Assembly: GCF_001634285.1 (NCBI RefSeq)
Contig: NZ_CP015438.1
Span: 2,058,001-2,122,000 of the forward strand
Length of the DNA: 64,000 nucleotides
Reading direction: 5' to 3'
DNA from: Anoxybacillus amylolyticus
GTDB taxonomy: Bacteria; Bacillota; Bacilli; Bacillales; Anoxybacillaceae
This document shows, piece by piece, positions 1 through 64,000 of this stretch; the first letter of the stretch is position 1, and each line of letters starts with the position of its first letter. Position numbers and translations under genes: made by a program. Below the pieces are notes generated by a model, which saw nothing but the letters and a program-made list of their open reading frames with translations, did no database searches and had not been told where the DNA came from.

Positions 1-1286
1 ACTTGTTGTTCTAACGCATCTAAGTCTTCTTTAAATTCTAGTGCGTTTAACGAAATGTTATGTTCATCAAAAATTTGCACGTTGTTTTTCCCTTGTGCTT
101 TCGCATAATACATCGCTTGGTCTGCTTTATGAATCAACTCACCGCAGTCATGCATACCTTTCTCCATTTCGGCAACGCCACATGAGAAAGAAAGACAGCG
201 GTAAGGAATATATTCGACGCCAGTAAAATATGTGTCATTGATTTGTTTGCGCAACCGATTCATAAACAAAAACGCTTCTTCTTTTTTCGTGTTTGGCATT
301 AAAACCGCAAACTCTTCACCGCCGTAACGCGCTACGACATAGCCTTTTCCTTCCGCTCCCTTCTGGAGCAAATCGCCAAAAAACTTCAATAGCTTGTCCC
401 CTTGGAGATGACCGTTGCAATCGTTATACTTTTTGAAATCGTCTAAATCCAATAGCGCCAAACTAAGCGGCTGCTGAAGCAACTTCGCATCCGAAAACTT
501 TTCCTTTAACGTTTCTTTAAAAAATCCGTGATTATAAAGGCCGGTTAAATGGTCTTTAATCGCGCGTTCTGAAACATCTTGATATAGGTATAAAAATTTC
601 CGAAATGCAAATGATAATAATACTACTAAAATTGTAAACAAAAACAACCCGAAATATTTTTCTTCTTTCAGCAAAATAACTAATACAAGAGAAAGCAACA
701 AAGAAAAGATGTAACTAACAAGTGACTCTTTTAAAATACCTGTTTTTATTATTTTTTTAAAGGCCTCAAATAAACTATTTGGAGAAAAAAAGATAAAAAA
801 TAACGATATGAGTAAAGTATTTAATATAAAATAAACCATTAGGCTAACTATATATGAAGAAATATTATGAATATCTATTACGCCTGCATCCCCACCTAAA
901 CCCAAAAACGAATAATAAGTTCCCACTAACATCAAGCAATACATAGAAAAATTAAAGAGATGTTTCCACCATACTACTTTTTTATTATACATTAAGTAAA
1001 TAGTACTACTTAAAAATAGAACTTTTAGCGTCAACTCAATCCCAAAAAGAAATAGACATGCTAAGTAAATTGCTGAATCCATAGAAATAGAGTTCCCTTT
1101 AGGGGGAATATGCACTACAAAGTAATTAACGAGTAAAATTGATGCTGTAAAAATGTAAATTAAAACCCATTCTTTTAAAGTATGATTAAAAAAATTTCCT
1201 TTTAAAAAAAAAATAACCAAACCAGATATAACAACCAGTGACGTATACACAATAAAATAAGATTTAAAACTACGTTCATTGTTCAT
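1..1286 (-). CDS. Membrane-bound GGDEF diguanylate cyclase (C-terminus cut by window edge)
   Basis: Reading the minus strand from ATG at 1286 gives an open frame to the window edge (about 428 codons). The first ~200 residues are strongly hydrophobic with several membrane helices. A GGDEF domain follows, opening with DHLTGLYNHGFF and carrying the active-site motif RYGGEEFAVLMPN, so cyclase activity (2 GTP to c-di-GMP) is likely. The domain seems nearly complete where the sequence ends. It is the last gene of a group with the 29-residue peptide and the DUF5317 protein upstream. A perfect 10-bp inverted repeat lies just upstream of the start. What the membrane domain senses cannot be told. Confidence 0.88.
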   Translation of the reverse strand, partial: MNNERSFKSYFIVYTSLVVISGLVIFFLKGNFFNHTLKEWVLIYIFTASILLVNYFVVHIPPKGNSISMDSAIYLACLFLFGIELTLKVLFLSSTIYLMYNKKVVWWKHLFNFSMYCLMLVGTYYSFLGLGGDAGVIDIHNISSYIVSLMVYFILNTLLISLFFIFFSPNSLFEAFKKIIKTGILKESLVSYIFSLLLSLVLVILLKEEKYFGLFLFTILVVLLSFAFRKFLYLYQDVSERAIKDHLTGLYNHGFFKETLKEKFSDAKLLQQPLSLALLDLDDFKKYNDCNGHLQGDKLLKFFGDLLQKGAEGKGYVVARYGGEEFAVLMPNTKKEEAFLFMNRLRKQINDTYFTGVEYIPYRCLSFSCGVAEMEKGMHDCGELIHKADQAMYYAKAQGKNNVQIFDEHNISLNALEFKEDLDALEQQ

Positions 1287-1309
1287 CTCTAATCACTCTC
1301 ATTTTTCTG

Positions 1310-1342
1310 TGAAAATAACGGGCTCATGAACGGTTATTTTCA
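1310..1342. repeat. 10-bp perfect inverted repeat before the GGDEF gene
   Basis: TGAAAATAAC at 1310-1319 is matched by its exact reverse complement at 1333-1342, with a 13-nt loop. It lies 24 nt upstream of the GGDEF start, in the leader. A longer imperfect hairpin sits further upstream at about 1391-1448. The repeat could be an operator or an RNA stem limiting translation. No known riboswitch consensus was recognised. Confidence 0.55.
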
Positions 1343-1471
1343 TGCTTGGGTGGCGAGAAAAACTTGCTCATGGATGTTTTATTAAAAAATAAAGACTAGC
1401 TCATAAAAAAGTTTAGCTCTCTCAAGAGAACTGAACTCTTTTTTGAGTCAGCGCCTTTATTTATTATTTAT

Positions 1472-1561
1472 TTATACTACTTTCCATCCCGACGTCAACG
1501 CAATGATGACTGATCCGATGATGAATAAGTTGATTAATACCTTTTTCACTGTAACGTTCAT
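1472..1561 (-). CDS. 29-residue hydrophobic peptide between DUF5317 and GGDEF genes
   Basis: ATG at 1561 is preceded by a strong ribosome binding site (GGGGAGGTGAGCGCG then ATG). The frame gives 29 residues, starting MNVTVKKVLINLF and ending TSGWKVV before TAA. It has two lysines near the N-terminus and one hydrophobic helix, so it may be a single-pass membrane micropeptide or a short exported peptide. The gene starts 5 nt after the DUF5317 stop, which suggests translational coupling. I do not recognise a family. The ideal ribosome binding site and operon position are the support. Confidence 0.6.
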   Translation of the reverse strand: MNVTVKKVLINLFIIGSVIIALTSGWKVV

Positions 1562-1566
1562 CGCGC

Positions 1567-2145
1567 TCACCTCCCCACGTGCGCTGGTTTAGATGATGTT
1601 TCGCTCTGCCCATCTACCATAAGATGTTGAATGAAGATAAACGCTCCTACGTTCATCACGACATCACCGATGCTGATGACTTGCTGGCGTGGGTATGGCG
1701 GCGATAGCGGAATGATGTCGCCTAAAAACGGAAGCCATGTCGACGATGTAATCGCTTCATGTTTTCCGTATACCCCTGCCTTGAGCGCTTCTATATACTC
1801 ACGGCCCAGAAATTGCGCTGCTTCGACCGAAACAGGCATTCTTCCACCGTTAAGTAACATAACGATAAAGTTTAGCAAAACCCCGGCAAAAATGACGGTG
1901 AACCCTGGTTGATGGCGGTTCAGCCATAGAAAAACGAGTCCAGTTGCATAAATCGCTATAAACATGCCGTTGCTTAATTTTGCAACGATCTCTATTTTAT
2001 TTTGCAATATAAAGATGAAAATTTCAATGACTAATAAGATCGGAAATAACCAGCCGCCGCGCAGCTTCATCTCGGCGATTCCTTTTAAATTTCCACCGCG
2101 GAAAAATCCGATAAGCAAGGATAAAAGAATACCATCATAAACCAT
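1567..2145 (-). CDS. DUF5317 family membrane protein
   Basis: A 192-residue protein with about five hydrophobic segments, starting MVYDGILLSLLIGFFRGG. The conserved block LLNGGRMPVS followed by LPFLGDIIPL and a C-terminal helix is typical of the DUF5317 family. ATG at 2145 follows an AAAGGAGAACAGAC ribosome binding site. Function is unknown. It heads the group DUF5317-micropeptide-GGDEF, so a link to cyclic-di-GMP signalling is possible, but that is inference from position only. Confidence 0.7.
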   Translation of the reverse strand: MVYDGILLSLLIGFFRGGNLKGIAEMKLRGGWLFPILLVIEIFIFILQNKIEIVAKLSNGMFIAIYATGLVFLWLNRHQPGFTVIFAGVLLNFIVMLLNGGRMPVSVEAAQFLGREYIEALKAGVYGKHEAITSSTWLPFLGDIIPLSPPYPRQQVISIGDVVMNVGAFIFIQHLMVDGQSETSSKPAHVGR

Positions 2146-2271
2146 CTGTCTGTTCTCCTTTAGCCGGACTGTCCATTGCCAAAAATTATTTCTCTTGCCT
2201 TTATTTAAACTATTTTTCTACTATTCTGTAAATAGGGCTTTTCGCCTAATTTTGAGGGGAATCCCAGAAAT

Positions 2272-2306
2272 AGAGAAACCAAGCGTATTTAGTGCTTGGT
2301 TTCTCT
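2272..2306 (-). terminator. Probable terminator of the feo operon
   Basis: A 13-bp stem AGAGAAACCAAGC / GCTTGGTTTCTCT with a short loop overlaps the stop codon of the last feo gene. The T-run on the minus strand is weak. Confidence 0.6.
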
Positions 2307-2454
2307 ACTTTTGCAGCTCCTTCCCGCATGCGGAGCAAGCGTCTGCTGTTGAGCAAGCGGCGCATTTTCCTTTCGCGCTTTTTTTGACGTGGCGGACGAG
2401 CGTCCAGCCTGCATAGGCAAAAATGGCACCGCCGATAATCATATTAGCAACCAT
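2305..2454 (-). CDS. FeoB-associated Cys-rich membrane protein
   Basis: A 49-residue protein starting MVANMIIGGAIFAYAGWTL, with one N-terminal membrane helix followed by a basic stretch and the cysteine cluster CAACSTADACSACGK. This matches the short FeoB-associated Cys-rich membrane protein family found after feoB in many Firmicutes. The start at 2454 lies 16 nt after the feoB stop, with GAAAGAAGGGGAG as ribosome binding site. By position it may play a FeoC-like accessory role in ferrous iron uptake. The metal-binding role is inferred from the cysteines. Confidence 0.8.
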   Translation of the reverse strand: MVANMIIGGAIFAYAGWTLVRHVKKSAKGKCAACSTADACSACGKELQK

Positions 2455-2470
2455 AACTCTCCCCTTCTTT

Positions 2471-4474
2471 CTATGAAAGTCCTAGCCACTTCCCACCTTC
2501 GTAAATGAGAAACGAAATGATGTAAGCAATCGTAAGTGCATAGCCAATCGCAAAAAACGTCCATTTCGTTGAGCCCGTTTCTTTCCGGATTGTTGCCACC
2601 GTTGCTAAACATGGAATATAAAGCAACACAAACACCATGAAACTAAACGCCGATAGCGGCGTAAAGTAATGCGCCAGCAGCCCTTGCAGCGAATCTGTAT
2701 CTTTCGTATGGTAAATGATGTTCATCGTCGAAACGACGACTTCTTTCGCTAAAAAGCCAGTAATGAGCGCGGCGCCAGCCTGCCATGTTCCAAAGCCGAG
2801 CGGTGCTAAAATCGGTGCTAATATGCCTCCAATCGCTGCTAAAAAGCTGTCATCCATCGAAACATGAAGCCCTTTTGGTCCCGCATAAGACAACAACCAA
2901 ATCGCCACCGAGCCGCCAAAAATAAACGTTCCCGCCTTGCGCACAAAGCCCTTTCCTTTATCCCACGTGCTGCGCCATAACGTAAGCGCCTGCGGCATAC
3001 GATATGGCGGTAGTTCGATGACAAACACCGATTGTTCATTTTTTAACATCGTCGACGAAAATAGTTTCGCAAGCAACAATGCCACAACGATTCCTAATAC
3101 GTACAGCGAAAAGACGACAGCAGCTTGGTGTGCTTTAAAAAATGCACCGACAAACAACGCATATACCGGCAATCGCGCCGAACAAGACATAAGTGGCAAC
3201 AATAAAATCGTCAACAAGCGCTCGCGCGGCTGTTCAATCGTTCTTGCTGCCATTACCCCAGGAACGTTGCAGCCAAAACCAATAATCATCGGAATAAACG
3301 ATTTCCCGTTCAAACCGATCGCTTCCATCAACCGATCCATGACCATTGCCACCCGTGCCATATAGCCCGAGTCTTCTAACAAAGAAATAAAAAAGAACAA
3401 AATGAAAATTTGCGGCACGAAAACAAGTACACCGCCAACCCCGGAAACGATGCCGTTTAACACAAGTTCTTGCAAAAATTTAGACGCTCCCATCGCCGTT
3501 AACAATCGCGACAATGTATCCGTCAACGGTCCTGAGAAAAATTGGTCAAGCAAATCAGCTAATGGCGATCCTAGCCAATCGAACGTCAACATGAACATCA
3601 CATACATAAAAAACAAGAAAATCGGCATCCCTAAATACTTGTTTGTTACAATGGCATCGATTTTTTCCGTCCATGTGAGCGGACGCTTTTCAGTCCATAC
3701 AACGACATCTTCCAATACTGCTTCAATAAATGTTTCCCGCAAATGATGCAACCGCTCTCGAAGCGAACGACCGTGCGGCAGCTGGCGGATGCTTTCTTCC
3801 GCCTGCTTACGAATGGCTAAAATCGGTTCAAGTTCCATTTTCGCCTGCAAATATTCGTACACTCTTTCATTTCCTTCTAAGCATTGCAGCGCAAGCCATC
3901 GTTTCGATCGTTCGATATCGTCTGGAAGATAGGTGCTTATTTTCGCAATCGCTGTTTCTATGACGTCGTCGTATGCTAACGTAAACGGCTTCGTTTGTTC
4001 CACCGACCGAAGTATCTCCGCCAGCTCGTCCATTCCTTTCCCCGTGCGGGCAATGACCGGAACGACCGGCACACCAAATCGTGCCGATAGTTGATTGACA
4101 TCGATTTTCATTCCGCGCCGTTCAGCGACATCAATCATATTTAACGCAATCACAAGCGGCTTCCCAAATTCAAGCAGTTGAATCGTCAAATGCAAATTTC
4201 GTTTCAACTGCGACGCATCGACAATATTTAAAATAGTTGTGAACGACTCTGTCAACAAAAAATCCGTCGCCACTCCTTCATCTCGTGAAAGAGGATGGAG
4301 CGAATATACCCCTGGCAAGTCGACGACATACGCATCGCGACTTCGTAAAATGCCGACCTTTTTTTCGACCGTCACTCCACTCCAGTTTCCGACATATTCA
4401 TAAGAACCGGTTAAGTTATTAAATAATGATGTTTTTCCTGTATTCGGATTGCCAAATAACGCTATTTGCGACAT
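2471..4474 (-). CDS. feoB: Ferrous iron transport GTPase/permease FeoB
   Basis: 667 residues, normal FeoB length. The N-terminal G domain has G1 GNPNTGKT at residues 8-15, VDLPGVYSL as G3 and NMID as G4. A helical spacer domain follows. The membrane domain carries two similar gate segments, seen as GYMARVAMVMDR and the downstream SCSARLPVY block, then further helices to the C-terminus. It imports Fe(II) across the plasma membrane with GTP hydrolysis. feoA lies 3 nt upstream and the Cys-rich accessory gene downstream, giving feoA-feoB-accessory in one operon. A Fur-type box sits before feoA. Confidence 0.97.
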   Translation of the reverse strand: MSQIALFGNPNTGKTSLFNNLTGSYEYVGNWSGVTVEKKVGILRSRDAYVVDLPGVYSLHPLSRDEGVATDFLLTESFTTILNIVDASQLKRNLHLTIQLLEFGKPLVIALNMIDVAERRGMKIDVNQLSARFGVPVVPVIARTGKGMDELAEILRSVEQTKPFTLAYDDVIETAIAKISTYLPDDIERSKRWLALQCLEGNERVYEYLQAKMELEPILAIRKQAEESIRQLPHGRSLRERLHHLRETFIEAVLEDVVVWTEKRPLTWTEKIDAIVTNKYLGMPIFLFFMYVMFMLTFDWLGSPLADLLDQFFSGPLTDTLSRLLTAMGASKFLQELVLNGIVSGVGGVLVFVPQIFILFFFISLLEDSGYMARVAMVMDRLMEAIGLNGKSFIPMIIGFGCNVPGVMAARTIEQPRERLLTILLLPLMSCSARLPVYALFVGAFFKAHQAAVVFSLYVLGIVVALLLAKLFSSTMLKNEQSVFVIELPPYRMPQALTLWRSTWDKGKGFVRKAGTFIFGGSVAIWLLSYAGPKGLHVSMDDSFLAAIGGILAPILAPLGFGTWQAGAALITGFLAKEVVVSTMNIIYHTKDTDSLQGLLAHYFTPLSAFSFMVFVLLYIPCLATVATIRKETGSTKWTFFAIGYALTIAYIISFLIYEGGKWLGLS

Positions 4475-4477
4475 GTA

Positions 4478-4699
4478 CTACTCCACTCCAATGCATGCAG
4501 CTTCTTTCCGGCGTAAACAGATGCACTGTCCGCCTACTTCGACCATTACTGGCCCGCCAAACGGCATCGTACATTTTACACAAACTTCTTCCCCTTCATG
4601 AATGCCCATATCAATTAACCGTTGTTTTAACAGCTCACTCATAATCGATAAATTCGTAATCGTTGCACGTTTCCCAGGTGGCAAGTCGGTAAGAACCAT
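4478..4699 (-). CDS. feoA: FeoA SH3-like protein
   Basis: 73 residues from the chosen ATG at 4699 (MVLTDLPPGKRATI). An upstream in-frame start exists at 4720 but overlaps the AGGAGG ribosome binding site, so the inner ATG is preferred. The protein has the usual SH3-like fold signature, with RLIDMGIHEGEEV and a later GGPVMVEVGG core. FeoA regulates or assembles the FeoB transporter. First gene of the feo operon. Confidence 0.93.
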   Translation of the reverse strand: MVLTDLPPGKRATITNLSIMSELLKQRLIDMGIHEGEEVCVKCTMPFGGPVMVEVGGQCICLRRKEAACIGVE

Positions 4700-4723
4700 T
4701 CGTGCAGCCCTCCTAGACAATAA

Positions 4724-4738
4724 TGATAATTTTTCTCA
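4724..4738 (-). promoter_or_regulatory. Fur box upstream of feoA
   Basis: On the minus strand TGAGAAAAATTATCA matches the Bacillus 7-1-7 Fur consensus TGATAAT-N-ATTATCA at 12 of 14 specified positions, with the second half-site perfect. It lies 25 nt before the feoA start, so iron-dependent repression is expected. Confidence 0.75.
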
Positions 4739-4827
4739 GCATTAGCTGCTTCTATCATACTACAAAACTAAGGGGAATAGGAATGATTTTTATCACAACT
4801 TTGTTACACTTTTTCTACAAAACAGCG

Positions 4828-4850
4828 AAAAAACGCCCTTCGCTAGGGCG
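4828..4850 (-). terminator. Rho-independent terminator after the endonuclease gene
   Basis: On the minus strand a GC-rich stem CGCCC / GGGCG closes a 7-nt loop and is followed by TTTTTT, immediately after the stop codon of the next gene. Confidence 0.8.
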
Positions 4851-4851
4851 C

Positions 4852-5784
4852 TCATTGTTTTGATTTCATCGGAAAAACCATTTGTTCTGCTAAATTTGGG
4901 AAATCAATGAACGGATTGCGGTTTCCTTGAATCGAGAAAATCGCTTGATTGCGGTGTTTTTCGTAAATAGTGGCCGGAAACTCTTTATGCCAGCGTACTA
5001 AAAGTGGGATATCGATTTTCCGGCGAAACGCCTTCGCAATTTCTGTCGGGTAGCGCAATAAAAAATAAAGCATCGCCCGCGCCACCGTCCCTTTCCCGTG
5101 TTCTGGCTCAAACCAACCGTTATCAGCGACCCCGCAATGGTTTTGAATTTTCTCCGTTGGCGATTCTGGTTCATAAAACGGGAAATCCGCATATGGAAAG
5201 TTCGAGCGAGCGGTATTGCATTCGGGCTGGCAGACGAAGAGGTGATGCAAGTCGCCTTTCATCGGCTCTCGCGCCCCAAACCACGATTGAGGAACGACAT
5301 GTTCGGTATTAAGCTTCAACTGCCGTTCAATTCCTCTTAACTTTTGCTCGATTGTCCAATCCTTTTTGTCGGCATATTTTAATAATCGGCGAAATTCTTC
5401 ATACCGTTTTCTAATAATCTCGTAATCTTGTATAATAATGGTTTCAGGGTCTTTCTTTTCTCCCGAATAAATGCTTCGAACGGAACCGTCTGGGTGAAGA
5501 TCAACCCACGTATACAAATACTCGTCTTTGCTAAAAAAGTAAGGAAGCCGCCGTTTATGCGTTCGTTTCACTAGTTCATGGTATTTGACAAACATGCTGA
5601 GTCCGTCTGGTTCATGAATGACGTGTCGGTAATATCGCTCGATTGCTTTCCGATCTTTTTTTTCATCATAATACACGTTCCGCTTCGCTTGAATTTGTTG
5701 CTGGTTTTCTTTTAAAAATAGCAATTGTTCGTCGCAGTCTTCGCATTGCCATTGTTCGAGCTCTTGTAATATTTCGTCCGCCAT
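4852..5784 (-). CDS. Endonuclease I-like nuclease (no signal peptide)
   Basis: 310 residues. The central block TEHVVPQSWFG, followed by DLHHLFVCQPECNTARSN and the Asn/His-rich context, matches the beta-beta-alpha-metal nuclease core of the Endonuclease I family (Escherichia EndA, Bacillus secreted nucleases). The N-terminal ~150 residues are charged, with a CEDCDE motif, and no signal peptide is visible, unlike the secreted members. It may therefore be a cytoplasmic DNase/RNase. It stands alone, with its own terminator. Family assignment is by motif recognition; substrate is unknown. Confidence 0.68.
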   Translation of the reverse strand: MADEILQELEQWQCEDCDEQLLFLKENQQQIQAKRNVYYDEKKDRKAIERYYRHVIHEPDGLSMFVKYHELVKRTHKRRLPYFFSKDEYLYTWVDLHPDGSVRSIYSGEKKDPETIIIQDYEIIRKRYEEFRRLLKYADKKDWTIEQKLRGIERQLKLNTEHVVPQSWFGAREPMKGDLHHLFVCQPECNTARSNFPYADFPFYEPESPTEKIQNHCGVADNGWFEPEHGKGTVARAMLYFLLRYPTEIAKAFRRKIDIPLLVRWHKEFPATIYEKHRNQAIFSIQGNRNPFIDFPNLAEQMVFPMKSKQ

Positions 5785-5837
5785 CTTCTCACCGCCCTTA
5801 AGAAGCTCTCCCCACGTTTCAACCGTGAGTACATTTA

Positions 5838-7169
5838 TTATAACAGGCGGGAGAAAAATAGACGAGCAGATGGCCGTTTAGAGAAAAATTGCCTGCCGGC
5901 TGAAAAAAGCAGCGTCATTAGCGGCAAACTCCATAAAAAAATAGCATACGGAATATAGGAAATAGTAGAAACTCCTGTAATCGCACTGCACATAACCGCT
6001 AAAATGCTCCAAGGAATAAGCCCTGGAAAAATCATTGTCGAATCTGCCATCACTCTAGCCAATTCTTCACGCGAATGCTGCTTTTGCCAATGAGAAAAAA
6101 ACGAGCGGCCGGTTAAAATAATCGGCAACGTCTGGTTACACGCCACCGCGGAAATGACGAGCGAAGCAACGATCGTTCGCCACGTATACGATATAAGCGA
6201 CTTCTTATTTGCTAGCCAGCGGTCTAAAAACGGCTGCACTATCTGTAATTCTTCTAGTATCCCGTTATAAACCCCAGCTAAAGCAATAAATAATAACAAA
6301 AACAACACAGAACGAACCCCACCGCCTAGTTGGTCACTGCCATTCCATAAATAGGAACGAAGCAAAACGAGCGATGTTCCCCGCCAATACGCAAGCACGA
6401 TTGCACAAATGATGCTTGCGAAAAAGGCGTACTTCATTTTTATACGAAAGCCAACGAGCAAAAGAAGTACAATTGGCGGAAGTAACGCAATTGTATTCAC
6501 ATGTAACGGTGCTAAATGTAGCGCCGCTCGTGTCGATATGTGCAAATCAAGAAAAAAATAAAAACAAGCACTAAAACTAATCGCAAGCACTGTCGTCGGC
6601 AACAATTTGCGTAGCTGGCGATATACAGATGTTCCAACTGTATGTACAAGCAGCTGATATGCACTAGAAAAAACGGACGTCCGATCGCCGACAAACGCCC
6701 CGGAAACTAACGCCCCAGCTACGACAGGAAGCGGCAAATGCAAAGACATCGCCACGCTCATCAGCGGGATACCTAGCGCGCTTAACGACCCGACTGCGGT
6801 GCCTAATAATAGCGACATTAGCATCATAAAGAAAAACGACAGCACCAAAAAATGGTCAGGTGATAAAAAGTGCAAAAATAACGCGACCATTTGTTTCATC
6901 GTACCGCTTATCTCCCACATCGGCAGCAGCATACTTACCAATAATAAAATAATGACAACCTCTTTCGTCTGCAGCGCTCCTCGGCTCCCCATTCGCAAAA
7001 GCGCACGAAAAGCTACACCTTTGTGAAGACAAAGAGCTGCTAATGCAAAAAGCCCGGGAAGGAAACCGATAACAAGCGGAAAGTGAAGAAGCACAGCGCT
7101 GAAAATACCGAGCAATGTAACAACCAATAACCATACTATTTCCCTATGAGAAAGTGGAACTATCCTCAT
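5838..7169 (-). CDS. NhaC-type Na+/H+ antiporter family permease
   Basis: 443 residues from ATG at 7169 (MRIVPLSHREIVW). A TTG start 7 codons upstream is possible, but GGAG sits 8 nt before the ATG. About 11 hydrophobic segments are present. The block GTAVGSLSALGIPLMSVA and later SGAFVGDRTSVFSSAYQLL fit the NhaC ion transporter superfamily, which exchanges Na+ or carboxylates for protons at the membrane. It lies 116 nt downstream of a second, more distant NhaC-like gene on the same strand, separated by a terminator. Exact substrate cannot be told. Confidence 0.78.
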   Translation of the reverse strand: MRIVPLSHREIVWLLVVTLLGIFSAVLLHFPLVIGFLPGLFALAALCLHKGVAFRALLRMGSRGALQTKEVVIILLLVSMLLPMWEISGTMKQMVALFLHFLSPDHFLVLSFFFMMLMSLLLGTAVGSLSALGIPLMSVAMSLHLPLPVVAGALVSGAFVGDRTSVFSSAYQLLVHTVGTSVYRQLRKLLPTTVLAISFSACFYFFLDLHISTRAALHLAPLHVNTIALLPPIVLLLLVGFRIKMKYAFFASIICAIVLAYWRGTSLVLLRSYLWNGSDQLGGGVRSVLFLLLFIALAGVYNGILEELQIVQPFLDRWLANKKSLISYTWRTIVASLVISAVACNQTLPIILTGRSFFSHWQKQHSREELARVMADSTMIFPGLIPWSILAVMCSAITGVSTISYIPYAIFLWSLPLMTLLFSAGRQFFSKRPSARLFFSRLL

Positions 7170-7241
7170 TTCCCCATCTCCAACACCCAAAAATTAGTTA
7201 CGTTACCATCATACAAAAAAATCGTCTTTTTGCCAAATTGC

Positions 7242-7276
7242 AAAAAAGCTCCTCCGTTCCCAAGAGAAGCTTTTTC
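7242..7276 (-). terminator. Terminator after the second NhaC-like gene
   Basis: On the minus strand AAAAAGCTTCTC pairs with GAGGAGCTTTTTT across a short loop, just past the stop codon at 7286. Confidence 0.8.
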
Positions 7277-7285
7277 AGTAATGGT

Positions 7286-8758
7286 TTATCTCCACACAAA
7301 CGACATAACGGTAAACAAAACAGCAGCTAAGCCGGCAGCGATAAAGGAAGGCACAAGTTTTGTGCGGGCGTATTCAATGACCGGCAAGTCTAAAATGGTG
7401 CATAACGTTACCGTATTATCGCTCAACGGGGAAGCGAATGCGCCAAATGTCCCACTCGCAAATACCGCTCCGATGACCAATAAAATATTCGTCCCTGATT
7501 CCGCCGCAAGCGTTACACCAAGTGGCATTAATAGCCCCCACGTCCCCCATGATGAACCGATGAAATATGAAATGAGCGCCCCTAACAAAAACAATACTGG
7601 TGCGACAAAATAATGCGGAATCCATCCCTTTACATGCTCCGTAATATAGGCAGAGAACCCTAAATCTTCCGAAATCGCGGACACTGCCCAAATCAACGTG
7701 AGCATTAAAATGACAGACATTAGTTCATTTCCACCTTTGACAAAATGCGTCAATAAATCTGCTAGCTTAAATCGTTGCCATAGAAAATATATGACCGTTA
7801 AAATAACGGTTATCATTAACGATTCTAACATCACACCTAGCGCATCGCTACGGAGAAATGCGTCAAAAAAGTTTGCTGCCCCTTGGTGGCCGTCCCACCA
7901 ACTGAGAAAAAGCGTTAACAGAAGAACAAGCGAAAGCGGGACAATTAAATTCCACGGCTTCGTCGGCGTATCTTTTTCAAACGCTTCCGGACAAGACTCT
8001 AGTCCTTCTTCCCCTTGTTGTTCGTTTGGGTTTTCTAATTCACTTCCCGCTTCGACCATTACCGCTCGGTTTTGCTTCCGAATTTCCAACAGCGATAACG
8101 TCCGTTTTTTGTTATATCGGAAAAAACTATAGTATAAGCCGACGAGAATAATGGTAAACGAAAAAAAGTTAAACGGAATGCTTTTTACATACACCGTGTA
8201 CGCTTTTTCATGAATACCGGCCGTTTTTAACGCTTTGTCAATGACCGATACCATGTAGCCAACGAACGCAGTTGCTAGCGGAATGAGGGCAACGACAGGA
8301 TTGGACGTTACTTCAATCGTAAAACCGATTTGTTGCGACGATAAATGAAGTCTCTTTTTCAACGCTTTCATAATCGGTGCAATCGTAACAATCCGAAAAT
8401 CCGGGTCACTAAACGTCACCATCGTAGAAATCCATGTCAACAACAACGCACTTCTTGCAGTCTTTACTTTTTTTCCGACAAGATGGACAAATCCTTTAAT
8501 TCCACCTGTATATTTAATAATGCTAATTAGCCCAGCAAATACGTAAAGAAAGATAATGATCCGAATATTGTTTGTTTGCATTAAGTTATGTACAAGATAA
8601 GTGAGCATTGTTTTTAGTCCACCGAGTATGGTCGGATCGACTAAATAACTACCAAGTAAAAGCGCTACAAACAAACCTGGAATGACTTGCCTTGTCCAAA
8701 TCGATAACGGGATAACAACTAAAAACGGGAGAAGGGCTTTCCAAGAAGGTTCCATCAT
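7286..8758 (-). CDS. NhaC family Na+/H+ antiporter
   Basis: 490 residues, starting MMEPSWKALLPFLVVIPLSIW, with about 12 membrane helices and a hydrophilic acidic loop near the middle (ELENPNEQQGEEGLE). Conserved features are STMVTFSDPDFRIVTIAPIM, FTIEVTSNPVVALIPLATAFVG and the C-terminal SSWGTWGLLMPLGVTLA and ASPLSDNTVTLCTI blocks of the NhaC/MleN-type antiporters. It probably exchanges Na+ (or a carboxylate with Na+) against H+, aiding pH and sodium homeostasis. An AAAGAGGTGG ribosome binding site precedes the start. Confidence 0.85.
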   Translation of the reverse strand: MMEPSWKALLPFLVVIPLSIWTRQVIPGLFVALLLGSYLVDPTILGGLKTMLTYLVHNLMQTNNIRIIIFLYVFAGLISIIKYTGGIKGFVHLVGKKVKTARSALLLTWISTMVTFSDPDFRIVTIAPIMKALKKRLHLSSQQIGFTIEVTSNPVVALIPLATAFVGYMVSVIDKALKTAGIHEKAYTVYVKSIPFNFFSFTIILVGLYYSFFRYNKKRTLSLLEIRKQNRAVMVEAGSELENPNEQQGEEGLESCPEAFEKDTPTKPWNLIVPLSLVLLLTLFLSWWDGHQGAANFFDAFLRSDALGVMLESLMITVILTVIYFLWQRFKLADLLTHFVKGGNELMSVILMLTLIWAVSAISEDLGFSAYITEHVKGWIPHYFVAPVLFLLGALISYFIGSSWGTWGLLMPLGVTLAAESGTNILLVIGAVFASGTFGAFASPLSDNTVTLCTILDLPVIEYARTKLVPSFIAAGLAAVLFTVMSFVWR

Positions 8759-8860
8759 TTTACCACCTCTTTAGGGAATATCGTTCACCTGTAGTATGAA
8801 CAACATACTGGAAAATATGCCTTCTCCCATTATGAGCCGTTATATTCGTACTTAGGCGAC

Positions 8861-9160
8861 TTATCCCCTCAACCGGAAATGAGCGTTCATTTGTCCTTTT
8901 AACATTTTTTCGCGTAGTTCTTTTGTGAGTTCACGGCGAATTTCTTGCGTTGGTACACCTTCTTCACGCTTATCGGCAATATCCATCAGCCGTTCTACGT
9001 CATCAAATGAATATTTGCGCGTTCCTTTCGAACGGTCAGGAAAAATCAACTTGCGCTCTTCGTAATAGCGAATTTGTCGCTGTGACAACCCTGTCAGTTC
9101 GCTGACGACCCCGATCGAAATGACTTTTTTAAACTTATATCCATCGTCTTTTCGCTCCAT
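8861..9160 (-). CDS. tnrA: Nitrogen regulator TnrA (MerR family)
   Basis: 99 residues. The MerR-type winged helix has the GlnR/TnrA hallmark [26 protein letters not shown] spread over residues 14-39 and [23 protein letters not shown] after it. The short C-terminus ends [11 protein letters not shown], as in TnrA, where it binds feedback-inhibited glutamine synthetase; GlnR has a different tail. It activates or represses nitrogen genes when nitrogen is limiting. Two perfect TnrA boxes and one near-match lie in its own promoter region, fitting known autoregulation. A divergent small-gene pair shares this region. Confidence 0.93.
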
Positions 9161-9229
9161 AGCACTCCACCCTTTATGATAATTTTTCTAACACAATTAT
9201 ATAAAAATCGACGCGATAAGGTTTGTTTT

Positions 9230-9246
9230 TGTTATAATTTCTAACA
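9230..9246. promoter_or_regulatory. TnrA/GlnR box 1 (tnrA upstream region)
   Basis: TGTTATAATTTCTAACA fits TGTNA-N7-TNACA exactly. It lies 70 nt upstream of the tnrA start. A weaker copy (TGATAATTTTTCTAACA, 9177-9193) lies closer to tnrA. Confidence 0.85.
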
Positions 9247-9262
9247 TTATTTTTATTTTATA

Positions 9263-9279
9263 TGTAATAAAATATAACA
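9263..9279. promoter_or_regulatory. TnrA/GlnR box 2 (between tnrA and small-gene pair)
   Basis: TGTAATAAAATATAACA fits TGTNA-N7-TNACA exactly and lies 58 nt upstream of the divergent small gene, a position suited to activation of that gene by TnrA. Confidence 0.85.
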
Positions 9280-9336
9280 TAAGAATAGCAATCACGCAAA
9301 AAATGTTTATAATGGGAAGAAAAAGGGAGTGGGAAC

Positions 9337-9513
9337 ATGGGGAATTTGCTCCGAAACGCGCTTTGGAGACAAAAACAGTTTTATATTGACGAACTGACGA
9401 AAACAGGCATGTTCGATTTCGATTCGCTTGATCGATGGACCATCACTGAATTGCGCCGCGAATATGAACGAAATCGAGCAAGACAAAAGAAAAAACGGGA
9501 GGGATTACAGTGA
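9337..9513 (+). CDS. Small basic protein (FbpA-like), divergent from tnrA
   Basis: 58 residues, starting MGNLLRNALWRQKQFYIDEL and ending in the basic tail ARQKKKREGLQ. The pattern LRNA-hydrophobic-ELTKTGM-LRREY resembles the short Fur-regulated basic protein family FbpA. GGGAGTGGGAAC precedes the ATG. In Bacillus subtilis tnrA is divergent from a TnrA-regulated pair of small genes (ykzB-ykoL), and the same layout is seen here. I infer positional, not proven sequence, equivalence. The gene overlaps the next one by 4 nt. Confidence 0.6.
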   Translation: MGNLLRNALWRQKQFYIDELTKTGMFDFDSLDRWTITELRREYERNRARQKKKREGLQ

Positions 9514-9647
9514 ACTACCAAGCTCTTGAGCTCGCTAAACGAATTGTCGAATTAGACTTGCAGCGCGATGCGATTTTTGAACAGCTTATGAGCCTCGCAG
9601 GCGAACGAGCGTACGAACTGCTTCGGGAAGTGCAAAACAGAGGATAA
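9510..9647 (+). CDS. Small helical protein, second gene of TnrA-linked pair
   Basis: 45 residues from GTG at 9510, which overlaps the previous TGA as GTGA, with GGGAGG 8 nt upstream. The sequence begins MNYQALELAKRIVELDLQRD and continues as a charged helix to VQNRG. The overlap implies translational coupling. No family recognised; a protein-interaction or regulatory role is only a guess. A strong terminator follows. Confidence 0.6.
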   Translation: MNYQALELAKRIVELDLQRDAIFEQLMSLAGERAYELLREVQNRG

Positions 9648-9653
9648 TTTAGT

Positions 9654-9691
9654 AAAAAAGTTCTTGTCACCGTACGACAAGAACTTTTTTT
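9654..9691 (+). terminator. Rho-independent terminator after the small-gene pair
   Basis: AAAGTTCTTGTC pairs with GACAAGAACTTT around a 7-nt loop and is followed by a T-run. Confidence 0.9.
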
Positions 9692-9840
9692 CTGACAATT
9701 GTAACCGTTTTATATTAAAATACGTATTGTTATTCATAGAATTGAGATGGTCTTTTCAATAGATTGTCACAAATTTCATTACTTTGTGAAGGATTTATCA
9801 TTATACTAAAATATGTAGGAAACGAAGATGAAGCTGGTGA

Positions 9841-10929
9841 ATGAACATGAATAATCGACAACCTTCCGAACTAGTCGTGATGAAAAGTTTAGCATTTTTA
9901 GCTGTCGTCTTTCAAAGCGCTTTACTATACGTGATGAACCACCGAACGCTTCGACCGGAAGAAGCGGTAATGGTCGGTATGCTCTTTAATTTTGTAAAGT
10001 TTTCAGCGCCGGTATTCGTATTTTTGGCAGGATTCCATATGGCGCAGCAAACCATTGGCCACTATCCGTCGTACGTGCTGCAGAAAGGAAAAGAATTGCT
10101 TCTTCCGTATGGGTTCTGGGCGGTTGTTTATTTATTTTTACTAGCAAAAGATGCTGGCTGGAATGAATGGGTAAAACAATTTTTGACAGGGGACGCTGCC
10201 CCTCATTTATGGTATGTGGTGATGATTTTCCAATTCCATGTACTCGCTCCGTTGTTTGCGCTATTTTTTACATGGCTAAAAACAAAAGAGGCATGGACAA
10301 AAGCGCTCATCAGTGGCGCGGTTGTGTATATTTTATTTTTAATATCGTTCGAGCAGGTGAGTACGTCTTCACTCCATTATTTTGATCGAAGCTTTTTTGC
10401 TTATTTCTTTTACTTTTTACTTGGAGGCGTAGCAGCACAAACATTGCAAAAATGGCGGAAATTCGTCTTACAATCGATTCCGTTCAATACGTTTCTCTTT
10501 TTAGCATTGTTTATTTTCGTAGGATACGAGTTGCTTACCTTTAAAACTATTTTTTCGATTGATTTAAAAGCGGCAACGTATTTAAAACCGTCGATGTTTT
10601 TCTACGTATGCTCAGAAATTTTATTGCTTTACGCATTATCGATAACTATCGTTCAAACAAAATCGCCGTTATATACGGTACTTCGGTTTATTCACCGTTA
10701 TACGTACGGCGCGTACTTAGGGCATTTATTCTTTATATACATGTTTGCACATACGTTAAACACCGCTGCTCCGCTTTTACAAGGTGTCATGTTGTTTGCT
10801 GTTACTGCTTTTTTATCGGTTGGATGCTGCGTGCTCCTTCATTTGTCTCCAGTGAGCACGTTGGCCATCGGGCACGAACAAAAACAATGGGAATGGCGGG
10901 TTTCTCCGCTAATGCTATTGAAAAAATAA
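9841..10929 (+). CDS. Membrane acyltransferase 3 family protein
   Basis: 362 residues with about ten hydrophobic segments. The N-terminal part has ELVVMKSLAFLAVVFQSALLY followed by FSAPVFVFLAGFHMA, and a middle HLWYVVMIFQFHVLAPLF block, all typical of acyltransferase-3 (OafA/WecH type) proteins, which O-acylate surface glycans or lipids at the membrane. The usual N-terminal catalytic His is not obvious here (the block reads SALLYVMNHRT). It converges on the lytT gene with a shared terminator. Confidence 0.75.
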   Translation: MNMNNRQPSELVVMKSLAFLAVVFQSALLYVMNHRTLRPEEAVMVGMLFNFVKFSAPVFVFLAGFHMAQQTIGHYPSYVLQKGKELLLPYGFWAVVYLFLLAKDAGWNEWVKQFLTGDAAPHLWYVVMIFQFHVLAPLFALFFTWLKTKEAWTKALISGAVVYILFLISFEQVSTSSLHYFDRSFFAYFFYFLLGGVAAQTLQKWRKFVLQSIPFNTFLFLALFIFVGYELLTFKTIFSIDLKAATYLKPSMFFYVCSEILLLYALSITIVQTKSPLYTVLRFIHRYTYGAYLGHLFFIYMFAHTLNTAAPLLQGVMLFAVTAFLSVGCCVLLHLSPVSTLAIGHEQKQWEWRVSPLMLLKK

Positions 10930-10948
10930 CGGGCAAAATGCCCGTTAT
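10926..10948. terminator. Bidirectional terminator between convergent genes
   Basis: ATAACGGGCA and TGCCCGTTAT form a perfect 10-bp stem with an AAA loop, between the acyltransferase stop and the lytT stop. Confidence 0.85.
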
Positions 10949-11664
10949 AATTCTAACCGCTGTCGAAGCGCTTTCACATAATTGCGACTGACTGGAATTT
11001 TCACGTCTGTTCCTGTTAACGTCAACTGATATGCGCCATTAAACCATGGGGTAAGCTGTTCTACTTTTTCCACATTTACTAAATAGCTTTTATGCGGACG
11101 AAAAAATAGAGTCCCTTTTAGTTTTTGTTCTAGCTCTTTTAACGGGGCTTTCGTATAATACGTTTTCTGTTTCGTCACAACGATTGTATCTTTTATTTCT
11201 CGGCAACAATATAAAATATCGTGCGGCGAAACGTAAACGATGCCGTCTTCTTCTTCAATCGCTAACTTTCGAAGTGGTCCGTGTGAAGCAGTAGGTTTTT
11301 CTTTTTCCAATTTGCGCAACAGGCGAGCGACCGTTTCCCCTACTTGCACGTCATCAAATGGCTTTAATAAATAGTCTACCGCTTCATAACGGAACGCTTC
11401 GACCGCGTAATTCGGATATGCCGTTGCAAACACAATCGTCGGCGGTTGCTTAAGTTGTTTTAACATTTTCGCAAGGATAAACCCTGACATTTCCGCCATT
11501 TCGATATCCAAAAACACAACATCCGGCTGCAAGGAAACAATTTTTTCGAGCGCACTTTCCCCGCAATCTGCTTCGCCTACAATTTCCACTTGCTCATACT
11601 CGCTCAATAAATGTTTCAACTCGTCGCGGCTTAACGGTTCATCATCGACGACGATAACTCGCAT
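10945..11664 (-). CDS. lytT: LytTR-type response regulator
   Basis: About 239 residues from MRVIVVDDEPLSRDEL (ATG 11664; another ATG 4 codons upstream sits too close to the GGAGG). The receiver domain has acidic DDE, phosphoacceptor Asp in VVFLDIEMAEMSG and Lys in LLKPFD. The C-terminal LytTR DNA-binding domain includes LFFRPHKSYLVNVEKVEQL. It overlaps the histidine kinase gene, so both are one transcript. In Bacillus, LytS/LytT controls lrgAB-type holins or pyruvate uptake in response to pyruvate or membrane state. No lrgAB is beside it here, so the target is elsewhere. Confidence 0.87.
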   Translation of the reverse strand: MRVIVVDDEPLSRDELKHLLSEYEQVEIVGEADCGESALEKIVSLQPDVVFLDIEMAEMSGFILAKMLKQLKQPPTIVFATAYPNYAVEAFRYEAVDYLLKPFDDVQVGETVARLLRKLEKEKPTASHGPLRKLAIEEEDGIVYVSPHDILYCCREIKDTIVVTKQKTYYTKAPLKELEQKLKGTLFFRPHKSYLVNVEKVEQLTPWFNGAYQLTLTGTDVKIPVSRNYVKALRQRLEL

Positions 11665-13429
11665 ACGCAACCACATCCCCCTCCTTCCCTTCTTTCAGTG
11701 GAACGGTTAATTGAACAGTCGTTCCTTTTCCTTTTGCCGATACAATGGCGAATTTCGCTTCTTCTCCAAGCAATGACTTTATTCGCTCATACACATTATA
11801 TAAACCGATCCCCGCTCCTTTTGAAGAAGCGACTGGCGTTCGCAATAGCTGCGCTACTTCTTCATCCGTCATTCCTTTGCCGTTATCGGACACCGAAATT
11901 TTCACCATATCCCTATCAGCTTTCACGACGATGACAATTTCGCTACCTTTTTTCATATATTTTAAACCATGTTTTACCGCATTTTCTACCAATGGCTGCA
12001 GCGTCATCGTTGGAAGCACTACTCGGTCAAACCCCTCCTCAATATCATACCGGACACGCAATTTATCTTGAAACCGCGCTTCTTCGATTGTTAAATATGC
12101 TTGGACATGACGAATTTCCTCTTCTAACGTCGATAGCATTTCAGTCGTACCCGCTAAATTTTTCCTAAAATAATACGCTAGGGAAACGAGCAGTTGCCTT
12201 GCTCGATTCGGATCAATTCGGATGCAAGAAACGATCGTGTTGAGTGCATTAAACAGAAAATGCGGATGAACTTGGGCATGGAGCGCTTTAATTTGCGCTT
12301 CTTTCATTAATTGATAATATTTTTCCGCTTCGGCAATTTCCAGCTGCAAGCTTAAAAGCGACGATAGCCCTTTTACAAATTCAAACGTAATCGAAGATAA
12401 ATCCGCTTCTGACTGAAAGTAAAATTTAAGTGTTCCTACCGTTTCGTCCTTTCGCTTTAACGGTGCAATAATGGCTTTATGCAACGGACAATGCGGATCG
12501 TGGCAAGCGACCCGATCGTGCACAATGAGCATTTCCCCTGTCTCCACTACCCGTCGCGTCGTTTCTGTCTGAATCGGCTCATTGGCGAAATGATGGTCAC
12601 TCCCTGCCCCGACATGCGCCAAAATATGCGCGCGATCTGTCACCGACACTGCTACCGACGGAACTTCTTGAATAAAAAGCTCACAAATTGCTTTCGCCGA
12701 TTGGGGCGTTAACCCGTTCCGTAAATGATGAATAGTTGCTTCCGCTAAGCGCATCGCTTTTTCCGCCTGCAATGCACCTGCTTTTTCTTCTTCTTGAAAT
12801 ACGTTGCGAATGACTAGTATAAAAATAGCACTCCCTAAGCCATTAGCAATAACCATCGGCACACCAATTTCCTCGACGAGTAATAACGCTCGGTCAAACG
12901 GTTTGGCGACAAGCAAAATAACGAGCATTTGTAACGTTTCCGCTGCCATCCCAACGACAAGCGCCACCTCCGGCGACAGGGCGAACGCTCTTTTTTTGTG
13001 GTGATGCACCATCCCAGCAATCGCTCCAGCAATAATCGTCGATACACCGCAAGCGACCGCTGTAAACCCACCGAGAAAAAGCCGATGCACACCAGCAATT
13101 AATCCTGCGCCAAGCCCCACTTGCCATCCACCAAGCAAACCAGCGATAACGACCCCGATGACGCGCGAGTTGGCGAGCGCCTCATTTTCTTTCAACGACC
13201 ACGTCCATTTCGCGACTTCGAACGTTTCGACGTGCACCGTTAAACCGGTATACGTTCCAACAATCCCGAAAATTCCGAAAATAACCATAATAATGAACCG
13301 CTGTGTCCAATCCACTTGTTGATGATAAATCAAGCGGCGAAAATACGACAACCGTGTTAATAAAAATGCAACCATGACAATAATTCCAAGCCGTTCGACC
13401 ATCGAAAGGCAAAGCTGCCACACTGTCAT
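11642..13429 (-). CDS. lytS: LytS-type sensor histidine kinase
   Basis: About 595 residues. ATG at 13429 (MTVWQLCLSMVERLG) is chosen; AGAGGTGAT overlaps it, so GTG at 13423 is an alternative. Domains in order: a 5TMR-LYT membrane sensor with 5-6 helices, a GAF-like domain, a dimerisation region with phosphoacceptor His in HAQVHPHFLFNALN, and an HATPase domain with VENAVKHGLKY, DNGKGM and GAGIGLYNVYERI. It phosphorylates the LytT partner encoded immediately downstream. Confidence 0.88.
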   Translation of the reverse strand: MTVWQLCLSMVERLGIIVMVAFLLTRLSYFRRLIYHQQVDWTQRFIIMVIFGIFGIVGTYTGLTVHVETFEVAKWTWSLKENEALANSRVIGVVIAGLLGGWQVGLGAGLIAGVHRLFLGGFTAVACGVSTIIAGAIAGMVHHHKKRAFALSPEVALVVGMAAETLQMLVILLVAKPFDRALLLVEEIGVPMVIANGLGSAIFILVIRNVFQEEEKAGALQAEKAMRLAEATIHHLRNGLTPQSAKAICELFIQEVPSVAVSVTDRAHILAHVGAGSDHHFANEPIQTETTRRVVETGEMLIVHDRVACHDPHCPLHKAIIAPLKRKDETVGTLKFYFQSEADLSSITFEFVKGLSSLLSLQLEIAEAEKYYQLMKEAQIKALHAQVHPHFLFNALNTIVSCIRIDPNRARQLLVSLAYYFRKNLAGTTEMLSTLEEEIRHVQAYLTIEEARFQDKLRVRYDIEEGFDRVVLPTMTLQPLVENAVKHGLKYMKKGSEIVIVVKADRDMVKISVSDNGKGMTDEEVAQLLRTPVASSKGAGIGLYNVYERIKSLLGEEAKFAIVSAKGKGTTVQLTVPLKEGKEGDVVAYASYRRR

Positions 13430-13493
13430 CACCTCTATTTTTATCTTACCATGATCGGACAAATGGCTCACTTATTTTTTTACTCTTTCACCA

Positions 13494-13521
13494 AAAAGGA
13501 TGACCTAAAAAAGGCCATCCT
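13494..13521 (-). terminator. Terminator after the nitrate transporter remnant
   Basis: On the minus strand AGGATGGCC and GGTCATCCT form a near-perfect stem followed by TTTTTGG. Confidence 0.75.
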
Positions 13522-13535
13522 AATGAGCGGATTTT

Positions 13536-14591
13536 TTAAACATGTTCTGCTCTCGCTTTTCCGCTAGCGCCAATCCATGTTCTTCTCCATTGTCGTTGCA
13601 CGATCGTAATCAGTAACATGCACAAAATAGCAATTCCACTTAAAATGAGGAAACCGAACGTAAACGATCCGGTCGCTAATTTAATATTCCCTAAAATTTT
13701 TGGCAAAAAATAACCGCCAAGCCCTCCTGCCGCTCCGACAATTCCCGTGACGACGCCAATCTCTTTTTGAAACCGTTGCGGCACTAGCTGAAACACCGAA
13801 CCGTTCCCCATTCCTAAACTCATCATTGCGACAAATAATAACGAAGTAGCGATCGTTAAGCTCGGAAGCGAAGAAAGAAGCGCCATCATAATCGCTACCA
13901 CGCTATATAGCATGATTAACATGCGAATGCCTCCAAACTTATCAGCTAACCAACCACCAACTGGTCTAAAAAAACTCCCTGCAATAACACAAATTGTCGT
14001 AAAATCCGCTGCTCTCACTGGATCAAGTCCGTACTGGGCGTTGAAAAAGATCGTTAAATAGCTGGACATCCCGACAAAACCGCCAAATGTGACACTGTAA
14101 AAGATACAAAACAGCCATGCATCGCGTTGTTTTAACACGTTCATATAGTGGATAAATTTTTGTGGTGCGGGTTGGTTAAGACTATCTTTCGCTAATATCG
14201 AAAAGAGAATAAATGTCACAAGGACTGGAATAAGCGCCAAGCCAAAGACAATGTGCCAATCCCCGTAATGTTGGGCAATTCGGTTGGCAAACAACGTCGT
14301 TAATACCGTTCCACTGTTGCCAGCACCCGCAATCCCCATCGCAAGCCCTTGGTATTGCGGTGGATACCAACGGCTCGCAAGCGGCAATGCAGCAGCAAAA
14401 CTCGCTCCCGCCACTCCAAGCAATAACGCTACGACATAAAGCTCGGATAAATGATCCGCAAACTTCCATCCCCAGTTTCTTTTTTTCCATCTCTCCATCC
14501 CTCCGTGACATCTTAGTTACCGCTAAAACCATAGTTTGCATACTAAAATGAGTAACGTAAACATCCCGATTTCTTTGCTTTTTTGCCCCAT
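13536..14591 (-). pseudogene. nasA: NasA/NarK-type nitrate transporter with an N-terminal deletion
   Basis: An open frame from 14498 to 13536 (320 residues) matches the MFS nitrate transporter NasA from its third helix onward: LLGVAGASFAAALPLASRWYPPQ, GMAGAGNSG-type block, GGFVGMSSYL, and GMGNGSVFQLVPQRF. NasA is about 400 residues, so roughly 80-100 N-terminal residues are missing. At 14591 an ATG with a perfect GGGGGAGAGAGA ribosome binding site begins MGQKSKEIGMFTLLILV and soon stops. This looks like the true start followed by an internal deletion. A good ribosome binding site also leads into another frame at an A7 tract near 14486. Two TnrA boxes survive upstream. Probably non-functional. 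Confidence 0.72.
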
Positions 14592-14656
14592 TCTCTCTCC
14601 CCCTATGCTTATGTTAGTTTTATCTTATTATTATGTTGTTTTTTTATCACTTATAA

Positions 14657-14673
14657 TGTAATAATTTATTACA
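14657..14673. promoter_or_regulatory. TnrA box proximal to the nitrate transporter
   Basis: TGTAATAATTTATTACA fits TGTNA-N7-TNACA exactly, 66 nt upstream of the original start at 14591. Confidence 0.85.
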
Positions 14674-14718
14674 TTTTTTTTTATATACATACATAGAAAT
14701 CGTGAAAAATAATTTATA

Positions 14719-14735
14719 TGTTATTTTTTATAACA
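14719..14735. promoter_or_regulatory. TnrA box distal to the nitrate transporter
   Basis: TGTTATTTTTTATAACA fits TGTNA-N7-TNACA exactly. With the proximal box (centres 62 bp apart) it forms a paired arrangement typical of a strongly nitrogen-controlled promoter. Confidence 0.85.
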
Positions 14736-14749
14736 TTAATTCCCTAAGC

Positions 14750-14785
14750 AAAAGGCTCGTCCATCTAGAAATGAACGAGCCTTTT
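14750..14785. terminator. Terminator of the DnaA-domain-like gene
   Basis: AAAAGGCTCGT and ACGAGCCTTTT form an 11-bp stem around a 14-nt loop, with A and T runs on both sides. Confidence 0.85.
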
Positions 14786-14787
14786 GG

Positions 14788-15165
14788 TTAATGAACGATA
14801 TTCGGTTCTTGTAGCTGGTCGATGAGTTGTTCGCAACGTTGGACACGCTCTTCTAATTGTTGCATTCGCTGCTCAAGCGCTAGGACATATTCTCGTAAGC
14901 TCATCGGCGCATATCGTTTCGCCAATCGTTCGTATTCTTCGTCGATTGCTAACACAACCGTCATCGACGAGCCAAAAACTGTCTGAACGGCATCGATCAT
15001 AAGCGAGCCGTATTTCGTTTGCAAAGCGTTCCGCTGCTGTTCGTCGACGCATTTCACTACAATCCAGTCGTGATCAATAACTGCGGTTGTGCTGTGAACC
15101 CATCGTTCAAACGAACGGAGAGATAACTCTTCCGCCAGTATTTTTTTCACTTCCTCCCAATACAC
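14788..15165 (-). CDS. Orphan DnaA domain I-like protein with C-terminal coiled coil
   Basis: 125 residues from GTG at 15165, which has GGGAG 8 nt upstream; longer upstream frames lack a good ribosome binding site. Residues 1-80 resemble DnaA domain I: VYWEEVKKILAEELSLRSFERWV, then DHDWIVVKCVDEQQRNALQTKY. The remainder, with LALEQRMQQLEERVQRCEQL, forms a heptad coiled coil. No AAA+ or DNA-binding domain follows, so it is not DnaA itself. It could interfere with or bind DnaA partners. That role is inference; the domain resemblance is what I see. Confidence 0.6.
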   Translation of the reverse strand: MYWEEVKKILAEELSLRSFERWVHSTTAVIDHDWIVVKCVDEQQRNALQTKYGSLMIDAVQTVFGSSMTVVLAIDEEYERLAKRYAPMSLREYVLALEQRMQQLEERVQRCEQLIDQLQEPNIVH

Positions 15166-15262
15166 CCTTTTCTCTCCCTTCTTTTTATTATTGTAGCGAA
15201 TTTTCAAATAATAAAAAATTTGTTGATGTGTTTGAAAAATGGATGTTTTATTCTTTTGTTTC

Positions 15263-16315
15263 CTATGCTTGATGCACACGAAACGTATATTTTGTCATCG
15301 ATGAGTACACTTCTCCTGCACGCAAAATGCAAGAAGGAAAATGAGGGTGATGTACTGCATCTGGTAATGCTTGTGTTTCTAAGCAAATCCCTAAATATTT
15401 TCGAGATGGCATCCCGTTTACCTTCATCCCACTCGGAAAATGATTTCCTGTATATACCACCACCCCAGGTTCATCGGTTTCTATTATTAATGTTCGTCCG
15501 CTTTCGGGTTCAAACAAAACGATTTCTTCAGCATGACGGCTATCTAACAAAAACGGATGATCATATCCTTGCCCGACTAAAGCAATTTGCGGATGATTTG
15601 CTTCAATGCCTTCTTTGAGCAATTTGCCTTCCCTCAAATCAAAAGGAGTGTTCTCGACATTTAACAGTACACCGGTCGGAATAAACTGGTGGTCTAGCTC
15701 CAAAAACTGATTACTCTTGATTTTTAAGCGATGGTGTAAAATATCGCTTTTTAAATTGCCGCTTAAATTAAAATACGTATGATTGGTTAACGTTATTGGT
15801 GTGTCTTTGTCAGAAGTTGCATGGTAAGAAATGATGAACTCATTTTGATTATTTAACGTGTATGTAACTTGAACGTCGACATTCCCAGGATATCCTTCTT
15901 CCCCATCGGGGCTTGTATACGAAAACTGCACGCCTACCGCTTCTTTTGTAGAAAATTCAACTGCTTTCCAAACAACATGGTGAAATCCTTTTTGTCCGCC
16001 ATGTAAATGATTACTGTTTTCATTTTTATGTAACTGATATGTTTTTCCGTTTAATTCAAAAGAGGCTTCCCTGATTCTTCCAGCCACCCGCCCGATCACC
16101 GCTCCGAAATACGGGCTGTTTGTAAGATACGGAGAAAACTCATTGAACGCTAAGACAACATTTTCATAGTTTCCGTATTTGTCAGGAGCCAATATTTTTG
16201 TAATGATGCAGCCATAATTTAAACACGTCACTTCCATTCCGTTATCGTTCGTAAAGGTATAGGCGATAATCGGACGGCCATCTACTTCTGTCCATTGTTC
16301 CTGTACAATTCTCAT
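15263..16315 (-). CDS. galM: Aldose 1-epimerase
   Basis: 350 residues from ATG at 16315 with GGAAGAGGG just upstream; the longer frame overlaps the previous gene. Typical GalM features are NYGCIITKI, PYFGAVIGRVAGRI, HLHGGQKGFHHVVW with the catalytic His, LTNHTYFNLSG with the second His, and the C-terminal GICLETQALPDAVHHP containing the catalytic Glu. It interconverts alpha and beta anomers of aldohexoses (or xylose). It is co-transcribed 29 nt downstream of the Gfo/Idh oxidoreductase. Confidence 0.93.
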   Translation of the reverse strand: MRIVQEQWTEVDGRPIIAYTFTNDNGMEVTCLNYGCIITKILAPDKYGNYENVVLAFNEFSPYLTNSPYFGAVIGRVAGRIREASFELNGKTYQLHKNENSNHLHGGQKGFHHVVWKAVEFSTKEAVGVQFSYTSPDGEEGYPGNVDVQVTYTLNNQNEFIISYHATSDKDTPITLTNHTYFNLSGNLKSDILHHRLKIKSNQFLELDHQFIPTGVLLNVENTPFDLREGKLLKEGIEANHPQIALVGQGYDHPFLLDSRHAEEIVLFEPESGRTLIIETDEPGVVVYTGNHFPSGMKVNGMPSRKYLGICLETQALPDAVHHPHFPSCILRAGEVYSSMTKYTFRVHQA

Positions 16316-16344
16316 CCCTCTTCCTACCTTTCTTCGCGCGTTGC

Positions 16345-17346
16345 TTAAACGGTTAACTCGACCACTTTTCCTGTTTCCGCTGACATGCGGCACGCATCTA
16401 ACGCTTTCGCTTGCTGGATGATCGCATCGTCCGAATAACTTGGCGTTGTTCCAGCGAGGATACATTGCGAAACATGCTCCACCTGTAGACGGTACTGGTC
16501 GCCGTTAACTACTTCTTCCCGTGTTTTTCCGTCGTCTGTTTGGATGATGATTAAGCCGTTACCTTGTTGCACGTCAGGACGGTACGCCCGCGGAACGCTC
16601 AACTTTCCTTTTGTTCCAATGATTTCATACTCATTGCGCGCAAACATATCGAAGCTGCAATCAAATAAAACATGCACGCCATTGTTCATTTTCATCCATC
16701 CGTTTGTCACCATATCTACGCCGTAAGGTTCATCGTACGTAGAATGAACGGATAAGGCAACTGGCTCCGTTTCTAGTAAATAGCGAATGGAATGAACACA
16801 ATAGCAGCCTACATCCAATAAACTTCCTCCGCCAAACTTCGCCCCCATTCGAATGTTATTTTCCCGCTCGGCAAGATAAAAGGAAAAGCTTGCCCGCATG
16901 CTTTTCACTGTTCCTATTTCTCCGGAAGCAAGAATTTCTTTTACCCGTTGATGCTGCGGGTGGAATTGATACATAAACGCTTCCATCCAAACGACACCAT
17001 TTTCTCGGCAAACCTCTACCATTTTTCGTGCATCATCTTCACATAAAGCAGCTGGTTTTTCACAAAGAACATGTTTTTTATGTTCCGCTGCTTTCATCGT
17101 CCATTCCATATGCATATAATTTGGAAGCGGAATATATACAGCGTCAATGTTAGGGGCGGCAAGCAAGTCTTCATAATTGTTATAAGCTGTCGGTATTCCG
17201 AACTGCTGCGCCGCTTCATGCGCCTTCCCGCTACCGCTTGCGATTGCTACGACTTCCGCATTTTCTGCCCGCTGAATCGCAGGAATCAGCGTTTTCCTAG
17301 CAATAGCAGCCGTACTTAAAATTCCCCAGCGAACCTTTGTCCCCAT
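16345..17346 (-). CDS. Gfo/Idh/MocA family sugar oxidoreductase
   Basis: 333 residues. The N-terminal Rossmann fold begins VRWGILSTAAIARKTLIPAI, followed by VYIPLPNYMHMEWTMKAAEHKKHVLCEKP, whose EKP motif carries the conserved catalytic-site Lys. The C-terminal alpha/beta domain includes GGGSLLDVGCYCVHSIRYL. It uses NAD(P) on a sugar substrate, perhaps xylose or glucose. With galM it forms a two-gene operon. A XylR-like palindrome lies about 325 bp upstream, suggesting a pentose link, which is inference. Confidence 0.87.
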   Translation of the reverse strand: MGTKVRWGILSTAAIARKTLIPAIQRAENAEVVAIASGSGKAHEAAQQFGIPTAYNNYEDLLAAPNIDAVYIPLPNYMHMEWTMKAAEHKKHVLCEKPAALCEDDARKMVEVCRENGVVWMEAFMYQFHPQHQRVKEILASGEIGTVKSMRASFSFYLAERENNIRMGAKFGGGSLLDVGCYCVHSIRYLLETEPVALSVHSTYDEPYGVDMVTNGWMKMNNGVHVLFDCSFDMFARNEYEIIGTKGKLSVPRAYRPDVQQGNGLIIIQTDDGKTREEVVNGDQYRLQVEHVSQCILAGTTPSYSDDAIIQQAKALDACRMSAETGKVVELTV

Positions 17347-17347
17347 C

Positions 17348-17580
17348 TCATTTCACGAAACTTGCACAAGGAAACCCCTGTCTAAAGACTAGAGAGAAAT
17401 TACGCTTTACGCAAGTTTTATTCCCTCCTTTCGATACGTGTATCCATCCAATCGTTGAATGAGACGAATATGTGTCATGACATCTAAACGCGCGTTCTGT
17501 TTCCAACCTTGGTCTGGTCAACACGGGGCATTCAAGCCCACGACTTGAGTCGTTGGGTTGTTGACTCCCTTGCATGAATG
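17348..17580 (-). other. Gene-free leader with an IS200/IS605-type hairpin remnant
   Basis: No convincing gene. At 17537-17557 CCCACGACTTGAGTCGTTGGG forms a short hairpin of the kind found at the ends of IS200/IS605 elements. The flanking sequence has no transposase remnant. The 75-codon minus-strand frame covering this stretch has no ribosome binding site and is probably not translated. It may be a degenerate element end or omegaRNA fragment. Confidence 0.35.
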
Positions 17581-17669
17581 AACAGAGGCTGATCCACTAC
17601 CATCAGACCAGCCCCTACCCTTTTTGAATTTTCAAACACTTTCTTCACAATGATTATAGCAATTTTTAG

Positions 17670-17694
17670 TTAGTTTGTCCAAAAAACGAACTAA
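17670..17694. promoter_or_regulatory. XylR-like palindromic operator
   Basis: Half-sites TTAGTTTGT (17670-17678) and ACGAACTAA (17686-17694) form an 8-of-9 match palindrome. The pattern closely follows the Bacillus ROK-family XylR operator, with the half-site TTAGTTTGT. It lies upstream of the Gfo/Idh-galM operon; no xylR is in the window. Confidence 0.55.
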
Positions 17695-17825
17695 TTTTTA
17701 ATGATTGTTTTTTTCTAACGTTGTTGGAAAAGCAAGCTAACCTCATTCAACCGTTGCTTTTGTAACCATGGGCAGCGTTCGGATTCGAGAGGAGTCATTG
17801 CTACGAAACTAATTAAAACGAGAAT

Positions 17826-17851
17826 CCCGCCCTTAAGTGATGCAGGGCGGG
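17826..17851 (-). terminator. Terminator of the gluconate operon
   Basis: CCCGCCCT and AGGGCGGG form an 8-bp GC stem with a 10-nt loop just downstream of the gntP stop. Confidence 0.8.
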
Positions 17852-17860
17852 TGAGATTTG

Positions 17861-19210
17861 TTAGAGAATGACATTTAACAATAGAATGAAAATAAAGGCT
17901 ACCACTGAGATAATCGTTTCCATCACCGTCCAAGTCATAAGCGTTTCTTTGACTGTCATGCCAAAATATTCTTTGATCATCCAGAACCCGGAATCGTTGA
18001 CGTGCGACAAAATTAACGAACCAGCGCCGGTCGCCAACACGAGCAGTTCCATATTTGTACCTGACATAGTAGCAGCGATTGGCGCAACGATGCCGGCGGC
18101 AGTCATCATCGAAACAGTAGCTGAACCAGTCGCGACGCGAATGAGAGCAGCAATACCCCATCCTAATAAAAGCGGAGATAGATGTGAATGTTTCGCTGCT
18201 TCAGCAATTTGTTGACCGATGCCGGAGTCAAGGAGCACTTTATTGAACGCACCACCCGCCCCGATAACGAGTAAAATATTAGCAACGGGACCAAGGCAGT
18301 CGTTTGCAAATTTCAGCACGTTGTCACGGTTAAAGCCACGAGCATATCCTAAACTAAAGAACGAATAAATTGTAGCAATAAGCAATGCAACGATTGGGTC
18401 ACCGATAAAGCGTAATACTTTCGCTGCTTCTAATGTCTGATCAAGCGTAACGTTGGCAATCGAGGCGATAAGCATTAAAATGACGGGAAGCAAAATCGTA
18501 AATAGCGTATTTCCGAACGCTGGAAGTTCTCGTGTTTCTTTATGCTGTACGAGCTGCTCAGCAATTTCCGCCGGTACCTTTTTGTACATACGCGCACCAA
18601 TCCATTTTCCATACAGCGGTCCAGCAATAATCGCTGTTGGCAGACCAACGATAATGGAATAAAGAATCGTCTTTCCAACGTCCGCTTTAAAGATGCCCAC
18701 CGCTGCCATCGCTGCCGGATGTGGCGGAACAAGACCATGCACGACCGATAAGCCAGCAACAAGTGGTATCCCGATTGTGATGAGTGAAATACCCGTTTCG
18801 ATCGCAATCGTAAAGACGAGAGGAATAAGCAACACAAACCCTACTTGGAAAAACACCGGAATCCCAACCAAAAAAGCAACGACCATCATTGCCCAATGAA
18901 CACGCTTTTGACCAAAGCGAGCAATTAACGTTTTAGCAATTCGTTCAGCACCACCGGATTCAGCCATCATTTTTCCGAGCATCGTTCCAAGTGCCAACAC
19001 GATCGCCAAAAAGCCGAGTGTATTGCCTAATCCAGCTTTAATGGAATCTATAATGCCCGGCGTTTCCGGTGATGGAGCAATAAGCGGCATCCCCATCGCT
19101 AACCCGACACCAACAGAGATTAAAATGAGTGCGACAAATGGATGCATTTTCGCTATAGTAATCAATAGCAACAATGCAATAATCGCAACAATAACAATGG
19201 CAATCCCCAT
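17861..19210 (-). CDS. gntP: Gluconate permease GntP
   Basis: 449 residues from ATG at 19210 (MGIAIVIVAIIALLLL); the upstream in-frame ATG lacks a ribosome binding site, while GGGGGAACAAGG precedes this one. About 12 hydrophobic helices. Family hallmarks include MHPFVALILISVGVGLAMGMP, ALGTMLGKMMAESGGAERIA, HGLVPPHPAAMAAVGIF and LLVIGAGGAFNKVLLDSGIG. It takes up gluconate with protons. It follows gntK with a 155-bp gap holding two LacI-type operators and a cre-like site, so it may also have its own promoter. Confidence 0.93.
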   Translation of the reverse strand: MGIAIVIVAIIALLLLITIAKMHPFVALILISVGVGLAMGMPLIAPSPETPGIIDSIKAGLGNTLGFLAIVLALGTMLGKMMAESGGAERIAKTLIARFGQKRVHWAMMVVAFLVGIPVFFQVGFVLLIPLVFTIAIETGISLITIGIPLVAGLSVVHGLVPPHPAAMAAVGIFKADVGKTILYSIIVGLPTAIIAGPLYGKWIGARMYKKVPAEIAEQLVQHKETRELPAFGNTLFTILLPVILMLIASIANVTLDQTLEAAKVLRFIGDPIVALLIATIYSFFSLGYARGFNRDNVLKFANDCLGPVANILLVIGAGGAFNKVLLDSGIGQQIAEAAKHSHLSPLLLGWGIAALIRVATGSATVSMMTAAGIVAPIAATMSGTNMELLVLATGAGSLILSHVNDSGFWMIKEYFGMTVKETLMTWTVMETIISVVAFIFILLLNVIL

Positions 19211-19263
19211 TCCTTGTTCCCCCTTTGTTTTTATACACAATGACTCAATTAAATTTTCCCCAT

Positions 19264-19277
19264 CGCAAACGCTTTCA
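19264..19277. promoter_or_regulatory. cre-like CcpA site upstream of gntP
   Basis: CGCAAACGCTTTCA matches the Bacillus cre consensus TGWAANCGNTNWCA at 12 of 14 positions. It lies between the operators and gntP, consistent with glucose repression. Confidence 0.5.
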
Positions 19278-19307
19278 GTTTTTTAACTATGAAACGATAT
19301 TGTTTTC

Positions 19308-19353
19308 TAAATCGGTTTATTAACCGTTCGCTAGGATACTAAACCGATTTAGT
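19308..19353. promoter_or_regulatory. Two LacI-type operators upstream of gntP
   Basis: TAAATCGGTTTA at 19308-19319 and the longer palindrome ACTAAACCGATTTAGT at 19338-19353. The same palindrome type recurs before the repressor gene (23606-23649), so these are probably the binding sites of the disrupted LacI-family repressor. Confidence 0.75.
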
Positions 19354-19365
19354 TGATGCGCCTTT

Positions 19366-20910
19366 TTATCGATTCCGACGCTGAAACGCCGCGATCATAT
19401 CAAACTCCTCTTTTAACCGTTCATACAACCGCACGTACAAATCAAATAATTCAGCATAAACGAGTGTATGGTCTTCATTTGGTTCATGCCGAGCTGTCGT
19501 TTCAATCCAGTTTTTTACCATCCCAAGCGACGGTAACTCACCTAGCGCATAGAGTGCCACAGCAGCCGCTCCTAATGCCGAAGCTTCATGCGTTTGCGGC
19601 ACAATGAGCGGTTTTCCGAGCATATCAGAAAGTATTTGTCGCCAAAACGGCGATTTGGCAAACCCACCCGAAACACGGATTTCCTCCATCGGTCCGGTTA
19701 CATCACGAATAGCAAGTGCTACTGATAAAATACTAAAGCAGACACCTTCCATGACAGCGCGAATAAAATGTTCACGTTTATGATGAAGACTAAGACCGAA
19801 AAACGTCCCGCGGGCATTTGCATTCCAATATGGTGCTCGTTCTCCCGATAAAAATGGTAAAAACACAAGTCCTTCCGCTCCCGGAGGAACATGTTCGGCA
19901 TATTTCGTCAACAAATCGTACGGATCCATGCCGAGTTTTTTCGCCACTTCTCGCTCTTGAGCACCAAACTCATCACGCAGCCAGCGAAGCAAAATACCGC
20001 CGTTGTTCGTTGGTCCACCGACGATCCAATACCCCGGAGTCAATGCATAACAGAACGTTCTACCTTTCTCGTCAGTCGTTGGGTTCGTTGCAATCGTTCG
20101 CACTGCCCCACTTGTTCCGATCGTAATAGCTGCCTCGCCCGGAAGCACTGCCCCAACACCAATGTTAGCAAGCACGCCATCGCTCGCTCCAATAATGACC
20201 GGCACATCAGGAGCTACCCCCATTTTTTCCGCCCAATCTTTCTCCATCCCTTGCAAAATATGCGTCGCTGGAACTAGACGTGGTAGGTGTTCGCAACCAA
20301 TTCCAAGGAAAGATAATACATCCTCATCCCAATCGAGTGTACTAAGACGAAACAAACCGGTAGCCGAGGCGAGCGAATGATCGGTGACGTATTCTCCATA
20401 CAGGCGATAAAGCACATAATCTTTTACCGAGACAAACCGTCTGGCATTTCGAAATACGTCTGGCCGCTCTTCTTTCAGCCACATCAGTTTTGCTAGCGGT
20501 GACATCGGGTGAATTGGCGTTCCCGTTCGCCGGTAAATGTCAATCCCATTTTGTTCTTTAAGCAACCTCTCTGCCTGGGCAACACTTCGATTGTCGGCCC
20601 AGATAATCAAGTTGGTAAGCGGCTTCCCCTCTTGATCGATCGCCATAACCGAGTGCATGGCTGCACTGAATCCTAATGCTTTCACTTGTTTAGGACGGAT
20701 GGCATAGCGAACCGTCACTCCTCCCACCGCTTGAATGACCGCTGCGAACAACTCATCTGGATCTTGCTCTGCCCATCCCGTATGTGGGTGAATAATCGGA
20801 TAATCAACAGCATGGGAGGCTAATACCCGACCTTGTTCACTAAAAACGACTGCTTTCGTGCTTGTCGTTCCAATGTCCACTCCAATGACGACTTTCCCTT
20901 GTATAGTCAC
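19366..20910 (-). CDS. gntK: Gluconokinase (FGGY family)
   Basis: 514 residues from GTG at 20910, with AAGGGAGGAG 6 nt upstream; an in-frame ATG at 20931 overlaps this site. N-terminal phosphate-binding VVIGVDIGTTSTKAVVF, middle IIWADNRSVAQAERL, the Asp-containing AITIGTSGAVRTIA and C-terminal IRVSGGFAKSPFWRQILSD are typical of FGGY kinases, with length equal to Bacillus GntK (513). It phosphorylates gluconate to 6-phosphogluconate for the pentose phosphate pathway. It lies directly after the split repressor gene. Confidence 0.93.
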   Translation of the reverse strand: MTIQGKVVIGVDIGTTSTKAVVFSEQGRVLASHAVDYPIIHPHTGWAEQDPDELFAAVIQAVGGVTVRYAIRPKQVKALGFSAAMHSVMAIDQEGKPLTNLIIWADNRSVAQAERLLKEQNGIDIYRRTGTPIHPMSPLAKLMWLKEERPDVFRNARRFVSVKDYVLYRLYGEYVTDHSLASATGLFRLSTLDWDEDVLSFLGIGCEHLPRLVPATHILQGMEKDWAEKMGVAPDVPVIIGASDGVLANIGVGAVLPGEAAITIGTSGAVRTIATNPTTDEKGRTFCYALTPGYWIVGGPTNNGGILLRWLRDEFGAQEREVAKKLGMDPYDLLTKYAEHVPPGAEGLVFLPFLSGERAPYWNANARGTFFGLSLHHKREHFIRAVMEGVCFSILSVALAIRDVTGPMEEIRVSGGFAKSPFWRQILSDMLGKPLIVPQTHEASALGAAAVALYALGELPSLGMVKNWIETTARHEPNEDHTLVYAELFDLYVRLYERLKEEFDMIAAFQRRNR

Positions 20911-21264
20911 CGTTTCTCCTCCCTTCGTCATCTATCCTTTTGTCTAATCGATGTCCGTTCCTTCAGTATCGGAGAGAAACGAAACACACGTGGCTTACCC
21001 TTCCGCTTCTGACTAATTTGCGCAAATACCTGCTCAGCTGCTTTTTTCCCCATGGCAAATGTCGGTTGGGCAATCGTCGTCAGCATTGGGGTATAAATAT
21101 CGGCAAACGGCACATCATCAATGTTGATTATTGCTAGATCTTCGGGCACTCGAATGTCGTTTTCTTTCACAAACCGCAAAACGCCCATCAAAGTCAAGTC
21201 GTTAATTGCAAACAGGGCATTTGGCCGCTCAAGTTGGGTAAACCGTTTTTTTAGCTCTTCGGAT

Positions 21265-22898
21265 GTATCCATTCAGCCCAATACTAGTGAGATTTTCAGA
21301 ATCCAGCACCAATAGGGCATTTCCAGTATCGAAAATGCCCTAGGAGGAATGGAGAATCGTTTGGAGAGACTCCCCACTTAGAAGTCTTTGCAACGATTCC
21401 CAAACCGGCTTTCCGTGTTTTTGCAGGGTAGAAATGACGCTGCGAATGGTGCAGAAAGCCTCGGCATCGTCTTCCTGACGAAACGTTCCGGAAATTTTTT
21501 GTTTGACTTTCACCATCCGCAAATCACGCTCGGCTTGGTTGTTGTCAAACGGCACTTCTTTCTTTCGCAGGAAGAGAAGCGCTTCTTGCTTGCGCTTTTC
21601 CAGGCGCTGGATGAAATTTTGCGCGTTGCGGACGCCTTCATGGTTGCCTTGTCGGCAACGTTCATCGAGTTCTTGTCGACCATTCGCTAGAAGCTGGTCG
21701 TACACTGCTTCCCAATACCGGACTTCCTCTTCCGGTAGAGCTCCGCCCGCTTTCTCCACCGCCTGTTTCATCTCCAACAGTGCTTCGGTCATCTCTTTCG
21801 ACCATGAATGGCCGTAAAGTTCCGTATATGCCCGAAGCTCCCGGAGATGATGGGCGTGGCAAAGCGCATGGCTCGCCTCTGTGTACATCGGGTACACCGA
21901 ATACGCATCGTGTACCATCGTTCCTTTGTACCGTGGCAAGATCCCGATGTCGTCCGTCGCTTGCTTTCCACGGGAACGATGAAGCCCGTATCGTGTGACC
22001 TTGGCAGTGGAAGCCACATGCACCCATTGGTTCTTTCTGTTCACACGCAGGCTCGTTTCATCGACGTGCAACGTGCTGGAGGTTAGCAACGCCGTTTCGA
22101 TCTCTTTGAGCGCTGCTTCTAACACAGGGAGCCACCGTCTCGTCATGTTCACGACTGTGCCTGCACTGATTGAATGGCCCACTAACGCTTTGACCATCTC
22201 CGTGACACGCTCGCACGGGATCAACTGCGCATGATTCCAGTATAAAACAAGGGAAGTGATGGCTGGTCCGTACTGGACATGATTCGTGACATAAAAAGGG
22301 AACTCTGCCTGCTGGACGAGATGACATTTCGGACACCCCTTCACTTCCCGTTCGTGTTGAGTCACTTCCATTCGAACCACTGGGAGGTCGAACACTTGGC
22401 GAATGTCTACTTGAAGCGGAGCAACATGTTCTAAAGAGTGACCACATCCTTTGCATTTGGTCACGCGGTGAAGGACTCGATGGTCAGGATTCGGTACTTG
22501 GCGGAGCGTCGTTCCTCGATGCCCTAGTTGCCCTCCCGGCTGTTTCTCCGACGGTTGGCGAGAAGGGGATTTCGCCACAAACCGGTCAGAGGACGGCGGT
22601 AAGTGGCTGTTCGTACTGTTTTTTTTCGTACGGGCTTCTAATTCTGCAATACGTGCTTTTAATTGTTGGTTTTCTTGTCTTAGCTGCTCGTTTTCTTTGA
22701 TGAGTTTTTCGATGGTTTGCGCTTGGCGCTCGATTTTTGCGACCATGCTTTCGAGTGTAAAGACCGCTTGTTGAAAATCAAAAACAACGTTTGCCATCGT
22801 GTTCACCTCCCTTGTCTTGGATGGTACTAGTATAGACAAGGGGAGCAGAAATAAACCCGATCTCGTAAACTTTTTCTATGTAACGGCTGAATAGTTAC
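21265..22898 (-). mobile_element. ISBst12-type IS66-family element, complete
   Basis: A 1,634-bp element. Left end GTATCCATTCAGCC matches the inverted right end GTAACTATTCAGCC at 12 of 14 bases. It is flanked by the identical 8-bp duplication CTTCGGAT at 21257-21264 and 22899-22906, the size expected for IS66. It carries one transposase gene and no IS66 tnpA/tnpB accessory genes, as in the ISBst12 group. A truncated second copy lies at 39259-39504. Confidence 0.93.
21340..22797 (-). CDS. ISBst12-type transposase
   Basis: About 485 residues from ATG at 22797 (MANVVFDFQQAVFTLESMV), with AAGGGAGGTG upstream; an in-frame start at 22839 is less likely. The N-terminus has a leucine-zipper-like coiled coil with ENEQLRQENQQLKARIAELEA broken over residues ~35-55. 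A zinc-binding CKGCGH...CPKCHL region follows, then the DDE catalytic domain with LHVDETSLR, VHDAYSVY and DNNQAERDLRMVK. All catalytic blocks are intact, so it should be active. Confidence 0.92.
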   Translation of the reverse strand: MANVVFDFQQAVFTLESMVAKIERQAQTIEKLIKENEQLRQENQQLKARIAELEARTKKNSTNSHLPPSSDRFVAKSPSRQPSEKQPGGQLGHRGTTLRQVPNPDHRVLHRVTKCKGCGHSLEHVAPLQVDIRQVFDLPVVRMEVTQHEREVKGCPKCHLVQQAEFPFYVTNHVQYGPAITSLVLYWNHAQLIPCERVTEMVKALVGHSISAGTVVNMTRRWLPVLEAALKEIETALLTSSTLHVDETSLRVNRKNQWVHVASTAKVTRYGLHRSRGKQATDDIGILPRYKGTMVHDAYSVYPMYTEASHALCHAHHLRELRAYTELYGHSWSKEMTEALLEMKQAVEKAGGALPEEEVRYWEAVYDQLLANGRQELDERCRQGNHEGVRNAQNFIQRLEKRKQEALLFLRKKEVPFDNNQAERDLRMVKVKQKISGTFRQEDDAEAFCTIRSVISTLQKHGKPVWESLQRLLSGESLQTILHSS

Positions 22899-23605
22899 CT
22901 TCGGATAGCACAGCGGAATTAACAGCAATGATGTTGTTTTCACCGACATCAAACCCTCTTTTCTCCATTGCTGCACGAAACCCCTCAAATCGTTCCATCC
23001 GCGGTACGTTATAGGCCACGAGTGGCGGAGTAACGATAGCGATGTGATTATAGCCATGCGAAGCTAAATAATCAACAGCCATTTCTGCCGCTCTAAAATT
23101 GTCTAACAATACGCTATCCACCTCTATCCCTGGCACCATTCGGTCGACAAAGACAAGTGGAAAGCGTTCTGCTACAAGATGACGGTACACATCTTCGTTT
23201 TTTCCTGTCGGAAAGACAATGAGTCCATCAACTTGTTTGGCGAGAAGCATATCAATATACTTCTTCTCCTTTTCCGCGTCGTCGTCTGAGTTGCAGATGA
23301 TGACATGAAACCCGCGCTTCTGACATTCCTCTTCAATGGCGTGCAACACTTGCGTCGTCAACATATGAAGCATATTAAATACAATTACACCGATGGTGGC
23401 CGTTGTTTTTTGCTTTAAACTGCGGGCGATTACATTCGGGTGATAACCAAGTTCCTCAATCGCTTGAGCGATGCGTTTTCTTGTTTCCTCGCTCATATAT
23501 TCATAGCGTTTGTTCAAGTATTGCGAAACAGTGCTTTTGGAAACGTTGGCCAATTTCGCGACATCGGCCATCGTCACTTTTTTCAATGGGATCCCTCTTT
23601 CTTTT

Positions 23606-23649
23606 ACTAAATCGATTTAGTTTAGAAAGCGTTTTCATAAACCGGTTTA
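23606..23649. promoter_or_regulatory. Gluconate operon promoter: two LacI operators and a cre site
   Basis: ACTAAATCGATTTAGT (perfect palindrome, 23606-23621) and TAAACCGGTTTA (23638-23649) flank a cre-like sequence TGAAAACGCTTTCT on the minus strand at 23624-23637 (13 of 14 to consensus). The sites lie 20-65 bp upstream of the repressor start. They suggest autoregulation plus catabolite repression of the whole operon. Confidence 0.78.
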
Positions 23650-23861
23650 GTGTTAATTATAAATGAGATGGAAAAGATGTGCAATATTTTTATTTAAGTT
23701 TTTCACTATGCCCAAACAATTTATCTCAATAGGGGTTAAAGTTCAATACTTTTATAAAACCGACATGGAACAGTTACGGATTGCCTAACTTAACCTCGAA
23801 CCGTAGGGCACACGGCTATTGCTCGATCAAATTTCTTTCATAAGATAAGGATCTCTAATAG

Positions 23862-24068
23862 TTGGGGAGTGATAGAGAGTCAGCCATTCCGTTAAAATTT
23901 TTATTTAAACGCAAGAAGAGCGCACAAGCTCCACCGAGGAGGCTCATCTCAAGCAAAGCTTCGGCTTGCGTGGGATATTTCCAAGAAGCGAACTCAGTGT
24001 GTCGCCGCCGAAAGAAGGGGGCGGAGCGCATCACACCGATGGTGCTTGGAGCTAGACAACTCCCCACC
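23862..24068. repeat. Structured ~207-bp element, candidate dispersed repeat or RNA
   Basis: The ends pair as TTGGGGAGT / ACTCCCCAC. Inside are AGCTCCA / TGGAGCT, a hairpin around TTCG at about 23955-23971, and nested GTGTG / CACAC with CCGCC / GGCGG at about 23997-24034. The nested order of paired segments is what an RNA or a foldback element would show. It lies between the repressor promoter and a terminator, without ribosome binding sites or gene. The frame on the minus strand is probably not translated. I do not recognise the RNA family. Confidence 0.5.
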
Positions 24069-24089
24069 TAGCGAAAAAATTTTAACTAT

Positions 24090-24121
24090 AACAGCTCTTG
24101 TCCGAGACGACAAGAGCTGTT
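24090..24121 (-). terminator. Terminator of the enoyl-CoA hydratase gene
   Basis: AACAGCTCTTGTC and GACAAGAGCTGTT form a perfect 13-bp stem just past the stop codon. Confidence 0.85.
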
Positions 24122-24124
24122 CTC

Positions 24125-24889
24125 TTATTTTCCGATAAAGTTCGGCTTTCTTTTTTCTAAAAATGCTTGGACGCCTTCGCGGTGGTCTTTGGTTTTCCGC
24201 ATTTTTTGCTGGGCGTCGGTTTCTAGCTTGAGGACGTTGAGCAATTCGTCTTTTGTTGTTTTGGCGTATAGCATTTTCGTAGCGATCATCGCTTGCAATG
24301 GCTTTGCTTGCCACTCAGCAATTTTTTGCTCCACTTCGTTCTCATCCTCAACAATGAAGTCGACGAGCCCAAGTTCATACGCTTCATCAGCGTTCATCGG
24401 TTTCCCTTCCCAAATGATGTGCTTTGCTTTCGTTTCGCCGACCCGTTGCGCTAAAAAGAAATGCCCTCCGCCATCTGGGACAAGCCCGATGCCAATAAAA
24501 TTCATCGCTAAGCGCGCCTGTTTTGTCGCAATGACATAGTCGCTTGCCAATGCAAAACTTAACCCTAATCCTGCTGCTGGTCCATGAATGGCGGCAATGA
24601 CAACTTTCGGCATGCTGTACAATGTCGCAATAACCTGCTGAATCGTATTCATGACTTCATGAAATTTTTCTGGGTCATCTACGCTAAGCATCGTTTTAAT
24701 ATCGCCGCCGGCAGAAAACCCTCTTCCTCTCCCACGAATGACAAGAAGCTGCGCATCGCTTTGCTCTACTTCACGAAGCGCTTCGACTAACTCATTCAAC
24801 ATTTGCACGTCCATCGCATTTAACGAGTCCGGACGGTTCAACTCCAATACCGCCAAATTTCCTGAAAAAGAAAGCACTACTGTTTCCAT
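24125..24889 (-). CDS. Enoyl-CoA hydratase/isomerase family protein
   Basis: 254 residues, usual crotonase length. Conserved features are LNRPDSLNAMDVQML, RGRGRGFSAGGDIKTM (oxyanion-hole region), AAIHGPAAGLGLSFALASDYVIA and the FIGIGLVPDGGG block. In canonical hydratases a Glu is found near the AGLGL region and another in the later block; here the latter is Asp/Gly (VPDGGG), so an isomerase or a variant activity is possible. GGGGGAGAACA precedes ATG. Probably acts in fatty-acid or aromatic CoA degradation. It stands alone with its own terminator. Confidence 0.85.
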   Translation of the reverse strand: METVVLSFSGNLAVLELNRPDSLNAMDVQMLNELVEALREVEQSDAQLLVIRGRGRGFSAGGDIKTMLSVDDPEKFHEVMNTIQQVIATLYSMPKVVIAAIHGPAAGLGLSFALASDYVIATKQARLAMNFIGIGLVPDGGGHFFLAQRVGETKAKHIIWEGKPMNADEAYELGLVDFIVEDENEVEQKIAEWQAKPLQAMIATKMLYAKTTKDELLNVLKLETDAQQKMRKTKDHREGVQAFLEKRKPNFIGK

Positions 24890-24960
24890 TGTTCTCCCCC
24901 TGTTTCACCGATTTTCTTTTACTTTATTCCTCACTATTTTCAAAAATCCTTTTTTAATAT

Positions 24961-24993
24961 AAAAAAATCCGCACCACTTAAAATGGCACGGAT
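24961..24993 (-). terminator. Terminator of the aldehyde dehydrogenase gene
   Basis: On the minus strand ATCCGTGCCA pairs with TGGTGCGGAT (one G-T pair) and runs into TTTTTTT. Confidence 0.85.
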
Positions 24994-25000
24994 GAAGTTG

Positions 25001-26440
25001 TTAGCGATTCCGGTTGAAAATGATAAGCTTTAGCTCCGTCATTTCTTCAATCGCGTAGCGAATTCCTTCACGGCCAAATCCGCTTTCTTTCACGCCACCA
25101 TATGGCATATGATCAACGCGGAACGTCGGAATGTCGTTAATAAGCACCCCGCCGACATGCAATTTCTCCGCCGCTTCCCATGCCGTATGGACATTGTCTG
25201 TATATATGCCTGCTTGCAGCCCATAGCGCGAATCGTTGACAAGCTTAATCGCTTCATCGATGGAGGAAACTTTATTAATAAGCACAATCGGCGCAAACAC
25301 TTCTTGGCACGATACTTTCATCGTTGGTGCTGCGTCTAAAATGACCGTCGGTAACAAAATATTCCCCTGTCTCTCCCCACCAATCGCAACAGTAGCCCCA
25401 CCTTGCTTCGCTTCTTCAATCCACTGCAGCGAACGCTCCACATCTTTTTCGGAAATAAGTGCAGAAACGTCTGTGCTTGGATCGAGCGGGTCACCTACTT
25501 TTAGCTGTTTTACCGCCTCAACAAACTTTTCGACAAACTCTTCATACCGTTTTTCATGCACGTAAATGCGTTGCAATGAAATACATACTTGCCCTTGGAA
25601 CGAGAAAGCACCGACGACGCACCGCGGAATGATTCGCTCGACATCCACTTGTTCATCGATAATGACGGCTGAGTTCGAACCTAGCTCTAGCGTGACGCGT
25701 TTTAATCCAGCTTTGTTGCGAATGCCAATCCCTACTTCCGGACTGCCGGTAAAGGTCACCATACTAATGCGTGGATCGGTAACAATTTGGTCACCGACCG
25801 TTTTTCCGCTTCCGGTCACGACATTGAGCGCTCCTTTTGGCAATCCTGCCTGTTCAAACAATTCAGCAATAAAGTACGCAGAAAGCGGTGTTTGGCTCGC
25901 TGGCTTCAACACGACCGTATTTCCGGAAGCAATCGCAGGTCCTAGCTTATGCGCCACTAAATTTAGCGGAAAGTTAAACGGCGTAATCGCCCCGATTACC
26001 CCAATCGGCTCTCTTACTGTAAAGGCGACGCGATTTTCTCCCCCTGGCGCGGCATCGAGCGGGAGCGTTTCTCCATGAATCCGCTTCGCTTCCTCGGCAG
26101 CGAATTTATACGTTTGAATCGTGCGCGCCACTTCCGCTTTGGCGGTCGTGATCGGCTTTGCTGCTTCTAGCGCAACGAGCTTCGCCGCTTCGTCCGCGCG
26201 TTGTTGCAATAAAGCCACGACTTTCTCTAAAGTCGCCGCCCGTTCGTGTGCTGGCATTTTTGCCATCGTTCGACGTGCTTCATACGCAGCCGAAATCGCT
26301 CGCTTTACGTCTTGTGCTGTTGCTAACGGAATTTCTGCCAACGCTTCGCCGGAGTATGGCGACAAAAGCTCGCTGTACGCCTCTGCCTCTACCCATTCGC
26401 CGTTAATGTAAAGTTTCTTTTTTTCTGTTGTTGTATGCAT
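25001..26440 (-). CDS. NAD(P)-dependent aldehyde dehydrogenase
   Basis: 479 residues from ATG at 26440 (MHTTTEKKKLYINGEW), with AAGGAAGGG upstream; the longer frame has no ribosome binding site. Signature elements: PFNFPLNLVAHKLGPAIASGN, VTFTGSPEVG, general-base Glu in RVTLELGSNSAVI, catalytic Cys in FSFQGQVCISLQR, and QEVFAPIVLINK. It oxidises an aldehyde to a carboxylate (or CoA-free acid). The exact substrate cannot be told; it resembles the lactaldehyde/phosphonoacetaldehyde-type dehydrogenases more than betaine aldehyde dehydrogenases. Single gene. Confidence 0.9.
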   Translation of the reverse strand: MHTTTEKKKLYINGEWVEAEAYSELLSPYSGEALAEIPLATAQDVKRAISAAYEARRTMAKMPAHERAATLEKVVALLQQRADEAAKLVALEAAKPITTAKAEVARTIQTYKFAAEEAKRIHGETLPLDAAPGGENRVAFTVREPIGVIGAITPFNFPLNLVAHKLGPAIASGNTVVLKPASQTPLSAYFIAELFEQAGLPKGALNVVTGSGKTVGDQIVTDPRISMVTFTGSPEVGIGIRNKAGLKRVTLELGSNSAVIIDEQVDVERIIPRCVVGAFSFQGQVCISLQRIYVHEKRYEEFVEKFVEAVKQLKVGDPLDPSTDVSALISEKDVERSLQWIEEAKQGGATVAIGGERQGNILLPTVILDAAPTMKVSCQEVFAPIVLINKVSSIDEAIKLVNDSRYGLQAGIYTDNVHTAWEAAEKLHVGGVLINDIPTFRVDHMPYGGVKESGFGREGIRYAIEEMTELKLIIFNRNR

Positions 26441-26619
26441 CCCGTTTCCCTTCCTTTCATAAGCATTATTCCTAAACTTTATTCTGTTTTTTCTGAAAAA
26501 ATCCTTCCATCCTACGTATTGATGACGAACATAAAAAACACCCATACTATTTAGCGCGTTCCATAGCAATGTTATAGACTTCTAATTCCTCCCACCAATA
26601 CAACAATTCCTCTTCTGTT

Positions 26620-27528
26620 TCAAGACACCATCTTTTTTTCTTTTTTTAAAAAAGCGGTTTTGACGATATGCTGATTCATTACATACACGCCTGTTAAAAT
26701 GACGATGCCGCCCAACATCGAGAGAAGATGAATTTTTTCGCCCTGGACAACGATGTCAAGAACGAGTGAGAGAAATGGAGAAACGTATAGCCATGTCGCC
26801 GGGAACGAAGGGTTTGTTTTTTGAAGCAGCCAATAATACAACCCATGCCCAACAACGGAGCCGATAATAACTAAATACAATAGCGAAAGCCAGCCGATGC
26901 CGTTTATCGTGGAAAGGTTCGGCTTCTCAACGAAAAAAGAAACGATAAGCAGCGAAAGTCCGCCAAATAACATTTGATAACCGTTTAGCATCAGCGACGA
27001 AATGCCTTGTTTTAATACTTTTTTGGAATAAACGGTGGCAAATGCATAAAAACTTTCCCCGATAATAACGACCGCGCAAGCAAGTAGCCAAACGAGGTGA
27101 AATTGTACCGAAAGCGACGGAAAGGTGAGCAAAACAATTCCTAAAAAACCTAAGCCAAGTCCAACAAACTGAACGCGAGTAATTTTACTCTTTTCTATTT
27201 TCGCATGAAGCAACGTGACAAAAAGCGGGCCTGTCGCTGATAACAATGCCGCGAAGCTAGAGGGAATATATTGCTCTGCCCAATACAGTGTTCCAAATGT
27301 CATACCTGTCATACATAACCCTGTCAACAAAAACGGGACGAGTTGCTTTTTCGTTGGAAAAGCAAACTGTTTCGTCACTAATCCGTAGACAACGACAAGA
27401 AAGCCGGCGAGAAAAAAGCGGAAACCGGCAGAAAAATATGGAGTCCATCCTTCCTGCAAGCCAATTTTAATCGCTAAAAACGTCGTCCCGAAAATAAGAC
27501 ACATCACGAAATAAGCTAATAAAACCAT
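26620..27528 (-). CDS. EamA-type DMT superfamily exporter
   Basis: About 302 residues with ten hydrophobic helices in two homologous halves, typical of EamA drug/metabolite transporters. It has FGTTFLAIKIGL near the N-terminus, AALLSATGPLFVTLLHA at the end of the first half, and WLYVSPFLSLVLDIVVQGEK in the second. ATG at 27528 is preferred, with AAGGTGA upstream; GTG/ATG starts 6-9 nt earlier are possible. It is divergent from a MocR-type regulator, which probably controls it. Confidence 0.83.
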   Translation of the reverse strand: MVLLAYFVMCLIFGTTFLAIKIGLQEGWTPYFSAGFRFFLAGFLVVVYGLVTKQFAFPTKKQLVPFLLTGLCMTGMTFGTLYWAEQYIPSSFAALLSATGPLFVTLLHAKIEKSKITRVQFVGLGLGFLGIVLLTFPSLSVQFHLVWLLACAVVIIGESFYAFATVYSKKVLKQGISSLMLNGYQMLFGGLSLLIVSFFVEKPNLSTINGIGWLSLLYLVIIGSVVGHGLYYWLLQKTNPSFPATWLYVSPFLSLVLDIVVQGEKIHLLSMLGGIVILTGVYVMNQHIVKTAFLKKEKKMVS

Positions 27529-27577
27529 TCTCATCACCTTTTCCTGTTAGTTTATGTATAGCATGCTATAATGGATA

Positions 27578-27606
27578 TATAACAGTAAAACTCTTTCTAT
27601 AACAGT
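27578..27606. promoter_or_regulatory. Direct repeats upstream of mocR gene
   Basis: TATAACAGT occurs at 27578-27586 and 27598-27606, exactly 20 nt apart (about two helix turns). An inverted half-site CTGTTA is at 27544-27549. MocR/GabR-type regulators are known to bind paired direct repeats, so this is a plausible operator for the divergent EamA transporter and mocR. Confidence 0.6.
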
Positions 27607-27618
27607 GGAGGAGAAGAG

Positions 27619-29085
27619 ATGAACATTGCTTTAAAGCGGCATTCGCACGTTCCGGTGCACGAACAAATATCCCAATATTTTATCGACCGGATCTCATCGA
27701 ATATGTTAAAAGAAAGGGAACAGCTCCCTTCTGTCCGGAAACTGGCAAAAGAGCTAGGAGTCGCGTTAGTGACCGTGCAAAAAGCGTATCAACAGCTGCA
27801 ACAAAAAGGATATGTCGAAAGTTTTCAAGGAAAAGGGATTTTTGTCAAAAAACGAGCGCCGCTCGATCCTGCCCCTTTCGATACAGAATGGCAAATGCTC
27901 GTTTCGGATTATGTACCGCGGGCGCAATCGCTTGCCATTTTTCAACCACTACGAAGCATTCGCTACAACTTAGCAACCGCTTGTCTGCATGGAGATCTTT
28001 TTCATATGGACTGGATTCGCGAAACAACGGTGCGCGCCCTTGAAAAGCAGCCGCAACTATTAAGCCAATATAGCAGTGCCAATGGAGATGGGGAATTTCG
28101 TAAAGCGGTGAGCGATTATCTTCGCTCCAAACATTTGTCGGTTCCGCCAGAACACATTGTTGCGACGAGCGGCACTCAACAAGGCATTGAACTTGTGGCA
28201 AAAACGTTCGTCGGACCAAATGATGTCGTTCTAATGGAAGCACCGACTTACCCTGGAAGCATCGATATTTTTAGAGCACGAGGGGCACAAATAATTCCGA
28301 TTCCCGTAGAGCAAGACGGGATCGATACGAAAACATTGTTGAGAATTTGCGATCAATACCACCCAAAACTGCTTTATACGAATCCAACGTTCCAAAACCC
28401 TACAGGAACAACCCTTAGCTTGAAAAAGCGAAAAGAGCTTGTCGATATTGCCGAAAGCTATCATTTTTTAATTGTAGAGGATGACCCATGGAGTGAGCTT
28501 TATTTTGACGCGCCACCGCCACCGCCAATCAAAAGCTTTGACAAGTCCGGACACGTCATTTATTTAAAAGGATTTAGCAAATTTTTATCCCCCGCTTGCC
28601 GAATGGGAGCGCTCGTTGCCGAAGGGAGATTATTGGAAAAGTTAATCGCAGCAAAAAGCATCTCAGACTTAGGATCCCCGTTGCTTCCGCAAAAAATTGT
28701 CGCATCGCTTCTACAGTCGGAGCAACTCAATCCATTTTTGCAATATTTGCGCCGTCAGCTAAAGCAACAAGAAAAGTGTTGTGTCGAACTGCTGCAAGAG
28801 AAAATGCCATCGCTTACGTTTCGCCGAGCAGATGGCGGAAGCATATTATGGATCAAGCTCCCGCACCCTGTCGACGCAGACGTGCTTTTAGAACAAGCTC
28901 ATCTTCACGAACTTTCTTTTCTGTCGGGGAGCGCTTGTTTTCCGATACACGTCCCGAACCAGTATATCCGGCTAAGTTTTGCTGGAGTGCCTATTCATGA
29001 ATTAAAACAAGCGATCGAACGCTTATGCTACGTGTTGTGTACGCTTCAAACAAAAAATGAAATCGAACAATTTCCAAGTTTTTAA
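27619..29085 (+). CDS. MocR-type (GntR-aminotransferase) transcriptional regulator
   Basis: 488 residues. The N-terminal GntR winged helix (residues ~8-75) has VPVHEQISQYFIDRI, REQLPSVRKLAKELGVALVTVQKAY. The C-terminal class I aminotransferase-like domain includes TSGTQQGIELVAKTF, YTNPTFQNPTGTTLS, EDDPWSELYFD and the PLP lysine in YLKGFSKFLSPACRMG. Such proteins sense PLP or an amine/amino acid with PLP bound. AGTGGAGGAG precedes ATG. It is divergent from the EamA exporter and is followed by its own terminator. Confidence 0.9.
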   Translation: MNIALKRHSHVPVHEQISQYFIDRISSNMLKEREQLPSVRKLAKELGVALVTVQKAYQQLQQKGYVESFQGKGIFVKKRAPLDPAPFDTEWQMLVSDYVPRAQSLAIFQPLRSIRYNLATACLHGDLFHMDWIRETTVRALEKQPQLLSQYSSANGDGEFRKAVSDYLRSKHLSVPPEHIVATSGTQQGIELVAKTFVGPNDVVLMEAPTYPGSIDIFRARGAQIIPIPVEQDGIDTKTLLRICDQYHPKLLYTNPTFQNPTGTTLSLKKRKELVDIAESYHFLIVEDDPWSELYFDAPPPPPIKSFDKSGHVIYLKGFSKFLSPACRMGALVAEGRLLEKLIAAKSISDLGSPLLPQKIVASLLQSEQLNPFLQYLRRQLKQQEKCCVELLQEKMPSLTFRRADGGSILWIKLPHPVDADVLLEQAHLHELSFLSGSACFPIHVPNQYIRLSFAGVPIHELKQAIERLCYVLCTLQTKNEIEQFPSF

Positions 29086-29091
29086 TATCTC

Positions 29092-29120
29092 CCCCTTGCC
29101 GTGTGAGGCAAGGGGTTTTT
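29092..29120 (+). terminator. Terminator of mocR gene
   Basis: CCCCTTGCC and GGCAAGGGG form a perfect 9-bp stem followed by TTTTT. Confidence 0.9.
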
Positions 29121-30489
29121 ATAAAGCGGATAAATCCACCCCCACTACACCGACGATTTGGTCACGATGAAAAATCGGAGCGGAGATCGTCAAGCACGGA
29201 CGTTTCGTTAGTGCAGATGTGTAAATGTCGGAAACGTACGTCCGGCCTTTGCTCGCTTCGATAAACCACGGACGCGCTTTCGCGTTCACAAGCCCTGCCG
29301 GCGGATTGGAATAAACGAACGTTCCGTCTAAATGATTAGACCAAACCGCTTCAATATTGGCGTTGGATCGTAAAAATTCACTAAGATATTTTTCGTGCTG
29401 CTGTTTGTTCATTTCATATAATGGACAAGATTCAAGAAGCAAGGCAATGCTTGTTTTCGTTTGTTCAATCATTGTTTCATCTAGCGAAACAGCTGCCGTT
29501 ACGTCCGTTTTCACCATGCTTTGCAATTCATTCGATGTTTTTTCTAATGCTTTGTTGATATCCATCATTTGTTCGACGTTTCGATGTTGACGATCCATAT
29601 CCCGCTCTACCTTATAGGCGTGCTCTTTGTTTTTAGTCGCCATCGCTGTAATCTGCTCGAGCCACGCCGCAATTTCTTGTACGCTCGCCGTTTGTGCATC
29701 GGCTGCTTGCGTCGAGTCAAACACCATCGCTGTAATATTGCTTAGCTTTTCCTTAAAAGAATCCAAAATTTGTAGCACGCTCATCACTTCTTGTGATCCA
29801 CTTTCAATTTGTGCCGTTTCCGTTTTCACCATGTCCGTTGTCGCCGCAATTTCATTTTGAATCGATGACAAAATGTCGCGCGTCTGTTCGACCGCTTTCG
29901 ATGTTTGGCTTGCCAAGTTCCCTACTTCATTCGCTACGACCGAAAACCCCTTGCCGTGTTCGCCTGCTCGTGCCGATTCAATATTCGCATTTAAGGCAAG
30001 GATGCTTGTTTGTTGCGAAATGGCGCCGATCGCTGAAAGAATTTGGTTAATTTCTTGCGATTGATTGACTAAGCTTTCCATTTGCTTTAACAACACATGA
30101 TGACTTTTGCGCAACTCATCCATTTCCGCCTGCAATTTTTTTAGCGAATTCCACGAGTGGATCAGCTCTTCATAAAACAATTGGCTGCTCGAATGAATTT
30201 GCTGGGAAGCGGCGGATACTTTTAATGCAGACGAAGCGATCATTTTCATTTTTTCCGATACGCGCAACGTATAATCCATTGTCTTTTCAAGGTGTTTCGT
30301 CAACTCTGTCGTACTCGATTTGCTTGACGTCGATATGTCGTTTAATGAATTTGCCGCAAGTTTCATTTGTTCAATTACTGCTTTTAGTTGGTCAGCCGCT
30401 ACTTCAATTTGTCCGAGCAATTGCTCGTTAGCTAACGAAACTTCCACTTGCTCTTCCTTATATTTCGTTCGCCATTTCAACAAAAACAT
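29119..30489 (-). CDS. Soluble chemoreceptor: signalling domain first, Cache-like domain last
   Basis: 456 residues without membrane helices. Residues ~40-340 are a coiled-coil MCP signalling domain; its hairpin tip reads [32 protein letters not shown], in two parts, which is the CheA/CheW contact region. The C-terminal ~110 residues form a Cache/PDC-like sensor with [29 protein letters not shown] and [20 protein letters not shown]. The order is reversed compared with membrane receptors, so a cytoplasmic ligand is likely. It stands alone. The start at 30489 is the only good one, with AAGGTGAGA upstream. Confidence 0.8.
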
Positions 30490-30582
30490 AAAATCTCACC
30501 TTCCACGTAATATTTTTTTACGTGATTATAACATTAATTTCAAAAAGAAAGAACGTTTTTCTGAATATTTTTTACATAAAAA

Positions 30583-30607
30583 TGCCTGCCGCTTCTTTTG
30601 GCAGGCA
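30583..30607 (-). terminator. Terminator of the FNT channel gene
   Basis: TGCCTGCC and GGCAGGCA form an 8-bp GC stem, followed on the minus strand by TTTTTATG. Confidence 0.85.
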
Positions 30608-30625
30608 AGCTGTTTATTTATTCAA

Positions 30626-31444
30626 TCATTTCCGTTGTTGAAATGCATAGTGAAGTACGGATTTCGTCGGTTCATCAGTGTTTTTGCGTGCTGTTAAATA
30701 CGTATACAACGCTCCCATAAATAATGCTCCGCCGACAATGTTACCAAATGTCACTGGAAGAATGTTGTGAATCACTCCCGCCAAATCAATCGTTGCTGGA
30801 TGCGGGACAGCTAACGCAATGGAAAATAACACAAAGTTCGCGATCGAGTGCTCATATCCGGAGGCGAAAAAGATAAAGACGATGAGAATCATCGAAATCA
30901 CTTTCGCGATATCTTCTTTCATTTGCATCGGGATAAAAATCGCTAAACAAACGAGCCAGTTACAAAGAATTCCTTTAATAAAAAGCTGCGTAGTTGTGGC
31001 ATGTATTTTTTTCGCCGCCACCGCAAACAAGACATGGTCTTCTGAAATATGATCGAATACGCCGGACTGAGAAATAAGGAACGCGAAAAAGATGGCGCCT
31101 AACAAATTGCCGCTATAACAAGCGAGCCAATTGCGAATGGTGTCTTTTACCGTCGTTTCTTTCTGGATTGTACTAATCGTAAAATACATCGTATTCCCTG
31201 TAAACAATTCTGCTTCACCGTACATAATAAGCACAAGGGCAATGCCGAAAAATAGCCCCATAACTAAATATGTCGCAGGCGAATTCGCTTCATGAAAAAA
31301 ATCCCCGATCCTTAAGCAAAGGACGAGCGCGAACCCGATATACACCCCAGCTAAGGCAGCTCGCATCATATATTGTGTAAGGGAGCGTTCTAAAATAGCA
31401 CGCTTTTTCAGCGCTAATTCTTTGCATTTTTTCACTGCTTCCAT
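30626..31444 (-). CDS. Formate/nitrite transporter (FNT) family channel
   Basis: 272 residues with six hydrophobic segments. FNT family landmarks are AGVYIGFALVL, MYGEAELFTGN (the omega-loop region), NWLACYSGNLLGAIFFA, KGILCNWLVCLAIFIPMQ, FASGYEHSIANFVLFSIA and LPVTFGNIVGGALFMGALY. It exports or imports formate or nitrite. A perfect Fnr box upstream indicates induction when oxygen is absent. The genetic neighbourhood does not decide between formate and nitrite. Confidence 0.92.
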   Translation of the reverse strand: MEAVKKCKELALKKRAILERSLTQYMMRAALAGVYIGFALVLCLRIGDFFHEANSPATYLVMGLFFGIALVLIMYGEAELFTGNTMYFTISTIQKETTVKDTIRNWLACYSGNLLGAIFFAFLISQSGVFDHISEDHVLFAVAAKKIHATTTQLFIKGILCNWLVCLAIFIPMQMKEDIAKVISMILIVFIFFASGYEHSIANFVLFSIALAVPHPATIDLAGVIHNILPVTFGNIVGGALFMGALYTYLTARKNTDEPTKSVLHYAFQQRK

Positions 31445-31473
31445 TTTCCTGACACTTCTCTTTCCGTTTATTT

Positions 31474-31489
31474 TGTGATTTTTTTCACA
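31474..31489. promoter_or_regulatory. Fnr box upstream of the FNT gene
   Basis: TGTGA-N6-TCACA (with a T6 spacer) is a perfect Bacillus Fnr site, 30 nt upstream of the start. Such a site, close to the start, may overlap the promoter. Confidence 0.75.
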
Positions 31490-31695
31490 TATAACTTACT
31501 CCTTCTTTTGCTGTTTTTCAACAACAAGAAAGAAATGTTAAAATAACTGTCACCATTTTTCTTTTGTAATCGTTTTTCAAAAAAATAATTGTTGCAAATT
31601 CTCCCGTTATTGTTCTCACTATTCTTTTCCATGTATGTTTTATATACATTCACGCACATTAAAAATGTTCAACTTAATTTTTAGGAGGGGACATT

Positions 31696-32007
31696 ATGTT
31701 GCGTCTATTTATGTTCGGACGTAATCGCACGCTTTGGAATCAATGGCTACGCCTGACTGGACAACGAAATAGCCGCGGAATGCTTTGGTCGCTCATTAGT
31801 TTCGGTTTAGGAATTGCCGCAACCACTGCCTTTAACTGGCGAAGACAGCAAATGGCGCAATCCACTTTCAAACGCCCAATTCGCCGAGCGATGCGTACCA
31901 TCAATGGATTTATGAATCGGCGAATGAGACGTCCAAGCTTAGCGGCAGTGGAATTGTCGAAAGAAATTGCCGAGAAACCAAAAATACCCACTAATAATCG
32001 ATCGTAG
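31696..32007 (+). CDS. Basic hypothetical protein with one membrane segment
   Basis: 103 residues, preceded by TAGGAGGGGACATT. The sequence starts MLRLFMFGRNRTLWNQWLRL, has one weak hydrophobic segment (residues ~28-46), and is strongly basic, with RRPSLAAVELSKEIAE at the C-terminal part. No family recognised. Perfect ribosome binding site and absence of overlap with another gene make it a real gene. Confidence 0.6.
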   Translation: MLRLFMFGRNRTLWNQWLRLTGQRNSRGMLWSLISFGLGIAATTAFNWRRQQMAQSTFKRPIRRAMRTINGFMNRRMRRPSLAAVELSKEIAEKPKIPTNNRS

Positions 32008-32018
32008 CTACAAAAAAT

Positions 32019-32045
32019 CTCCCACCTCTTAACCGAAGGTGGGAG
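32019..32045 (-). terminator. Terminator at the end of the GtrA operon
   Basis: CTCCCACCT and AGGTGGGAG form a 9-bp perfect stem followed on the minus strand by ATTTTTT. The stop codon of the preceding small gene lies inside the hairpin. The sequence also resembles IS200/IS605 end hairpins in this window. Confidence 0.75.
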
Positions 32046-32214
32046 TAAAGTCGTTTCGTTGTGCTTGTTTTCTTTCCTCAAAGCATACAGATGGTTTCCG
32101 AATCTCAAGGCGTTGCCAGCCAGCTTCCTCACTTTCTTTCCAAAACGTTGCTACATTACTGATACAAAACCGATTCGTTTCAACGACATATGTTCTTTTC
32201 CGAACAGTATTCAC
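32029..32214 (-). CDS. Small hypothetical protein, end of glycosylation operon
   Basis: 61 residues from GTG at 32214, which overlaps the gtrA-like stop codon as GTGA; GGGGGAGAGCG lies directly upstream. It begins MNTVRKRTYVVETNRFCISN. Overlap and ribosome binding site argue that it is translated. Hydrophilic, without recognised family. Whether it helps glycan transfer is unknown. Confidence 0.5.
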   Translation of the reverse strand: MNTVRKRTYVVETNRFCISNVATFWKESEEAGWQRLEIRKPSVCFEERKQAQRNDFTPTFG

Positions 32215-32615
32215 CGCTCTCCCCCTCTTTCATGTACCGATGAGGAAAATACCCAAAAACGGCTTCCTATGAAATTAATAGCCATTCCTGCAATCGTCAC
32301 CGTCACTTTACTCATAAATAGCGACAGCCCAGTTAATTGTAATAGTTGCAGCAAAACAACCGTCGTGCCTAACGACAGCAGGTTAAGGATAATAAATTGA
32401 AAAAATTGCTGTACCAGCGCTTTTTCTTGCACACGAAACGTCCATATTCGATTCCATACATAGCTATTGATGGCACCTGCGCTATAGGAACATAATTGTG
32501 CCCAAACGTACGGCACTCCAATCGAAGTGAGCAGGAAAAACACGCCGAAATCCACTAGCGTATTTCCTATCCCAACAATGACAAAGCGAACAAGTGTAGC
32601 TCCCTCATTCCACAT
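32211..32615 (-). CDS. GtrA-like flippase family protein
   Basis: About 134 residues from ATG at 32615 (MWNEGATLVRFVIVGIGNTL); a start at 32639 would add eight residues and has a more distant ribosome binding site. Four hydrophobic segments fit the GtrA family: VGIGNTLVDFGVFFLLTSIG, QLCSYSAGAINSYVWNRIWTF, LLSLGTTVVLLQLL and KVTVTIAGMAINFIGSRFWVF. GtrA-like proteins are thought to flip lipid-linked sugars in cell surface glycosylation. It follows the glycosyltransferase gene with overlap. Confidence 0.82.
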   Translation of the reverse strand: MWNEGATLVRFVIVGIGNTLVDFGVFFLLTSIGVPYVWAQLCSYSAGAINSYVWNRIWTFRVQEKALVQQFFQFIILNLLSLGTTVVLLQLLQLTGLSLFMSKVTVTIAGMAINFIGSRFWVFSSSVHERGGER

Positions 32616-33564
32616 AATACGGCATCTTTTCTTTCTCATAACCGACGCCCCAACCTTCTTTTAAGATATAGAGTGGGCGCTGTTTGACTTCATCGTAAAT
32701 GCGCCCGATATACTCACCGATGACGCCAAGCATCATGAGTACGACACCATTGAAAAAGAGAACGGCCATAGCGAGAGACGACCAGCCCGTGACAGTAGAA
32801 TGGGTAAACAATTTTAAATATAGGACAACTATCATCCAAATGGCACTCACAAACGAAAGCAAAAATCCTAACAAACTAGCTAACTTTAACGGTTTATATG
32901 AAAAAGACGTAATGCCGTCAAGCGAAAACCGGATCATTTTTTTGAGCGGATATTTCTTCCCTCCCAACCGCTCGTCGCGTTCATATTCAATCGCCGTTTG
33001 TTTAAAGCCAACCCAACTGACAAGCCCGCGCACGAACCGGCTTCGTTCTCTCATTCCTACTAACTGGTCTCGCACTTTTCGGTCAATTAACCGAAAATCG
33101 CCCGTACCAAGTGGAATGTCAATTTCTGTCGCTGTCCGTAGTAACCGATAAAAAGCATAGGCGGTCGCTTTTTTAAAGAACGTTTCTCCTTTTCGCGTCG
33201 TTCGTTTCGCATAGACGACGTCATAGCCTTCTTTCCATTTTTCAATCATGTCTAACATTAACTCTGGCGGGTCTTGCAAGTCCGCGTCAATAATGATAAT
33301 CGCTTTTCCAGAAGCATAGTCCATTCCAGCGGTAATGGCGATTTGATGACCAAATTTGCGGGAAAAATCCAAATATTTCACTGTATCATCTCTCACCGCG
33401 AGCTCTTTCAATATATCAAGTGTTTCGTCTTTACTTCCATCATTTACAAATAATAGCTCATACGGTTCGTCTGTTTGTTCCATGACCCTCTTTATCCGGT
33501 TGTACGTTTCACGAATCACAAGCGCTTCGTTATAGACAGGAATCACGATTGAATATTTTACCAC
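32605..33564 (-). CDS. Polyprenyl-phosphate glycosyltransferase (YkcC/DPM1-like)
   Basis: 319 residues from GTG at 33564 (VKYSIVIPVYNEALVIRETY) with GGAGAGGAAC upstream. A GT-A family 2 domain with IIIDADLQDPPELMLDMIEKW (DXD-type) is followed by two C-terminal membrane helices (ASLLGFLLSFVSAIW and MAVLFFNGVVLMMLGVIGEYIGR). These enzymes load a sugar onto undecaprenyl phosphate for later transfer at the outer face. The neighbour is a C-terminal piece of the partner mannosyltransferase-like gene ykcB and a GtrA-like gene downstream. Confidence 0.87.
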   Translation of the reverse strand: MVKYSIVIPVYNEALVIRETYNRIKRVMEQTDEPYELLFVNDGSKDETLDILKELAVRDDTVKYLDFSRKFGHQIAITAGMDYASGKAIIIIDADLQDPPELMLDMIEKWKEGYDVVYAKRTTRKGETFFKKATAYAFYRLLRTATEIDIPLGTGDFRLIDRKVRDQLVGMRERSRFVRGLVSWVGFKQTAIEYERDERLGGKKYPLKKMIRFSLDGITSFSYKPLKLASLLGFLLSFVSAIWMIVVLYLKLFTHSTVTGWSSLAMAVLFFNGVVLMMLGVIGEYIGRIYDEVKQRPLYILKEGWGVGYEKEKMPYYVE

Positions 33565-33576
33565 GTTCCTCTCCTC

Positions 33577-33969
33577 CTATCCCTCGTATTTGTACAGCTT
33601 TTCCGCACCGTCTCTTGCAAACGGCTGTTGTGTGTCTGTCGATTGATTCCATTCGGCTTGCGTCACTTCTTTGCAATGCGTTTGAATCCACTCGACAATT
33701 TCGTTATTGCTTTGGCCGCCGCCAAATCCAGAAACAAGAAAATATTTTACTTCTCCGTTTTTCACTAGTTTCTCTAATTTTTCGGTCGTCAGCGATGGGT
33801 CTTTTCCAGAAAATCCTCCCACCGCCATGACGACTTTATCGGTTTTTAACATGAATTGTGCCGCTTCGGTAGCCCGAAAAGTTGCTACTAAATAAGTTTC
33901 CCCATTGTAGTTCTTTTTTAAATATTGAATGAGCTGCTCACTCGCTTCATTTCTTCCTCCATTTATCAA
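33577..33969 (-). pseudogene. C-terminal fragment of a YkcB/ArnT-like glycosyltransferase
   Basis: 130 residues from TTG at 33969, preceded by AAGGGAGAAAAC. The sequence NGGRNEASEQLIQYLKKNY, TYLVATFRATEAAQFMLKT and GGGQSNNEIVEWIQTHCKEV matches the extracytoplasmic C-terminal tail of the large (about 700-residue) ArnT/PMT-like YkcB. The membrane and catalytic part is missing, and no trace of it is found upstream. It directly precedes the glycosyltransferase gene, as ykcB-ykcC in Bacillus. A deletion relic, possibly still translated. Confidence 0.7.
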
Positions 33970-34124
33970 AGTTTTCTCCCTTATCCACTAGTTCCATCAT
34001 ACAATTGTTAGATGAAAATTAAGTGAAAATAAAAAGAATGTCCCCAAAGGAACGGGACACCCTTTCTTATCACCATATATACGCACAAAACAGTTTCATC
34101 AAGTTATACCTTTTGAAACAGCCT

Positions 34125-34447
34125 TTAATTCCTCGGCCCCCACAAAATAATCAACACGCCAACTAGGCATACGGCGGAGCCGATCGAGTCGTATAGATCA
34201 GGGGTTTTGCGGTCAATTCCCATCCCCATAACACGGATAAAACGACAAAAACCCCACCGTATGCCGCATACACCCGACCAAACGACGGGAACTGTTGCAA
34301 CGTCGGAATGATTCCGTACGCGACCAAGATCACTCCCCCAATCACTCCGTACCAAACCGGTTTGGACTCGCGCAGCCAAAGCCAAATCAAATACGCGCCG
34401 CCAATTTCGGCAAACCCTGCTAAAAGGAACAACATAAATGCTATCAT
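34125..34447 (-). pseudogene. ynfA: YnfA family membrane protein with a frameshift
   Basis: ATG at 34447 ([20 protein letters not shown]) with AAGGAG upstream begins a YnfA-type protein (about 108 residues) in one frame up to VLSVLWGW near 34219. The rest continues in another frame as [30 protein letters not shown] to the stop at 34125. A single lost base in the G-run near 34219-34221 accounts for this. It is either a real mutation or a sequencing error. YnfA is a four-helix membrane protein of unknown role. Confidence 0.85.
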
Positions 34448-34461
34448 CCGGACGCATCTCC

Positions 34462-34704
34462 TTATTTCCGACGAAATTCCCACCAGTCTTTCGCTAGGCG
34501 ATAGGTTACTTCACAAAACAGTTCATCGACTGTATTGCCTTTCACCATTTCTCCATCGATAAGCGCAAATGGCCCTTTTTTACACGTTTTGCATTTCCCT
34601 AAACACCCTTTTCGCTTCACTTTTATTGTATATGTCTGTTTCAAAAATTTATATAACTTTTTCGTTTCATGCTTATTTTTCTTGCAAAAACAAACGTTTA
34701 TCAT
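34462..34704 (-). CDS. Small Cys-rich thioredoxin-like protein, Fur-box linked
   Basis: 80 residues, starting [18 protein letters not shown]. Cysteines are arranged CxC (5, 7) and CxxxCxxC (34, 38, 41), then [19 protein letters not shown], resembling the DUF1450/[2Fe-2S]-like thioredoxin-fold proteins. A near-perfect Fur box lies 22 nt upstream of the start, so iron starvation probably induces it. Ribosome binding site AGAGAGGTTAGC. A role in iron-sulphur or iron homeostasis is inferred from the box and the cysteines. Confidence 0.65.
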
Positions 34705-34725
34705 GATGCTAACCTCTCTTCTTGA

Positions 34726-34740
34726 TGATAAGAATTATCA
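34726..34740. promoter_or_regulatory. Fur box upstream of the Cys-rich gene
   Basis: TGATAAGAATTATCA matches the 7-1-7 Fur consensus at 13 of 14 specified positions and overlaps the expected promoter. Confidence 0.82.
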
Positions 34741-34879
34741 TTTTCATTGTATCATAAACAACCGACCATCGCGGAAAAAATTTTCGTTGTTTTCTTGTTG
34801 TTTTTTGTAGATTTCCGTAGACTGCTTTTACATTTAATTCAGAAAAGAAAAAATAGTAGAAAAATAGAAAGGAGGGGGC

Positions 34880-35611
34880 ATGTTGATTTATTTTCACCAA
34901 GTGAATAAGCATTATGGAGACTTTCACGTCTTAAAGGATATTAATCTCACCATCGAACAAGGCGAAGTCGTCGTCATTATCGGTCCGTCTGGTTCTGGAA
35001 AAAGTACGTTAGTTCGCTGCATTAACCGCCTTGAAACGATCACAAGCGGCGAACTCGTTGTCGATGGCGTGAAAGTGAACGATAAAAACACCGATATTAA
35101 TAAACTGCGCCGTAATATCGGCATGGTTTTTCAACATTTTAACTTATATCCGCATAAAACCGTCTTGCAAAACATTACGCTTGCACCGATGAAAGTGCTT
35201 GGTGTATCAGAACAAGAAGCAAAAGAAACGGCCATGTACTATTTAGAAAAAGTCGGCATTCCCGATAAGGCAAACGCCTACCCGACAGCATTATCTGGTG
35301 GGCAACAACAGCGCGTCGCCATCGCTAGAGGACTGGCTATGAAACCGAAAATTATGCTGTTTGATGAACCGACATCGGCGCTTGACCCAGAAACAATCGG
35401 CGAAGTGCTCGACGTTATGAAAACGCTTGCAAGAGAAGGGATGACCATGGTCGTTGTCACGCACGAAATGGGATTTGCACGAGAAGTCGCTGATCGCATC
35501 GTCTTTATGGATCAAGGGAGAATTTTGGAAGAAGCACCACCAGAACAGTTTTTTGCCAATCCGCGCGAAGAACGGGCGCGCCTGTTTCTTAGCCGGATTT
35601 TAAATCACTAA
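34880..35611 (+). CDS. glnQ: Glutamine ABC transporter ATP-binding protein
   Basis: 243 residues. Walker [10 protein letters not shown] at residues 35-43, signature LSGGQQQR, Walker [13 protein letters not shown], and switch His in VVTHEMGFA. This matches polar amino acid ATPases of the GlnQ/ArtP type. AAAGGAGGGGGC precedes ATG. First gene of a four-gene operon glnQ-glnH-glnM-glnP; powers uptake of glutamine (or related amino acid) across the membrane. Glutamine as substrate follows from family and operon type. Confidence 0.95.
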
Positions 35612-35633
35612 AAATTAAAGGGGGAAATTTTTC

Positions 35634-36485
35634 ATGTTCAAAACGGTTTGGAAAAAAATGATTGGGCTTGGGCTTATCGCCATGCTCAGCGCCACTGCCC
35701 TAGTCGGCTGCAGCAGCGAAACAACAACAGAAAACAAAACGGACAACAAAAAAGAACAAGCAGCAGAAACAACGTTAGACAAAATTAAAGAGCGCGGCAA
35801 ATTAGTCGTCGGCGTCAAATACGACCTCAACCTTTTTGGCTTAAAAAATCCGCAAACTGGTGAAGTGGAAGGGTTTGACATTGATATCGCCAAAGGATTA
35901 GCGAAAAAAATTCTCGGCGATGAAAATAAAATTGAACTAAAAGAAGTCACTTCAAAAACGCGCATTCCAATGCTAAATAACGGCGAAATTGATGCGATCA
36001 TCGCGACAATGACGATCACGGAAGAACGGAAAAAAGAAGTTGATTTCTCTGATGTTTATTTCATGGCGGGTCAATCGCTGCTCGTCAAAAAAGATAGCAA
36101 CATTAACAGCGTAAAAGACGTCAACAAAAAAGGCATCACGGTGTTAACAGCAAAAGGCTCTACTTCCGCGCAAAACATTCGGGCGAAAGCGCCAGAAGCA
36201 ACTGTGCTAGAATTTGAAAACTACGCCGAAGCGTTTACGGCGCTGAAAGCAGGACAAGGCGATGCGCTCACAACAGACAATGCGTTATTGTTCGGAATGG
36301 CAAAACAAGATCCAAACTTCCGCGTTGTCGATGAAACGTTCTCTGAAGAACCATATGGAATTGCGGTTCGCAAAGGCGATAAAGAATTGTTAGACGTCAT
36401 TAACGAATATTTAAAAGAAATTAAAGCAAACGGTGAATACGATAAAATTTACGAAAAATGGATCGGCGAAAAGCCGAAACAATAA
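35634..36485 (+). CDS. glnH: Glutamine-binding lipoprotein of ABC transporter
   Basis: 283 residues. A lipoprotein signal with lipobox ALVGCSS (Cys about residue 24) is followed by a charged linker and a type II solute-binding domain: KLVVGVKYDLNLFGLKNPQTG, VEGFDIDIAKGLAKKIL, DAIIATMTITEERKKEVDFSD and KADGEYDKIYEKW-type C-terminus. It captures glutamine outside the membrane. AAAGGGGGAAA precedes the ATG. A strong hairpin follows the stop, before the permease genes. Confidence 0.94.
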   Translation: MFKTVWKKMIGLGLIAMLSATALVGCSSETTTENKTDNKKEQAAETTLDKIKERGKLVVGVKYDLNLFGLKNPQTGEVEGFDIDIAKGLAKKILGDENKIELKEVTSKTRIPMLNNGEIDAIIATMTITEERKKEVDFSDVYFMAGQSLLVKKDSNINSVKDVNKKGITVLTAKGSTSAQNIRAKAPEATVLEFENYAEAFTALKAGQGDALTTDNALLFGMAKQDPNFRVVDETFSEEPYGIAVRKGDKELLDVINEYLKEIKANGEYDKIYEKWIGEKPKQ

Positions 36486-36494
36486 TGTGATGAC

Positions 36495-36519
36495 GATGAG
36501 CGGAAAATATCCGCTCATC
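36495..36519 (+). terminator. Intra-operon hairpin between glnH and glnM
   Basis: GATGAGCGGA and TCCGCTCATC form a perfect 10-bp stem with a 5-nt loop and only a short T-rich tail. It may end part of the transcripts or protect the 3' end of glnQH mRNA, giving more binding protein than permease. Confidence 0.6.
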
Positions 36520-36547
36520 TCTTGTTAAGCGCAAAGGAGGCACCAAG

Positions 36548-37201
36548 ATGCTCAACTATTCGATTCTTATCGAACATTGGGATATGTATATGCAAGGGTT
36601 TGCCAATACATTAAAGGCGAGTGTCCTCGCGTTAATCGGCAGTTTAGCGATCGGAACAGTAATGGCCGTTTTTCGCATCGCACCCATTCGCCCATTAAAC
36701 TGGATTGGCGCTGCCTATGTCGAATTTATTCGCAACATCCCGCTTATTTTAATTGTATTCGTCTTTTTTGTCGGGTTGCCTGCAATTGGGATTCGTTTTG
36801 ATTCATTTACCGCCGGCACGTTAGGGTTAACCGTTTATACCGCGGCGTTTATTGCTGAAGTCATTCGCGCTGGCATTCTTTCTGTTCCAAAAGGACAAAT
36901 GGAAGCGGCCAGATCATCGGGGCTGACGTATTTGCAGGCGATGTGGTATATCATTTTGCCGCAAGCAGTAAAAATCGTCATTCCGCCAATGGGCAATCAA
37001 TTTATTAACCTTGTAAAAAACTCATCAGTTCTCGGGGTCATCGCTGGGCTTGATTTAATGTATTTCGGTGACTTAATTTCGTCAGAGACGTTTGTCACAT
37101 TTGATGTGTATATTTTCGTTGCCTTATTTTATCTACTTTTAACAATTGCATTAAGTTTAGGCGTTGGCGCATTAGAACGCCGCCTAGCAAAAAGTCGGTA
37201 A
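36548..37201 (+). CDS. glnM: Glutamine ABC transporter permease
   Basis: 217 residues, HisM/GlnP-type permease with about five membrane helices. The EAA loop reads EAARSSGLTYLQAMWYIILPQAVKIVIPP; NIPLIL and GTLGLTVYTAAFIAEVIRAGI are also typical. AAAGGAGGCACCAAG precedes the start. It pairs with the next permease to form the heterodimeric channel. Confidence 0.93.
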   Translation: MLNYSILIEHWDMYMQGFANTLKASVLALIGSLAIGTVMAVFRIAPIRPLNWIGAAYVEFIRNIPLILIVFVFFVGLPAIGIRFDSFTAGTLGLTVYTAAFIAEVIRAGILSVPKGQMEAARSSGLTYLQAMWYIILPQAVKIVIPPMGNQFINLVKNSSVLGVIAGLDLMYFGDLISSETFVTFDVYIFVALFYLLLTIALSLGVGALERRLAKSR

Positions 37202-37215
37202 AGGTGGAGTGAGAA

Positions 37216-37866
37216 ATGGATTTTGTCGGTGCATATGCTCCCGCTCATTTGAAATTTTTATTGGAAGGGTTTGTTGTGACACTGGAAGTTGCTTTTCTCT
37301 CGATTTTCTCGAGCTTTCTCATTGGTATTATTATCGGCGTGCTACGCTACAGCCGCATTCCTTTTCTTTCTCCGCTACTTGCGGTCGGGGTGGAGACGAT
37401 TCGTAATCTGCCGTTGTTGTTGATTATTTTCTTTACTTACTTTGCTCTTCCAGAAGTAGGATTCAAACTCGATAAATTTTATGCCGCGATTTTAGCGCTC
37501 GTTATCTTTGAATCGGCGATGCTATCAGAAATTGTGCGAAGCGGGCTGAACTCGATTGAAAAAGGACAAATCGAAGCCGCACGGTCATCGGGACTCACCT
37601 ATACGCAAACGCTATGGCATATTGTTCTGCCGCAAGCGTTGCGCCGTATGGTCCCACCGATTGTCGGGCAGTTTATTTCGCTTTTGAAAGATACATCGCT
37701 TGCTGTCGTCATCGCCTTGCCAGAATTAATGAACCATGCGCAAATTATTAACGGCCAAAACGTCAACTACGTCATTCCAATTTTCCTATTAGTTGCCGTC
37801 ATGTACTTTGTCGTCAACTATTCCCTTTCGCTCGTTTCGCGAAGACTGGAACATAAGCATATATAA
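37216..37866 (+). CDS. glnP: Glutamine ABC transporter permease
   Basis: 216 residues, paralogous to the preceding permease (EAARSSGLTYTQTLWHIVLPQALRRMVPP as EAA loop; NLPLLLIIFFTYFALP). AAAGGTGGAGTG precedes ATG, 14 nt after the glnM stop. Last gene of the operon, followed by a terminator. Confidence 0.93.
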   Translation: MDFVGAYAPAHLKFLLEGFVVTLEVAFLSIFSSFLIGIIIGVLRYSRIPFLSPLLAVGVETIRNLPLLLIIFFTYFALPEVGFKLDKFYAAILALVIFESAMLSEIVRSGLNSIEKGQIEAARSSGLTYTQTLWHIVLPQALRRMVPPIVGQFISLLKDTSLAVVIALPELMNHAQIINGQNVNYVIPIFLLVAVMYFVVNYSLSLVSRRLEHKHI

Positions 37867-37875
37867 AAACATAAA

Positions 37876-37927
37876 AAGTCTCATCACTTCCTTAAATATA
37901 CAAAAAATTTTGGAAGCGATGAGACTT
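37876..37927 (+). terminator. Terminator of the gln transporter operon
   Basis: AAGTCTCATC(A)CTTCC pairs with GGAAG(C)GATGAGACTT around an AT-rich loop, then GTATTTTTTC. It also serves the opposite strand. Confidence 0.85.
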
Positions 37928-37951
37928 GTATTTTTTCAGACAAATAACATG

Positions 37952-38254
37952 TCAAAAAACAATATACAGGTATATAACAAACAAAAAGTACAGAGTAGTG
38001 AGAATAGTAAACATCCAAATTACTACTCGAAAAATTCGTAATTGTTTTCCTAATTTATTTTTTGTTATCCTCAGAAAGAAATAACCAAAAAAAGCTCCTA
38101 TACCTCCTCTGAATATCGCAAGTAACATTGTTCGTTCAGAATAATTATTGACGATAAAGGTGACTATGGCATAGCTAAAAAAAATTAAGGACAAAGTCAA
38201 AGTAACATATATCATAGCTTTATTTAAACTCTCATCCGATCCTAATCTCCCCAT
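37952..38254 (-). CDS. Small membrane protein, paralog A
   Basis: 100 residues with three or four hydrophobic segments. It starts MGRLGSDESLNKAMIYVTL and ends with a repeated aromatic-rich tail YFLFVIYLYIVF. It has the same plan as the next gene (paralog B), which ends LFVVFLYLVF; the central RGGIGAFFGYFFLRITKNK corresponds to RGLVAIMFGAVFLKKTKGE. Function unknown. AAAAGGTGAGATC precedes the start. The pair and the following lipoprotein form an accessory group without recognised family. Confidence 0.6.
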   Translation of the reverse strand: MGRLGSDESLNKAMIYVTLTLSLIFFSYAIVTFIVNNYSERTMLLAIFRGGIGAFFGYFFLRITKNKLGKQLRIFRVVIWMFTILTTLYFLFVIYLYIVF

Positions 38255-38386
38255 GATCTCACCTTTTCAATTCCAGAAATTCATTTTTTCTCTTTTTTAG
38301 AATGTTCTTCAATGTAATTGATGAAAGCTTCGCGAATGGCATTTGCCTAATTATCACTAGGTATTCCGTTTAATACCGACGAAACG

Positions 38387-38683
38387 TTAAAAAACTAAAT
38401 ACAGGAATACGACAAATAAGATGCATAAAATGATGAAAGAAGTGCATGTCCAAATAAACACTCTAAAAAAACGAATTTTTTTATCCATTTCCCCTTTTGT
38501 TTTCTTAAGAAAAACCGCTCCAAACATAATCGCAACCAAACCCCTAGATATAGTAGCAAACCAGGTATTCATTATATTTGGACCAATAATTAACGCGCTA
38601 ATCGCATAAATGAACAAGATAACAAATACACATAGAGAACTATAAATAATCGTCTTGCTTCCTGTTTGTTTCAAAGGATTCAT
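38387..38683 (-). CDS. Small membrane protein, paralog B
   Basis: 98 residues, starting MNPLKQTGSKTIIYSSLCVFV, with the same helix layout and similar tail to paralog A 130 bp further on. ACAAGGAGATGC precedes the ATG. The two look like a local duplication that diverged. No function known; possible immunity or accessory membrane proteins. Confidence 0.6.
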   Translation of the reverse strand: MNPLKQTGSKTIIYSSLCVFVILFIYAISALIIGPNIMNTWFATISRGLVAIMFGAVFLKKTKGEMDKKIRFFRVFIWTCTSFIILCILFVVFLYLVF

Positions 38684-38746
38684 AAAGCATCTCCTTGTAT
38701 GTGAAATGTTCAGTAATTTGCTCCCTGCACATTCTTATGATGGTAC

Positions 38747-39194
38747 TTAGTTACCCATATAACCATCGTTCACTGAATTAAATATCTCAAAATATACTTT
38801 CTCTTTTCCGTTTACAACAGCTATTAAAATGGAACGTTCTTGCTCTTCTTCAGGAAGATAAACTTCGGTTCTAGGAGGTAGCTTTGTTGCCATCCCATCT
38901 TCAAAAGGTTCTCCTTCTTTATAGGTTGAGCGAATTTCAAAAAGTTTTTGTCCAGTTTTTATATTAAGATGATCTGTTTGCCCTATATCTTTTGCATTCA
39001 TATAAATAGAGAGGTTATGTGCCATGATATCAGCATTTTTGTTTTCCTTTAAAATATTTGTAGCCTTTTCCTGCATTTTTTTTATACTCGTTCATTAGCT
39101 TTGTCCCCTGTTCCTTTGGGTTTGTTTGTTCTCCTGAGCAACCTACTACTATAAATAAAAATAATACAAAGATAGCGAGTTTGAATGTCTTCAT
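38747..39194 (-). pseudogene. Lipoprotein with a frameshift in an A8 tract
   Basis: ATG at 39194 with GGGAGGAAACTAC upstream begins MKTFKLAIFVLFLFIVVGCSGEQ, a lipoprotein signal with lipobox VVGC. The frame continues to NEYKKNAGK, then diverges at an A8 run (39076-39083, minus strand). One base fewer joins it to the frame MQEKATNILKENKNADIMAHN, which runs to the stop at 38747 (total about 149 residues). Homopolymer slippage or sequencing error are both possible. Downstream part has VYLPEEEQERSILIAVVNG; family not recognised. Confidence 0.75.
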
Positions 39195-39258
39195 GTAGTT
39201 TCCTCCCTCAAACCATCTTAACCAATATTATAGATTTAGTCGATGTAAACCACGAAAA

Positions 39259-39504
39259 GTATCCATTCAGCCCAATACTAGCGAGATTTTCACAATCTAG
39301 CACCAATAGGGCATCTCCGATATCGAAAATGCCCTAAGAGAAGTGGAGAATCGTTTGGAGGGATTCTCCGTTTAGAAGCCTTCTCAACGATTCCCAGATC
39401 GGTTTCTCATGTTTTTGCAGGGTGGAAATGACGCTGCGAATGACACAGAAAGCCTCGGCATCGTCTTCCTGACGAAACGTTTCAGAAATTTTTTGTTTGA
39501 CTTT
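39259..39504 (-). mobile_element. Truncated ISBst12-type copy (left end and transposase C-terminus)
   Basis: Begins GTATCCATTCAGCC like the complete copy at 21265 and stays closely similar through the transposase C-terminal codons up to 39504, where similarity stops abruptly at the edge of an IS3-type sequence. The rest is missing. Confidence 0.88.
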
Positions 39505-40260
39505 GCATTGCGATCCGAAAAGTAGACAGTATAAATTCAGTTAACGTGAAGGAATCAGAGAGATAAAGCTCTGGTTCCTTTCCTTTTCTCGTCTTTTTCT
39601 CAGTGTCTCAGAACCCCTTGGAACTGTCAAGGAAAGCACTTGACAGCCCCACGGAGTTCTGAGGAGAGATAGGTAAGACGAGAAGGAGGAAATGTAGCCC
39701 ACTTGTGATCGTTGTTAACTAGCCTTTGCATATTGAGTCGGTGTTTGATAATGAAGAACACCTTGTATACGTTGGTGGTTGTAATAGCGAATGTAATCAT
39801 GAATGAGCTGCGTTGCCTGTTCCACACTTTTCGTATGTTGCAAATCCTGCTCCATCTCTGTTTTGAGATAGGAGAAAAAGCTTTCTATGCATGCGTTATC
39901 AAGCGCATTCGCTTTTCTCGACATGCTTGGTGTAATCGAAAATGTATCCATCAGCGTTTTCCATCTTGTTGATCGATAGGGCATTCCTTGATCTGAATGA
40001 AGAATTAAGGAATCCTTGATGTGTCTGATTTCTAATGCATATAATAGTGAATCTTCCACAAGTTGAACATCGTGTGTTGATGAAATCTGATGCCCGATAA
40101 TTTCATTGTTGTGTAAATCCATAACGGCAGAAACAAAGAAGAAAATGGCCGCATATTGTTTTTGAATGTTCGCTTGATCTGTAGTAAAATGAAAGTGCTC
40201 TTGCATGGGGATTCTCCTTTCGAATGTTGGATGGTACTTTCATTCTACAGGAGATCCGCA
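39505..40260 (-). mobile_element. IS3-family remnant
   Basis: Holds the C-terminal half of an IS3/IS150-type OrfB transposase and its left-hand region. OrfA and the N-terminal part of OrfB are missing. The left boundary is inferred from the end of ISBst12 similarity; the right one is approximate. Confidence 0.65.
39715..40206 (-). pseudogene. IS3/IS150 OrfB transposase, degenerate
   Basis: 163 residues of an rve integrase-like domain. ILHSDQGMPYRS (second Asp) and ANALDNACIESFFSYLKTEM (Glu) are intact, and IRYYNHQRIQGVLHYQTPTQY is the usual end. The region that normally holds the first catalytic Asp (WVTDITY type) is lost: the sequence jumps from TTDQANIQKQ to VSAVMDLHNNEI. Upstream helix-turn-helix and OrfA are absent. 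A fortuitous AAAGGAG precedes the ATG. Inactive. Confidence 0.8.
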
Positions 40261-40466
40261 GGCAAGGGCTATTTTTATGCTTACTCGATTTTATCTAGCA
40301 CCATGGGTTACCGAAACTTTTCATCTTTAATGTTTTTATAAGTAGACATAAGCGTTGAATGGCGGTTGTACTGATACAAATGTATACATACACATTAGCT
40401 GTTCAGGTTGATGAGCGCTTACGGAGGTTCGTTCTATTGTTTCCACGAAGACCTAACAAAATCTCA

Positions 40467-40952
40467 TTAATAACTCTCGAGCACGGAATTGAGAGTATAC
40501 ATTTTTTGTTCTAGAAGCTTATATGTTTCTTGTCCCTTAATTCGGATGTTAATTTGCGCAATCTCCCGTAAATGGTTTTTCAGTGCTTTCACAAAATCAT
40601 GAGCGAATTTTATTTTATCATAAAAAAGAAAGGATTCTACCTTATCATTTGTAACATTTACGGCTTCGATTTTAATTTGATGTCCTTTCATTATGAAAAA
40701 ATAATCATAAATAGAACCAAATCCAGAGATGCGGAACGGCTTATTCTCTTTATTGACTATCATATCCATAATACCAGTAGCCATACTTAGCAAAGCTGTG
40801 CCATAAAGGGTTGCGATATTGATCGTCATTTGTTCGATACCATTATGAACAGTCATATACATTTCACAACTAAAAAAACTATTGAGATTTTCACTTTTGA
40901 GTGTTTCTCTCCAATCTTCTTCCCAGTCTTCTAATAAAATTTTGATACCCAT
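40467..40952 (-). CDS. Probable immunity protein next to toxin remnant
   Basis: 161 residues starting MGIKILLEDWEEDWRETLK, hydrophilic and acidic in the first part, with MATGIMDMIVNKENKPFRIS in the centre and a basic helical end. It starts 19 nt after the toxin C-terminus with TTGAGGAGAATATATT as ribosome binding site. Immunity genes usually sit directly downstream of the toxin C-terminal domain, so immunity is inferred from position and size. No family was recognised. The reading frame is complete though the toxin is broken, as seen for orphan immunity genes. Confidence 0.55.
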   Translation of the reverse strand: MGIKILLEDWEEDWRETLKSENLNSFFSCEMYMTVHNGIEQMTINIATLYGTALLSMATGIMDMIVNKENKPFRISGFGSIYDYFFIMKGHQIKIEAVNVTNDKVESFLFYDKIKFAHDFVKALKNHLREIAQINIRIKGQETYKLLEQKMYTLNSVLESY

Positions 40953-41325
40953 AATATATTCTCCTCAATTTTTACTTTTTCGTAACTGCGCTGCTCCCTT
41001 TTATTGGATAGGAGGTTCGAATGATTCCATCCTTGCTCACAACGGTAATCATTTCACTAATACCATATTTATTGGGATTATATACATATTCCATTGTCCC
41101 ATCTGGATGTTTTGTCCGAATCTTCCCTTTTTCTACACTCTCCATTATCAAGTTTTTAATTTCCCCTTCACCCATATGTTTCGGAAACAATGTCTTTCCT
41201 ATTATATGCCCTTAAACAATGTGCTTCCAACCTTCTTTAGAGTTCCCTTCCATTAAAATAGCTCTGCTATTATATTTGTAAACGTCAAATAGCCCCCACC
41301 TTTTTGAAGGCCGGGGCTTGAGGTA

Positions 41326-42957
41326 TTATTTAGTTAGCTGCTGAAAAGCAATACATGAAACAGGGAGTGTGGTTGACCAAGGAAGCATTTGATCCAATGC
41401 GTTCTTGTCTGACAAATCCATATTGGGAAGCTTCTCAAAAAGATAGCGAAGGTAATAATATGGATGTAATTGATTCGCTTTCGCTGTCTCCACTATGCTG
41501 TAGATGATGGCACTTGCCCGTGCACCTTGTGGTGTATTAGCGAAAAGCCAATTTTTCCTTCCGATGACCACCGATTTGATCGAGCGTTCGCTGCGATTAT
41601 TATCGATCTCCAGTCGCCCATCCTCTAAAAAGGCCACTAATTTATCCCATTGGTTCAGACAATACGCAACGGCTTTTCCTAATGCGCTCTTTGGCAACAC
41701 GTGCTGTTTTTGCTTTTGCAGCCATGACAAAAAAGCGTCTAAGATAGGCTTGCTTTGCTTTAGACGTTCTTCATACCGATCTTTAGGATCTAATTTTTTT
41801 AATTTACGTTCCACCGCAAACAGCTGATTACAGAAATTCAGACCTTCCGTTGCGGTCACTGGTGCCACGCTATTGGCAGGCATGGATTTTAGGGCGTCTG
41901 TAAATCCTCTACGCGCATGAGCCCAACAACCAACCAAGGTTACGTTTGGCACTTGATGGTATCCTGCGTATCCATCCACCTGCAAATAGCCTTGAAAACC
42001 GTTCAGGAAATTCTTTGGGTTTTCCCCTGCTCTCGTTTCCTGATAATCATAAAGGATGATAGGCGGCCCTTCTATTCCTGTCTGATACTGCCATAAATAG
42101 GAGGTAGAAGTAGCCGGTCTTCCAGGTTCCTGAAGAACCTGAAGGGTGGTTTCATCGGCATGAATAATATCCAGCTCCAGAAGATGTTCGTGCATCCGAT
42201 GATACAGCACACTCAGCCATCGTTCCGCTCCTTTTACCATCCAATTGGCAAAGGTTTGTCGAGAAAGAGGCATGCCCATTCGTTGAAACTGTTTTTCTTG
42301 GCGATATAACGGGAGTCCCTCTACATATTTTTGCGTCATAATATGTGCCAAAATAGAAGGAGAGGCAAGACTGCCCGGAATGACGGATTTCGGTCTAGGC
42401 GCTGTTTGAATAGGTGTTTCGATCTCATGGTGCTCACAATGGCGACAAGAATAGACATATTGCACGTGTTTCACTACTTTTAATTCCGCAGGAATATAGA
42501 CAAGTTCTTGGCGTACTTCCGTACTCATTTCATGTAGCGTTCCACCGCAACACGAACAGACCTGCTCTTCATCGGATAAACGGTATTCGACCGTTTCGAC
42601 CGGCAGGTTTTCCAGCATCGCTTCGCGGTGACCGCGTGTTTTCCGACGGCGCTGATAACGAATGGACTCCAACGTAGGTTCCGGCAACTCAAGGTTCGAT
42701 TCGTTTTCTACCTCGTTGAATAGTTCCAATTGACCAGGATGGATTTTTTCACTTGAAACGCCAAAGCGTTTGTGCTGCAGAAGGCGAAGCTGTTCTTCAT
42801 ACCATTTTACTTTCGCTTCCAACTCCTGTTGCTTTTTTAGTTTCGCCTGTAATTCTGCATTTTGCTTTTCTAGCATTTCCAAGCGTTGGAGGAGATCTTC
42901 AGTTGTAAGATTGGAATGAGGGAATTTCGCTGTTTTTTTCATACTCTCATTATACAA
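41326..42957 (-). CDS. tnpC: IS66 transposase TnpC
   Basis: 543 residues. Coiled-coil N-terminus (MLEKQNAELQAKLKKQQEL), a zinc-binding CSCCGGTLHEM and CRHCEHHEI region, then the DDE domain with IIHADETTLQVL, LQVDGYAGYHQV, and DNNRSERSIKSVVIGRKNW, and the typical C-terminal tail. All catalytic blocks present. Confidence 0.95.
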   Translation of the reverse strand: MYNESMKKTAKFPHSNLTTEDLLQRLEMLEKQNAELQAKLKKQQELEAKVKWYEEQLRLLQHKRFGVSSEKIHPGQLELFNEVENESNLELPEPTLESIRYQRRRKTRGHREAMLENLPVETVEYRLSDEEQVCSCCGGTLHEMSTEVRQELVYIPAELKVVKHVQYVYSCRHCEHHEIETPIQTAPRPKSVIPGSLASPSILAHIMTQKYVEGLPLYRQEKQFQRMGMPLSRQTFANWMVKGAERWLSVLYHRMHEHLLELDIIHADETTLQVLQEPGRPATSTSYLWQYQTGIEGPPIILYDYQETRAGENPKNFLNGFQGYLQVDGYAGYHQVPNVTLVGCWAHARRGFTDALKSMPANSVAPVTATEGLNFCNQLFAVERKLKKLDPKDRYEERLKQSKPILDAFLSWLQKQKQHVLPKSALGKAVAYCLNQWDKLVAFLEDGRLEIDNNRSERSIKSVVIGRKNWLFANTPQGARASAIIYSIVETAKANQLHPYYYLRYLFEKLPNMDLSDKNALDQMLPWSTTLPVSCIAFQQLTK

Positions 42958-42989
42958 TAAAACAGCGGAATTCCCTGAATTTTTATTAT

Positions 42990-43346
42990 TTAAATAACTT
43001 TCTTTGCGGTTACTGCCGAATGGGCTTGTTTCTGGTTCAATGATAGTCCATCGAGCAGCCAGCGTAATTGGCGTGGACTAATTTGTAAAGGTTCCGAGCT
43101 GTGCTCCGAAGGCCAATCAAACGTTCCACGTTCCAGTCGGCGATAATATAGCCAAAATCCGTTATGATCCCAATGAAGAATTTTCAATTTATCCCGTCCA
43201 CGATTGCAGAACACAAAAAGGGTAGAAGAAAAGGGATCAAGCTGGAATGCTTCTTGGACGATGGCTGCCAACCCGTCGATGGATTTTCGCAAATCTGTAC
43301 TCCCTCGGGCGAGGTACACATGGGTCACCGTGGCCGCATTTAACAT
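42990..43346 (-). CDS. tnpB: IS66 accessory protein TnpB (Orf2)
   Basis: 118 residues with the family core ARGSTDLRKSIDGLAAIVQEAF, FVFCNRGRDKLKILHWDHNGFWLYYRRLE. Required for IS66 transposition. It overlaps tnpA by 7 nt. Confidence 0.95.
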   Translation of the reverse strand: MLNAATVTHVYLARGSTDLRKSIDGLAAIVQEAFQLDPFSSTLFVFCNRGRDKLKILHWDHNGFWLYYRRLERGTFDWPSEHSSEPLQISPRQLRWLLDGLSLNQKQAHSAVTAKKVI

Positions 43347-43657
43347 AACGTTTTCAACACCTTCACCACATCGGCAAAAAGCGAAGGGTTAAACCCTTGC
43401 TTCACCTCGATCGAACATTCGCCGATTTTTACTTGGATGGAATCCTCTTCATGGATCGATGGATCTGCCATCACAACGGATGCCCATTTTGTAGAGGGAT
43501 TTGGTGTAGCGTTGGAACCTTCGAGCCGTTTGAGCCAGTACTTCAGCTGGTGAACCTTTAACCTATTCCTTTCACACCATTTTGCTTGGGTGAGACCACT
43601 CGCCCTGTAATCAGCAATACGCTGTTCCCATTCACGTCTTAATTCGTTTTTGTCCAT
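43340..43657 (-). CDS. tnpA: IS66 accessory protein TnpA (Orf1)
   Basis: 105 residues with a helix-turn-helix-like N-terminus, REWEQRIADYRASGLTQAKWCERN, followed by LKYWLKRLE. Typical IS66 TnpA size and position, starting with AAAGGAGTTTTGGT as ribosome binding site. Confidence 0.92.
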   Translation of the reverse strand: MDKNELRREWEQRIADYRASGLTQAKWCERNRLKVHQLKYWLKRLEGSNATPNPSTKWASVVMADPSIHEEDSIQVKIGECSIEVKQGFNPSLFADVVKVLKTLC

Positions 43658-44069
43658 ACCAAAACTCCTTTAATTAAGATTTCTAAAGAAATTATGGCAC
43701 GGATGTAGGGGCAAAACTAGGTGGGAAGAGTTTGACGCTTACTTATATTTTAAAACCTTTCCCATCTCCTCTACAACATCTACTATTTCACCTTTACCGT
43801 ATTTTTGGCTCTTCACCAAAAGTTGTACTTGATTTTTTCATAACATGCCCCACTTACGCTTGTGAGAAAAAATCAGTAAATCAATAATTTTTGCACATCC
43901 TTGTTCAGGAGAACGTATCGCTTGTCAAGCACATGTTGTGGTGATGAACCATATCTATGTTTTTTAGTAAAATAATAGATAATAAACACTCGTGCAATAA
44001 AAACAACCTTTACAAGAACATCCAACGGCTGATACGATAAAAATAAATGAAAAACATGGGAGATCACCT

Positions 44070-45323
44070 ATGCGCGAACGGATGCTACCAATCTTCCTTC
44101 TCATCATAGCTACTGCTTTTTTCGGAGAAATGAAAGTGAATCCGTTTGGAAGTTCGTTTCGGTTTTCGCTCGGAAGCGCCGTTTTCTTTTTCGGGCTCAT
44201 TTGGTTTCGAGCAGTTCCTATTGTATGGACTGGTTTGTTGACAGGGCTTTTTATTTCCCTATTTCGGACAAGCATCGACCTGCTGATGAACGACGAGTCT
44301 TGGAGCGCCAATTTTCTTTCTCATCTTCCGGCTGCGTGCTATTATCTCGCGTTTGCATTATTTGTTCGCCTATGCTGCATTCGCACTTATATGGAACTGC
44401 CTATTCATGTCGCGTTGCTCGGGGCAAGCATTGATTTCGCCTCCAATATTATCGAACTGTTTGTCCGCCATCTGTTGGGCGAAACGATTGCCGTCACACA
44501 CGAAACGATTTTTATGCTGTTTTTGTTCGGAATTTTACGAAGTTTTTGTGTTGTTGGACTATACAACATTTTAATGATTCAACAAATACAAACGTTAGGA
44601 GAAGCCCGGCGACAAGAGCTCGAACGGCTCGTGATGATGAACACCAGCCTCTATGAAGAAGCGTTTTATTTGCGCAAATCAATGAGCCATATGGAAGACA
44701 TTACACGCAAAAGCTACGAGCTATACACAAGGTTAATGGACGGCGAAAACGTCGAACCGAGCACCGCGCTCTATATCGCAGAGCATGTCCACGAGGTGAA
44801 AAAAGATTCGCAGCGCATTTTCGCTGGTTTATCGGAGTTAATCAACCAAGAGCAGCGTGATTTGCGTCTTCCGATTACCGAGCTTTGCGGTATGGTTATT
44901 CGCGCCAATGAAAAATATGCGGAGCTTTTAGGGAAATCGATCCAATTTCAAACGGTATGTGATATCAACCTGTCGACCCGCCACGTCTATGCCCTTCTTT
45001 CCGTATTAAATAATTTAGTCGCCAACGCAGTAGAGGCCATCCCTTCGTCTGGCTGGATCCATCTTCGCGCGGAACTTGCGCACGGTGACATCGTTTTTTC
45101 GATCACCGACTCCGGCCCTGGAATTCCCGAGGAAGACCGCGACTGGGTCTTTCAACTCGGCTTTACAACGAAATACGATGAACACGGCAACCCATCAACT
45201 GGCATCGGGCTAACGCACGCGAAAGAAATTGTTCATAGCTTCAAAGGGCGCATCGTGCTGACAACGGATGAATACGGACGGACCCAATTTCAAGTAAAAA
45301 TCCCTAGCTATCAATTATTTTGA
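44070..45323 (+). CDS. glnK: Glutamine sensor histidine kinase GlnK-like
   Basis: 417 residues. Five to six N-terminal membrane helices (residues ~5-180), then a coiled region with HMEDITRKSYELYTRLM, and an HATPase domain with LNNLVANAVEAIPSSGW, DSGPGIPEEDRDWVFQ and STGIGLTHAKEIVHSF. The arrangement and the partner gene match Bacillus GlnK (YcbA), which together with GlnL controls glutamine use. It overlaps the upstream start of glnL, so the two genes are coupled. The glnQHMP operon 6 kb upstream is a likely relative in function. Confidence 0.85.
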   Translation: MRERMLPIFLLIIATAFFGEMKVNPFGSSFRFSLGSAVFFFGLIWFRAVPIVWTGLLTGLFISLFRTSIDLLMNDESWSANFLSHLPAACYYLAFALFVRLCCIRTYMELPIHVALLGASIDFASNIIELFVRHLLGETIAVTHETIFMLFLFGILRSFCVVGLYNILMIQQIQTLGEARRQELERLVMMNTSLYEEAFYLRKSMSHMEDITRKSYELYTRLMDGENVEPSTALYIAEHVHEVKKDSQRIFAGLSELINQEQRDLRLPITELCGMVIRANEKYAELLGKSIQFQTVCDINLSTRHVYALLSVLNNLVANAVEAIPSSGWIHLRAELAHGDIVFSITDSGPGIPEEDRDWVFQLGFTTKYDEHGNPSTGIGLTHAKEIVHSFKGRIVLTTDEYGRTQFQVKIPSYQLF

Positions 45324-45337
45324 AAGGAGAGGATGCA

Positions 45338-46231
45338 ATGTCCTTGCGCTTTTTTCTTATTGAAGATGATGCGGTCGTACGAAAAATGCTAGAAAAAATT
45401 ATTGGAGAAAGCGGACTTGGTGAAGTCGTAGGACAAGCAGAAGATGGGCTTCACGTATCGATCGATCAGCTATATTCCGTTGATGTCGTGCTCATTGACC
45501 TACTTATGCCAGGGCTTGATGGCATTCAAACGATGAAAAAGCTGCGCGCGCAAGGATTCACTGGACCGTTCGTCATGATTTCTCAAGTGGAAAATAAAGA
45601 AATGATTGGGCAGGCGTATCTTCACGGCATCGATACATATATTCATAAACCGATTAACCGTTACGAAGTGGTTTCGGTTTTAAAACGAGTCGCCGACTAT
45701 CTTTCTGTCGCTTCATCGCTTGACTCCATCCGCCGCCTATTGCAAACGCTAGAAAAAACGAAACAACCAGCAACCGGCCCTGAAGCGACTATCGAACAAA
45801 AAGCTAGGCAGCTTCTTCTCGTTTTAGGCATCGCTGGCGAAGCAGGAGCATCTGATTTATTAGCCATCGTGCGCTTGCTTTCGGAACAAGAGCAACAAGG
45901 GCGAACGATTCACGACTTGCCACCACTGAAAGAGCTATATGCCCAAATAGTGCAACGTATATATAAAGAGGAGCAACTCATGCAAAAAGAAATACGCGCC
46001 ATGGAACAGCGCATTCGCCGCATGGTGCTACAAGCGTTTACCCATTTGTCGTCGCTAGGGTTAGCCGACTACACGAATCCTACATTTGAGCATTTCGCCC
46101 CTCGCTTGTTTGACTTTGAAGAAATTCGCTTGCGCATGCAAGAACTAGAAGCCGGAGAAAAAGCAACAAAATGCCGAATTAACGTAAAAAAATTTTTAAC
46201 TGCTTTCTATATGGAAATAAAAGGAGCATAG
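45338..46231 (+). CDS. glnL: Response regulator GlnL-like (YcbB domain)
   Basis: 297 residues from ATG at 45338 (MSLRFFLIEDDAVV), with AAAGGAGAGG upstream; a start at 45320 overlaps this site. The receiver has EDD, phosphoacceptor Asp in VVLIDLLMPGLDG and Lys in YIHKPINR. The C-terminal YcbB-type domain, QEQQGRTIHDLPPLKELYAQI, to KCRINVKKFLTAFYMEIKG, is the special output domain of GlnL. Controls glutamine catabolism/uptake genes such as glutaminase and glutamine permease in Bacillus. Target genes are not in direct contact here. Confidence 0.88.
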   Translation: MSLRFFLIEDDAVVRKMLEKIIGESGLGEVVGQAEDGLHVSIDQLYSVDVVLIDLLMPGLDGIQTMKKLRAQGFTGPFVMISQVENKEMIGQAYLHGIDTYIHKPINRYEVVSVLKRVADYLSVASSLDSIRRLLQTLEKTKQPATGPEATIEQKARQLLLVLGIAGEAGASDLLAIVRLLSEQEQQGRTIHDLPPLKELYAQIVQRIYKEEQLMQKEIRAMEQRIRRMVLQAFTHLSSLGLADYTNPTFEHFAPRLFDFEEIRLRMQELEAGEKATKCRINVKKFLTAFYMEIKGA

Positions 46232-46250
46232 CGACAGCATATGCTCCTTT
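46221..46250 (+). terminator. Terminator after glnL
   Basis: AAGGAGCAT and ATGCTCCTT form a 9-bp perfect stem with loop, followed by T-rich sequence; it includes the glnL stop codon. Confidence 0.8.
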
Positions 46251-46312
46251 CTAACTCCTTATTTTACATAATATTTTTCTCGTCAATTTATAAACAACCT
46301 CGAATATAGCCA

Positions 46313-46936
46313 CTATTTTTCACTAAATGCGATCTGAAGACCAATCCAGCCTAACAGCAGACCTTTGATGACGTTAATCCGTTTGGCCAGCAACTGATTC
46401 CCGAGGAGCACACGGCGCAATTTTTCCGAACACACGCTAACAGCGGTAAAAATGAATAATGCTTGAACGAGAAAAATAATTCCAAGCCCAAACATTTGCC
46501 CGCTTGTATGTCCTAATGACGGATTGACAAACTGCGGCAGTAACGCTAGAAAAAATAGCGATACTTTCGGGTTTAAAAGGTTCATCAAAATCCCTTTTTT
46601 ATAGAGCGCTTTATACTCCGCAGGCTTCGCGTCATTAAAAGCAAATCCCTCTTCTTTTTCCTTCCACGACTGCCATGCCAAATAAAGTAAGTACGCCGCA
46701 CCAGCATATTTCACAAGCGAAAATGCTAACGTTGATTGGTAAATAAGCGCGGATACGCCAAGTGTAGCGGCGGTAATATGAACAATCAATCCCGTACAAA
46801 GCCCAAGCGCCGTCGCAATGCCTGCTTGTTTATTTTGCGAAATGCTTTGCGCAATCACAAATAAAATATCCGGCCCTGGCATCAGCGTCAATAGCACTGC
46901 TACCCCTAAAAAAGACAACACAAGCCCCCAATCCAT
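46313..46936 (-). CDS. LysE/RhtB family amino acid exporter
   Basis: 207 residues from ATG at 46936 (MDWGLVLSFLGVAVLLTLMPGPDILFV), with AAGGAAGG upstream. Six hydrophobic segments; the PGPDILFV motif, TALGLCTGLIVHITAATLG and LMNLLNPKVSLFFLALLPQF are classical for the LysE/RhtB family. It exports amino acids or derivatives. Its frame overlaps the stop region of kynA, so it is translated with kynA; export of a tryptophan-related compound is possible but unproven. Confidence 0.9.
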   Translation of the reverse strand: MDWGLVLSFLGVAVLLTLMPGPDILFVIAQSISQNKQAGIATALGLCTGLIVHITAATLGVSALIYQSTLAFSLVKYAGAAYLLYLAWQSWKEKEEGFAFNDAKPAEYKALYKKGILMNLLNPKVSLFFLALLPQFVNPSLGHTSGQMFGLGIIFLVQALFIFTAVSVCSEKLRRVLLGNQLLAKRINVIKGLLLGWIGLQIAFSEK

Positions 46937-46953
46937 GTCCGTCCTTCCTTTCT

Positions 46954-47745
46954 CTATAGTTTCGTACGGATATTCCATAGCTCTGGGAAAAAGCGATGGT
47001 CAAGTACTTTTTTCAAATACGTTACACCAGATGAACCGCCGGTGCCCGTTTTATGTCCGATGATGCGTTCGACCGTTTTCATATGGCGGAAACGCCATTG
47101 TTGTAACCAATCTTCGATATCAATTAGCTTTTCTGCCAATTGGTATAGCTCCCAATATTGGTCAACGTTTTTATAGACCGCAAGCCACACCGCTTCCACG
47201 GTCGGATCTTCTTCATACGACTCGGAATAGTCGCGGGCAAGCAGCGCAGGATTAATCGAAAATCCAGCCCGCGCTAATGCCTTTAATGCCACATCGTAAA
47301 TGCTTGGCGCATAAAGGGCACGTTTCAATTCTTCGTGTAATCTAGGATCTTTTTCATAGATTTTGACGATATAATCCGTTTTATAGCCGAGCGCAAACTC
47401 AATCATGCGATATTGGTATGACTGAAATCCGGATGCTTGCCCTAACCGGTCGCGAAACTCCATATACTCCGATGGAGTCAACGTGGATAATACATCCCAC
47501 GCATGAATGATTTGTGACTGAATTTTCGACACGCGTGCAAGCATTTTAAACGCTGGGTCCATGTCGTTTCGTTCAATCGCATCAATTGCCGCGCGCAATT
47601 CATGCAAAATCAATTTCATCCATAATTCGCTCACTTGGTGAATAATAATAAACAACATTTCGTCATGATGATCGGAAAGACGTTTTTGGCTTGATAACAG
47701 TGCATCTAGCTGCAAATAGTCGCCATATGTCATTTTATGTGACAT
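46954..47745 (-). CDS. kynA: Tryptophan 2,3-dioxygenase
   Basis: 263 residues. Typical elements are [34 protein letters not shown] (heme/substrate region with conserved His), [44 protein letters not shown] (proximal His and substrate loop) and the C-terminal FFPELWNIR. It oxidises tryptophan to N-formylkynurenine, the first step of the kynurenine pathway. Its ribosome binding site GGTGGGAGC lies at the end of the upstream IS element. kynU lies beyond that element. Confidence 0.96.
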
Positions 47746-47749
47746 GCTC

Positions 47750-47870
47750 CCACCGCCTACGCTTCGCTTAGAGGTGGGGGCTTCTCAGGTAATCCCATCT
47801 CATGACGGGAAGTTGACTGAGCGATCCCCGTGTGTCCCACGGTTCGAGGACAAGTTAGGCTATCGCTAAT
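47750..47870 (-). ncRNA. Candidate omegaRNA at the right end of tnpB
   Basis: On the minus strand the tnpB 3' end runs into a non-coding stretch with paired CCGTGGG / CCCACGG-type segments and TTCCCGTCATGAGATGGGA hairpin, ending with the terminal hairpin. In IS200/IS605 elements this region gives the guide RNA, with the guide copied from the flank. The flank here is the start of kynA. Confidence 0.5.
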
Positions 47871-48964
47871 CGTTTCATGCCCTCATGTTTGATATTGATT
47901 GCCGCATTGACGTCCCTGTCGCTCTCGAATCCACATTCACAGCGGAATGTACGCTCAGAAAGCGATAAAGATTCCTTTACTTGACCGCAACATGAACAAG
48001 TTTTAGATGACGGAAACCACTTATCTATTTTGATAAGCTTTTTCCCTTGCTCCTCTAACTTGTATTGGAGAAATGTCGTGAACATCCCCCAGCCGTTGTC
48101 ATGAACGCTCTTGCCGAAATTCAGGACTTGCGACATCCCTTTCATGTTGAGGTCTTCGATGACCACGCAATCATAAAGTTTCGCTAATTGGTGCGACTCC
48201 TTATGCAGAAAGTCTTTTCGTTGGTTCGCCATTTTTTCATGTAGCTTTGCAATTTTCAGACGCTGTTTATGCCAACGATTAGACCCTTTCTTTCGGCGTG
48301 ATAATATCCGTTGTTCTTTCGCTAATTTTTCCAATGCTTGCCGATAGAAACGAGGATAATTGGCTCTCTTACCCTCGCTATCGACATACAGCGTATTCAT
48401 GGAAAAATCAAGCCCAACAACCGTTTGTATTTCTTTTGGTACAGGTTGATGTTCGTGCTCTGTAAGAATAGAAACATAGTATTTTCCTGTTTTTGTTTTC
48501 GTGATCGTACAAGCCTTGATGATATGGTGGGCAGGAATCTCCCGATGTTGCTTGAACTTGACCCATTTCAGTTTGGGTAACTTGATATAGCCATCTGAAA
48601 GTTGAATATTGCCATTGACCACATTTGTGGTGTACGACTGTTTCGCCTTGCGGTTTTTGAACTTTGGAAATCCAGCACGACCCGAAAAGAAATTTTGAAA
48701 CGCTTTCTGCAAATTCAATTGGGCGTTTGCCAGCGCAAGGCTATCCACTTCTTTAAGCCAAGGAAACTCCTTTTTGTACTTGGCAGGGGTCGGAAATGTT
48801 TGTTTTTTCAAAGCTTCTTTGTCGTCTTTGAACTTTTCATAAATTTGTATGCGTTCTTCAAGCATTTTGTTATAAACGAAACGGACACAACCGAAGGTTT
48901 TGACAAGCAGCTGTTCTTGTTCTTTTGTTGGGTACAAGCGGAACTGATAGGCTTTGTTTACCAT
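47855..48964 (-). CDS. tnpB: TnpB RNA-guided nuclease (IS605 type), intact
   Basis: 369 residues. N-terminal MVNKAYQFRLYPTKEQEQLL, then the RuvC triad: Asp in VVGLDFSMNTLYVD, Glu in CVVIEDLNMKGMS, and Asp in ECGFESDRDVNAAINI. A zinc finger CSCCGQVKESLSLSERTFRCEC lies before the last motif. All three catalytic residues are intact. TnpB cuts DNA at sites given by the omegaRNA and protects its element from loss. It starts 12 nt after tnpA. Confidence 0.95.
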   Translation of the reverse strand: MVNKAYQFRLYPTKEQEQLLVKTFGCVRFVYNKMLEERIQIYEKFKDDKEALKKQTFPTPAKYKKEFPWLKEVDSLALANAQLNLQKAFQNFFSGRAGFPKFKNRKAKQSYTTNVVNGNIQLSDGYIKLPKLKWVKFKQHREIPAHHIIKACTITKTKTGKYYVSILTEHEHQPVPKEIQTVVGLDFSMNTLYVDSEGKRANYPRFYRQALEKLAKEQRILSRRKKGSNRWHKQRLKIAKLHEKMANQRKDFLHKESHQLAKLYDCVVIEDLNMKGMSQVLNFGKSVHDNGWGMFTTFLQYKLEEQGKKLIKIDKWFPSSKTCSCCGQVKESLSLSERTFRCECGFESDRDVNAAINIKHEGMKRLAIA

Positions 48965-48976
48965 ATCGACACCACA

Positions 48977-49375
48977 TCACTTCATCCCTTGATTTTCTAT
49001 ATATTTTTTTATTACTTCAAGGGGGGCACCGCCCGTTGTAAGCAGGCAAAAACTTCTTGACCAAAAATATTCTTTCCACAGTTTTCTTTTCACTTGCGGA
49101 AAATACTTTTTAATCAGTCGAGAACTTGCACTTTTATAGGCATTGATGAACTTTGATAGTTCACTATTCGGATGTGCTTTGAACAAAATATGCACATGAT
49201 CCATATCGTGATTCCATTCGACCAAGGAAATATTGTAATTTTTCCCCAATCTCACAAACATATCTTTTGCATAGTCAGATATGGTATCATCAATCACTTG
49301 TCTGCGATATTTTACCACCAGAACAAGATGATAATACAACAGGAATACTGAATGGTTATTATTGTCTAATTTCAT
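48977..49375 (-). CDS. tnpA: IS200-type Y1 transposase TnpA
   Basis: 132 residues. The HUH motif is DHVHILFK, and the catalytic Tyr is in LEVIKKYIENQG near the C-terminus, with YYHLVLVVKYRRQVI at the N-terminus. It cuts and joins single-stranded DNA at the hairpin ends. The frame is complete and presumably active. GAAAGGTTGTTTT precedes the start. Confidence 0.95.
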   Translation of the reverse strand: MKLDNNNHSVFLLYYHLVLVVKYRRQVIDDTISDYAKDMFVRLGKNYNISLVEWNHDMDHVHILFKAHPNSELSKFINAYKSASSRLIKKYFPQVKRKLWKEYFWSRSFCLLTTGGAPLEVIKKYIENQGMK

Positions 49376-49460
49376 TGATAAAACAACCTTTCATTTTTCT
49401 AATACTGATTATATCATAACACAAAAAAAGAAACAACTCATACCTACGCCTCACCGAAAT

Positions 49461-50726
49461 TCATCTCCCACTTTCACTTCGTTTAGAAGTGGGAGACTTC
49501 TTTCGGAAAGATGTTAAAATTTGCACCGTTTGCCATACGTCTTCAAACGTATTGTACAACGCCACTGGCGCTAAGCGAATGCCGTTTGGTGTGCGGAAGT
49601 CCGGTATAACCCCTTCCGCTTTCAACGCTTTGCAAATTCGAGCCGCTTCTGGATGTTCTAAATAGACATGCCCCCCTCTTTGGGCATCGTCGGTTGGATT
49701 GCCGATCGTAAATCCGTATTCTGCTAGTTCATGCTCTATTAATTCCATCATATAGCGCGTCAATGCCAACGATTTTTGGCGGATTTTCTCGATACCGACT
49801 TCACAAAACAGTGAAAGCGAACCGATCAAAGGCGCGGTGCTTAAAATATGCGGCGTGCCGATTTGGAAGGCGCCCGCATGCATTTCAGGCGTTAAATCAA
49901 GCGCCATATCGAATTGCTTCGCTTTTTTCGAACTAAACCACCCGCTCAATCCAGGCTCGCGCCTGAAATGTTTTTCATTTACATATAAAGCAGCGACGCT
50001 ACCCGGTCCAGCGTTTAAGTATTTGTAGTTGCACCAAAAGGCAAAATCGATGCCCCAGTCGTGAAGCTGATGTGGAATCGCACCAACCGAGTGGCATAAA
50101 TCAAATCCGATTATAATGCCGCGCTTATGTGCTTCTTCTGTCAACATCTTCATATCAAACAGCTGCCCGCTGCGATAAAGAACACTTGGCAATACAATAA
50201 GGGCAATCTCATCCGTCATTGCCGCGATAATGTCCGCTTCGTCAATTGTCCGTCCGTCTCTGCTTTTAACGAGCACTAAATGCTCTTCTGGGTCATACCC
50301 TTTTAATTTCAATTGGCTTTTGAGCGCATAAATGTCCGATGGAAACGTGAGCTCATCGGCTAAAATTTTTGTTCGCTCACTTGTCGGACGATAAAACGTT
50401 GCGACTAATTGATGAAGGTTGACTGTTGTTGAGCCAGTCACAATAACTTCTTCTGGCTTACCGCCAACAATCGAGGCCATCTTCTCCCCTAATGACTCTG
50501 ATAAGTAAAACCACGGATATTTTCCGCTCGTCCAGCCGTCAATTCCATGCGTTTTCCATGCCTGCAATATGTCAAAAAGCGCCTGCTCGGCTCGCTTTGA
50601 AAGCAAGCCAAGTGAGTTTCCATCTAAATAAATTGTTCCTTCTGGCAAATAAAACTCCTCTCGGTACGGCGCTAGCTCGTCTTGTGCATCAAGCAAACGC
50701 GCATATTGCCGTTCATATCGGAACAT
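49461..50726 (-). CDS. kynU: Kynureninase with IS-derived C-terminus
   Basis: 421 residues. PLP-enzyme features: [95 protein letters not shown] (with the PLP lysine). Cleaves kynurenine to anthranilate and alanine. The last ~11 residues ([11 protein letters not shown]) are encoded by the terminal hairpin of the IS605 element, replacing the natural end. The core is complete and activity is likely retained. It is divergent from a TetR regulator with twin operators. Confidence 0.93.
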
Positions 50727-50789
50727 TTCCTCTTCGCCACCTTTTGTTTTGAATTTTCTTTATTTTTAGTTAAAATAATATAGAGAAAC

Positions 50790-50816
50790 TGACACGATGT
50801 CAATGACATAATGTCA
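50790..50816. promoter_or_regulatory. Twin palindromic operators between kynU and tetR
   Basis: TGACACGATGTCA (50790-50802) and TGACATAATGTCA (50804-50816), both of form TGACA-N3-TGTCA, one base apart. They lie 64 nt from the kynU start and 24 nt from the tetR start. Tandem palindromes at a TetR-divergent promoter are a likely operator with two dimers. Confidence 0.8.
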
Positions 50817-50839
50817 TTAGTGAAAAGGAAGTGACCGAC

Positions 50840-51433
50840 ATGAAACGCCAACAAAAAGCGCAACAAACGCGGCAAAAAATTGTTGCTGCTGCCTATGACG
50901 TGTTTTTGCAAAACGGATTTCAAAAAACAACGATTACGCAAATTATAAAGCAAGCAAATATTGGCTACGGCACGGCGTACGTCTATTTTCAAAACAAAGA
51001 CGAGATTTTTATTGACATCATGGAAGATGTGATGCAAAAATTTTACGCAATTGCCGAAATGCCGTTTGCGCCGAAAACAAAAGGAGAAGCAGTGCACCTT
51101 ATTCACCATCAAGTTCGGCTGTTTCTTGAACTAGCCGTGCAAGAGAAAGCGCTATTGCGAGTGATGAAAGAGGCGATCGGCATCTCCTCCATTGCCGCAA
51201 AAACGTGGAAACATATTCGTGAACGTTTTATTGCCCGAATTGCCGAAGATGTTGCATATTCGCAAAAAAACGGATTAGCCAACTGCCATTTGCAGCCGCA
51301 ATTAGTGGCACGTGGCTGGTTTTACGCAAACGAAATGTATATGTGGGAATTAACCGAGCCGTCTGTACCGTTTTCGCTAGAGGAAGCAGCACTGCACTTA
51401 ACTGAAATGTATACAAACGGAGTATATAGCTAA
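50840..51433 (+). CDS. TetR family regulator, probably of the kyn operon
   Basis: 197 residues from ATG at 50840 (MKRQQKAQQTRQKIVAAAYDVF), with AAGGAAG upstream; a GTG three codons earlier is less likely. The helix-turn-helix, TTITQIIKQANIGYGTAYVYFQNKDEIF, is complete. The C-terminal domain is a typical helical ligand-binding region, not matched to a named subfamily. Divergent from kynU with two shared operators, so it probably represses kynU-kynA and itself; the ligand may be kynurenine or a related compound. Confidence 0.85.
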   Translation: MKRQQKAQQTRQKIVAAAYDVFLQNGFQKTTITQIIKQANIGYGTAYVYFQNKDEIFIDIMEDVMQKFYAIAEMPFAPKTKGEAVHLIHHQVRLFLELAVQEKALLRVMKEAIGISSIAAKTWKHIRERFIARIAEDVAYSQKNGLANCHLQPQLVARGWFYANEMYMWELTEPSVPFSLEEAALHLTEMYTNGVYS

Positions 51434-51627
51434 TTATCGCTTTCTGCTCGGCGCGTATTCCACGTCGTATATTAGTTTATGAATAACATCATGAACAATC
51501 ATCGTTCTCCCCTCCATTCGTAGTTTCATTGTAAAAAATTTGCAATCATCCGACATCGGAATGGAGGTGGAAAATTATTCATACTTTCGACGGAGCTATT
51601 GGTTAACGAGAGCAACAATCGCAACGC

Positions 51628-52713
51628 TTATCGGTATTTTTGCAATCGCTTACGTAACGCCTCTTTATCGATCAGCGGCTCAGACGTTGTTGGTGTTTCC
51701 CATTGTTTTTTATAGTCTTCGAACCAATCAGGCAAAAGTTAGCGGCGAATCGGCGTGCGCTTTTGTGGCACGAAGCGGCGCCGTTTTCGTCGTTTTGCTT
51801 TTTCGACATCTTCGACCGTTTCGTACCGTTTTGCCTGCCAGTCATACAACACAGATTCCGCATACTTCCATGACGTACTTCCGTATTCAAGCGCGGTTTT
51901 TAGCGCTTCTAACACGAGTGGCGCATTTGTTTTTTCCATCCAGTCACTTATTCGTTTTTGAATATAATCATTATTTGGATAAAAATGATATTGTTGATAG
52001 AACGACCATATCTTCTTCTTTTCTTCTTGTTTATCATCATTGTTTTGGATATGTAAATGATATATTTTATACTGTTTATTTAGAACAATGTTTTCTAGTA
52101 ACATCGTCTGCTCCATTTGGTCAAATGAATGAGCGGTTGTGGTGTTTGTTATAAGTTCTTGGCCTTTCTTCCCCAAAATTCGTTGCGCAACTAGCGTCTG
52201 GCTCGTTTTTTGCACATGGTCGCCAAGCGTAAACTCATGAAGCATTGCTTGTCTATCATGAGCGACTGTCTGGTCATTATAAACAATTGCTTGGTCATTA
52301 ACTGTCTGTCCATCATCAGACGTTGGTTGTTCATCATAACTATTGTGATTGTCATCTTGAACAGCCAAAAGCGCTATTTGCTCTTTTCGGTGTCCTGTTG
52401 GTTTGATTTTTTTATGTTGATTATTTAGAACAATGTTTTGTTTTTGTAGTTCTTCGTAACAAATGCGGTACGATTTCGTTTGGTCAATTTTGTTGCGATT
52501 TCGATTCACTGCTTCGATATAGCCAAGCCGCTCTAGCCGTCGAATAACGCGGCGAACGGTGCTTGGCGACCAAAACGGCATAAATTGCTGCCATTGAGCA
52601 TACGTGAGCATGATCCACTCCGCCTCTTCGTCTTGCAATAACTGATGAAGCACACTAAGCACAATGCTTTCATTCAACCCAATTTAACAAGCAAGCTGTA
52701 GTGAACTATTCAT
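51628..52713 (-). pseudogene. DnaD-domain replication-initiator-like protein with two in-frame TAA codons
   Basis: ATG at 52713 with GGGGGAGAAGAGGA upstream begins MNSSLQLAC, then TAA (52686-52684) at codon 10, then IGLNESIVLSVLHQLLQDEE continues in frame. A winged-helix region (TYAQWQQFMPFWSPSTVRRVIRRLERLGYI) and a central variable acidic/Gln-rich part follow. The DnaD-like end has FYPNNDYIQKRISDWMEKTNAPLVLEAL and VLYDWQAKRY. A second TAA at 51741-51739 is followed in frame by LLPDWFEDYKKQWETPTT and the end QKYR. Both stops can come from a single base change. TTG at 52677 could restart translation. Likely a phage- or plasmid-derived relic. Confidence 0.7.
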
Positions 52714-53160
52714 TCCTCTTCTCCCCCTTCTCCTTTTCTATCGCTTTTCTAATGAGGAAAAGATAGATATGAGTGAAAAAAGGAATTCGAGAATATTTAA
52801 GGCAAGCTCGTGTATTGAGAAAATGGAAAAGCAATGATTACCATTAAAAGATTCGACCATGAGCAAATTTGCATTCTATAAAATTAATAGACATATCTTG
52901 AATCTTAAGCCAAGCCTCTACCTTTCGCTTAGAGCGTTTATCATCTGTTGTTCGATACACACCGTCCGTGTGAATGAACTACCTTGCGAGGGCGATTTTT
53001 CATTTTAGAAAATCGAGATTTCTAAAAAAATTTTGAACATATAAGTTGAAATTTTGTTTTACATCCAGCTGATTACCTTCCACGTTATACCATATCAGCT
53101 CGTATTGAGATGAAAGCAGAAACGAAAAATCGGAAATTCTTTATTGCAACTTATACAGTA
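52714..53160. other. AT-rich gene-free stretch with an IS-end-like motif
   Basis: No frame with a ribosome binding site was found. CCTCTACCTTTCGCTTAGAG at about 52915-52934 resembles the end motif of IS200/IS605 elements here (compare 47758-47777 and about 61704-61720), suggesting a lost element. The rest is AT-rich and unremarkable. Confidence 0.35.
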
Positions 53161-53192
53161 TTGACGAACTCTTTTTTTTTTTTTGTTATAAT
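53161..53192 (+). promoter_or_regulatory. Promoter with T13 tract in the spacer
   Basis: TTGACG (53161-53166) and TATAAT (53187-53192) are strong -35 and -10 boxes, but 20 bp apart, and the spacer contains 13 consecutive T (53172-53184). Loss of three T would give the ideal 17 bp. This could be a phase-variable promoter for the secreted-protein gene. Confidence 0.6.
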
Positions 53193-53288
53193 TTATGAAA
53201 ATATTACCTTCGAAGACTCTTCACCACAAGTTGTAAAAATGCTTTGTAACGAATTTGTGAGTATGTCATTATAGGAGAAGATAGAAAA

Positions 53289-54230
53289 ATGAAAATCTCA
53301 AAGAAATTCGTGTTCTTACTAGTTTTTTCCTTATGCATCTCTACATCTTTAGAGGGGGAATATGCATTTGCAGAGGATAATAGCACTAGTGGGGAGAACA
53401 TTGGTTCTTTAGTTGAGAATATAACCGATGCTCAAGATATCGTAGACCCTACTGTTTTAGAGCAAGGGAATGTTGCTGTGGTTCAAAATGAGGCGGGAAC
53501 CATACAAATTCCTCTCGATTCGAATGTAATTACAGTTAACGATGAGGACATTGAGAAGAATGAGTTGAAAATTACTCTTCCAAAATTAAACTCGGAAGAT
53601 GCAGTTAAAACAGAAAATGGAACGATTGTTTATCATAGTGCGAATGAGCCATCTGATTTAGCCGTCCAACCAACGACTGAAGGGATTCGTTCCTTAATAG
53701 TCATTAAAGATGCGTCAGCACCATATGAATATAGATTTACTATAGATGTTCCTGACGGAGAGAAATTAGTTTCAGCTGCCGAGTATCTAGGGGAAGAATT
53801 TGACACTGGTGAAGTTTTTATCGTTGATTCTGACAATAAGATTCAGAGTGTTTTTGCCCCAGCTTGGGCAAAAGATGCAAATGGCGATCCAGTTCCGACA
53901 CACTTTATTATTAAAGGAAACGACATAATACAGGTAGTTGATTTTAATGAGAATACAGCATTTCCAATAGTTGCTGACCCAAATTGGATGAAAATCGCGA
54001 AATGTTCTGCAGCTTTAGCAGGATTTGTAGGATTTAATTTATTTGCTGCTGCAAAGGTAATAAAAATTAAAAGATATATAAAAGAACTAGGTGGAGTAGC
54101 TGAAGCAGCAAAATTGCTTGTTGAGGCAACAACTTGGGAGGAGAAACTGCGCGTAGGAGGACAGGCTCTTGTAGGGCTTGCAGGGGAACTTACAGGGATA
54201 ACTGGTGTATACGAGGCTTGCTTTAAATGA
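53289..54230 (+). CDS. Secreted protein with two-Cys C-terminal domain, bacteriocin-precursor-like
   Basis: 313 residues. A signal peptide, MKISKKFVFLLVFSLCISTS with cleavage probably after YAFA (residue ~29), precedes an acidic middle domain (ENITDAQDIVDPTVLEQGN, IVIKDASAPYEYRFTIDVPDG). A FPIVADPNW motif marks the boundary to a C-terminal domain of about 75 residues. This domain starts and ends with cysteine (C239 and C311), is hydrophobic and lysine-rich (KVIKIKRYIKELGG), and fits a processed secreted peptide. Bacteriocin-like role is inference. AGGAGAAG precedes ATG; the partner membrane gene follows by 16 nt. Confidence 0.65.
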   Translation: MKISKKFVFLLVFSLCISTSLEGEYAFAEDNSTSGENIGSLVENITDAQDIVDPTVLEQGNVAVVQNEAGTIQIPLDSNVITVNDEDIEKNELKITLPKLNSEDAVKTENGTIVYHSANEPSDLAVQPTTEGIRSLIVIKDASAPYEYRFTIDVPDGEKLVSAAEYLGEEFDTGEVFIVDSDNKIQSVFAPAWAKDANGDPVPTHFIIKGNDIIQVVDFNENTAFPIVADPNWMKIAKCSAALAGFVGFNLFAAAKVIKIKRYIKELGGVAEAAKLLVEATTWEEKLRVGGQALVGLAGELTGITGVYEACFK

Positions 54231-54246
54231 AGGAGCGTTGTCAATA

Positions 54247-54642
54247 ATGAGAGAGATTGCGGTGATAATGAATTTATTATGTGGTTTATTGGTGTTAGTA
54301 TCAGGAACTATCTACTTTAAAAATACCTTAAAACTTAATAAAATCAATTCACCAAAAGAAGTGAATGTCCAAAATATTTTAAAAGCATTTGATACTGACT
54401 TTTTTAAATATCTTCCTGTAGCTTTTATTTCTATGACCATTCCTATTTTTATAAAAGGTACTCATTTAGAAGCAATCACAGAAGTGTTTTTTCCGGCTGT
54501 TTTAATAACAGCAGCGATAGAGAGCTTTCATTATCTGTTCAAACATTGGCTTACTAATAAAATAAGATATATAGGATATTACAAATGTTTGTTTATTATC
54601 CTACTAGGAATTATTAATGGTCTTTCTATTCTTGAGTTTTAA
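54247..54642 (+). CDS. Four-helix membrane protein, possible immunity partner
   Basis: 131 residues from ATG at 54247 (MREIAVIMNLLCGLLVLVSG), with AAGGAG upstream; an upstream frame overlaps the previous gene. Four hydrophobic helices: residues ~5-22, 58-72, 78-94 and 112-128. It has no family known to me. It is co-transcribed with the secreted-protein gene, and bacteriocin genes usually have a small membrane immunity protein beside them; this role is inference. A terminator follows. Confidence 0.6.
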   Translation: MREIAVIMNLLCGLLVLVSGTIYFKNTLKLNKINSPKEVNVQNILKAFDTDFFKYLPVAFISMTIPIFIKGTHLEAITEVFFPAVLITAAIESFHYLFKHWLTNKIRYIGYYKCLFIILLGIINGLSILEF

Positions 54643-54722
54643 GAATTCATTTGAATTGGAATGAAAAAATCATCTCGGTTTTTGCCTAGAGAGCGAGAAC
54701 TGTGAGTATTAGCCTTTCAGAG

Positions 54723-54753
54723 CACTGCAAATGATTAAATTGCAGTGTTTTTC
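54723..54753 (+). terminator. Terminator of the secreted-protein operon
   Basis: CACTGCAA and TTGCAGTG form an 8-bp stem, followed by TTTTTCG. Confidence 0.85.
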
Positions 54754-54816
54754 GTTTGAGAAAAGGAAGAAGGAATCGTTTCAACTATATACATGCAACT
54801 GGGGAGTTTCACTTAT

Positions 54817-54954
54817 TTTTTCGACTGTCGGAGGCAAGCCAAAGGCTTGCCTGCGTCACGCGTTCGCGTGACAGAGAACCGAACAACGAGCCGCCTCCCA
54901 GACAAATTCATTTGTCTGGGAGCGGTGTTGTTCGGTCGCCCGACAGTCGAAAAA
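54817..54954. repeat. 138-bp MITE-like element with 15-bp terminal inverted repeats and nested hairpins
   Basis: TTTTTCGACTGTCGG at 54817-54831 is the exact inverted complement of 54940-54954. Inside are AGGCAAGCC/GGCTTGCCT, GTCACGCG/CGCGTGAC and a long arm with CCGAACAAC/GTTGTTCGG enclosing CTCCCAGACAAA/TTTGTCTGGGAG. No coding region. A second, degenerate copy is at 59904-59983 in inverted orientation, so the element has moved or been copied. Confidence 0.85.
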
Positions 54955-55257
54955 TGTTAACACTTCAATGTGCATTTATATAGGAAGTACCGGAAATCCT
55001 TAACTGATCTCTTTGAGTTCTTCACTAAAAGTTTCATCTGACCACGTATGCAAAGAAGATATAATTACATCGTGTAATCGTTAAAAAAATAAAAATTCAT
55101 CACGATACAATGACAATAAAGCGTCGAAAAAAAATCTTATAAAAAAGCGGTCTTGCCTCTGCGTTTCCGCTTCTGGCAAATACCGCTTCTATGCTTGGTT
55201 GTTCGTAAGAAGTTGTCTAAGCGAACTGTTGGTTGTTTCATTTCTCGAACGATGACA

Positions 55258-56607
55258 CTATCTGATTTTCTCCAACGCCGCCGTTAATGTTTGCACTAAA
55301 AACACAATGTCTTCGTCTTCGATTGTTAGTGGCGGTGATAATGTCAATACGTTGTTATATCCAGCGACCGTCGTTCCGTTTTTGCCGATAATCAGTCCGT
55401 TTTCCTTACAAATTCCGATTACTTGATTGACGAGCGCTACATCAAGCGGGGCTTTCGATTGTTTATCTGCCACTAATTCAATCCCGATGAGCAATCCTTT
55501 GCCGCGGACGTCGCCGACGTACGGATGGTCGTAGAGGAGGTTTTTCCATTCATTTAGTAGCTGTGCGCCGACGTCGTGCGAACGTGTTGCTAGATTTTCT
55601 TTTTCCATGATTTCTAAATTCTTTACTGCAAGCGCGCATGCTGCTGGGTTACCGCCAAACGTATTGACGTGGCGAAAATAATCGTACTCTTCCGTCCCTT
55701 TGAACGTTTCGTAAATATCTTTGCGAACGGCGGTTGCAGATAGCGGCAAGTAAGCGCTTGTAATCCCTTTCGCCATCGTAATAATGTCCGGCTTTACGCC
55801 ATCATGCATAAAGCCAAACGGTTTGCCCGTACGCCCGAACCCGCAAATCACTTCGTCGACAATAAGCAAGGCGCCGTGTTTTTCACACACTTCTTTCACT
55901 GCTTGCAAATATCCGTCCGGTGGAATAAGCACTCCGCCACCGGTAATAATCGGCTCCATAATGACCGCGGCAATCGTTTCGCTTAATTCCCATGTCATGA
56001 CTTGGTCGATCGCCTTTACTGACTTCAGCTCGCGCGGGTCGGTTGCCGTTTCCTCGTCCCGATAGCTGTCCGGAGGCGCGACATGAATAAATCCTGTCGC
56101 TAGCGGCTCGTATTTATATTTCCGCTGCGCCTGTCCCGTCGCGGCGAGTGCCCCCATGGAATTTCCGTGATATGCCCGATAGCGGGAAATAATTTTATAG
56201 CGGTGATAGTCGCCTTTTTGTTGGTGATATTGTCTCGCGATTTTAAAAGCGGTTTCATTCGCTTCCGATCCGCTATTGGAAAAGAAAATGACATATTCGT
56301 CGCCAAGCCATTCGTTCAATTTTTCTCCTAATTCAATCGCGGGCACGTGGCTTTGGGTCAGTGGAAAATAGGCGAGCGTTTTTAACTGTTCATACGCTGC
56401 TTTTGCCAATTCTTCGCGCCCATAGCCAACGTTGACGCACCATAGACCTGCCATCGCATCTAAATATTTTTTCCCTGTATGATCCGTCACCCAGCAGCCT
56501 TTCGCTTCTGTTACAACAAGCGTCGATTGTGGGCTATACGGCTTCATCGAATGCCATATATAGCGCTCATCTTTCGCAAGCAGCTGGCTTTGATCTGTTT
56601 GCACCAT
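55258..56607 (-). CDS. Class III omega-aminotransferase (beta-alanine/pyruvate type)
   Basis: 449 residues from ATG at 56607 (MVQTD...; AAGGG upstream); an ATG two codons earlier is possible. Class III hallmarks: GSEANETAFKIARQYH, YRAYHGNSMGALAATG, IVDEVICGFGRTGKPFG, PLP lysine in PDIITMAKGITSAYLPLSA, and NTFGGNPAACALAV. It transfers an omega-amino group, for example from beta-alanine to pyruvate, giving malonate semialdehyde. The following methylmalonate/malonate semialdehyde dehydrogenase gene, 17 nt upstream on the same operon, fits this pathway. Confidence 0.9.
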   Translation of the reverse strand: MVQTDQSQLLAKDERYIWHSMKPYSPQSTLVVTEAKGCWVTDHTGKKYLDAMAGLWCVNVGYGREELAKAAYEQLKTLAYFPLTQSHVPAIELGEKLNEWLGDEYVIFFSNSGSEANETAFKIARQYHQQKGDYHRYKIISRYRAYHGNSMGALAATGQAQRKYKYEPLATGFIHVAPPDSYRDEETATDPRELKSVKAIDQVMTWELSETIAAVIMEPIITGGGVLIPPDGYLQAVKEVCEKHGALLIVDEVICGFGRTGKPFGFMHDGVKPDIITMAKGITSAYLPLSATAVRKDIYETFKGTEEYDYFRHVNTFGGNPAACALAVKNLEIMEKENLATRSHDVGAQLLNEWKNLLYDHPYVGDVRGKGLLIGIELVADKQSKAPLDVALVNQVIGICKENGLIIGKNGTTVAGYNNVLTLSPPLTIEDEDIVFLVQTLTAALEKIR

Positions 56608-56630
56608 TATCATCCCTTCTTTCGTCCAAA

Positions 56631-58097
56631 TTAAAAATCAAACCGAGACGTAATCATTTTCTTGCGCGTATAAAAGTTCACTCCATCTTTACCGTTGACA
56701 TGTAAATCGCCATAAAACGAATCTTTCCAGCCAGAGAATGGGAAGAACGCCATCGTCGCCGGTACGCCGATGTTAATGCCAAGCATCCCCGCATCCGCCT
56801 CTTCGCGGAATTTTCGTACCGCTTTCGCGTCTTTCGTATAAATCGTCGCGCCGTTTCCGTACCGCGATTGGCGAATATAAGAAAGCGCCTCATCTAAATC
56901 GGCTGCACGCAATAAGCTAAGGACAGGAGCGAAAATTTCTTCTTTTGCAATCGTCATTTCTGGGGTCACGTGGTCAAAAATTGTTGGCCCAAGGAAGTTT
57001 CCTTCCGTCATTTCTTCCATTTCTTTACGACCGTCTCTAAGTAGCGTGGCCCCTTCTTCAATCCCTTTTTCGATATAGCTAAGCACCTTTTCGCGATGTG
57101 ATTGGCGAATAACTGGCGTCAATAATACCTCTTCATCTAAACCGTTGCCGATCGTTAATTCGTCTGCCTTTTGCTTTAACGTTTGCACAAATTTTTCGTT
57201 CTCGCCAACGACAACAACGGCACTGCACGCCATGCAGCGTTGTCCAGCGCTTCCGAACGCCGAGCTAATGACGTGCTGCGCAGCGAGTTCAATATCAGCA
57301 TCTGGCATGACGATATGATGGTTTTTCGCCCCAGAAAGCGCTTGTACCCGCTTCCCTTTCGCTGCCGCTCGCTCATATACGTATTTGGCAACCGGCTGTG
57401 AGCCGACGAACGAAACCGCACGAATATCTTCATGGTCGATTAACGCATTCACAACATCGTGCGCTCCGTGCACGATATTAAGTACCCCTGCTGGCGCCCC
57501 TGCTTCCGTGAACAGTTCTGCTAATTTATTTGCTAACATCGGCGTGCGTTCGGACGGTTTAAGGACAAACGTATTTCCGCATGCAATCGCCAACGGGAAC
57601 ATCCAAAGCGGCACCATCATCGGGAAATTAAATGGCGTAATGCCGCCGACAACCCCAAGCGGATAACGAAACATCTCCGAATCAATGTCTTCGGCAATTC
57701 CCGCTAACGACTCTCCCATCATTAACGTTGGGGCACCCGCCGCAAACTCGACGCACTCGATGCCGCGCTGAATTTCCCCATATGCTTCTTTATACGCTTT
57801 GCCGTTTTCTAACACGATGAGCTTCGCCAATTCTTCATGGTGCTTATTTAGCAAATGATGGAATGAAAACATGATGCGCGCCCGCTTCGGAACCGGGGTG
57901 TTCCGCCACGTTGCAACCGCTTTTTTTGCAGCTTGCACCGCTTGCTCGACATCTTCTTTTGTCGAGATCGGCACTCTCGCTAACACTTCCCCCGTTGCTG
58001 GATTTGGTACTTCTAACGTTTCCGTTCCACTTGATTCCACCCATTTTCCATCAATAAAATTTTTTAACACCGTTGTTTCTTTTTTCGTTACAGCCAT
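56631..58097 (-). CDS. mmsA: Methylmalonate/malonate-semialdehyde dehydrogenase (CoA-acylating)
   Basis: 488 residues. MMSDH hallmarks: [68 protein letters not shown] (in place of the usual Glu region), catalytic Cys in [17 protein letters not shown], and [23 protein letters not shown]. It converts malonate or methylmalonate semialdehyde plus CoA to acetyl- or propionyl-CoA. TTAGGAGGGAACAAA precedes ATG. First gene of the operon with the aminotransferase; a PucR-type regulator gene lies upstream. Confidence 0.93.
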
Positions 58098-58221
58098 TTT
58101 GTTCCCTCCTAATGACGATAAACTGTACTCTCATTATCTCGCAGTTTCAAAAGGCATTCATTAGACAAAATGTAAAAATAGCACATCCCTCCATTCCACA
58201 ATATGACAAGCGTGAATCGTT

Positions 58222-59793
58222 TTATTCCAAAAGATTTGGCAAATATTCATACGCATAAATCATACATTCCATCGCCAATCGCTTTTCCGGATGCATAAAA
58301 TCATCGCCTAATAGTTGTTCAAGCTTTTGAAGGCGGTGATAAAGTGTTTGGCGCACAATAAAAAGCTGTTCGGCTGTCTCTTTTTTCGAACCGTTGCACG
58401 CTAAATATACTTTTAGCGTTTCTAGTAACTTTCCGTTATGTTTTTGGTCATATTGAATAATTGGAGCTAAATATTCGTTCACTATGTCACGTAAATTGCC
58501 AGACGCGTCCATTAATGAAACAATTCTTGCCATATGCAAATCTTCATAAAAGTAGCTAGCGGCTTTTTTGCCAAGACGTTGTTGGATACGGCTTGTTTCT
58601 TGCGCTGTTTGATAGCTTTTCGGGAGCGAGGCAAGGTTGTCCACAAATTTGCCAATGCTTAATCCAATCGATAGTTTTTTTTGCATAAACTCCGATTGCA
58701 ACAGACGATCAATTCCTGCTTGCATCCGTACTTTCCATGTGTGTACGTCGCGTGTATTTACAAAAATAAAAAGAAGAGAATGGCGTAACTGAACGGAAAA
58801 TAAATGGAAGCCTTGTTGTTCAAAAATCGTCCGAAACAGTAGGAGAAAATACGTTACATCTTTTAATCGTTTTGCCGGCGGGAATTTGCAAAGCACAACA
58901 ACGCCACCTTTGGGCTTTACTTGCGGAGCGTGCTCGGTGAAATAAGCAGCAATTGCTTGCGGGCTATGCTCTCCTTCTATCCAGCCTTTCAGCCATTCTT
59001 GTTCGGCCAATCGCTTTTTTTCCTCAACGTACAAATCGCGCAATAAATGCTGGGCGATGGCGGTTGCTGTCCGATCTAAAATAAGCAAATCAAATTCGCT
59101 TATTTCTTGGGCGGTAGAAAGAATGGAGAGCCGAGCATAGTCGTTGTAAAACAGCTGTATCGCTTGGGAAGCGGTTTGCTTCGACGGTTGTTCAACGGAT
59201 GCCAACCATTCCTGCTTCTTTTTTTCCGAGCATTCCGGAACGAACTCTGCCTCTTTTCCATTCATTTGAAACAATACTTGATGGCCTAAATAATGGTGTA
59301 AAAACTTTAAAATCTCGTAATAATGGTCAATCGCCAATAACTTTTTGTTGAGCTGTTGAGAGTATGCTTCTAAATTAGCGATCATTTGATAGTGGCGGTT
59401 AATTAAGTACGTATGAATATCTTGTGTAATTTCAACAAACGGAACTTCTTGTAAAAAAAGAAGGATTGGAAATTGGTGTTCATCCGCCAATTGAATCACT
59501 TCTTGCGGAATCGAGGAAGTATGGGTACCAATTTCGATACATAATCCAGAGGCGTCGCATTCAATCAGCTGCCGCAAAAAGGAAAGAAGGAGCGATTCGT
59601 TCTCTTTCCAGCCAACACCAGTAGATAAAATCAATTCTTTTCCTCTTAATAAATGATGAATGTTAGTCACTTCGACGACGTGCACCCACTTCACGATGCG
59701 ATGCACCCCTTGGTGTCCCGCAATTACTTTTGCGTTTTCAAAATGTTTTCGCTTCAACACATCTGCCACCGTGAATTGAAAATGTTCGTGCAT
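58222..59793 (-). CDS. PucR family transcriptional regulator
   Basis: 523 residues from ATG at 59793 (MHEHFQFTVADVLKRKHF), with GAGGGGGTGGGAGC upstream; the longer frame lacks one. N-terminal PucR domain with GVHRIVKWVHVVEVTNIHHLLRGKELILSTG, then a GGDEF-like/central domain, and a C-terminal helix-turn-helix (SLMDASGNLRDIVNEYLAPI to GSKKETAEQLFIVRQTLYHRLQKLEQLLGDDF). Such regulators activate purine, beta-alanine or GABA-type pathways. It lies upstream of mmsA in the same direction and is likely its activator. Confidence 0.88.
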   Translation of the reverse strand: MHEHFQFTVADVLKRKHFENAKVIAGHQGVHRIVKWVHVVEVTNIHHLLRGKELILSTGVGWKENESLLLSFLRQLIECDASGLCIEIGTHTSSIPQEVIQLADEHQFPILLFLQEVPFVEITQDIHTYLINRHYQMIANLEAYSQQLNKKLLAIDHYYEILKFLHHYLGHQVLFQMNGKEAEFVPECSEKKKQEWLASVEQPSKQTASQAIQLFYNDYARLSILSTAQEISEFDLLILDRTATAIAQHLLRDLYVEEKKRLAEQEWLKGWIEGEHSPQAIAAYFTEHAPQVKPKGGVVVLCKFPPAKRLKDVTYFLLLFRTIFEQQGFHLFSVQLRHSLLFIFVNTRDVHTWKVRMQAGIDRLLQSEFMQKKLSIGLSIGKFVDNLASLPKSYQTAQETSRIQQRLGKKAASYFYEDLHMARIVSLMDASGNLRDIVNEYLAPIIQYDQKHNGKLLETLKVYLACNGSKKETAEQLFIVRQTLYHRLQKLEQLLGDDFMHPEKRLAMECMIYAYEYLPNLLE

Positions 59794-59903
59794 GCTCCCA
59801 CCCCCTCGCTTTATTACCATACGTATTCCGCAAAAACATTGCCATTCCTGCCTTATATAGATGCACTTTGAAACTTCCACATTTTTACCGTTTCCATCGT
59901 TAG

Positions 59904-59983
59904 TTTTCGACTGTCGGGCGACCGAACAACATCGCGTTCTCTGTCACGCCAACGCGCGACGAAGACAATCCACAGGCTTGCCT
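59904..59983. repeat. Truncated second copy of the 138-bp MITE-like element
   Basis: TTTTCGACTGTCGG and GCGACCGAACAAC at 59904-59930 match the inverse of the right end of the copy at 54817-54954. GTTCTCTGTCACGC, AACGCG and CAGGCTTGCCT follow in the same order as the inverted other half. The central long hairpin and the far terminal repeat are missing. Confidence 0.8.
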
Positions 59984-59991
59984 CGATATAG

Positions 59992-60020
59992 AAAAAGGAA
60001 CGAGTTGCCCCGTTCCTTTT
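59992..60020 (-). terminator. Terminator after the small 77-residue gene
   Basis: AAAAGGAACG and CGTTCCTTTT form a 10-bp stem with a short loop and a T-run on the minus strand; it overlaps the stop codon. Confidence 0.8.
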
Positions 60021-60252
60021 ATTGGTTAATCGGCATATACAGACGAATGTCGTTCATCATGCGCTCGAACTGCTCGTGATCAAGAAAGTCATCGCTTTTC
60101 CAGTTCTCCACAATCCAACGCACTAATTCTTCCGGTGTGTTAAACACTTCACCGCTTGTATCTGCCTTGCGAATCATGTACCTTCCGTTGTCTTCATCAA
60201 TCGTTACTTCGCATGGAAACGCGCCATCTTTTGCTTGTAAGTAAAACTCCAC
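60019..60252 (-). CDS. Conserved small hypothetical protein
   Basis: 77 residues from GTG at 60252 with AAAGGAGAGGTTGCG upstream. The sequence starts MEFYLQAKDGAFPCEVTIDED and has PEELVRWIVENWKSDDFLDHEQFERMM, acidic with a C-terminal helix. No function is recognised. The strong ribosome binding site and a terminator after it argue for a real gene of its own. Confidence 0.65.
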   Translation of the reverse strand: MEFYLQAKDGAFPCEVTIDEDNGRYMIRKADTSGEVFNTPEELVRWIVENWKSDDFLDHEQFERMMNDIRLYMPINQ

Positions 60253-60355
60253 CGCAACCTCTCCTTTATTTGAAAATGAAGGATTTTTAATAGCTATGCA
60301 TTGTTCGGTTGCTGTATGATACGTACGGAAAAATATTTACGAGCGTCTGCACTGT

Positions 60356-60500
60356 CAACTCCCCCCCACTTAGCTAACGCTTGAAGCGGGGGCTTGCAAC
60401 TCCCCAGAAGTGCAAGCGGGCATCAATATCCTTCCTTCGCATGGGGTTGCATGAGGGTGGTTGACGGCACCCCGACCACACAAGTCATGCTTGGGCGGTC
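60356..60500 (-). ncRNA. Candidate omegaRNA of the solo TnpB
   Basis: Downstream of tnpB on the minus strand a structured non-coding region holds a hairpin CCCCCGCTT...AAGTGGGGG, at about 60360-60390, and TTGCAAG/CTTGCAC-type pairings. Such RE-proximal RNAs guide TnpB. Guide sequence would come from the flank beyond about 60356. Confidence 0.45.
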
Positions 60501-61597
60501 ACGCCATGATGGTACTCCATTCCCTTTTGGCGTAAGTTTAACGCCCCTACTCGATCATCGTTGGAGGTATAGCCACATGCCCCACATATAAACGTATGGA
60601 TCTGTTTTTTGCGGTTGTTTTTATGTGTAAACCCACATGTTGGGCATTGCTGGCTCGTGTAAGCAGGAGGAACGGCAAGGACGTGGCTGTCGTGTAGTCG
60701 TGCTTTATATTCAATGAACAAGCGGAGTTGAGCGAACGCCCATGTGAATCGCACGTATCGGTCTTTTTTGCGAACGCACACCGTATCGTTGATGTCTGTC
60801 AAATCCTCCAGGACAAGCAAGCTATGCTTTCCTGCAAACTGAACAAGTGCCTTGCTGACACAATGATTGACATTGGTCATGAAACGGTTTTCTTGTCCAG
60901 CGATTTTCTTTAGCTTGCGTTTAGCGGATTTCGTGTTGCGTTGTTGGAGCTCTTTGCGAAGTCGGACGTATCGTGCTTTGACGCTCTGAATGGGAGTGCC
61001 CTTGATAAACAAATGACGATTGCGTGAATCCACAGCGGTCACTAAAAAGCGCATCCCCATGTCCACACCGACCACGTGTTGATACACCGAAGGGGGATGG
61101 ATCACTTTTTTCGCTGCGACATGCAAGTAGAATTTGCCTTTTTTGTACACAAGTGTACCTGTGCCAAACTCCCAAGAGCCATCGAAATAGCGTTCCTGCC
61201 CTTTTGTCAGAAAAGGCATTTTGATTCGTTTGTTTAGCGTGCCAATGCTCATCTGTCCGTCTTTCGTAAACGAGTAGTCTCGATTGTACGAATATTGGAG
61301 TTTAGGCTTTTTAAACACCGCTAGCGTGCGTTCGCCATTGGATTTCATGGACGCATAGACACCTGCGACAATTGTACACACATTACACGCCATTTGTGAT
61401 TTTAGTCCGAACAACTCCCGCAAGTCTCGATACACCAAGACTTGCAGTTTCTTAAACGAGGAAAGCAGATGGTGTTCGTATGCGACTTTCGATGCAAAGT
61501 TCAACGCTTGTTTCATCGCTTGCATCGTCTCAATGAGTTGCAGGTGTTGAGCTTCGGTTGGTAACCACCGAATTTTAGCGGTGACGACCAATTCCAT
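60485..61597 (-). CDS. tnpB: Solo TnpB (IS1341-type) RNA-guided nuclease
   Basis: 370 residues from ATG at 61597 (MELVVTAKIRWLPTEAQ), with the ideal ribosome binding site AAAGGAGGTGA. The RuvC residues are Asp in VVGVDMGMRFLVTAVD, Glu in LLVLEDLTDINDT and Asp in TSNDDRVGALNLRQ. A four-Cys zinc finger lies at CPTCGFTHKNNRKKQIHTFICGACG. No tnpA is close. It differs from the TnpB at 47855 in sequence and end hairpins, so it belongs to a separate element type. Confidence 0.93.
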   Translation of the reverse strand: MELVVTAKIRWLPTEAQHLQLIETMQAMKQALNFASKVAYEHHLLSSFKKLQVLVYRDLRELFGLKSQMACNVCTIVAGVYASMKSNGERTLAVFKKPKLQYSYNRDYSFTKDGQMSIGTLNKRIKMPFLTKGQERYFDGSWEFGTGTLVYKKGKFYLHVAAKKVIHPPSVYQHVVGVDMGMRFLVTAVDSRNRHLFIKGTPIQSVKARYVRLRKELQQRNTKSAKRKLKKIAGQENRFMTNVNHCVSKALVQFAGKHSLLVLEDLTDINDTVCVRKKDRYVRFTWAFAQLRLFIEYKARLHDSHVLAVPPAYTSQQCPTCGFTHKNNRKKQIHTFICGACGYTSNDDRVGALNLRQKGMEYHHGVTAQA

Positions 61598-61814
61598 ACG
61601 TTTCACCTCCTTTTTTTCAGTATATATACAATTATACCATATATTACTGAAAGAATGGACCGTTTTTCGTGCAAAAAGTAAAAAAGGGCAATTCCTCCCC
61701 CACCTTTCCTTCGCTTAGAGTCTAAATTTTCAACGACACGACCAATTGAATCCCCTTGCTGAAGCAAGCTTGTTAAAGATTAGACGTTTTATGAATATAT
61801 TTTCCCGCTGTTCA

Positions 61815-62261
61815 TTATGTCCATTTGCTTCCGCGATGAATGAAAAATAACGCAAGTATCATCAATACTACTCCAAGCATGCGGTTCATGTTGATTGGGA
61901 TTTTTGGAACCCCGAACCATCCGAAGTGGTCAATAAGAAGGCTAGCGATCATTTGCCCGGCAATGGCGGCGAAAATGGCAGTTGCTGCCCCTGTTTTCGG
62001 TACGGTTACAATCATAATCGTTACAAACACCGCACCTAGCAATCCTCCTAGTAAATTCCATTTCGGCACATAAAATACGTTTACTAGCTGTCCTTTCCCG
62101 AAAAAAAGGGTAAGAAATGTTAAAAATAGGAGCCCGACAAAAAATGAAGTAAACGCCCCTTCTAAACTGCCAATCTTTTTTCCAAGACTGCCGTTAATCG
62201 GTGCTTGCGTCCCTGCCATCATACCACCGGCTAACGCAAGTAACATATATACCCATTTCAT
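61815..62261 (-). CDS. YdcZ/DUF606-type membrane transporter
   Basis: 148 residues from ATG at 62261 (MKWVYMLLALAGGMMAGTQAPINGSLG), with TAGGAGGA upstream; ATG at 62264 or 62267 is possible. Five hydrophobic segments, GAAFTSFFVG-type and LLGAVFVTIMIVTVPKTGAATAIFAAIAGQM, HFGWFGVPKIPIN, match the short YdcZ/DMT-type family. Substrate unknown. Divergent from the coiled-coil gene. Confidence 0.85.
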   Translation of the reverse strand: MKWVYMLLALAGGMMAGTQAPINGSLGKKIGSLEGAFTSFFVGLLFLTFLTLFFGKGQLVNVFYVPKWNLLGGLLGAVFVTIMIVTVPKTGAATAIFAAIAGQMIASLLIDHFGWFGVPKIPINMNRMLGVVLMILALFFIHRGSKWT

Positions 62262-62342
62262 CATCATTCCTCCTAACGTTATTTTTATTTCTTCCACCTT
62301 CGCCAAATGGTATAATAGAAAGTTGTAAAGGGGGTGAAAAAG

Positions 62343-62954
62343 ATGGAGCAGCTGCTGCAGCAAATTCTCGATACGTTAAACGAGGTGAAAACAAAAGTAG
62401 AATCGCTTGAGGAAGGGCAAAAGCGCTTAGAAGAACGGCAAACCAGCCTTGAAAATGCTTTCTCCCGTATGGAAGAACGGCAAACCAACCTTGAAAATGC
62501 TTTCTCTCGTATGGAAGAACGGCAAACTCAACTTGAAAATGCTTTCTCTCGTATGGAAGAACGGCAAACCAACCTTGAAAATGCTTTCTCTCGTATGGAA
62601 GAACGGCAAACCAGCCTTGAAAATGCTTTCTCTCGTATGGAAGAACAGCAAACCAACCTTGAAAATGCTTTCTCCCGTATGGAAGAACGGCAAACTCAAT
62701 TTGAAACGACGCAAAAGTCGTTGTTAGCTGGACAAGAAGAATTATATGCGCTCGTCCAAGCGCTTATGCATCGGCAAGATGAAACAGATGCAAAACTTGA
62801 GGCATTAAGCATGGATGTGCATAAGCTTCACGGAAAAGTGGAGAAAAACACAGAACTGCTGCAAGAACTTCTCGAACGCCACGAATCAATCTACGAAATG
62901 CTAGGAGAACACGAGATAGCAATCCGCACATTGCGCAAACGAAAATCCATCTAA
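62343..62954 (+). CDS. Coiled-coil protein with seven tandem 14-residue repeats
   Basis: 203 residues from ATG at 62343, with AAAGGGGGTG upstream; a GTG three codons earlier overlaps this site. Almost the whole protein is a coiled coil: MEQLLQQILDTLNEVKTKVE, then seven copies of the unit MEERQTNLENAFSR, and a conserved tail with ELLQELLERHESIYEMLGEHE. The copies differ by a few bases and one is partial. Structural or membrane-proximal scaffold function is possible; unknown family. No signal peptide or membrane segment. Confidence 0.7.
   Translation: MEQLLQQILDTLNEVKTKVESLEEGQKRLEERQTSLENAFSRMEERQTNLENAFSRMEERQTQLENAFSRMEERQTNLENAFSRMEERQTSLENAFSRMEEQQTNLENAFSRMEERQTQFETTQKSLLAGQEELYALVQALMHRQDETDAKLEALSMDVHKLHGKVEKNTELLQELLERHESIYEMLGEHEIAIRTLRKRKSI
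62427..62705 (+). repeat. 42-bp tandem repeat inside the coiled-coil gene
   Basis: Seven units starting at 62427, 62469, 62511, 62553, 62595, 62637 and 62679 (the last partial). Units are nearly identical, with substitutions mainly at two codons. Length changes of 42 bp keep the frame, so unit number may vary between strains. Confidence 0.92.
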
Positions 62955-62984
62955 CAGGTGCTAATCACGAGCGTTGATTATCTA

Positions 62985-63021
62985 TGCCGTAGTCGGCAAG
63001 CAAAACTTGCCGACTACGGCA
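62985..63021. repeat. Perfect 16-bp hairpin between convergent genes
   Basis: TGCCGTAGTCGGCAAG and CTTGCCGACTACGGCA with a CAAAA loop. There is no T-run after either side. It could be a bidirectional terminator or a REP-like sequence. Confidence 0.8.
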
Positions 63022-63050
63022 GAAAAGCTAGAACTTAAGAATATTTTAGT

Positions 63051-63638
63051 CTATTTTTTTTGAAAAAATTCATACACGAGTATGCAAAGCGAAAGATACG
63101 AAGCAGCCAAGGCAAATCCAGCCAGTACATCGGTCGGATAGTGAACTTGGCGCGTCAAGCGGCTAATCCCTGTGAATAACGCCAATAGGATGGAAATGCC
63201 GTACATGAGAAATCGGGCAAATCGTTGCTCCACCTCTTTCCCGAGAAGGTAGGCTGCCAGCAATAAATAAATGCTAGACATCATCGCATGGCCGCTCGGA
63301 AAACTAAATCCTTCCTCATGGGAAAACGGTGGTCTTTCTCTTCCTGCTACATGTTTTATCCACGTATTCAGCCCATATCCTCCAGCGACAGCTACTAATA
63401 CAAGAACCATTCCATATACTCTTTTTCGCAGCAATAAAAACAAAACAAGAATAATGCTGCAGACGCCAATCGTGACAGAAGCCCCAAGCAATGACAAAGA
63501 ATTCAACCATCCCCATGCCCGAAAACTAGTAAGCAACGTTTGATCCATAGACATAACGGTTGGGTAGTGGATCGCCCACCATAGCGCTACAAATAGACAA
63601 AAAGAGCTAATACATAGTACGACAAGCTTTTTGTTCAT
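63051..63638 (-). CDS. PAP2 family membrane phosphatase
   Basis: 195 residues from ATG at 63638 (MNKKLVVLCISSFCLF), with AAAGGAGGGAG upstream. Five to six hydrophobic segments. The three phosphatase motifs are present: KHVAGRERPPF, FPSGHAMMS and SRLTRQVHYPTD. Resembles the BcrC/PgpB type, dephosphorylating undecaprenyl pyrophosphate or phosphatidylglycerol phosphate at the outer face. Stands alone between a hairpin and gltD. Confidence 0.9.
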   Translation of the reverse strand: MNKKLVVLCISSFCLFVALWWAIHYPTVMSMDQTLLTSFRAWGWLNSLSLLGASVTIGVCSIILVLFLLLRKRVYGMVLVLVAVAGGYGLNTWIKHVAGRERPPFSHEEGFSFPSGHAMMSSIYLLLAAYLLGKEVEQRFARFLMYGISILLALFTGISRLTRQVHYPTDVLAGFALAASYLSLCILVYEFFQKK

Positions 63639-63686
63639 CATCTCCCTCCTTTGCCATTTTATTATATCTTTCTATCACAATTATAA

Positions 63687-63712
63687 AAAGAGGGGCACAC
63701 TCTCCCCTCTTT
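63687..63712 (-). terminator. Terminator of gltD
   Basis: AAAGAGGGG pairs with CCCCTCTTT around a short loop; the minus strand then has TTTTTATAA. It lies just after the gltD stop. Confidence 0.85.
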
Positions 63713-63713
63713 A

Positions 63714-64000
63714 TCATCTCGCTACATTCATTAAAAAATGATGTACTTCTTGCGCCGCTTCTCTTCCTTCGCGAATTGCCCATACGACTAGGCTCTGTCC
63801 TCGCCTTGCATCCCCTGCAACGAACACCCCTTCGACGTTTGTTGCATACTTAGTCATTTGGTGGTTAACTACCCCAAACTGCGCAAAAAGGGATTGTTCC
63901 GGACCTTCAAAGCCGATAGCTATAAAAACAAGGTCGCACGGCCATACTTTTTCTGTTCCTGGAATTTCGCGGAACGTTCCATCTTCTGTTTTTTCCATTT
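63714..64000 (-). CDS. gltD: Glutamate synthase small subunit, C-terminal part (cut by window edge)
   Basis: The frame is open to the window edge; 95 residues are seen. They end VFVAGDARRGQSLVVWAIREGREAAQEVHHFLM, the FAD-binding C-terminal motif of GltD, and have PCDLVFIAIGFEGPEQSLFAQFG before it. GltD passes electrons from NADPH to the large subunit, making glutamate from glutamine and 2-oxoglutarate. Start outside window; partner gltB presumably lies beyond. Confidence 0.88.
   Translation of the reverse strand, partial: MEKTEDGTFREIPGTEKVWPCDLVFIAIGFEGPEQSLFAQFGVVNHQMTKYATNVEGVFVAGDARRGQSLVVWAIREGREAAQEVHHFLMNVAR

Follow-up and report, generated by a model that had tools for sequence, protein, structure and literature searches.

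The window, i.e. the whole 64,000-nt stretch analysed, carried a two-gene unit in which the gene of a secreted precursor was followed by that of a small membrane protein, here called the partner (Table 1). The gap between the precursor stop and the partner start was 16 nt and contained the AGGAG. The partner began at the ATG at 54247 (mechanical ORF start: GTG at 54205), which agreed with the spacing proposed in the original prediction. The consensus scan, which accepts spacers of 16-18 nt, did not pick up the promoter-like element, with TTGACG beginning at 53161 and TATAAT at 53187-53192; it returned 7 promoter-like sites against a mean of 6.5 in shuffles. As pure speculation, slippage in its 13-T tract (53172-53184) could change the spacing, and expression might be phase-variable. 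The terminator that had been proposed to close the unit was found as a hairpin (54723-54747) with a U-run; the consensus scan missed it because of its loop of 9 nt (limit 8). Two Rfam matches in 52700-55300 were far under the gathering scores, belonged to eukaryotic families and were taken as chance.

Table 1. Features of the two-gene unit and the stretch that holds it (positions of the window).
Feature	Position	Strand	Basis or remark
About 2.5-kb stretch	52782..55271	.	Two genus relatives (G200, G300) have about 40 bp instead
Promoter-like TTGACG...TATAAT	53161..53192	+	20-nt spacer including 13-T tract; read from sequence
Precursor ORF	53289..54230	+	313 aa, closticin 574-like preprobacteriocin; ORF and homologues
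Signal peptide, residues 1-28	53289..53372	+	Cut after AFA placed by eye
Acidic pro-domain, residues 29-230	53373..53978	+	pI 4.05; common to Actinomycetota proteins
Asp230-Pro231, inferred release junction	53976..53981	+	Asp-Pro conserved; predicted mature start of CLB
Inferred mature bacteriocin, residues 231-313	53979..54227	+	83 aa, Cys239 and Cys311
AGGAG, probable ribosome-binding site of partner	54231..54235	+	Read from sequence
Probable immunity protein	54247..54642	+	131 aa, 3-4 transmembrane helices; leave-one-out profile E 8.3e-23
Intrinsic-terminator-like hairpin and 5 T	54723..54752	+	-13.9 kcal/mol, z -3.66

The cassette lay between a DnaB_2-domain gene (51739-52677, reverse strand) and a class-III aminotransferase gene (55258-56613, reverse strand); by Pfam, the six neighbours were a kynureninase, a TetR, the DnaB_2 gene, the aminotransferase and an IS200/IS605 pair. 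The IS200/IS605-type TnpB and TnpA genes were at 47855-49375, a few kb upstream. G+C content was 35-37% in windows starting at 53000-54000 versus 37-51% in the others of 44000-64000. Positions 52781 and 55272 were joined across approximately 40 bp in G200 and G300, only the right flank matched at the cassette site in the remaining four genomes of the genus, and the precursor occurred in one of the seven genus genomes, that of the window. Two dispersed repeats bracketed the cassette. A MITE-like repeat of about 120 bp (53039-53159, ends TATAAGTTG...CAACTTATA), just upstream of the promoter-like site, had further copies in G000, G200, G301 and G302 among the matches listed. The other, hairpin-rich and about 200 bp long (54783-54983, arms TTTTTCGACTGTCGG...CCGACAGTCGAAAAA, 100% complementary), matched G000 at more than 20 places and G302, over shorter lengths, at dozens among the matches listed, and had no Rfam match. 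Phage-borne copies of the precursor with the partner were found in Paenibacillus phage BN12 (L018) and in an IMG/VR contig (L063); the viral-contig scans returned nothing with the window protein alone and one locus, L063, with A3 and A4. The BN12 copy (L018 4837-5858) had no in-frame signal peptide, began beside a transposase gene and is probably 5'-shortened.

The signal peptide, acidic pro-region and FPIVADPNW junction of the original prediction were all borne out by the ORF. Hydropathy of the signal peptide peaked at 1.67 (residue 3), the pro-domain had a computed charge of about -28 and pI of 4.05, and FPIVADPNW comprised residues 225-233, which contain Asp230-Pro231. The C-terminal part, or cargo (residues 231-313), was as hydrophobic as foreseen (computed charge +3.9, pI 9.3, GRAVY 0.44, 8801 Da) and held two of the three Cys residues of the precursor (16, inside the signal peptide, 239 and 311). 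The precursor had no Pfam or NCBIfam match, and the closticin-like proteins examined reached no Pfam or NCBIfam family at the family cut-off. Matches of distant members to the NCBIfam EntV family (E 0.0089), JUQZ family (E 0.036) and YjfF permease (E 0.0012 and 2.7e-4) were far under the cut-off and were not used. PHROG 25631, which has no function, matched the window protein at E 1.6e-5. Sequence searches of the PDB with the cargo and pro-domain profiles gave nothing at E <= 1. Anti-phage defence was rejected, PADLOC having no match for the precursor, the partner or the DnaB_2 gene.

The original prediction knew of no named family, which was mistaken for the precursor: over the 33 residues compared, it had 18/33 identity (BLASTP, E 2e-11) to the part of the closticin 574 sequence printed in a paper on a snail peptide (PMC7690686). 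A 'putative closticin' of Paenibacillus phage BN12 had 54% identity over residues 28-312, 91% of the query (tblastn). Closticin 574, of Clostridium tyrobutyricum ADRIAT 932, was described by Kemperman (2003); according to the available text of PMC10888436 it is made as a 309-aa preprotein with a 27-residue signal peptide, yields an 82-aa peptide, and has reportedly been proposed by its authors to be matured by a general or specific proteinase. The same text describes CLB, the closticin 574-like bacteriocin of Bacillus altitudinis ECC22, with a predicted mature form of 83 aa (PMC10888436, 2024), and gives a primer that encodes PDWSKIAA after the start codon, i.e. a predicted mature start at the Pro of Asp-Pro. 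The cargo of L004 (genome G240) had the same PDWSKIAA start. The window precursor fitted the closticin size plan of a preproprotein of about 310 aa and a C-terminal peptide of 82-83 aa (313 and 83, the latter by homology). Based on the identity to closticin 574 and on the start shared by CLB and L004, the window protein is regarded as closticin 574-like, with residues 231-313 as the putative mature peptide. Closticin 574, a bacteriocin, was the only characterised relative found, in line with an antimicrobial function; mature CLB made in a cell-free system was inactive on two indicators (PMC10888436, available text), which counts against it.

Both Cys were invariant in 19/19 aligned cargoes, including ones behind different, shorter leaders (the 19 were chosen, with L008, L012, L017, L032, L037-L039, L042, L043 and L047 left out). 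Homology of the window-type cargoes to seven short-leader cargoes was supported (hhalign 98.9%, E 2.7e-17), and that to five Streptomyces-type cargoes was less firm (84.7%, E 6.7e-6). The cargo profile matched 27/299 genomes of the order at E <= 0.001. The short-leader cargoes (L038, L039, L040, L041, L042, L044 and L047) were secreted, mostly without an adjacent membrane gene. Thiol-oxidoreductase-like genes lay beside two precursors (L029 7111-7788, Thioredoxin_4, E 5.7e-27; L013 5415-5861, E 2.2e-4, under the Pfam cut-off), and such thioredoxin-fold genes would fit a cargo that carries a disulfide. A Cys239-Cys311 disulfide in the mature peptide is highly probable from the conservation of the pair. 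The invariant pair also suggests one reason for the inactivity of the cell-free CLB preparation; our guess is that the cell-free set-up may fail to form the disulfide.

Asp-Pro was invariant in the 17 rows of alignment A4, and stood at the pro-domain end in 41/41 profile-aligned rows (41 loci) reaching the junction, in an alignment that leans towards the motif because the profile was trained on rows ending in Asp-Pro (47 rows, 44 loci; six rows stopped short and were not counted). The motif was absent from the leaders of the nine short-leader cargoes read, and thus goes with the pro-domain. Asp230-Pro231 is likely the cut site in the window precursor, as judged from this conservation and from the predicted start of CLB. 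Asp-Pro bonds are acid-labile and certain protein domains cut themselves at this bond, which makes self-release possible. Cleavage by the pro-domain itself is put forward as a tentative and rather unlikely hypothesis; the likelihood of release by a protease is equal or greater.

The pro-domain also occurred before other cargoes. Among 296 genomes of the class to which a Streptomyces globisporus record belongs, 24 matched the pro-domain profile at E <= 1e-8. The match extended only up to residue 232-235, i.e. to the junction, in three of four actinobacterial loci and, among the matches listed, in 7/20 plasmid records; others continued into a two-Cys cargo. Cargoes behind the pro-domain were of the two-Cys type (L072, L079, L100), of a Lys-Glu-Thr/Val type with several Cys (10 loci, grouped by eye, 9/10 with a small transmembrane neighbour), DUF4258 (L082, 25.3 bits at a cut-off of 25; L022, 20.9, under the cut-off), EndoU-like (L086, 24.7 against a cut-off of 25.3) and DUF2599 (L093, 52.7 against a cut-off of 25); L009, from the order of the window, also ended in DUF2599 (31.5). 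This is the plan of polymorphic toxins, with one N-terminal pro-domain before two-Cys, DUF4258, DUF2599 and EndoU-like cargoes, which are putative toxins. A diverged pro-domain (WPVYVDP) was observed in a Mycolicibacterium phage gene (L024 2779-5231), with a Lys-rich C-terminal end and followed by the gene of a 151-residue protein.

A small membrane ORF came next in 9/10 pro-domain loci of a 24-locus set and in 15/29 pro-domain loci of a 29-locus set (14/29 without), versus 11/119 control genes. Fisher values were 8.5e-11 for all 24 loci (18/24, short-leader loci included) and 1.4e-6 for the 29-locus set, and are only a guide, since related loci are not independent and the 119 control genes were all from Bacillota, unmatched for actinobacteria. 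Neighbours were ORFs of <=180 aa from -60 to +200 nt in the 24-locus set and from -40 to +100 nt in the 29-locus set, tallied by hand, with up to three downstream ORFs listed per locus in the latter. L038 and L041 count in the 18/24 only through ORFs of 46-49 residues, perhaps spurious, and L076 is included for the one helix of an ORF that resembles a lipoprotein; L077 had a membrane-type cargo yet no small transmembrane neighbour. Left out of the locus counts were L084 (missed by the junction pattern, carries ADP), L075 (partial match), L017 (same as L070; its frame ends 4 residues past the junction region and cargo-like sequence continues in another frame), and L068, L069, L071 and L074, which are the same places as L014, L015 and L016. 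Both DUF4258 cargoes (L022 2698-3760 and L082) were followed by a DUF2283 gene instead of a membrane ORF, and the EndoU-like cargo by a 187-residue ORF with no predicted helix. From these three cases, which are few, the neighbour gene seems to vary with the cargo type. No relation was detectable by hhalign between membrane partners of two-Cys members in Bacillota and those in Streptomyces (E 0.65).

The chances are about even that the pro-domain serves Gram-positive bacteria as a release module of general use for antibacterial toxins that they secrete, in Bacillota, Actinomycetota and their phages, with cargoes ranging from membrane-active peptides to RNase-like domains, an immunity gene for each, and an invariant Asp-Pro bond that is cut, possibly by the domain and not by a dedicated protease. 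This reading is weakened by the context of Asp-Pro in L096-L098, where at least 327 residues follow it, as in long multi-domain proteins, and in L020 (Streptomyces), a protein with the annotation 'DNRLRE domain-containing' that has the pro-domain as its last part; in these four loci Asp-Pro may be structural rather than a release bond. Through the shared pro-domain, a bacteriocin that has received little study would be connected with a broad range of secreted Actinomycetota proteins, and it would become testable whether Asp-Pro cleavage is a common release step.

Hydropathy of the partner (19-residue window) peaked at 2.39 (residue 4), 1.95 (residue 113), 1.61 (residues 76-80) and 1.45 (residue 51). 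Of the four helices first proposed, three were clear and one was weaker, so that four are plausible, not proven. Pfam, NCBIfam, PHROG and PADLOC gave no match for the partner, and for this protein the original prediction was right in naming no family. Because precursor neighbours had served to build the initial partner profile, the search was repeated leaving each member out: each of seven partners was then the best ORF of its own locus (E 5.9e-9 to 8.3e-23), with runner-up ORFs at E 0.017 or worse. One of these loci, L063, had been found via the precursor alone. Partner members were diverged (20-48% identity to that of the window), and tblastn with the partner gave no match in plasmids or phages, though BN12 has a diverged copy.

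The partner family adjoined the precursor in 7/8 long-form two-Cys loci of Bacillota and their phages, lying 9-16 nt downstream in the window, L018, L063 and L031, and divergently upstream in L028, L029 and L030. In the eighth, L013 (a Clostridiales contig), the next ORF had three helices and fell outside the partner family (E 0.093). At L031 (7580-8293), only the end of the pro-domain, the cargo and the partner were present, between two similar multi-helix membrane genes. Long-form precursors occurred in 5/299 genomes of the order (G000, G074, G095, G240 and G100, the match in G100 covering residues 190-313 only), with the partner adjoining in 5/5, and these five together with the phage loci L018 and L063 are the seven loci with the pair; in the class sample (398 genomes) a full-length precursor was found only in G000 and G240. 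Strong partner matches (E <= 3.4e-25) were present in 9/299 genomes of the order, five with the long-form precursor and four without it (G043, G262, G217 and G058, the last from the genus of the window). G043 and G262 were collinear with G240 on both sides in large blocks (90-93%), with the precursor stretch absent; to meet the partner at the same place without the toxin can fit an immunity gene, the toxin having been lost or never having arrived. G129 had a decayed precursor-partner pair, with a stop inside the partner match (E 1.6e-7). The unit is more than chance, as both proteins have relatives and their adjacency is conserved.

The two genes very probably encode a closticin-like bacteriocin and its membrane immunity protein, as judged from homology and gene order. 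The layout of precursor and immunity partner, as first proposed, is supported by the identity to closticin 574, the adjacency in 7/8 loci and the precursor-less copies of the partner, and is slightly lowered by the lack of the partner family at L013. The 313-residue preproprotein would be exported via its own signal peptide, with the acidic pro-domain holding the peptide inactive, or at least soluble. Outside the cell, a cut at Asp230-Pro231 would free an 83-residue cationic, hydrophobic and presumably helical peptide, in which Cys239 and Cys311 would form the disulfide. The peptide would insert in and permeabilise membranes of related Gram-positive bacteria, and membrane permeabilisation is the probable mode of action. 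The 131-residue protein in the membrane of the producer would protect it, and the membrane gene is very likely the immunity gene of the closticin-like peptide. No immunity protein is named for closticin-like proteins in the parts of the literature available, and the partner, found also without the precursor, is a concrete candidate for one. Among the open-licence papers listed (titles and starts of abstracts), none named the partner, the pro-domain or Asp-Pro release, which is not proof of novelty. Nothing pointing to the contact system, the other option of the original prediction, came up in these analyses, which had other aims.

That the partner is instead a helper for export or processing of the peptide would agree with its location in the membrane and with its adjacency to the precursor. 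The precursor, however, has its own signal peptide, and four genomes keep the partner without a long-form precursor match, G043 and G262 at the collinear locus itself, which speaks against a part in export; the case of G262 is weakened by the distant two-Cys cargo that this genome carries elsewhere. Moreover, the membrane neighbours of Streptomyces two-Cys members with the same pro-domain show no detectable relation to the partner, and beside the two DUF4258 members the neighbour is soluble. A helper role is very improbable. The SDP cannibalism toxin is a disulfide peptide cut from a secreted precursor, with SdpI as its membrane immunity protein, and the unit could by the same logic serve as an SDP-like cannibalism or lysis factor used on siblings under stress. 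Inspection by eye of the ORFs in 48000-60000 showed no sdpA/sdpB-like gene, and the patchy distribution (1/7 genus genomes) fits an inter-strain weapon better, which makes use on siblings quite improbable.

The absence of the stretch from G200 and G300 and the two phage-borne copies with the partner are the grounds for viewing the unit as prophage or mobile-element cargo that acts in phage competition or benefits the host, and not as a chromosomal bacteriocin. Against it, the named neighbours in the window were metabolic and regulatory genes, the DnaB_2-domain gene and the IS200/IS605 pair, and no phage structural gene was recognised in 48000-60000. Little probability is given to this origin, which is in any case not exclusive of bacteriocin function. 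A circular bacteriocin was also considered and rejected, with no DUF95/SpoIIM or ABC gene among the six neighbours and a pro-region of 230 residues.

The unit now read as a closticin-like bacteriocin with its probable immunity gene resembles SDP/SdpI by layout, with a putative disulfide peptide from a secreted precursor and a probable membrane immunity protein, and differs in that no sdpAB was seen by eye beside the window precursor. Closticin 574 and the window protein are alike in the signal peptide, long pro-region and C-terminal peptide of 82-83 residues, and differ in organism and in the immunity gene, which goes unmentioned for closticin 574 in the text available. CLB, like the window protein, has a predicted mature peptide of 83 residues, which in CLB begins PDWSKIAA as in L004; the immunity-family gene is divergent upstream in G240, and none is mentioned for CLB in the available text. 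In the contact-dependent CDI ionophore toxins of E. coli, delivery is through CdiA and the immunity protein, CdiI, is small and hydrophobic (PMC11630599, available part). By that description, they are like the window pair, as read here, in joining a helical membrane-active toxin domain to a membrane immunity protein that is small and highly divergent, and unlike it in their contact delivery by CdiA in E. coli.
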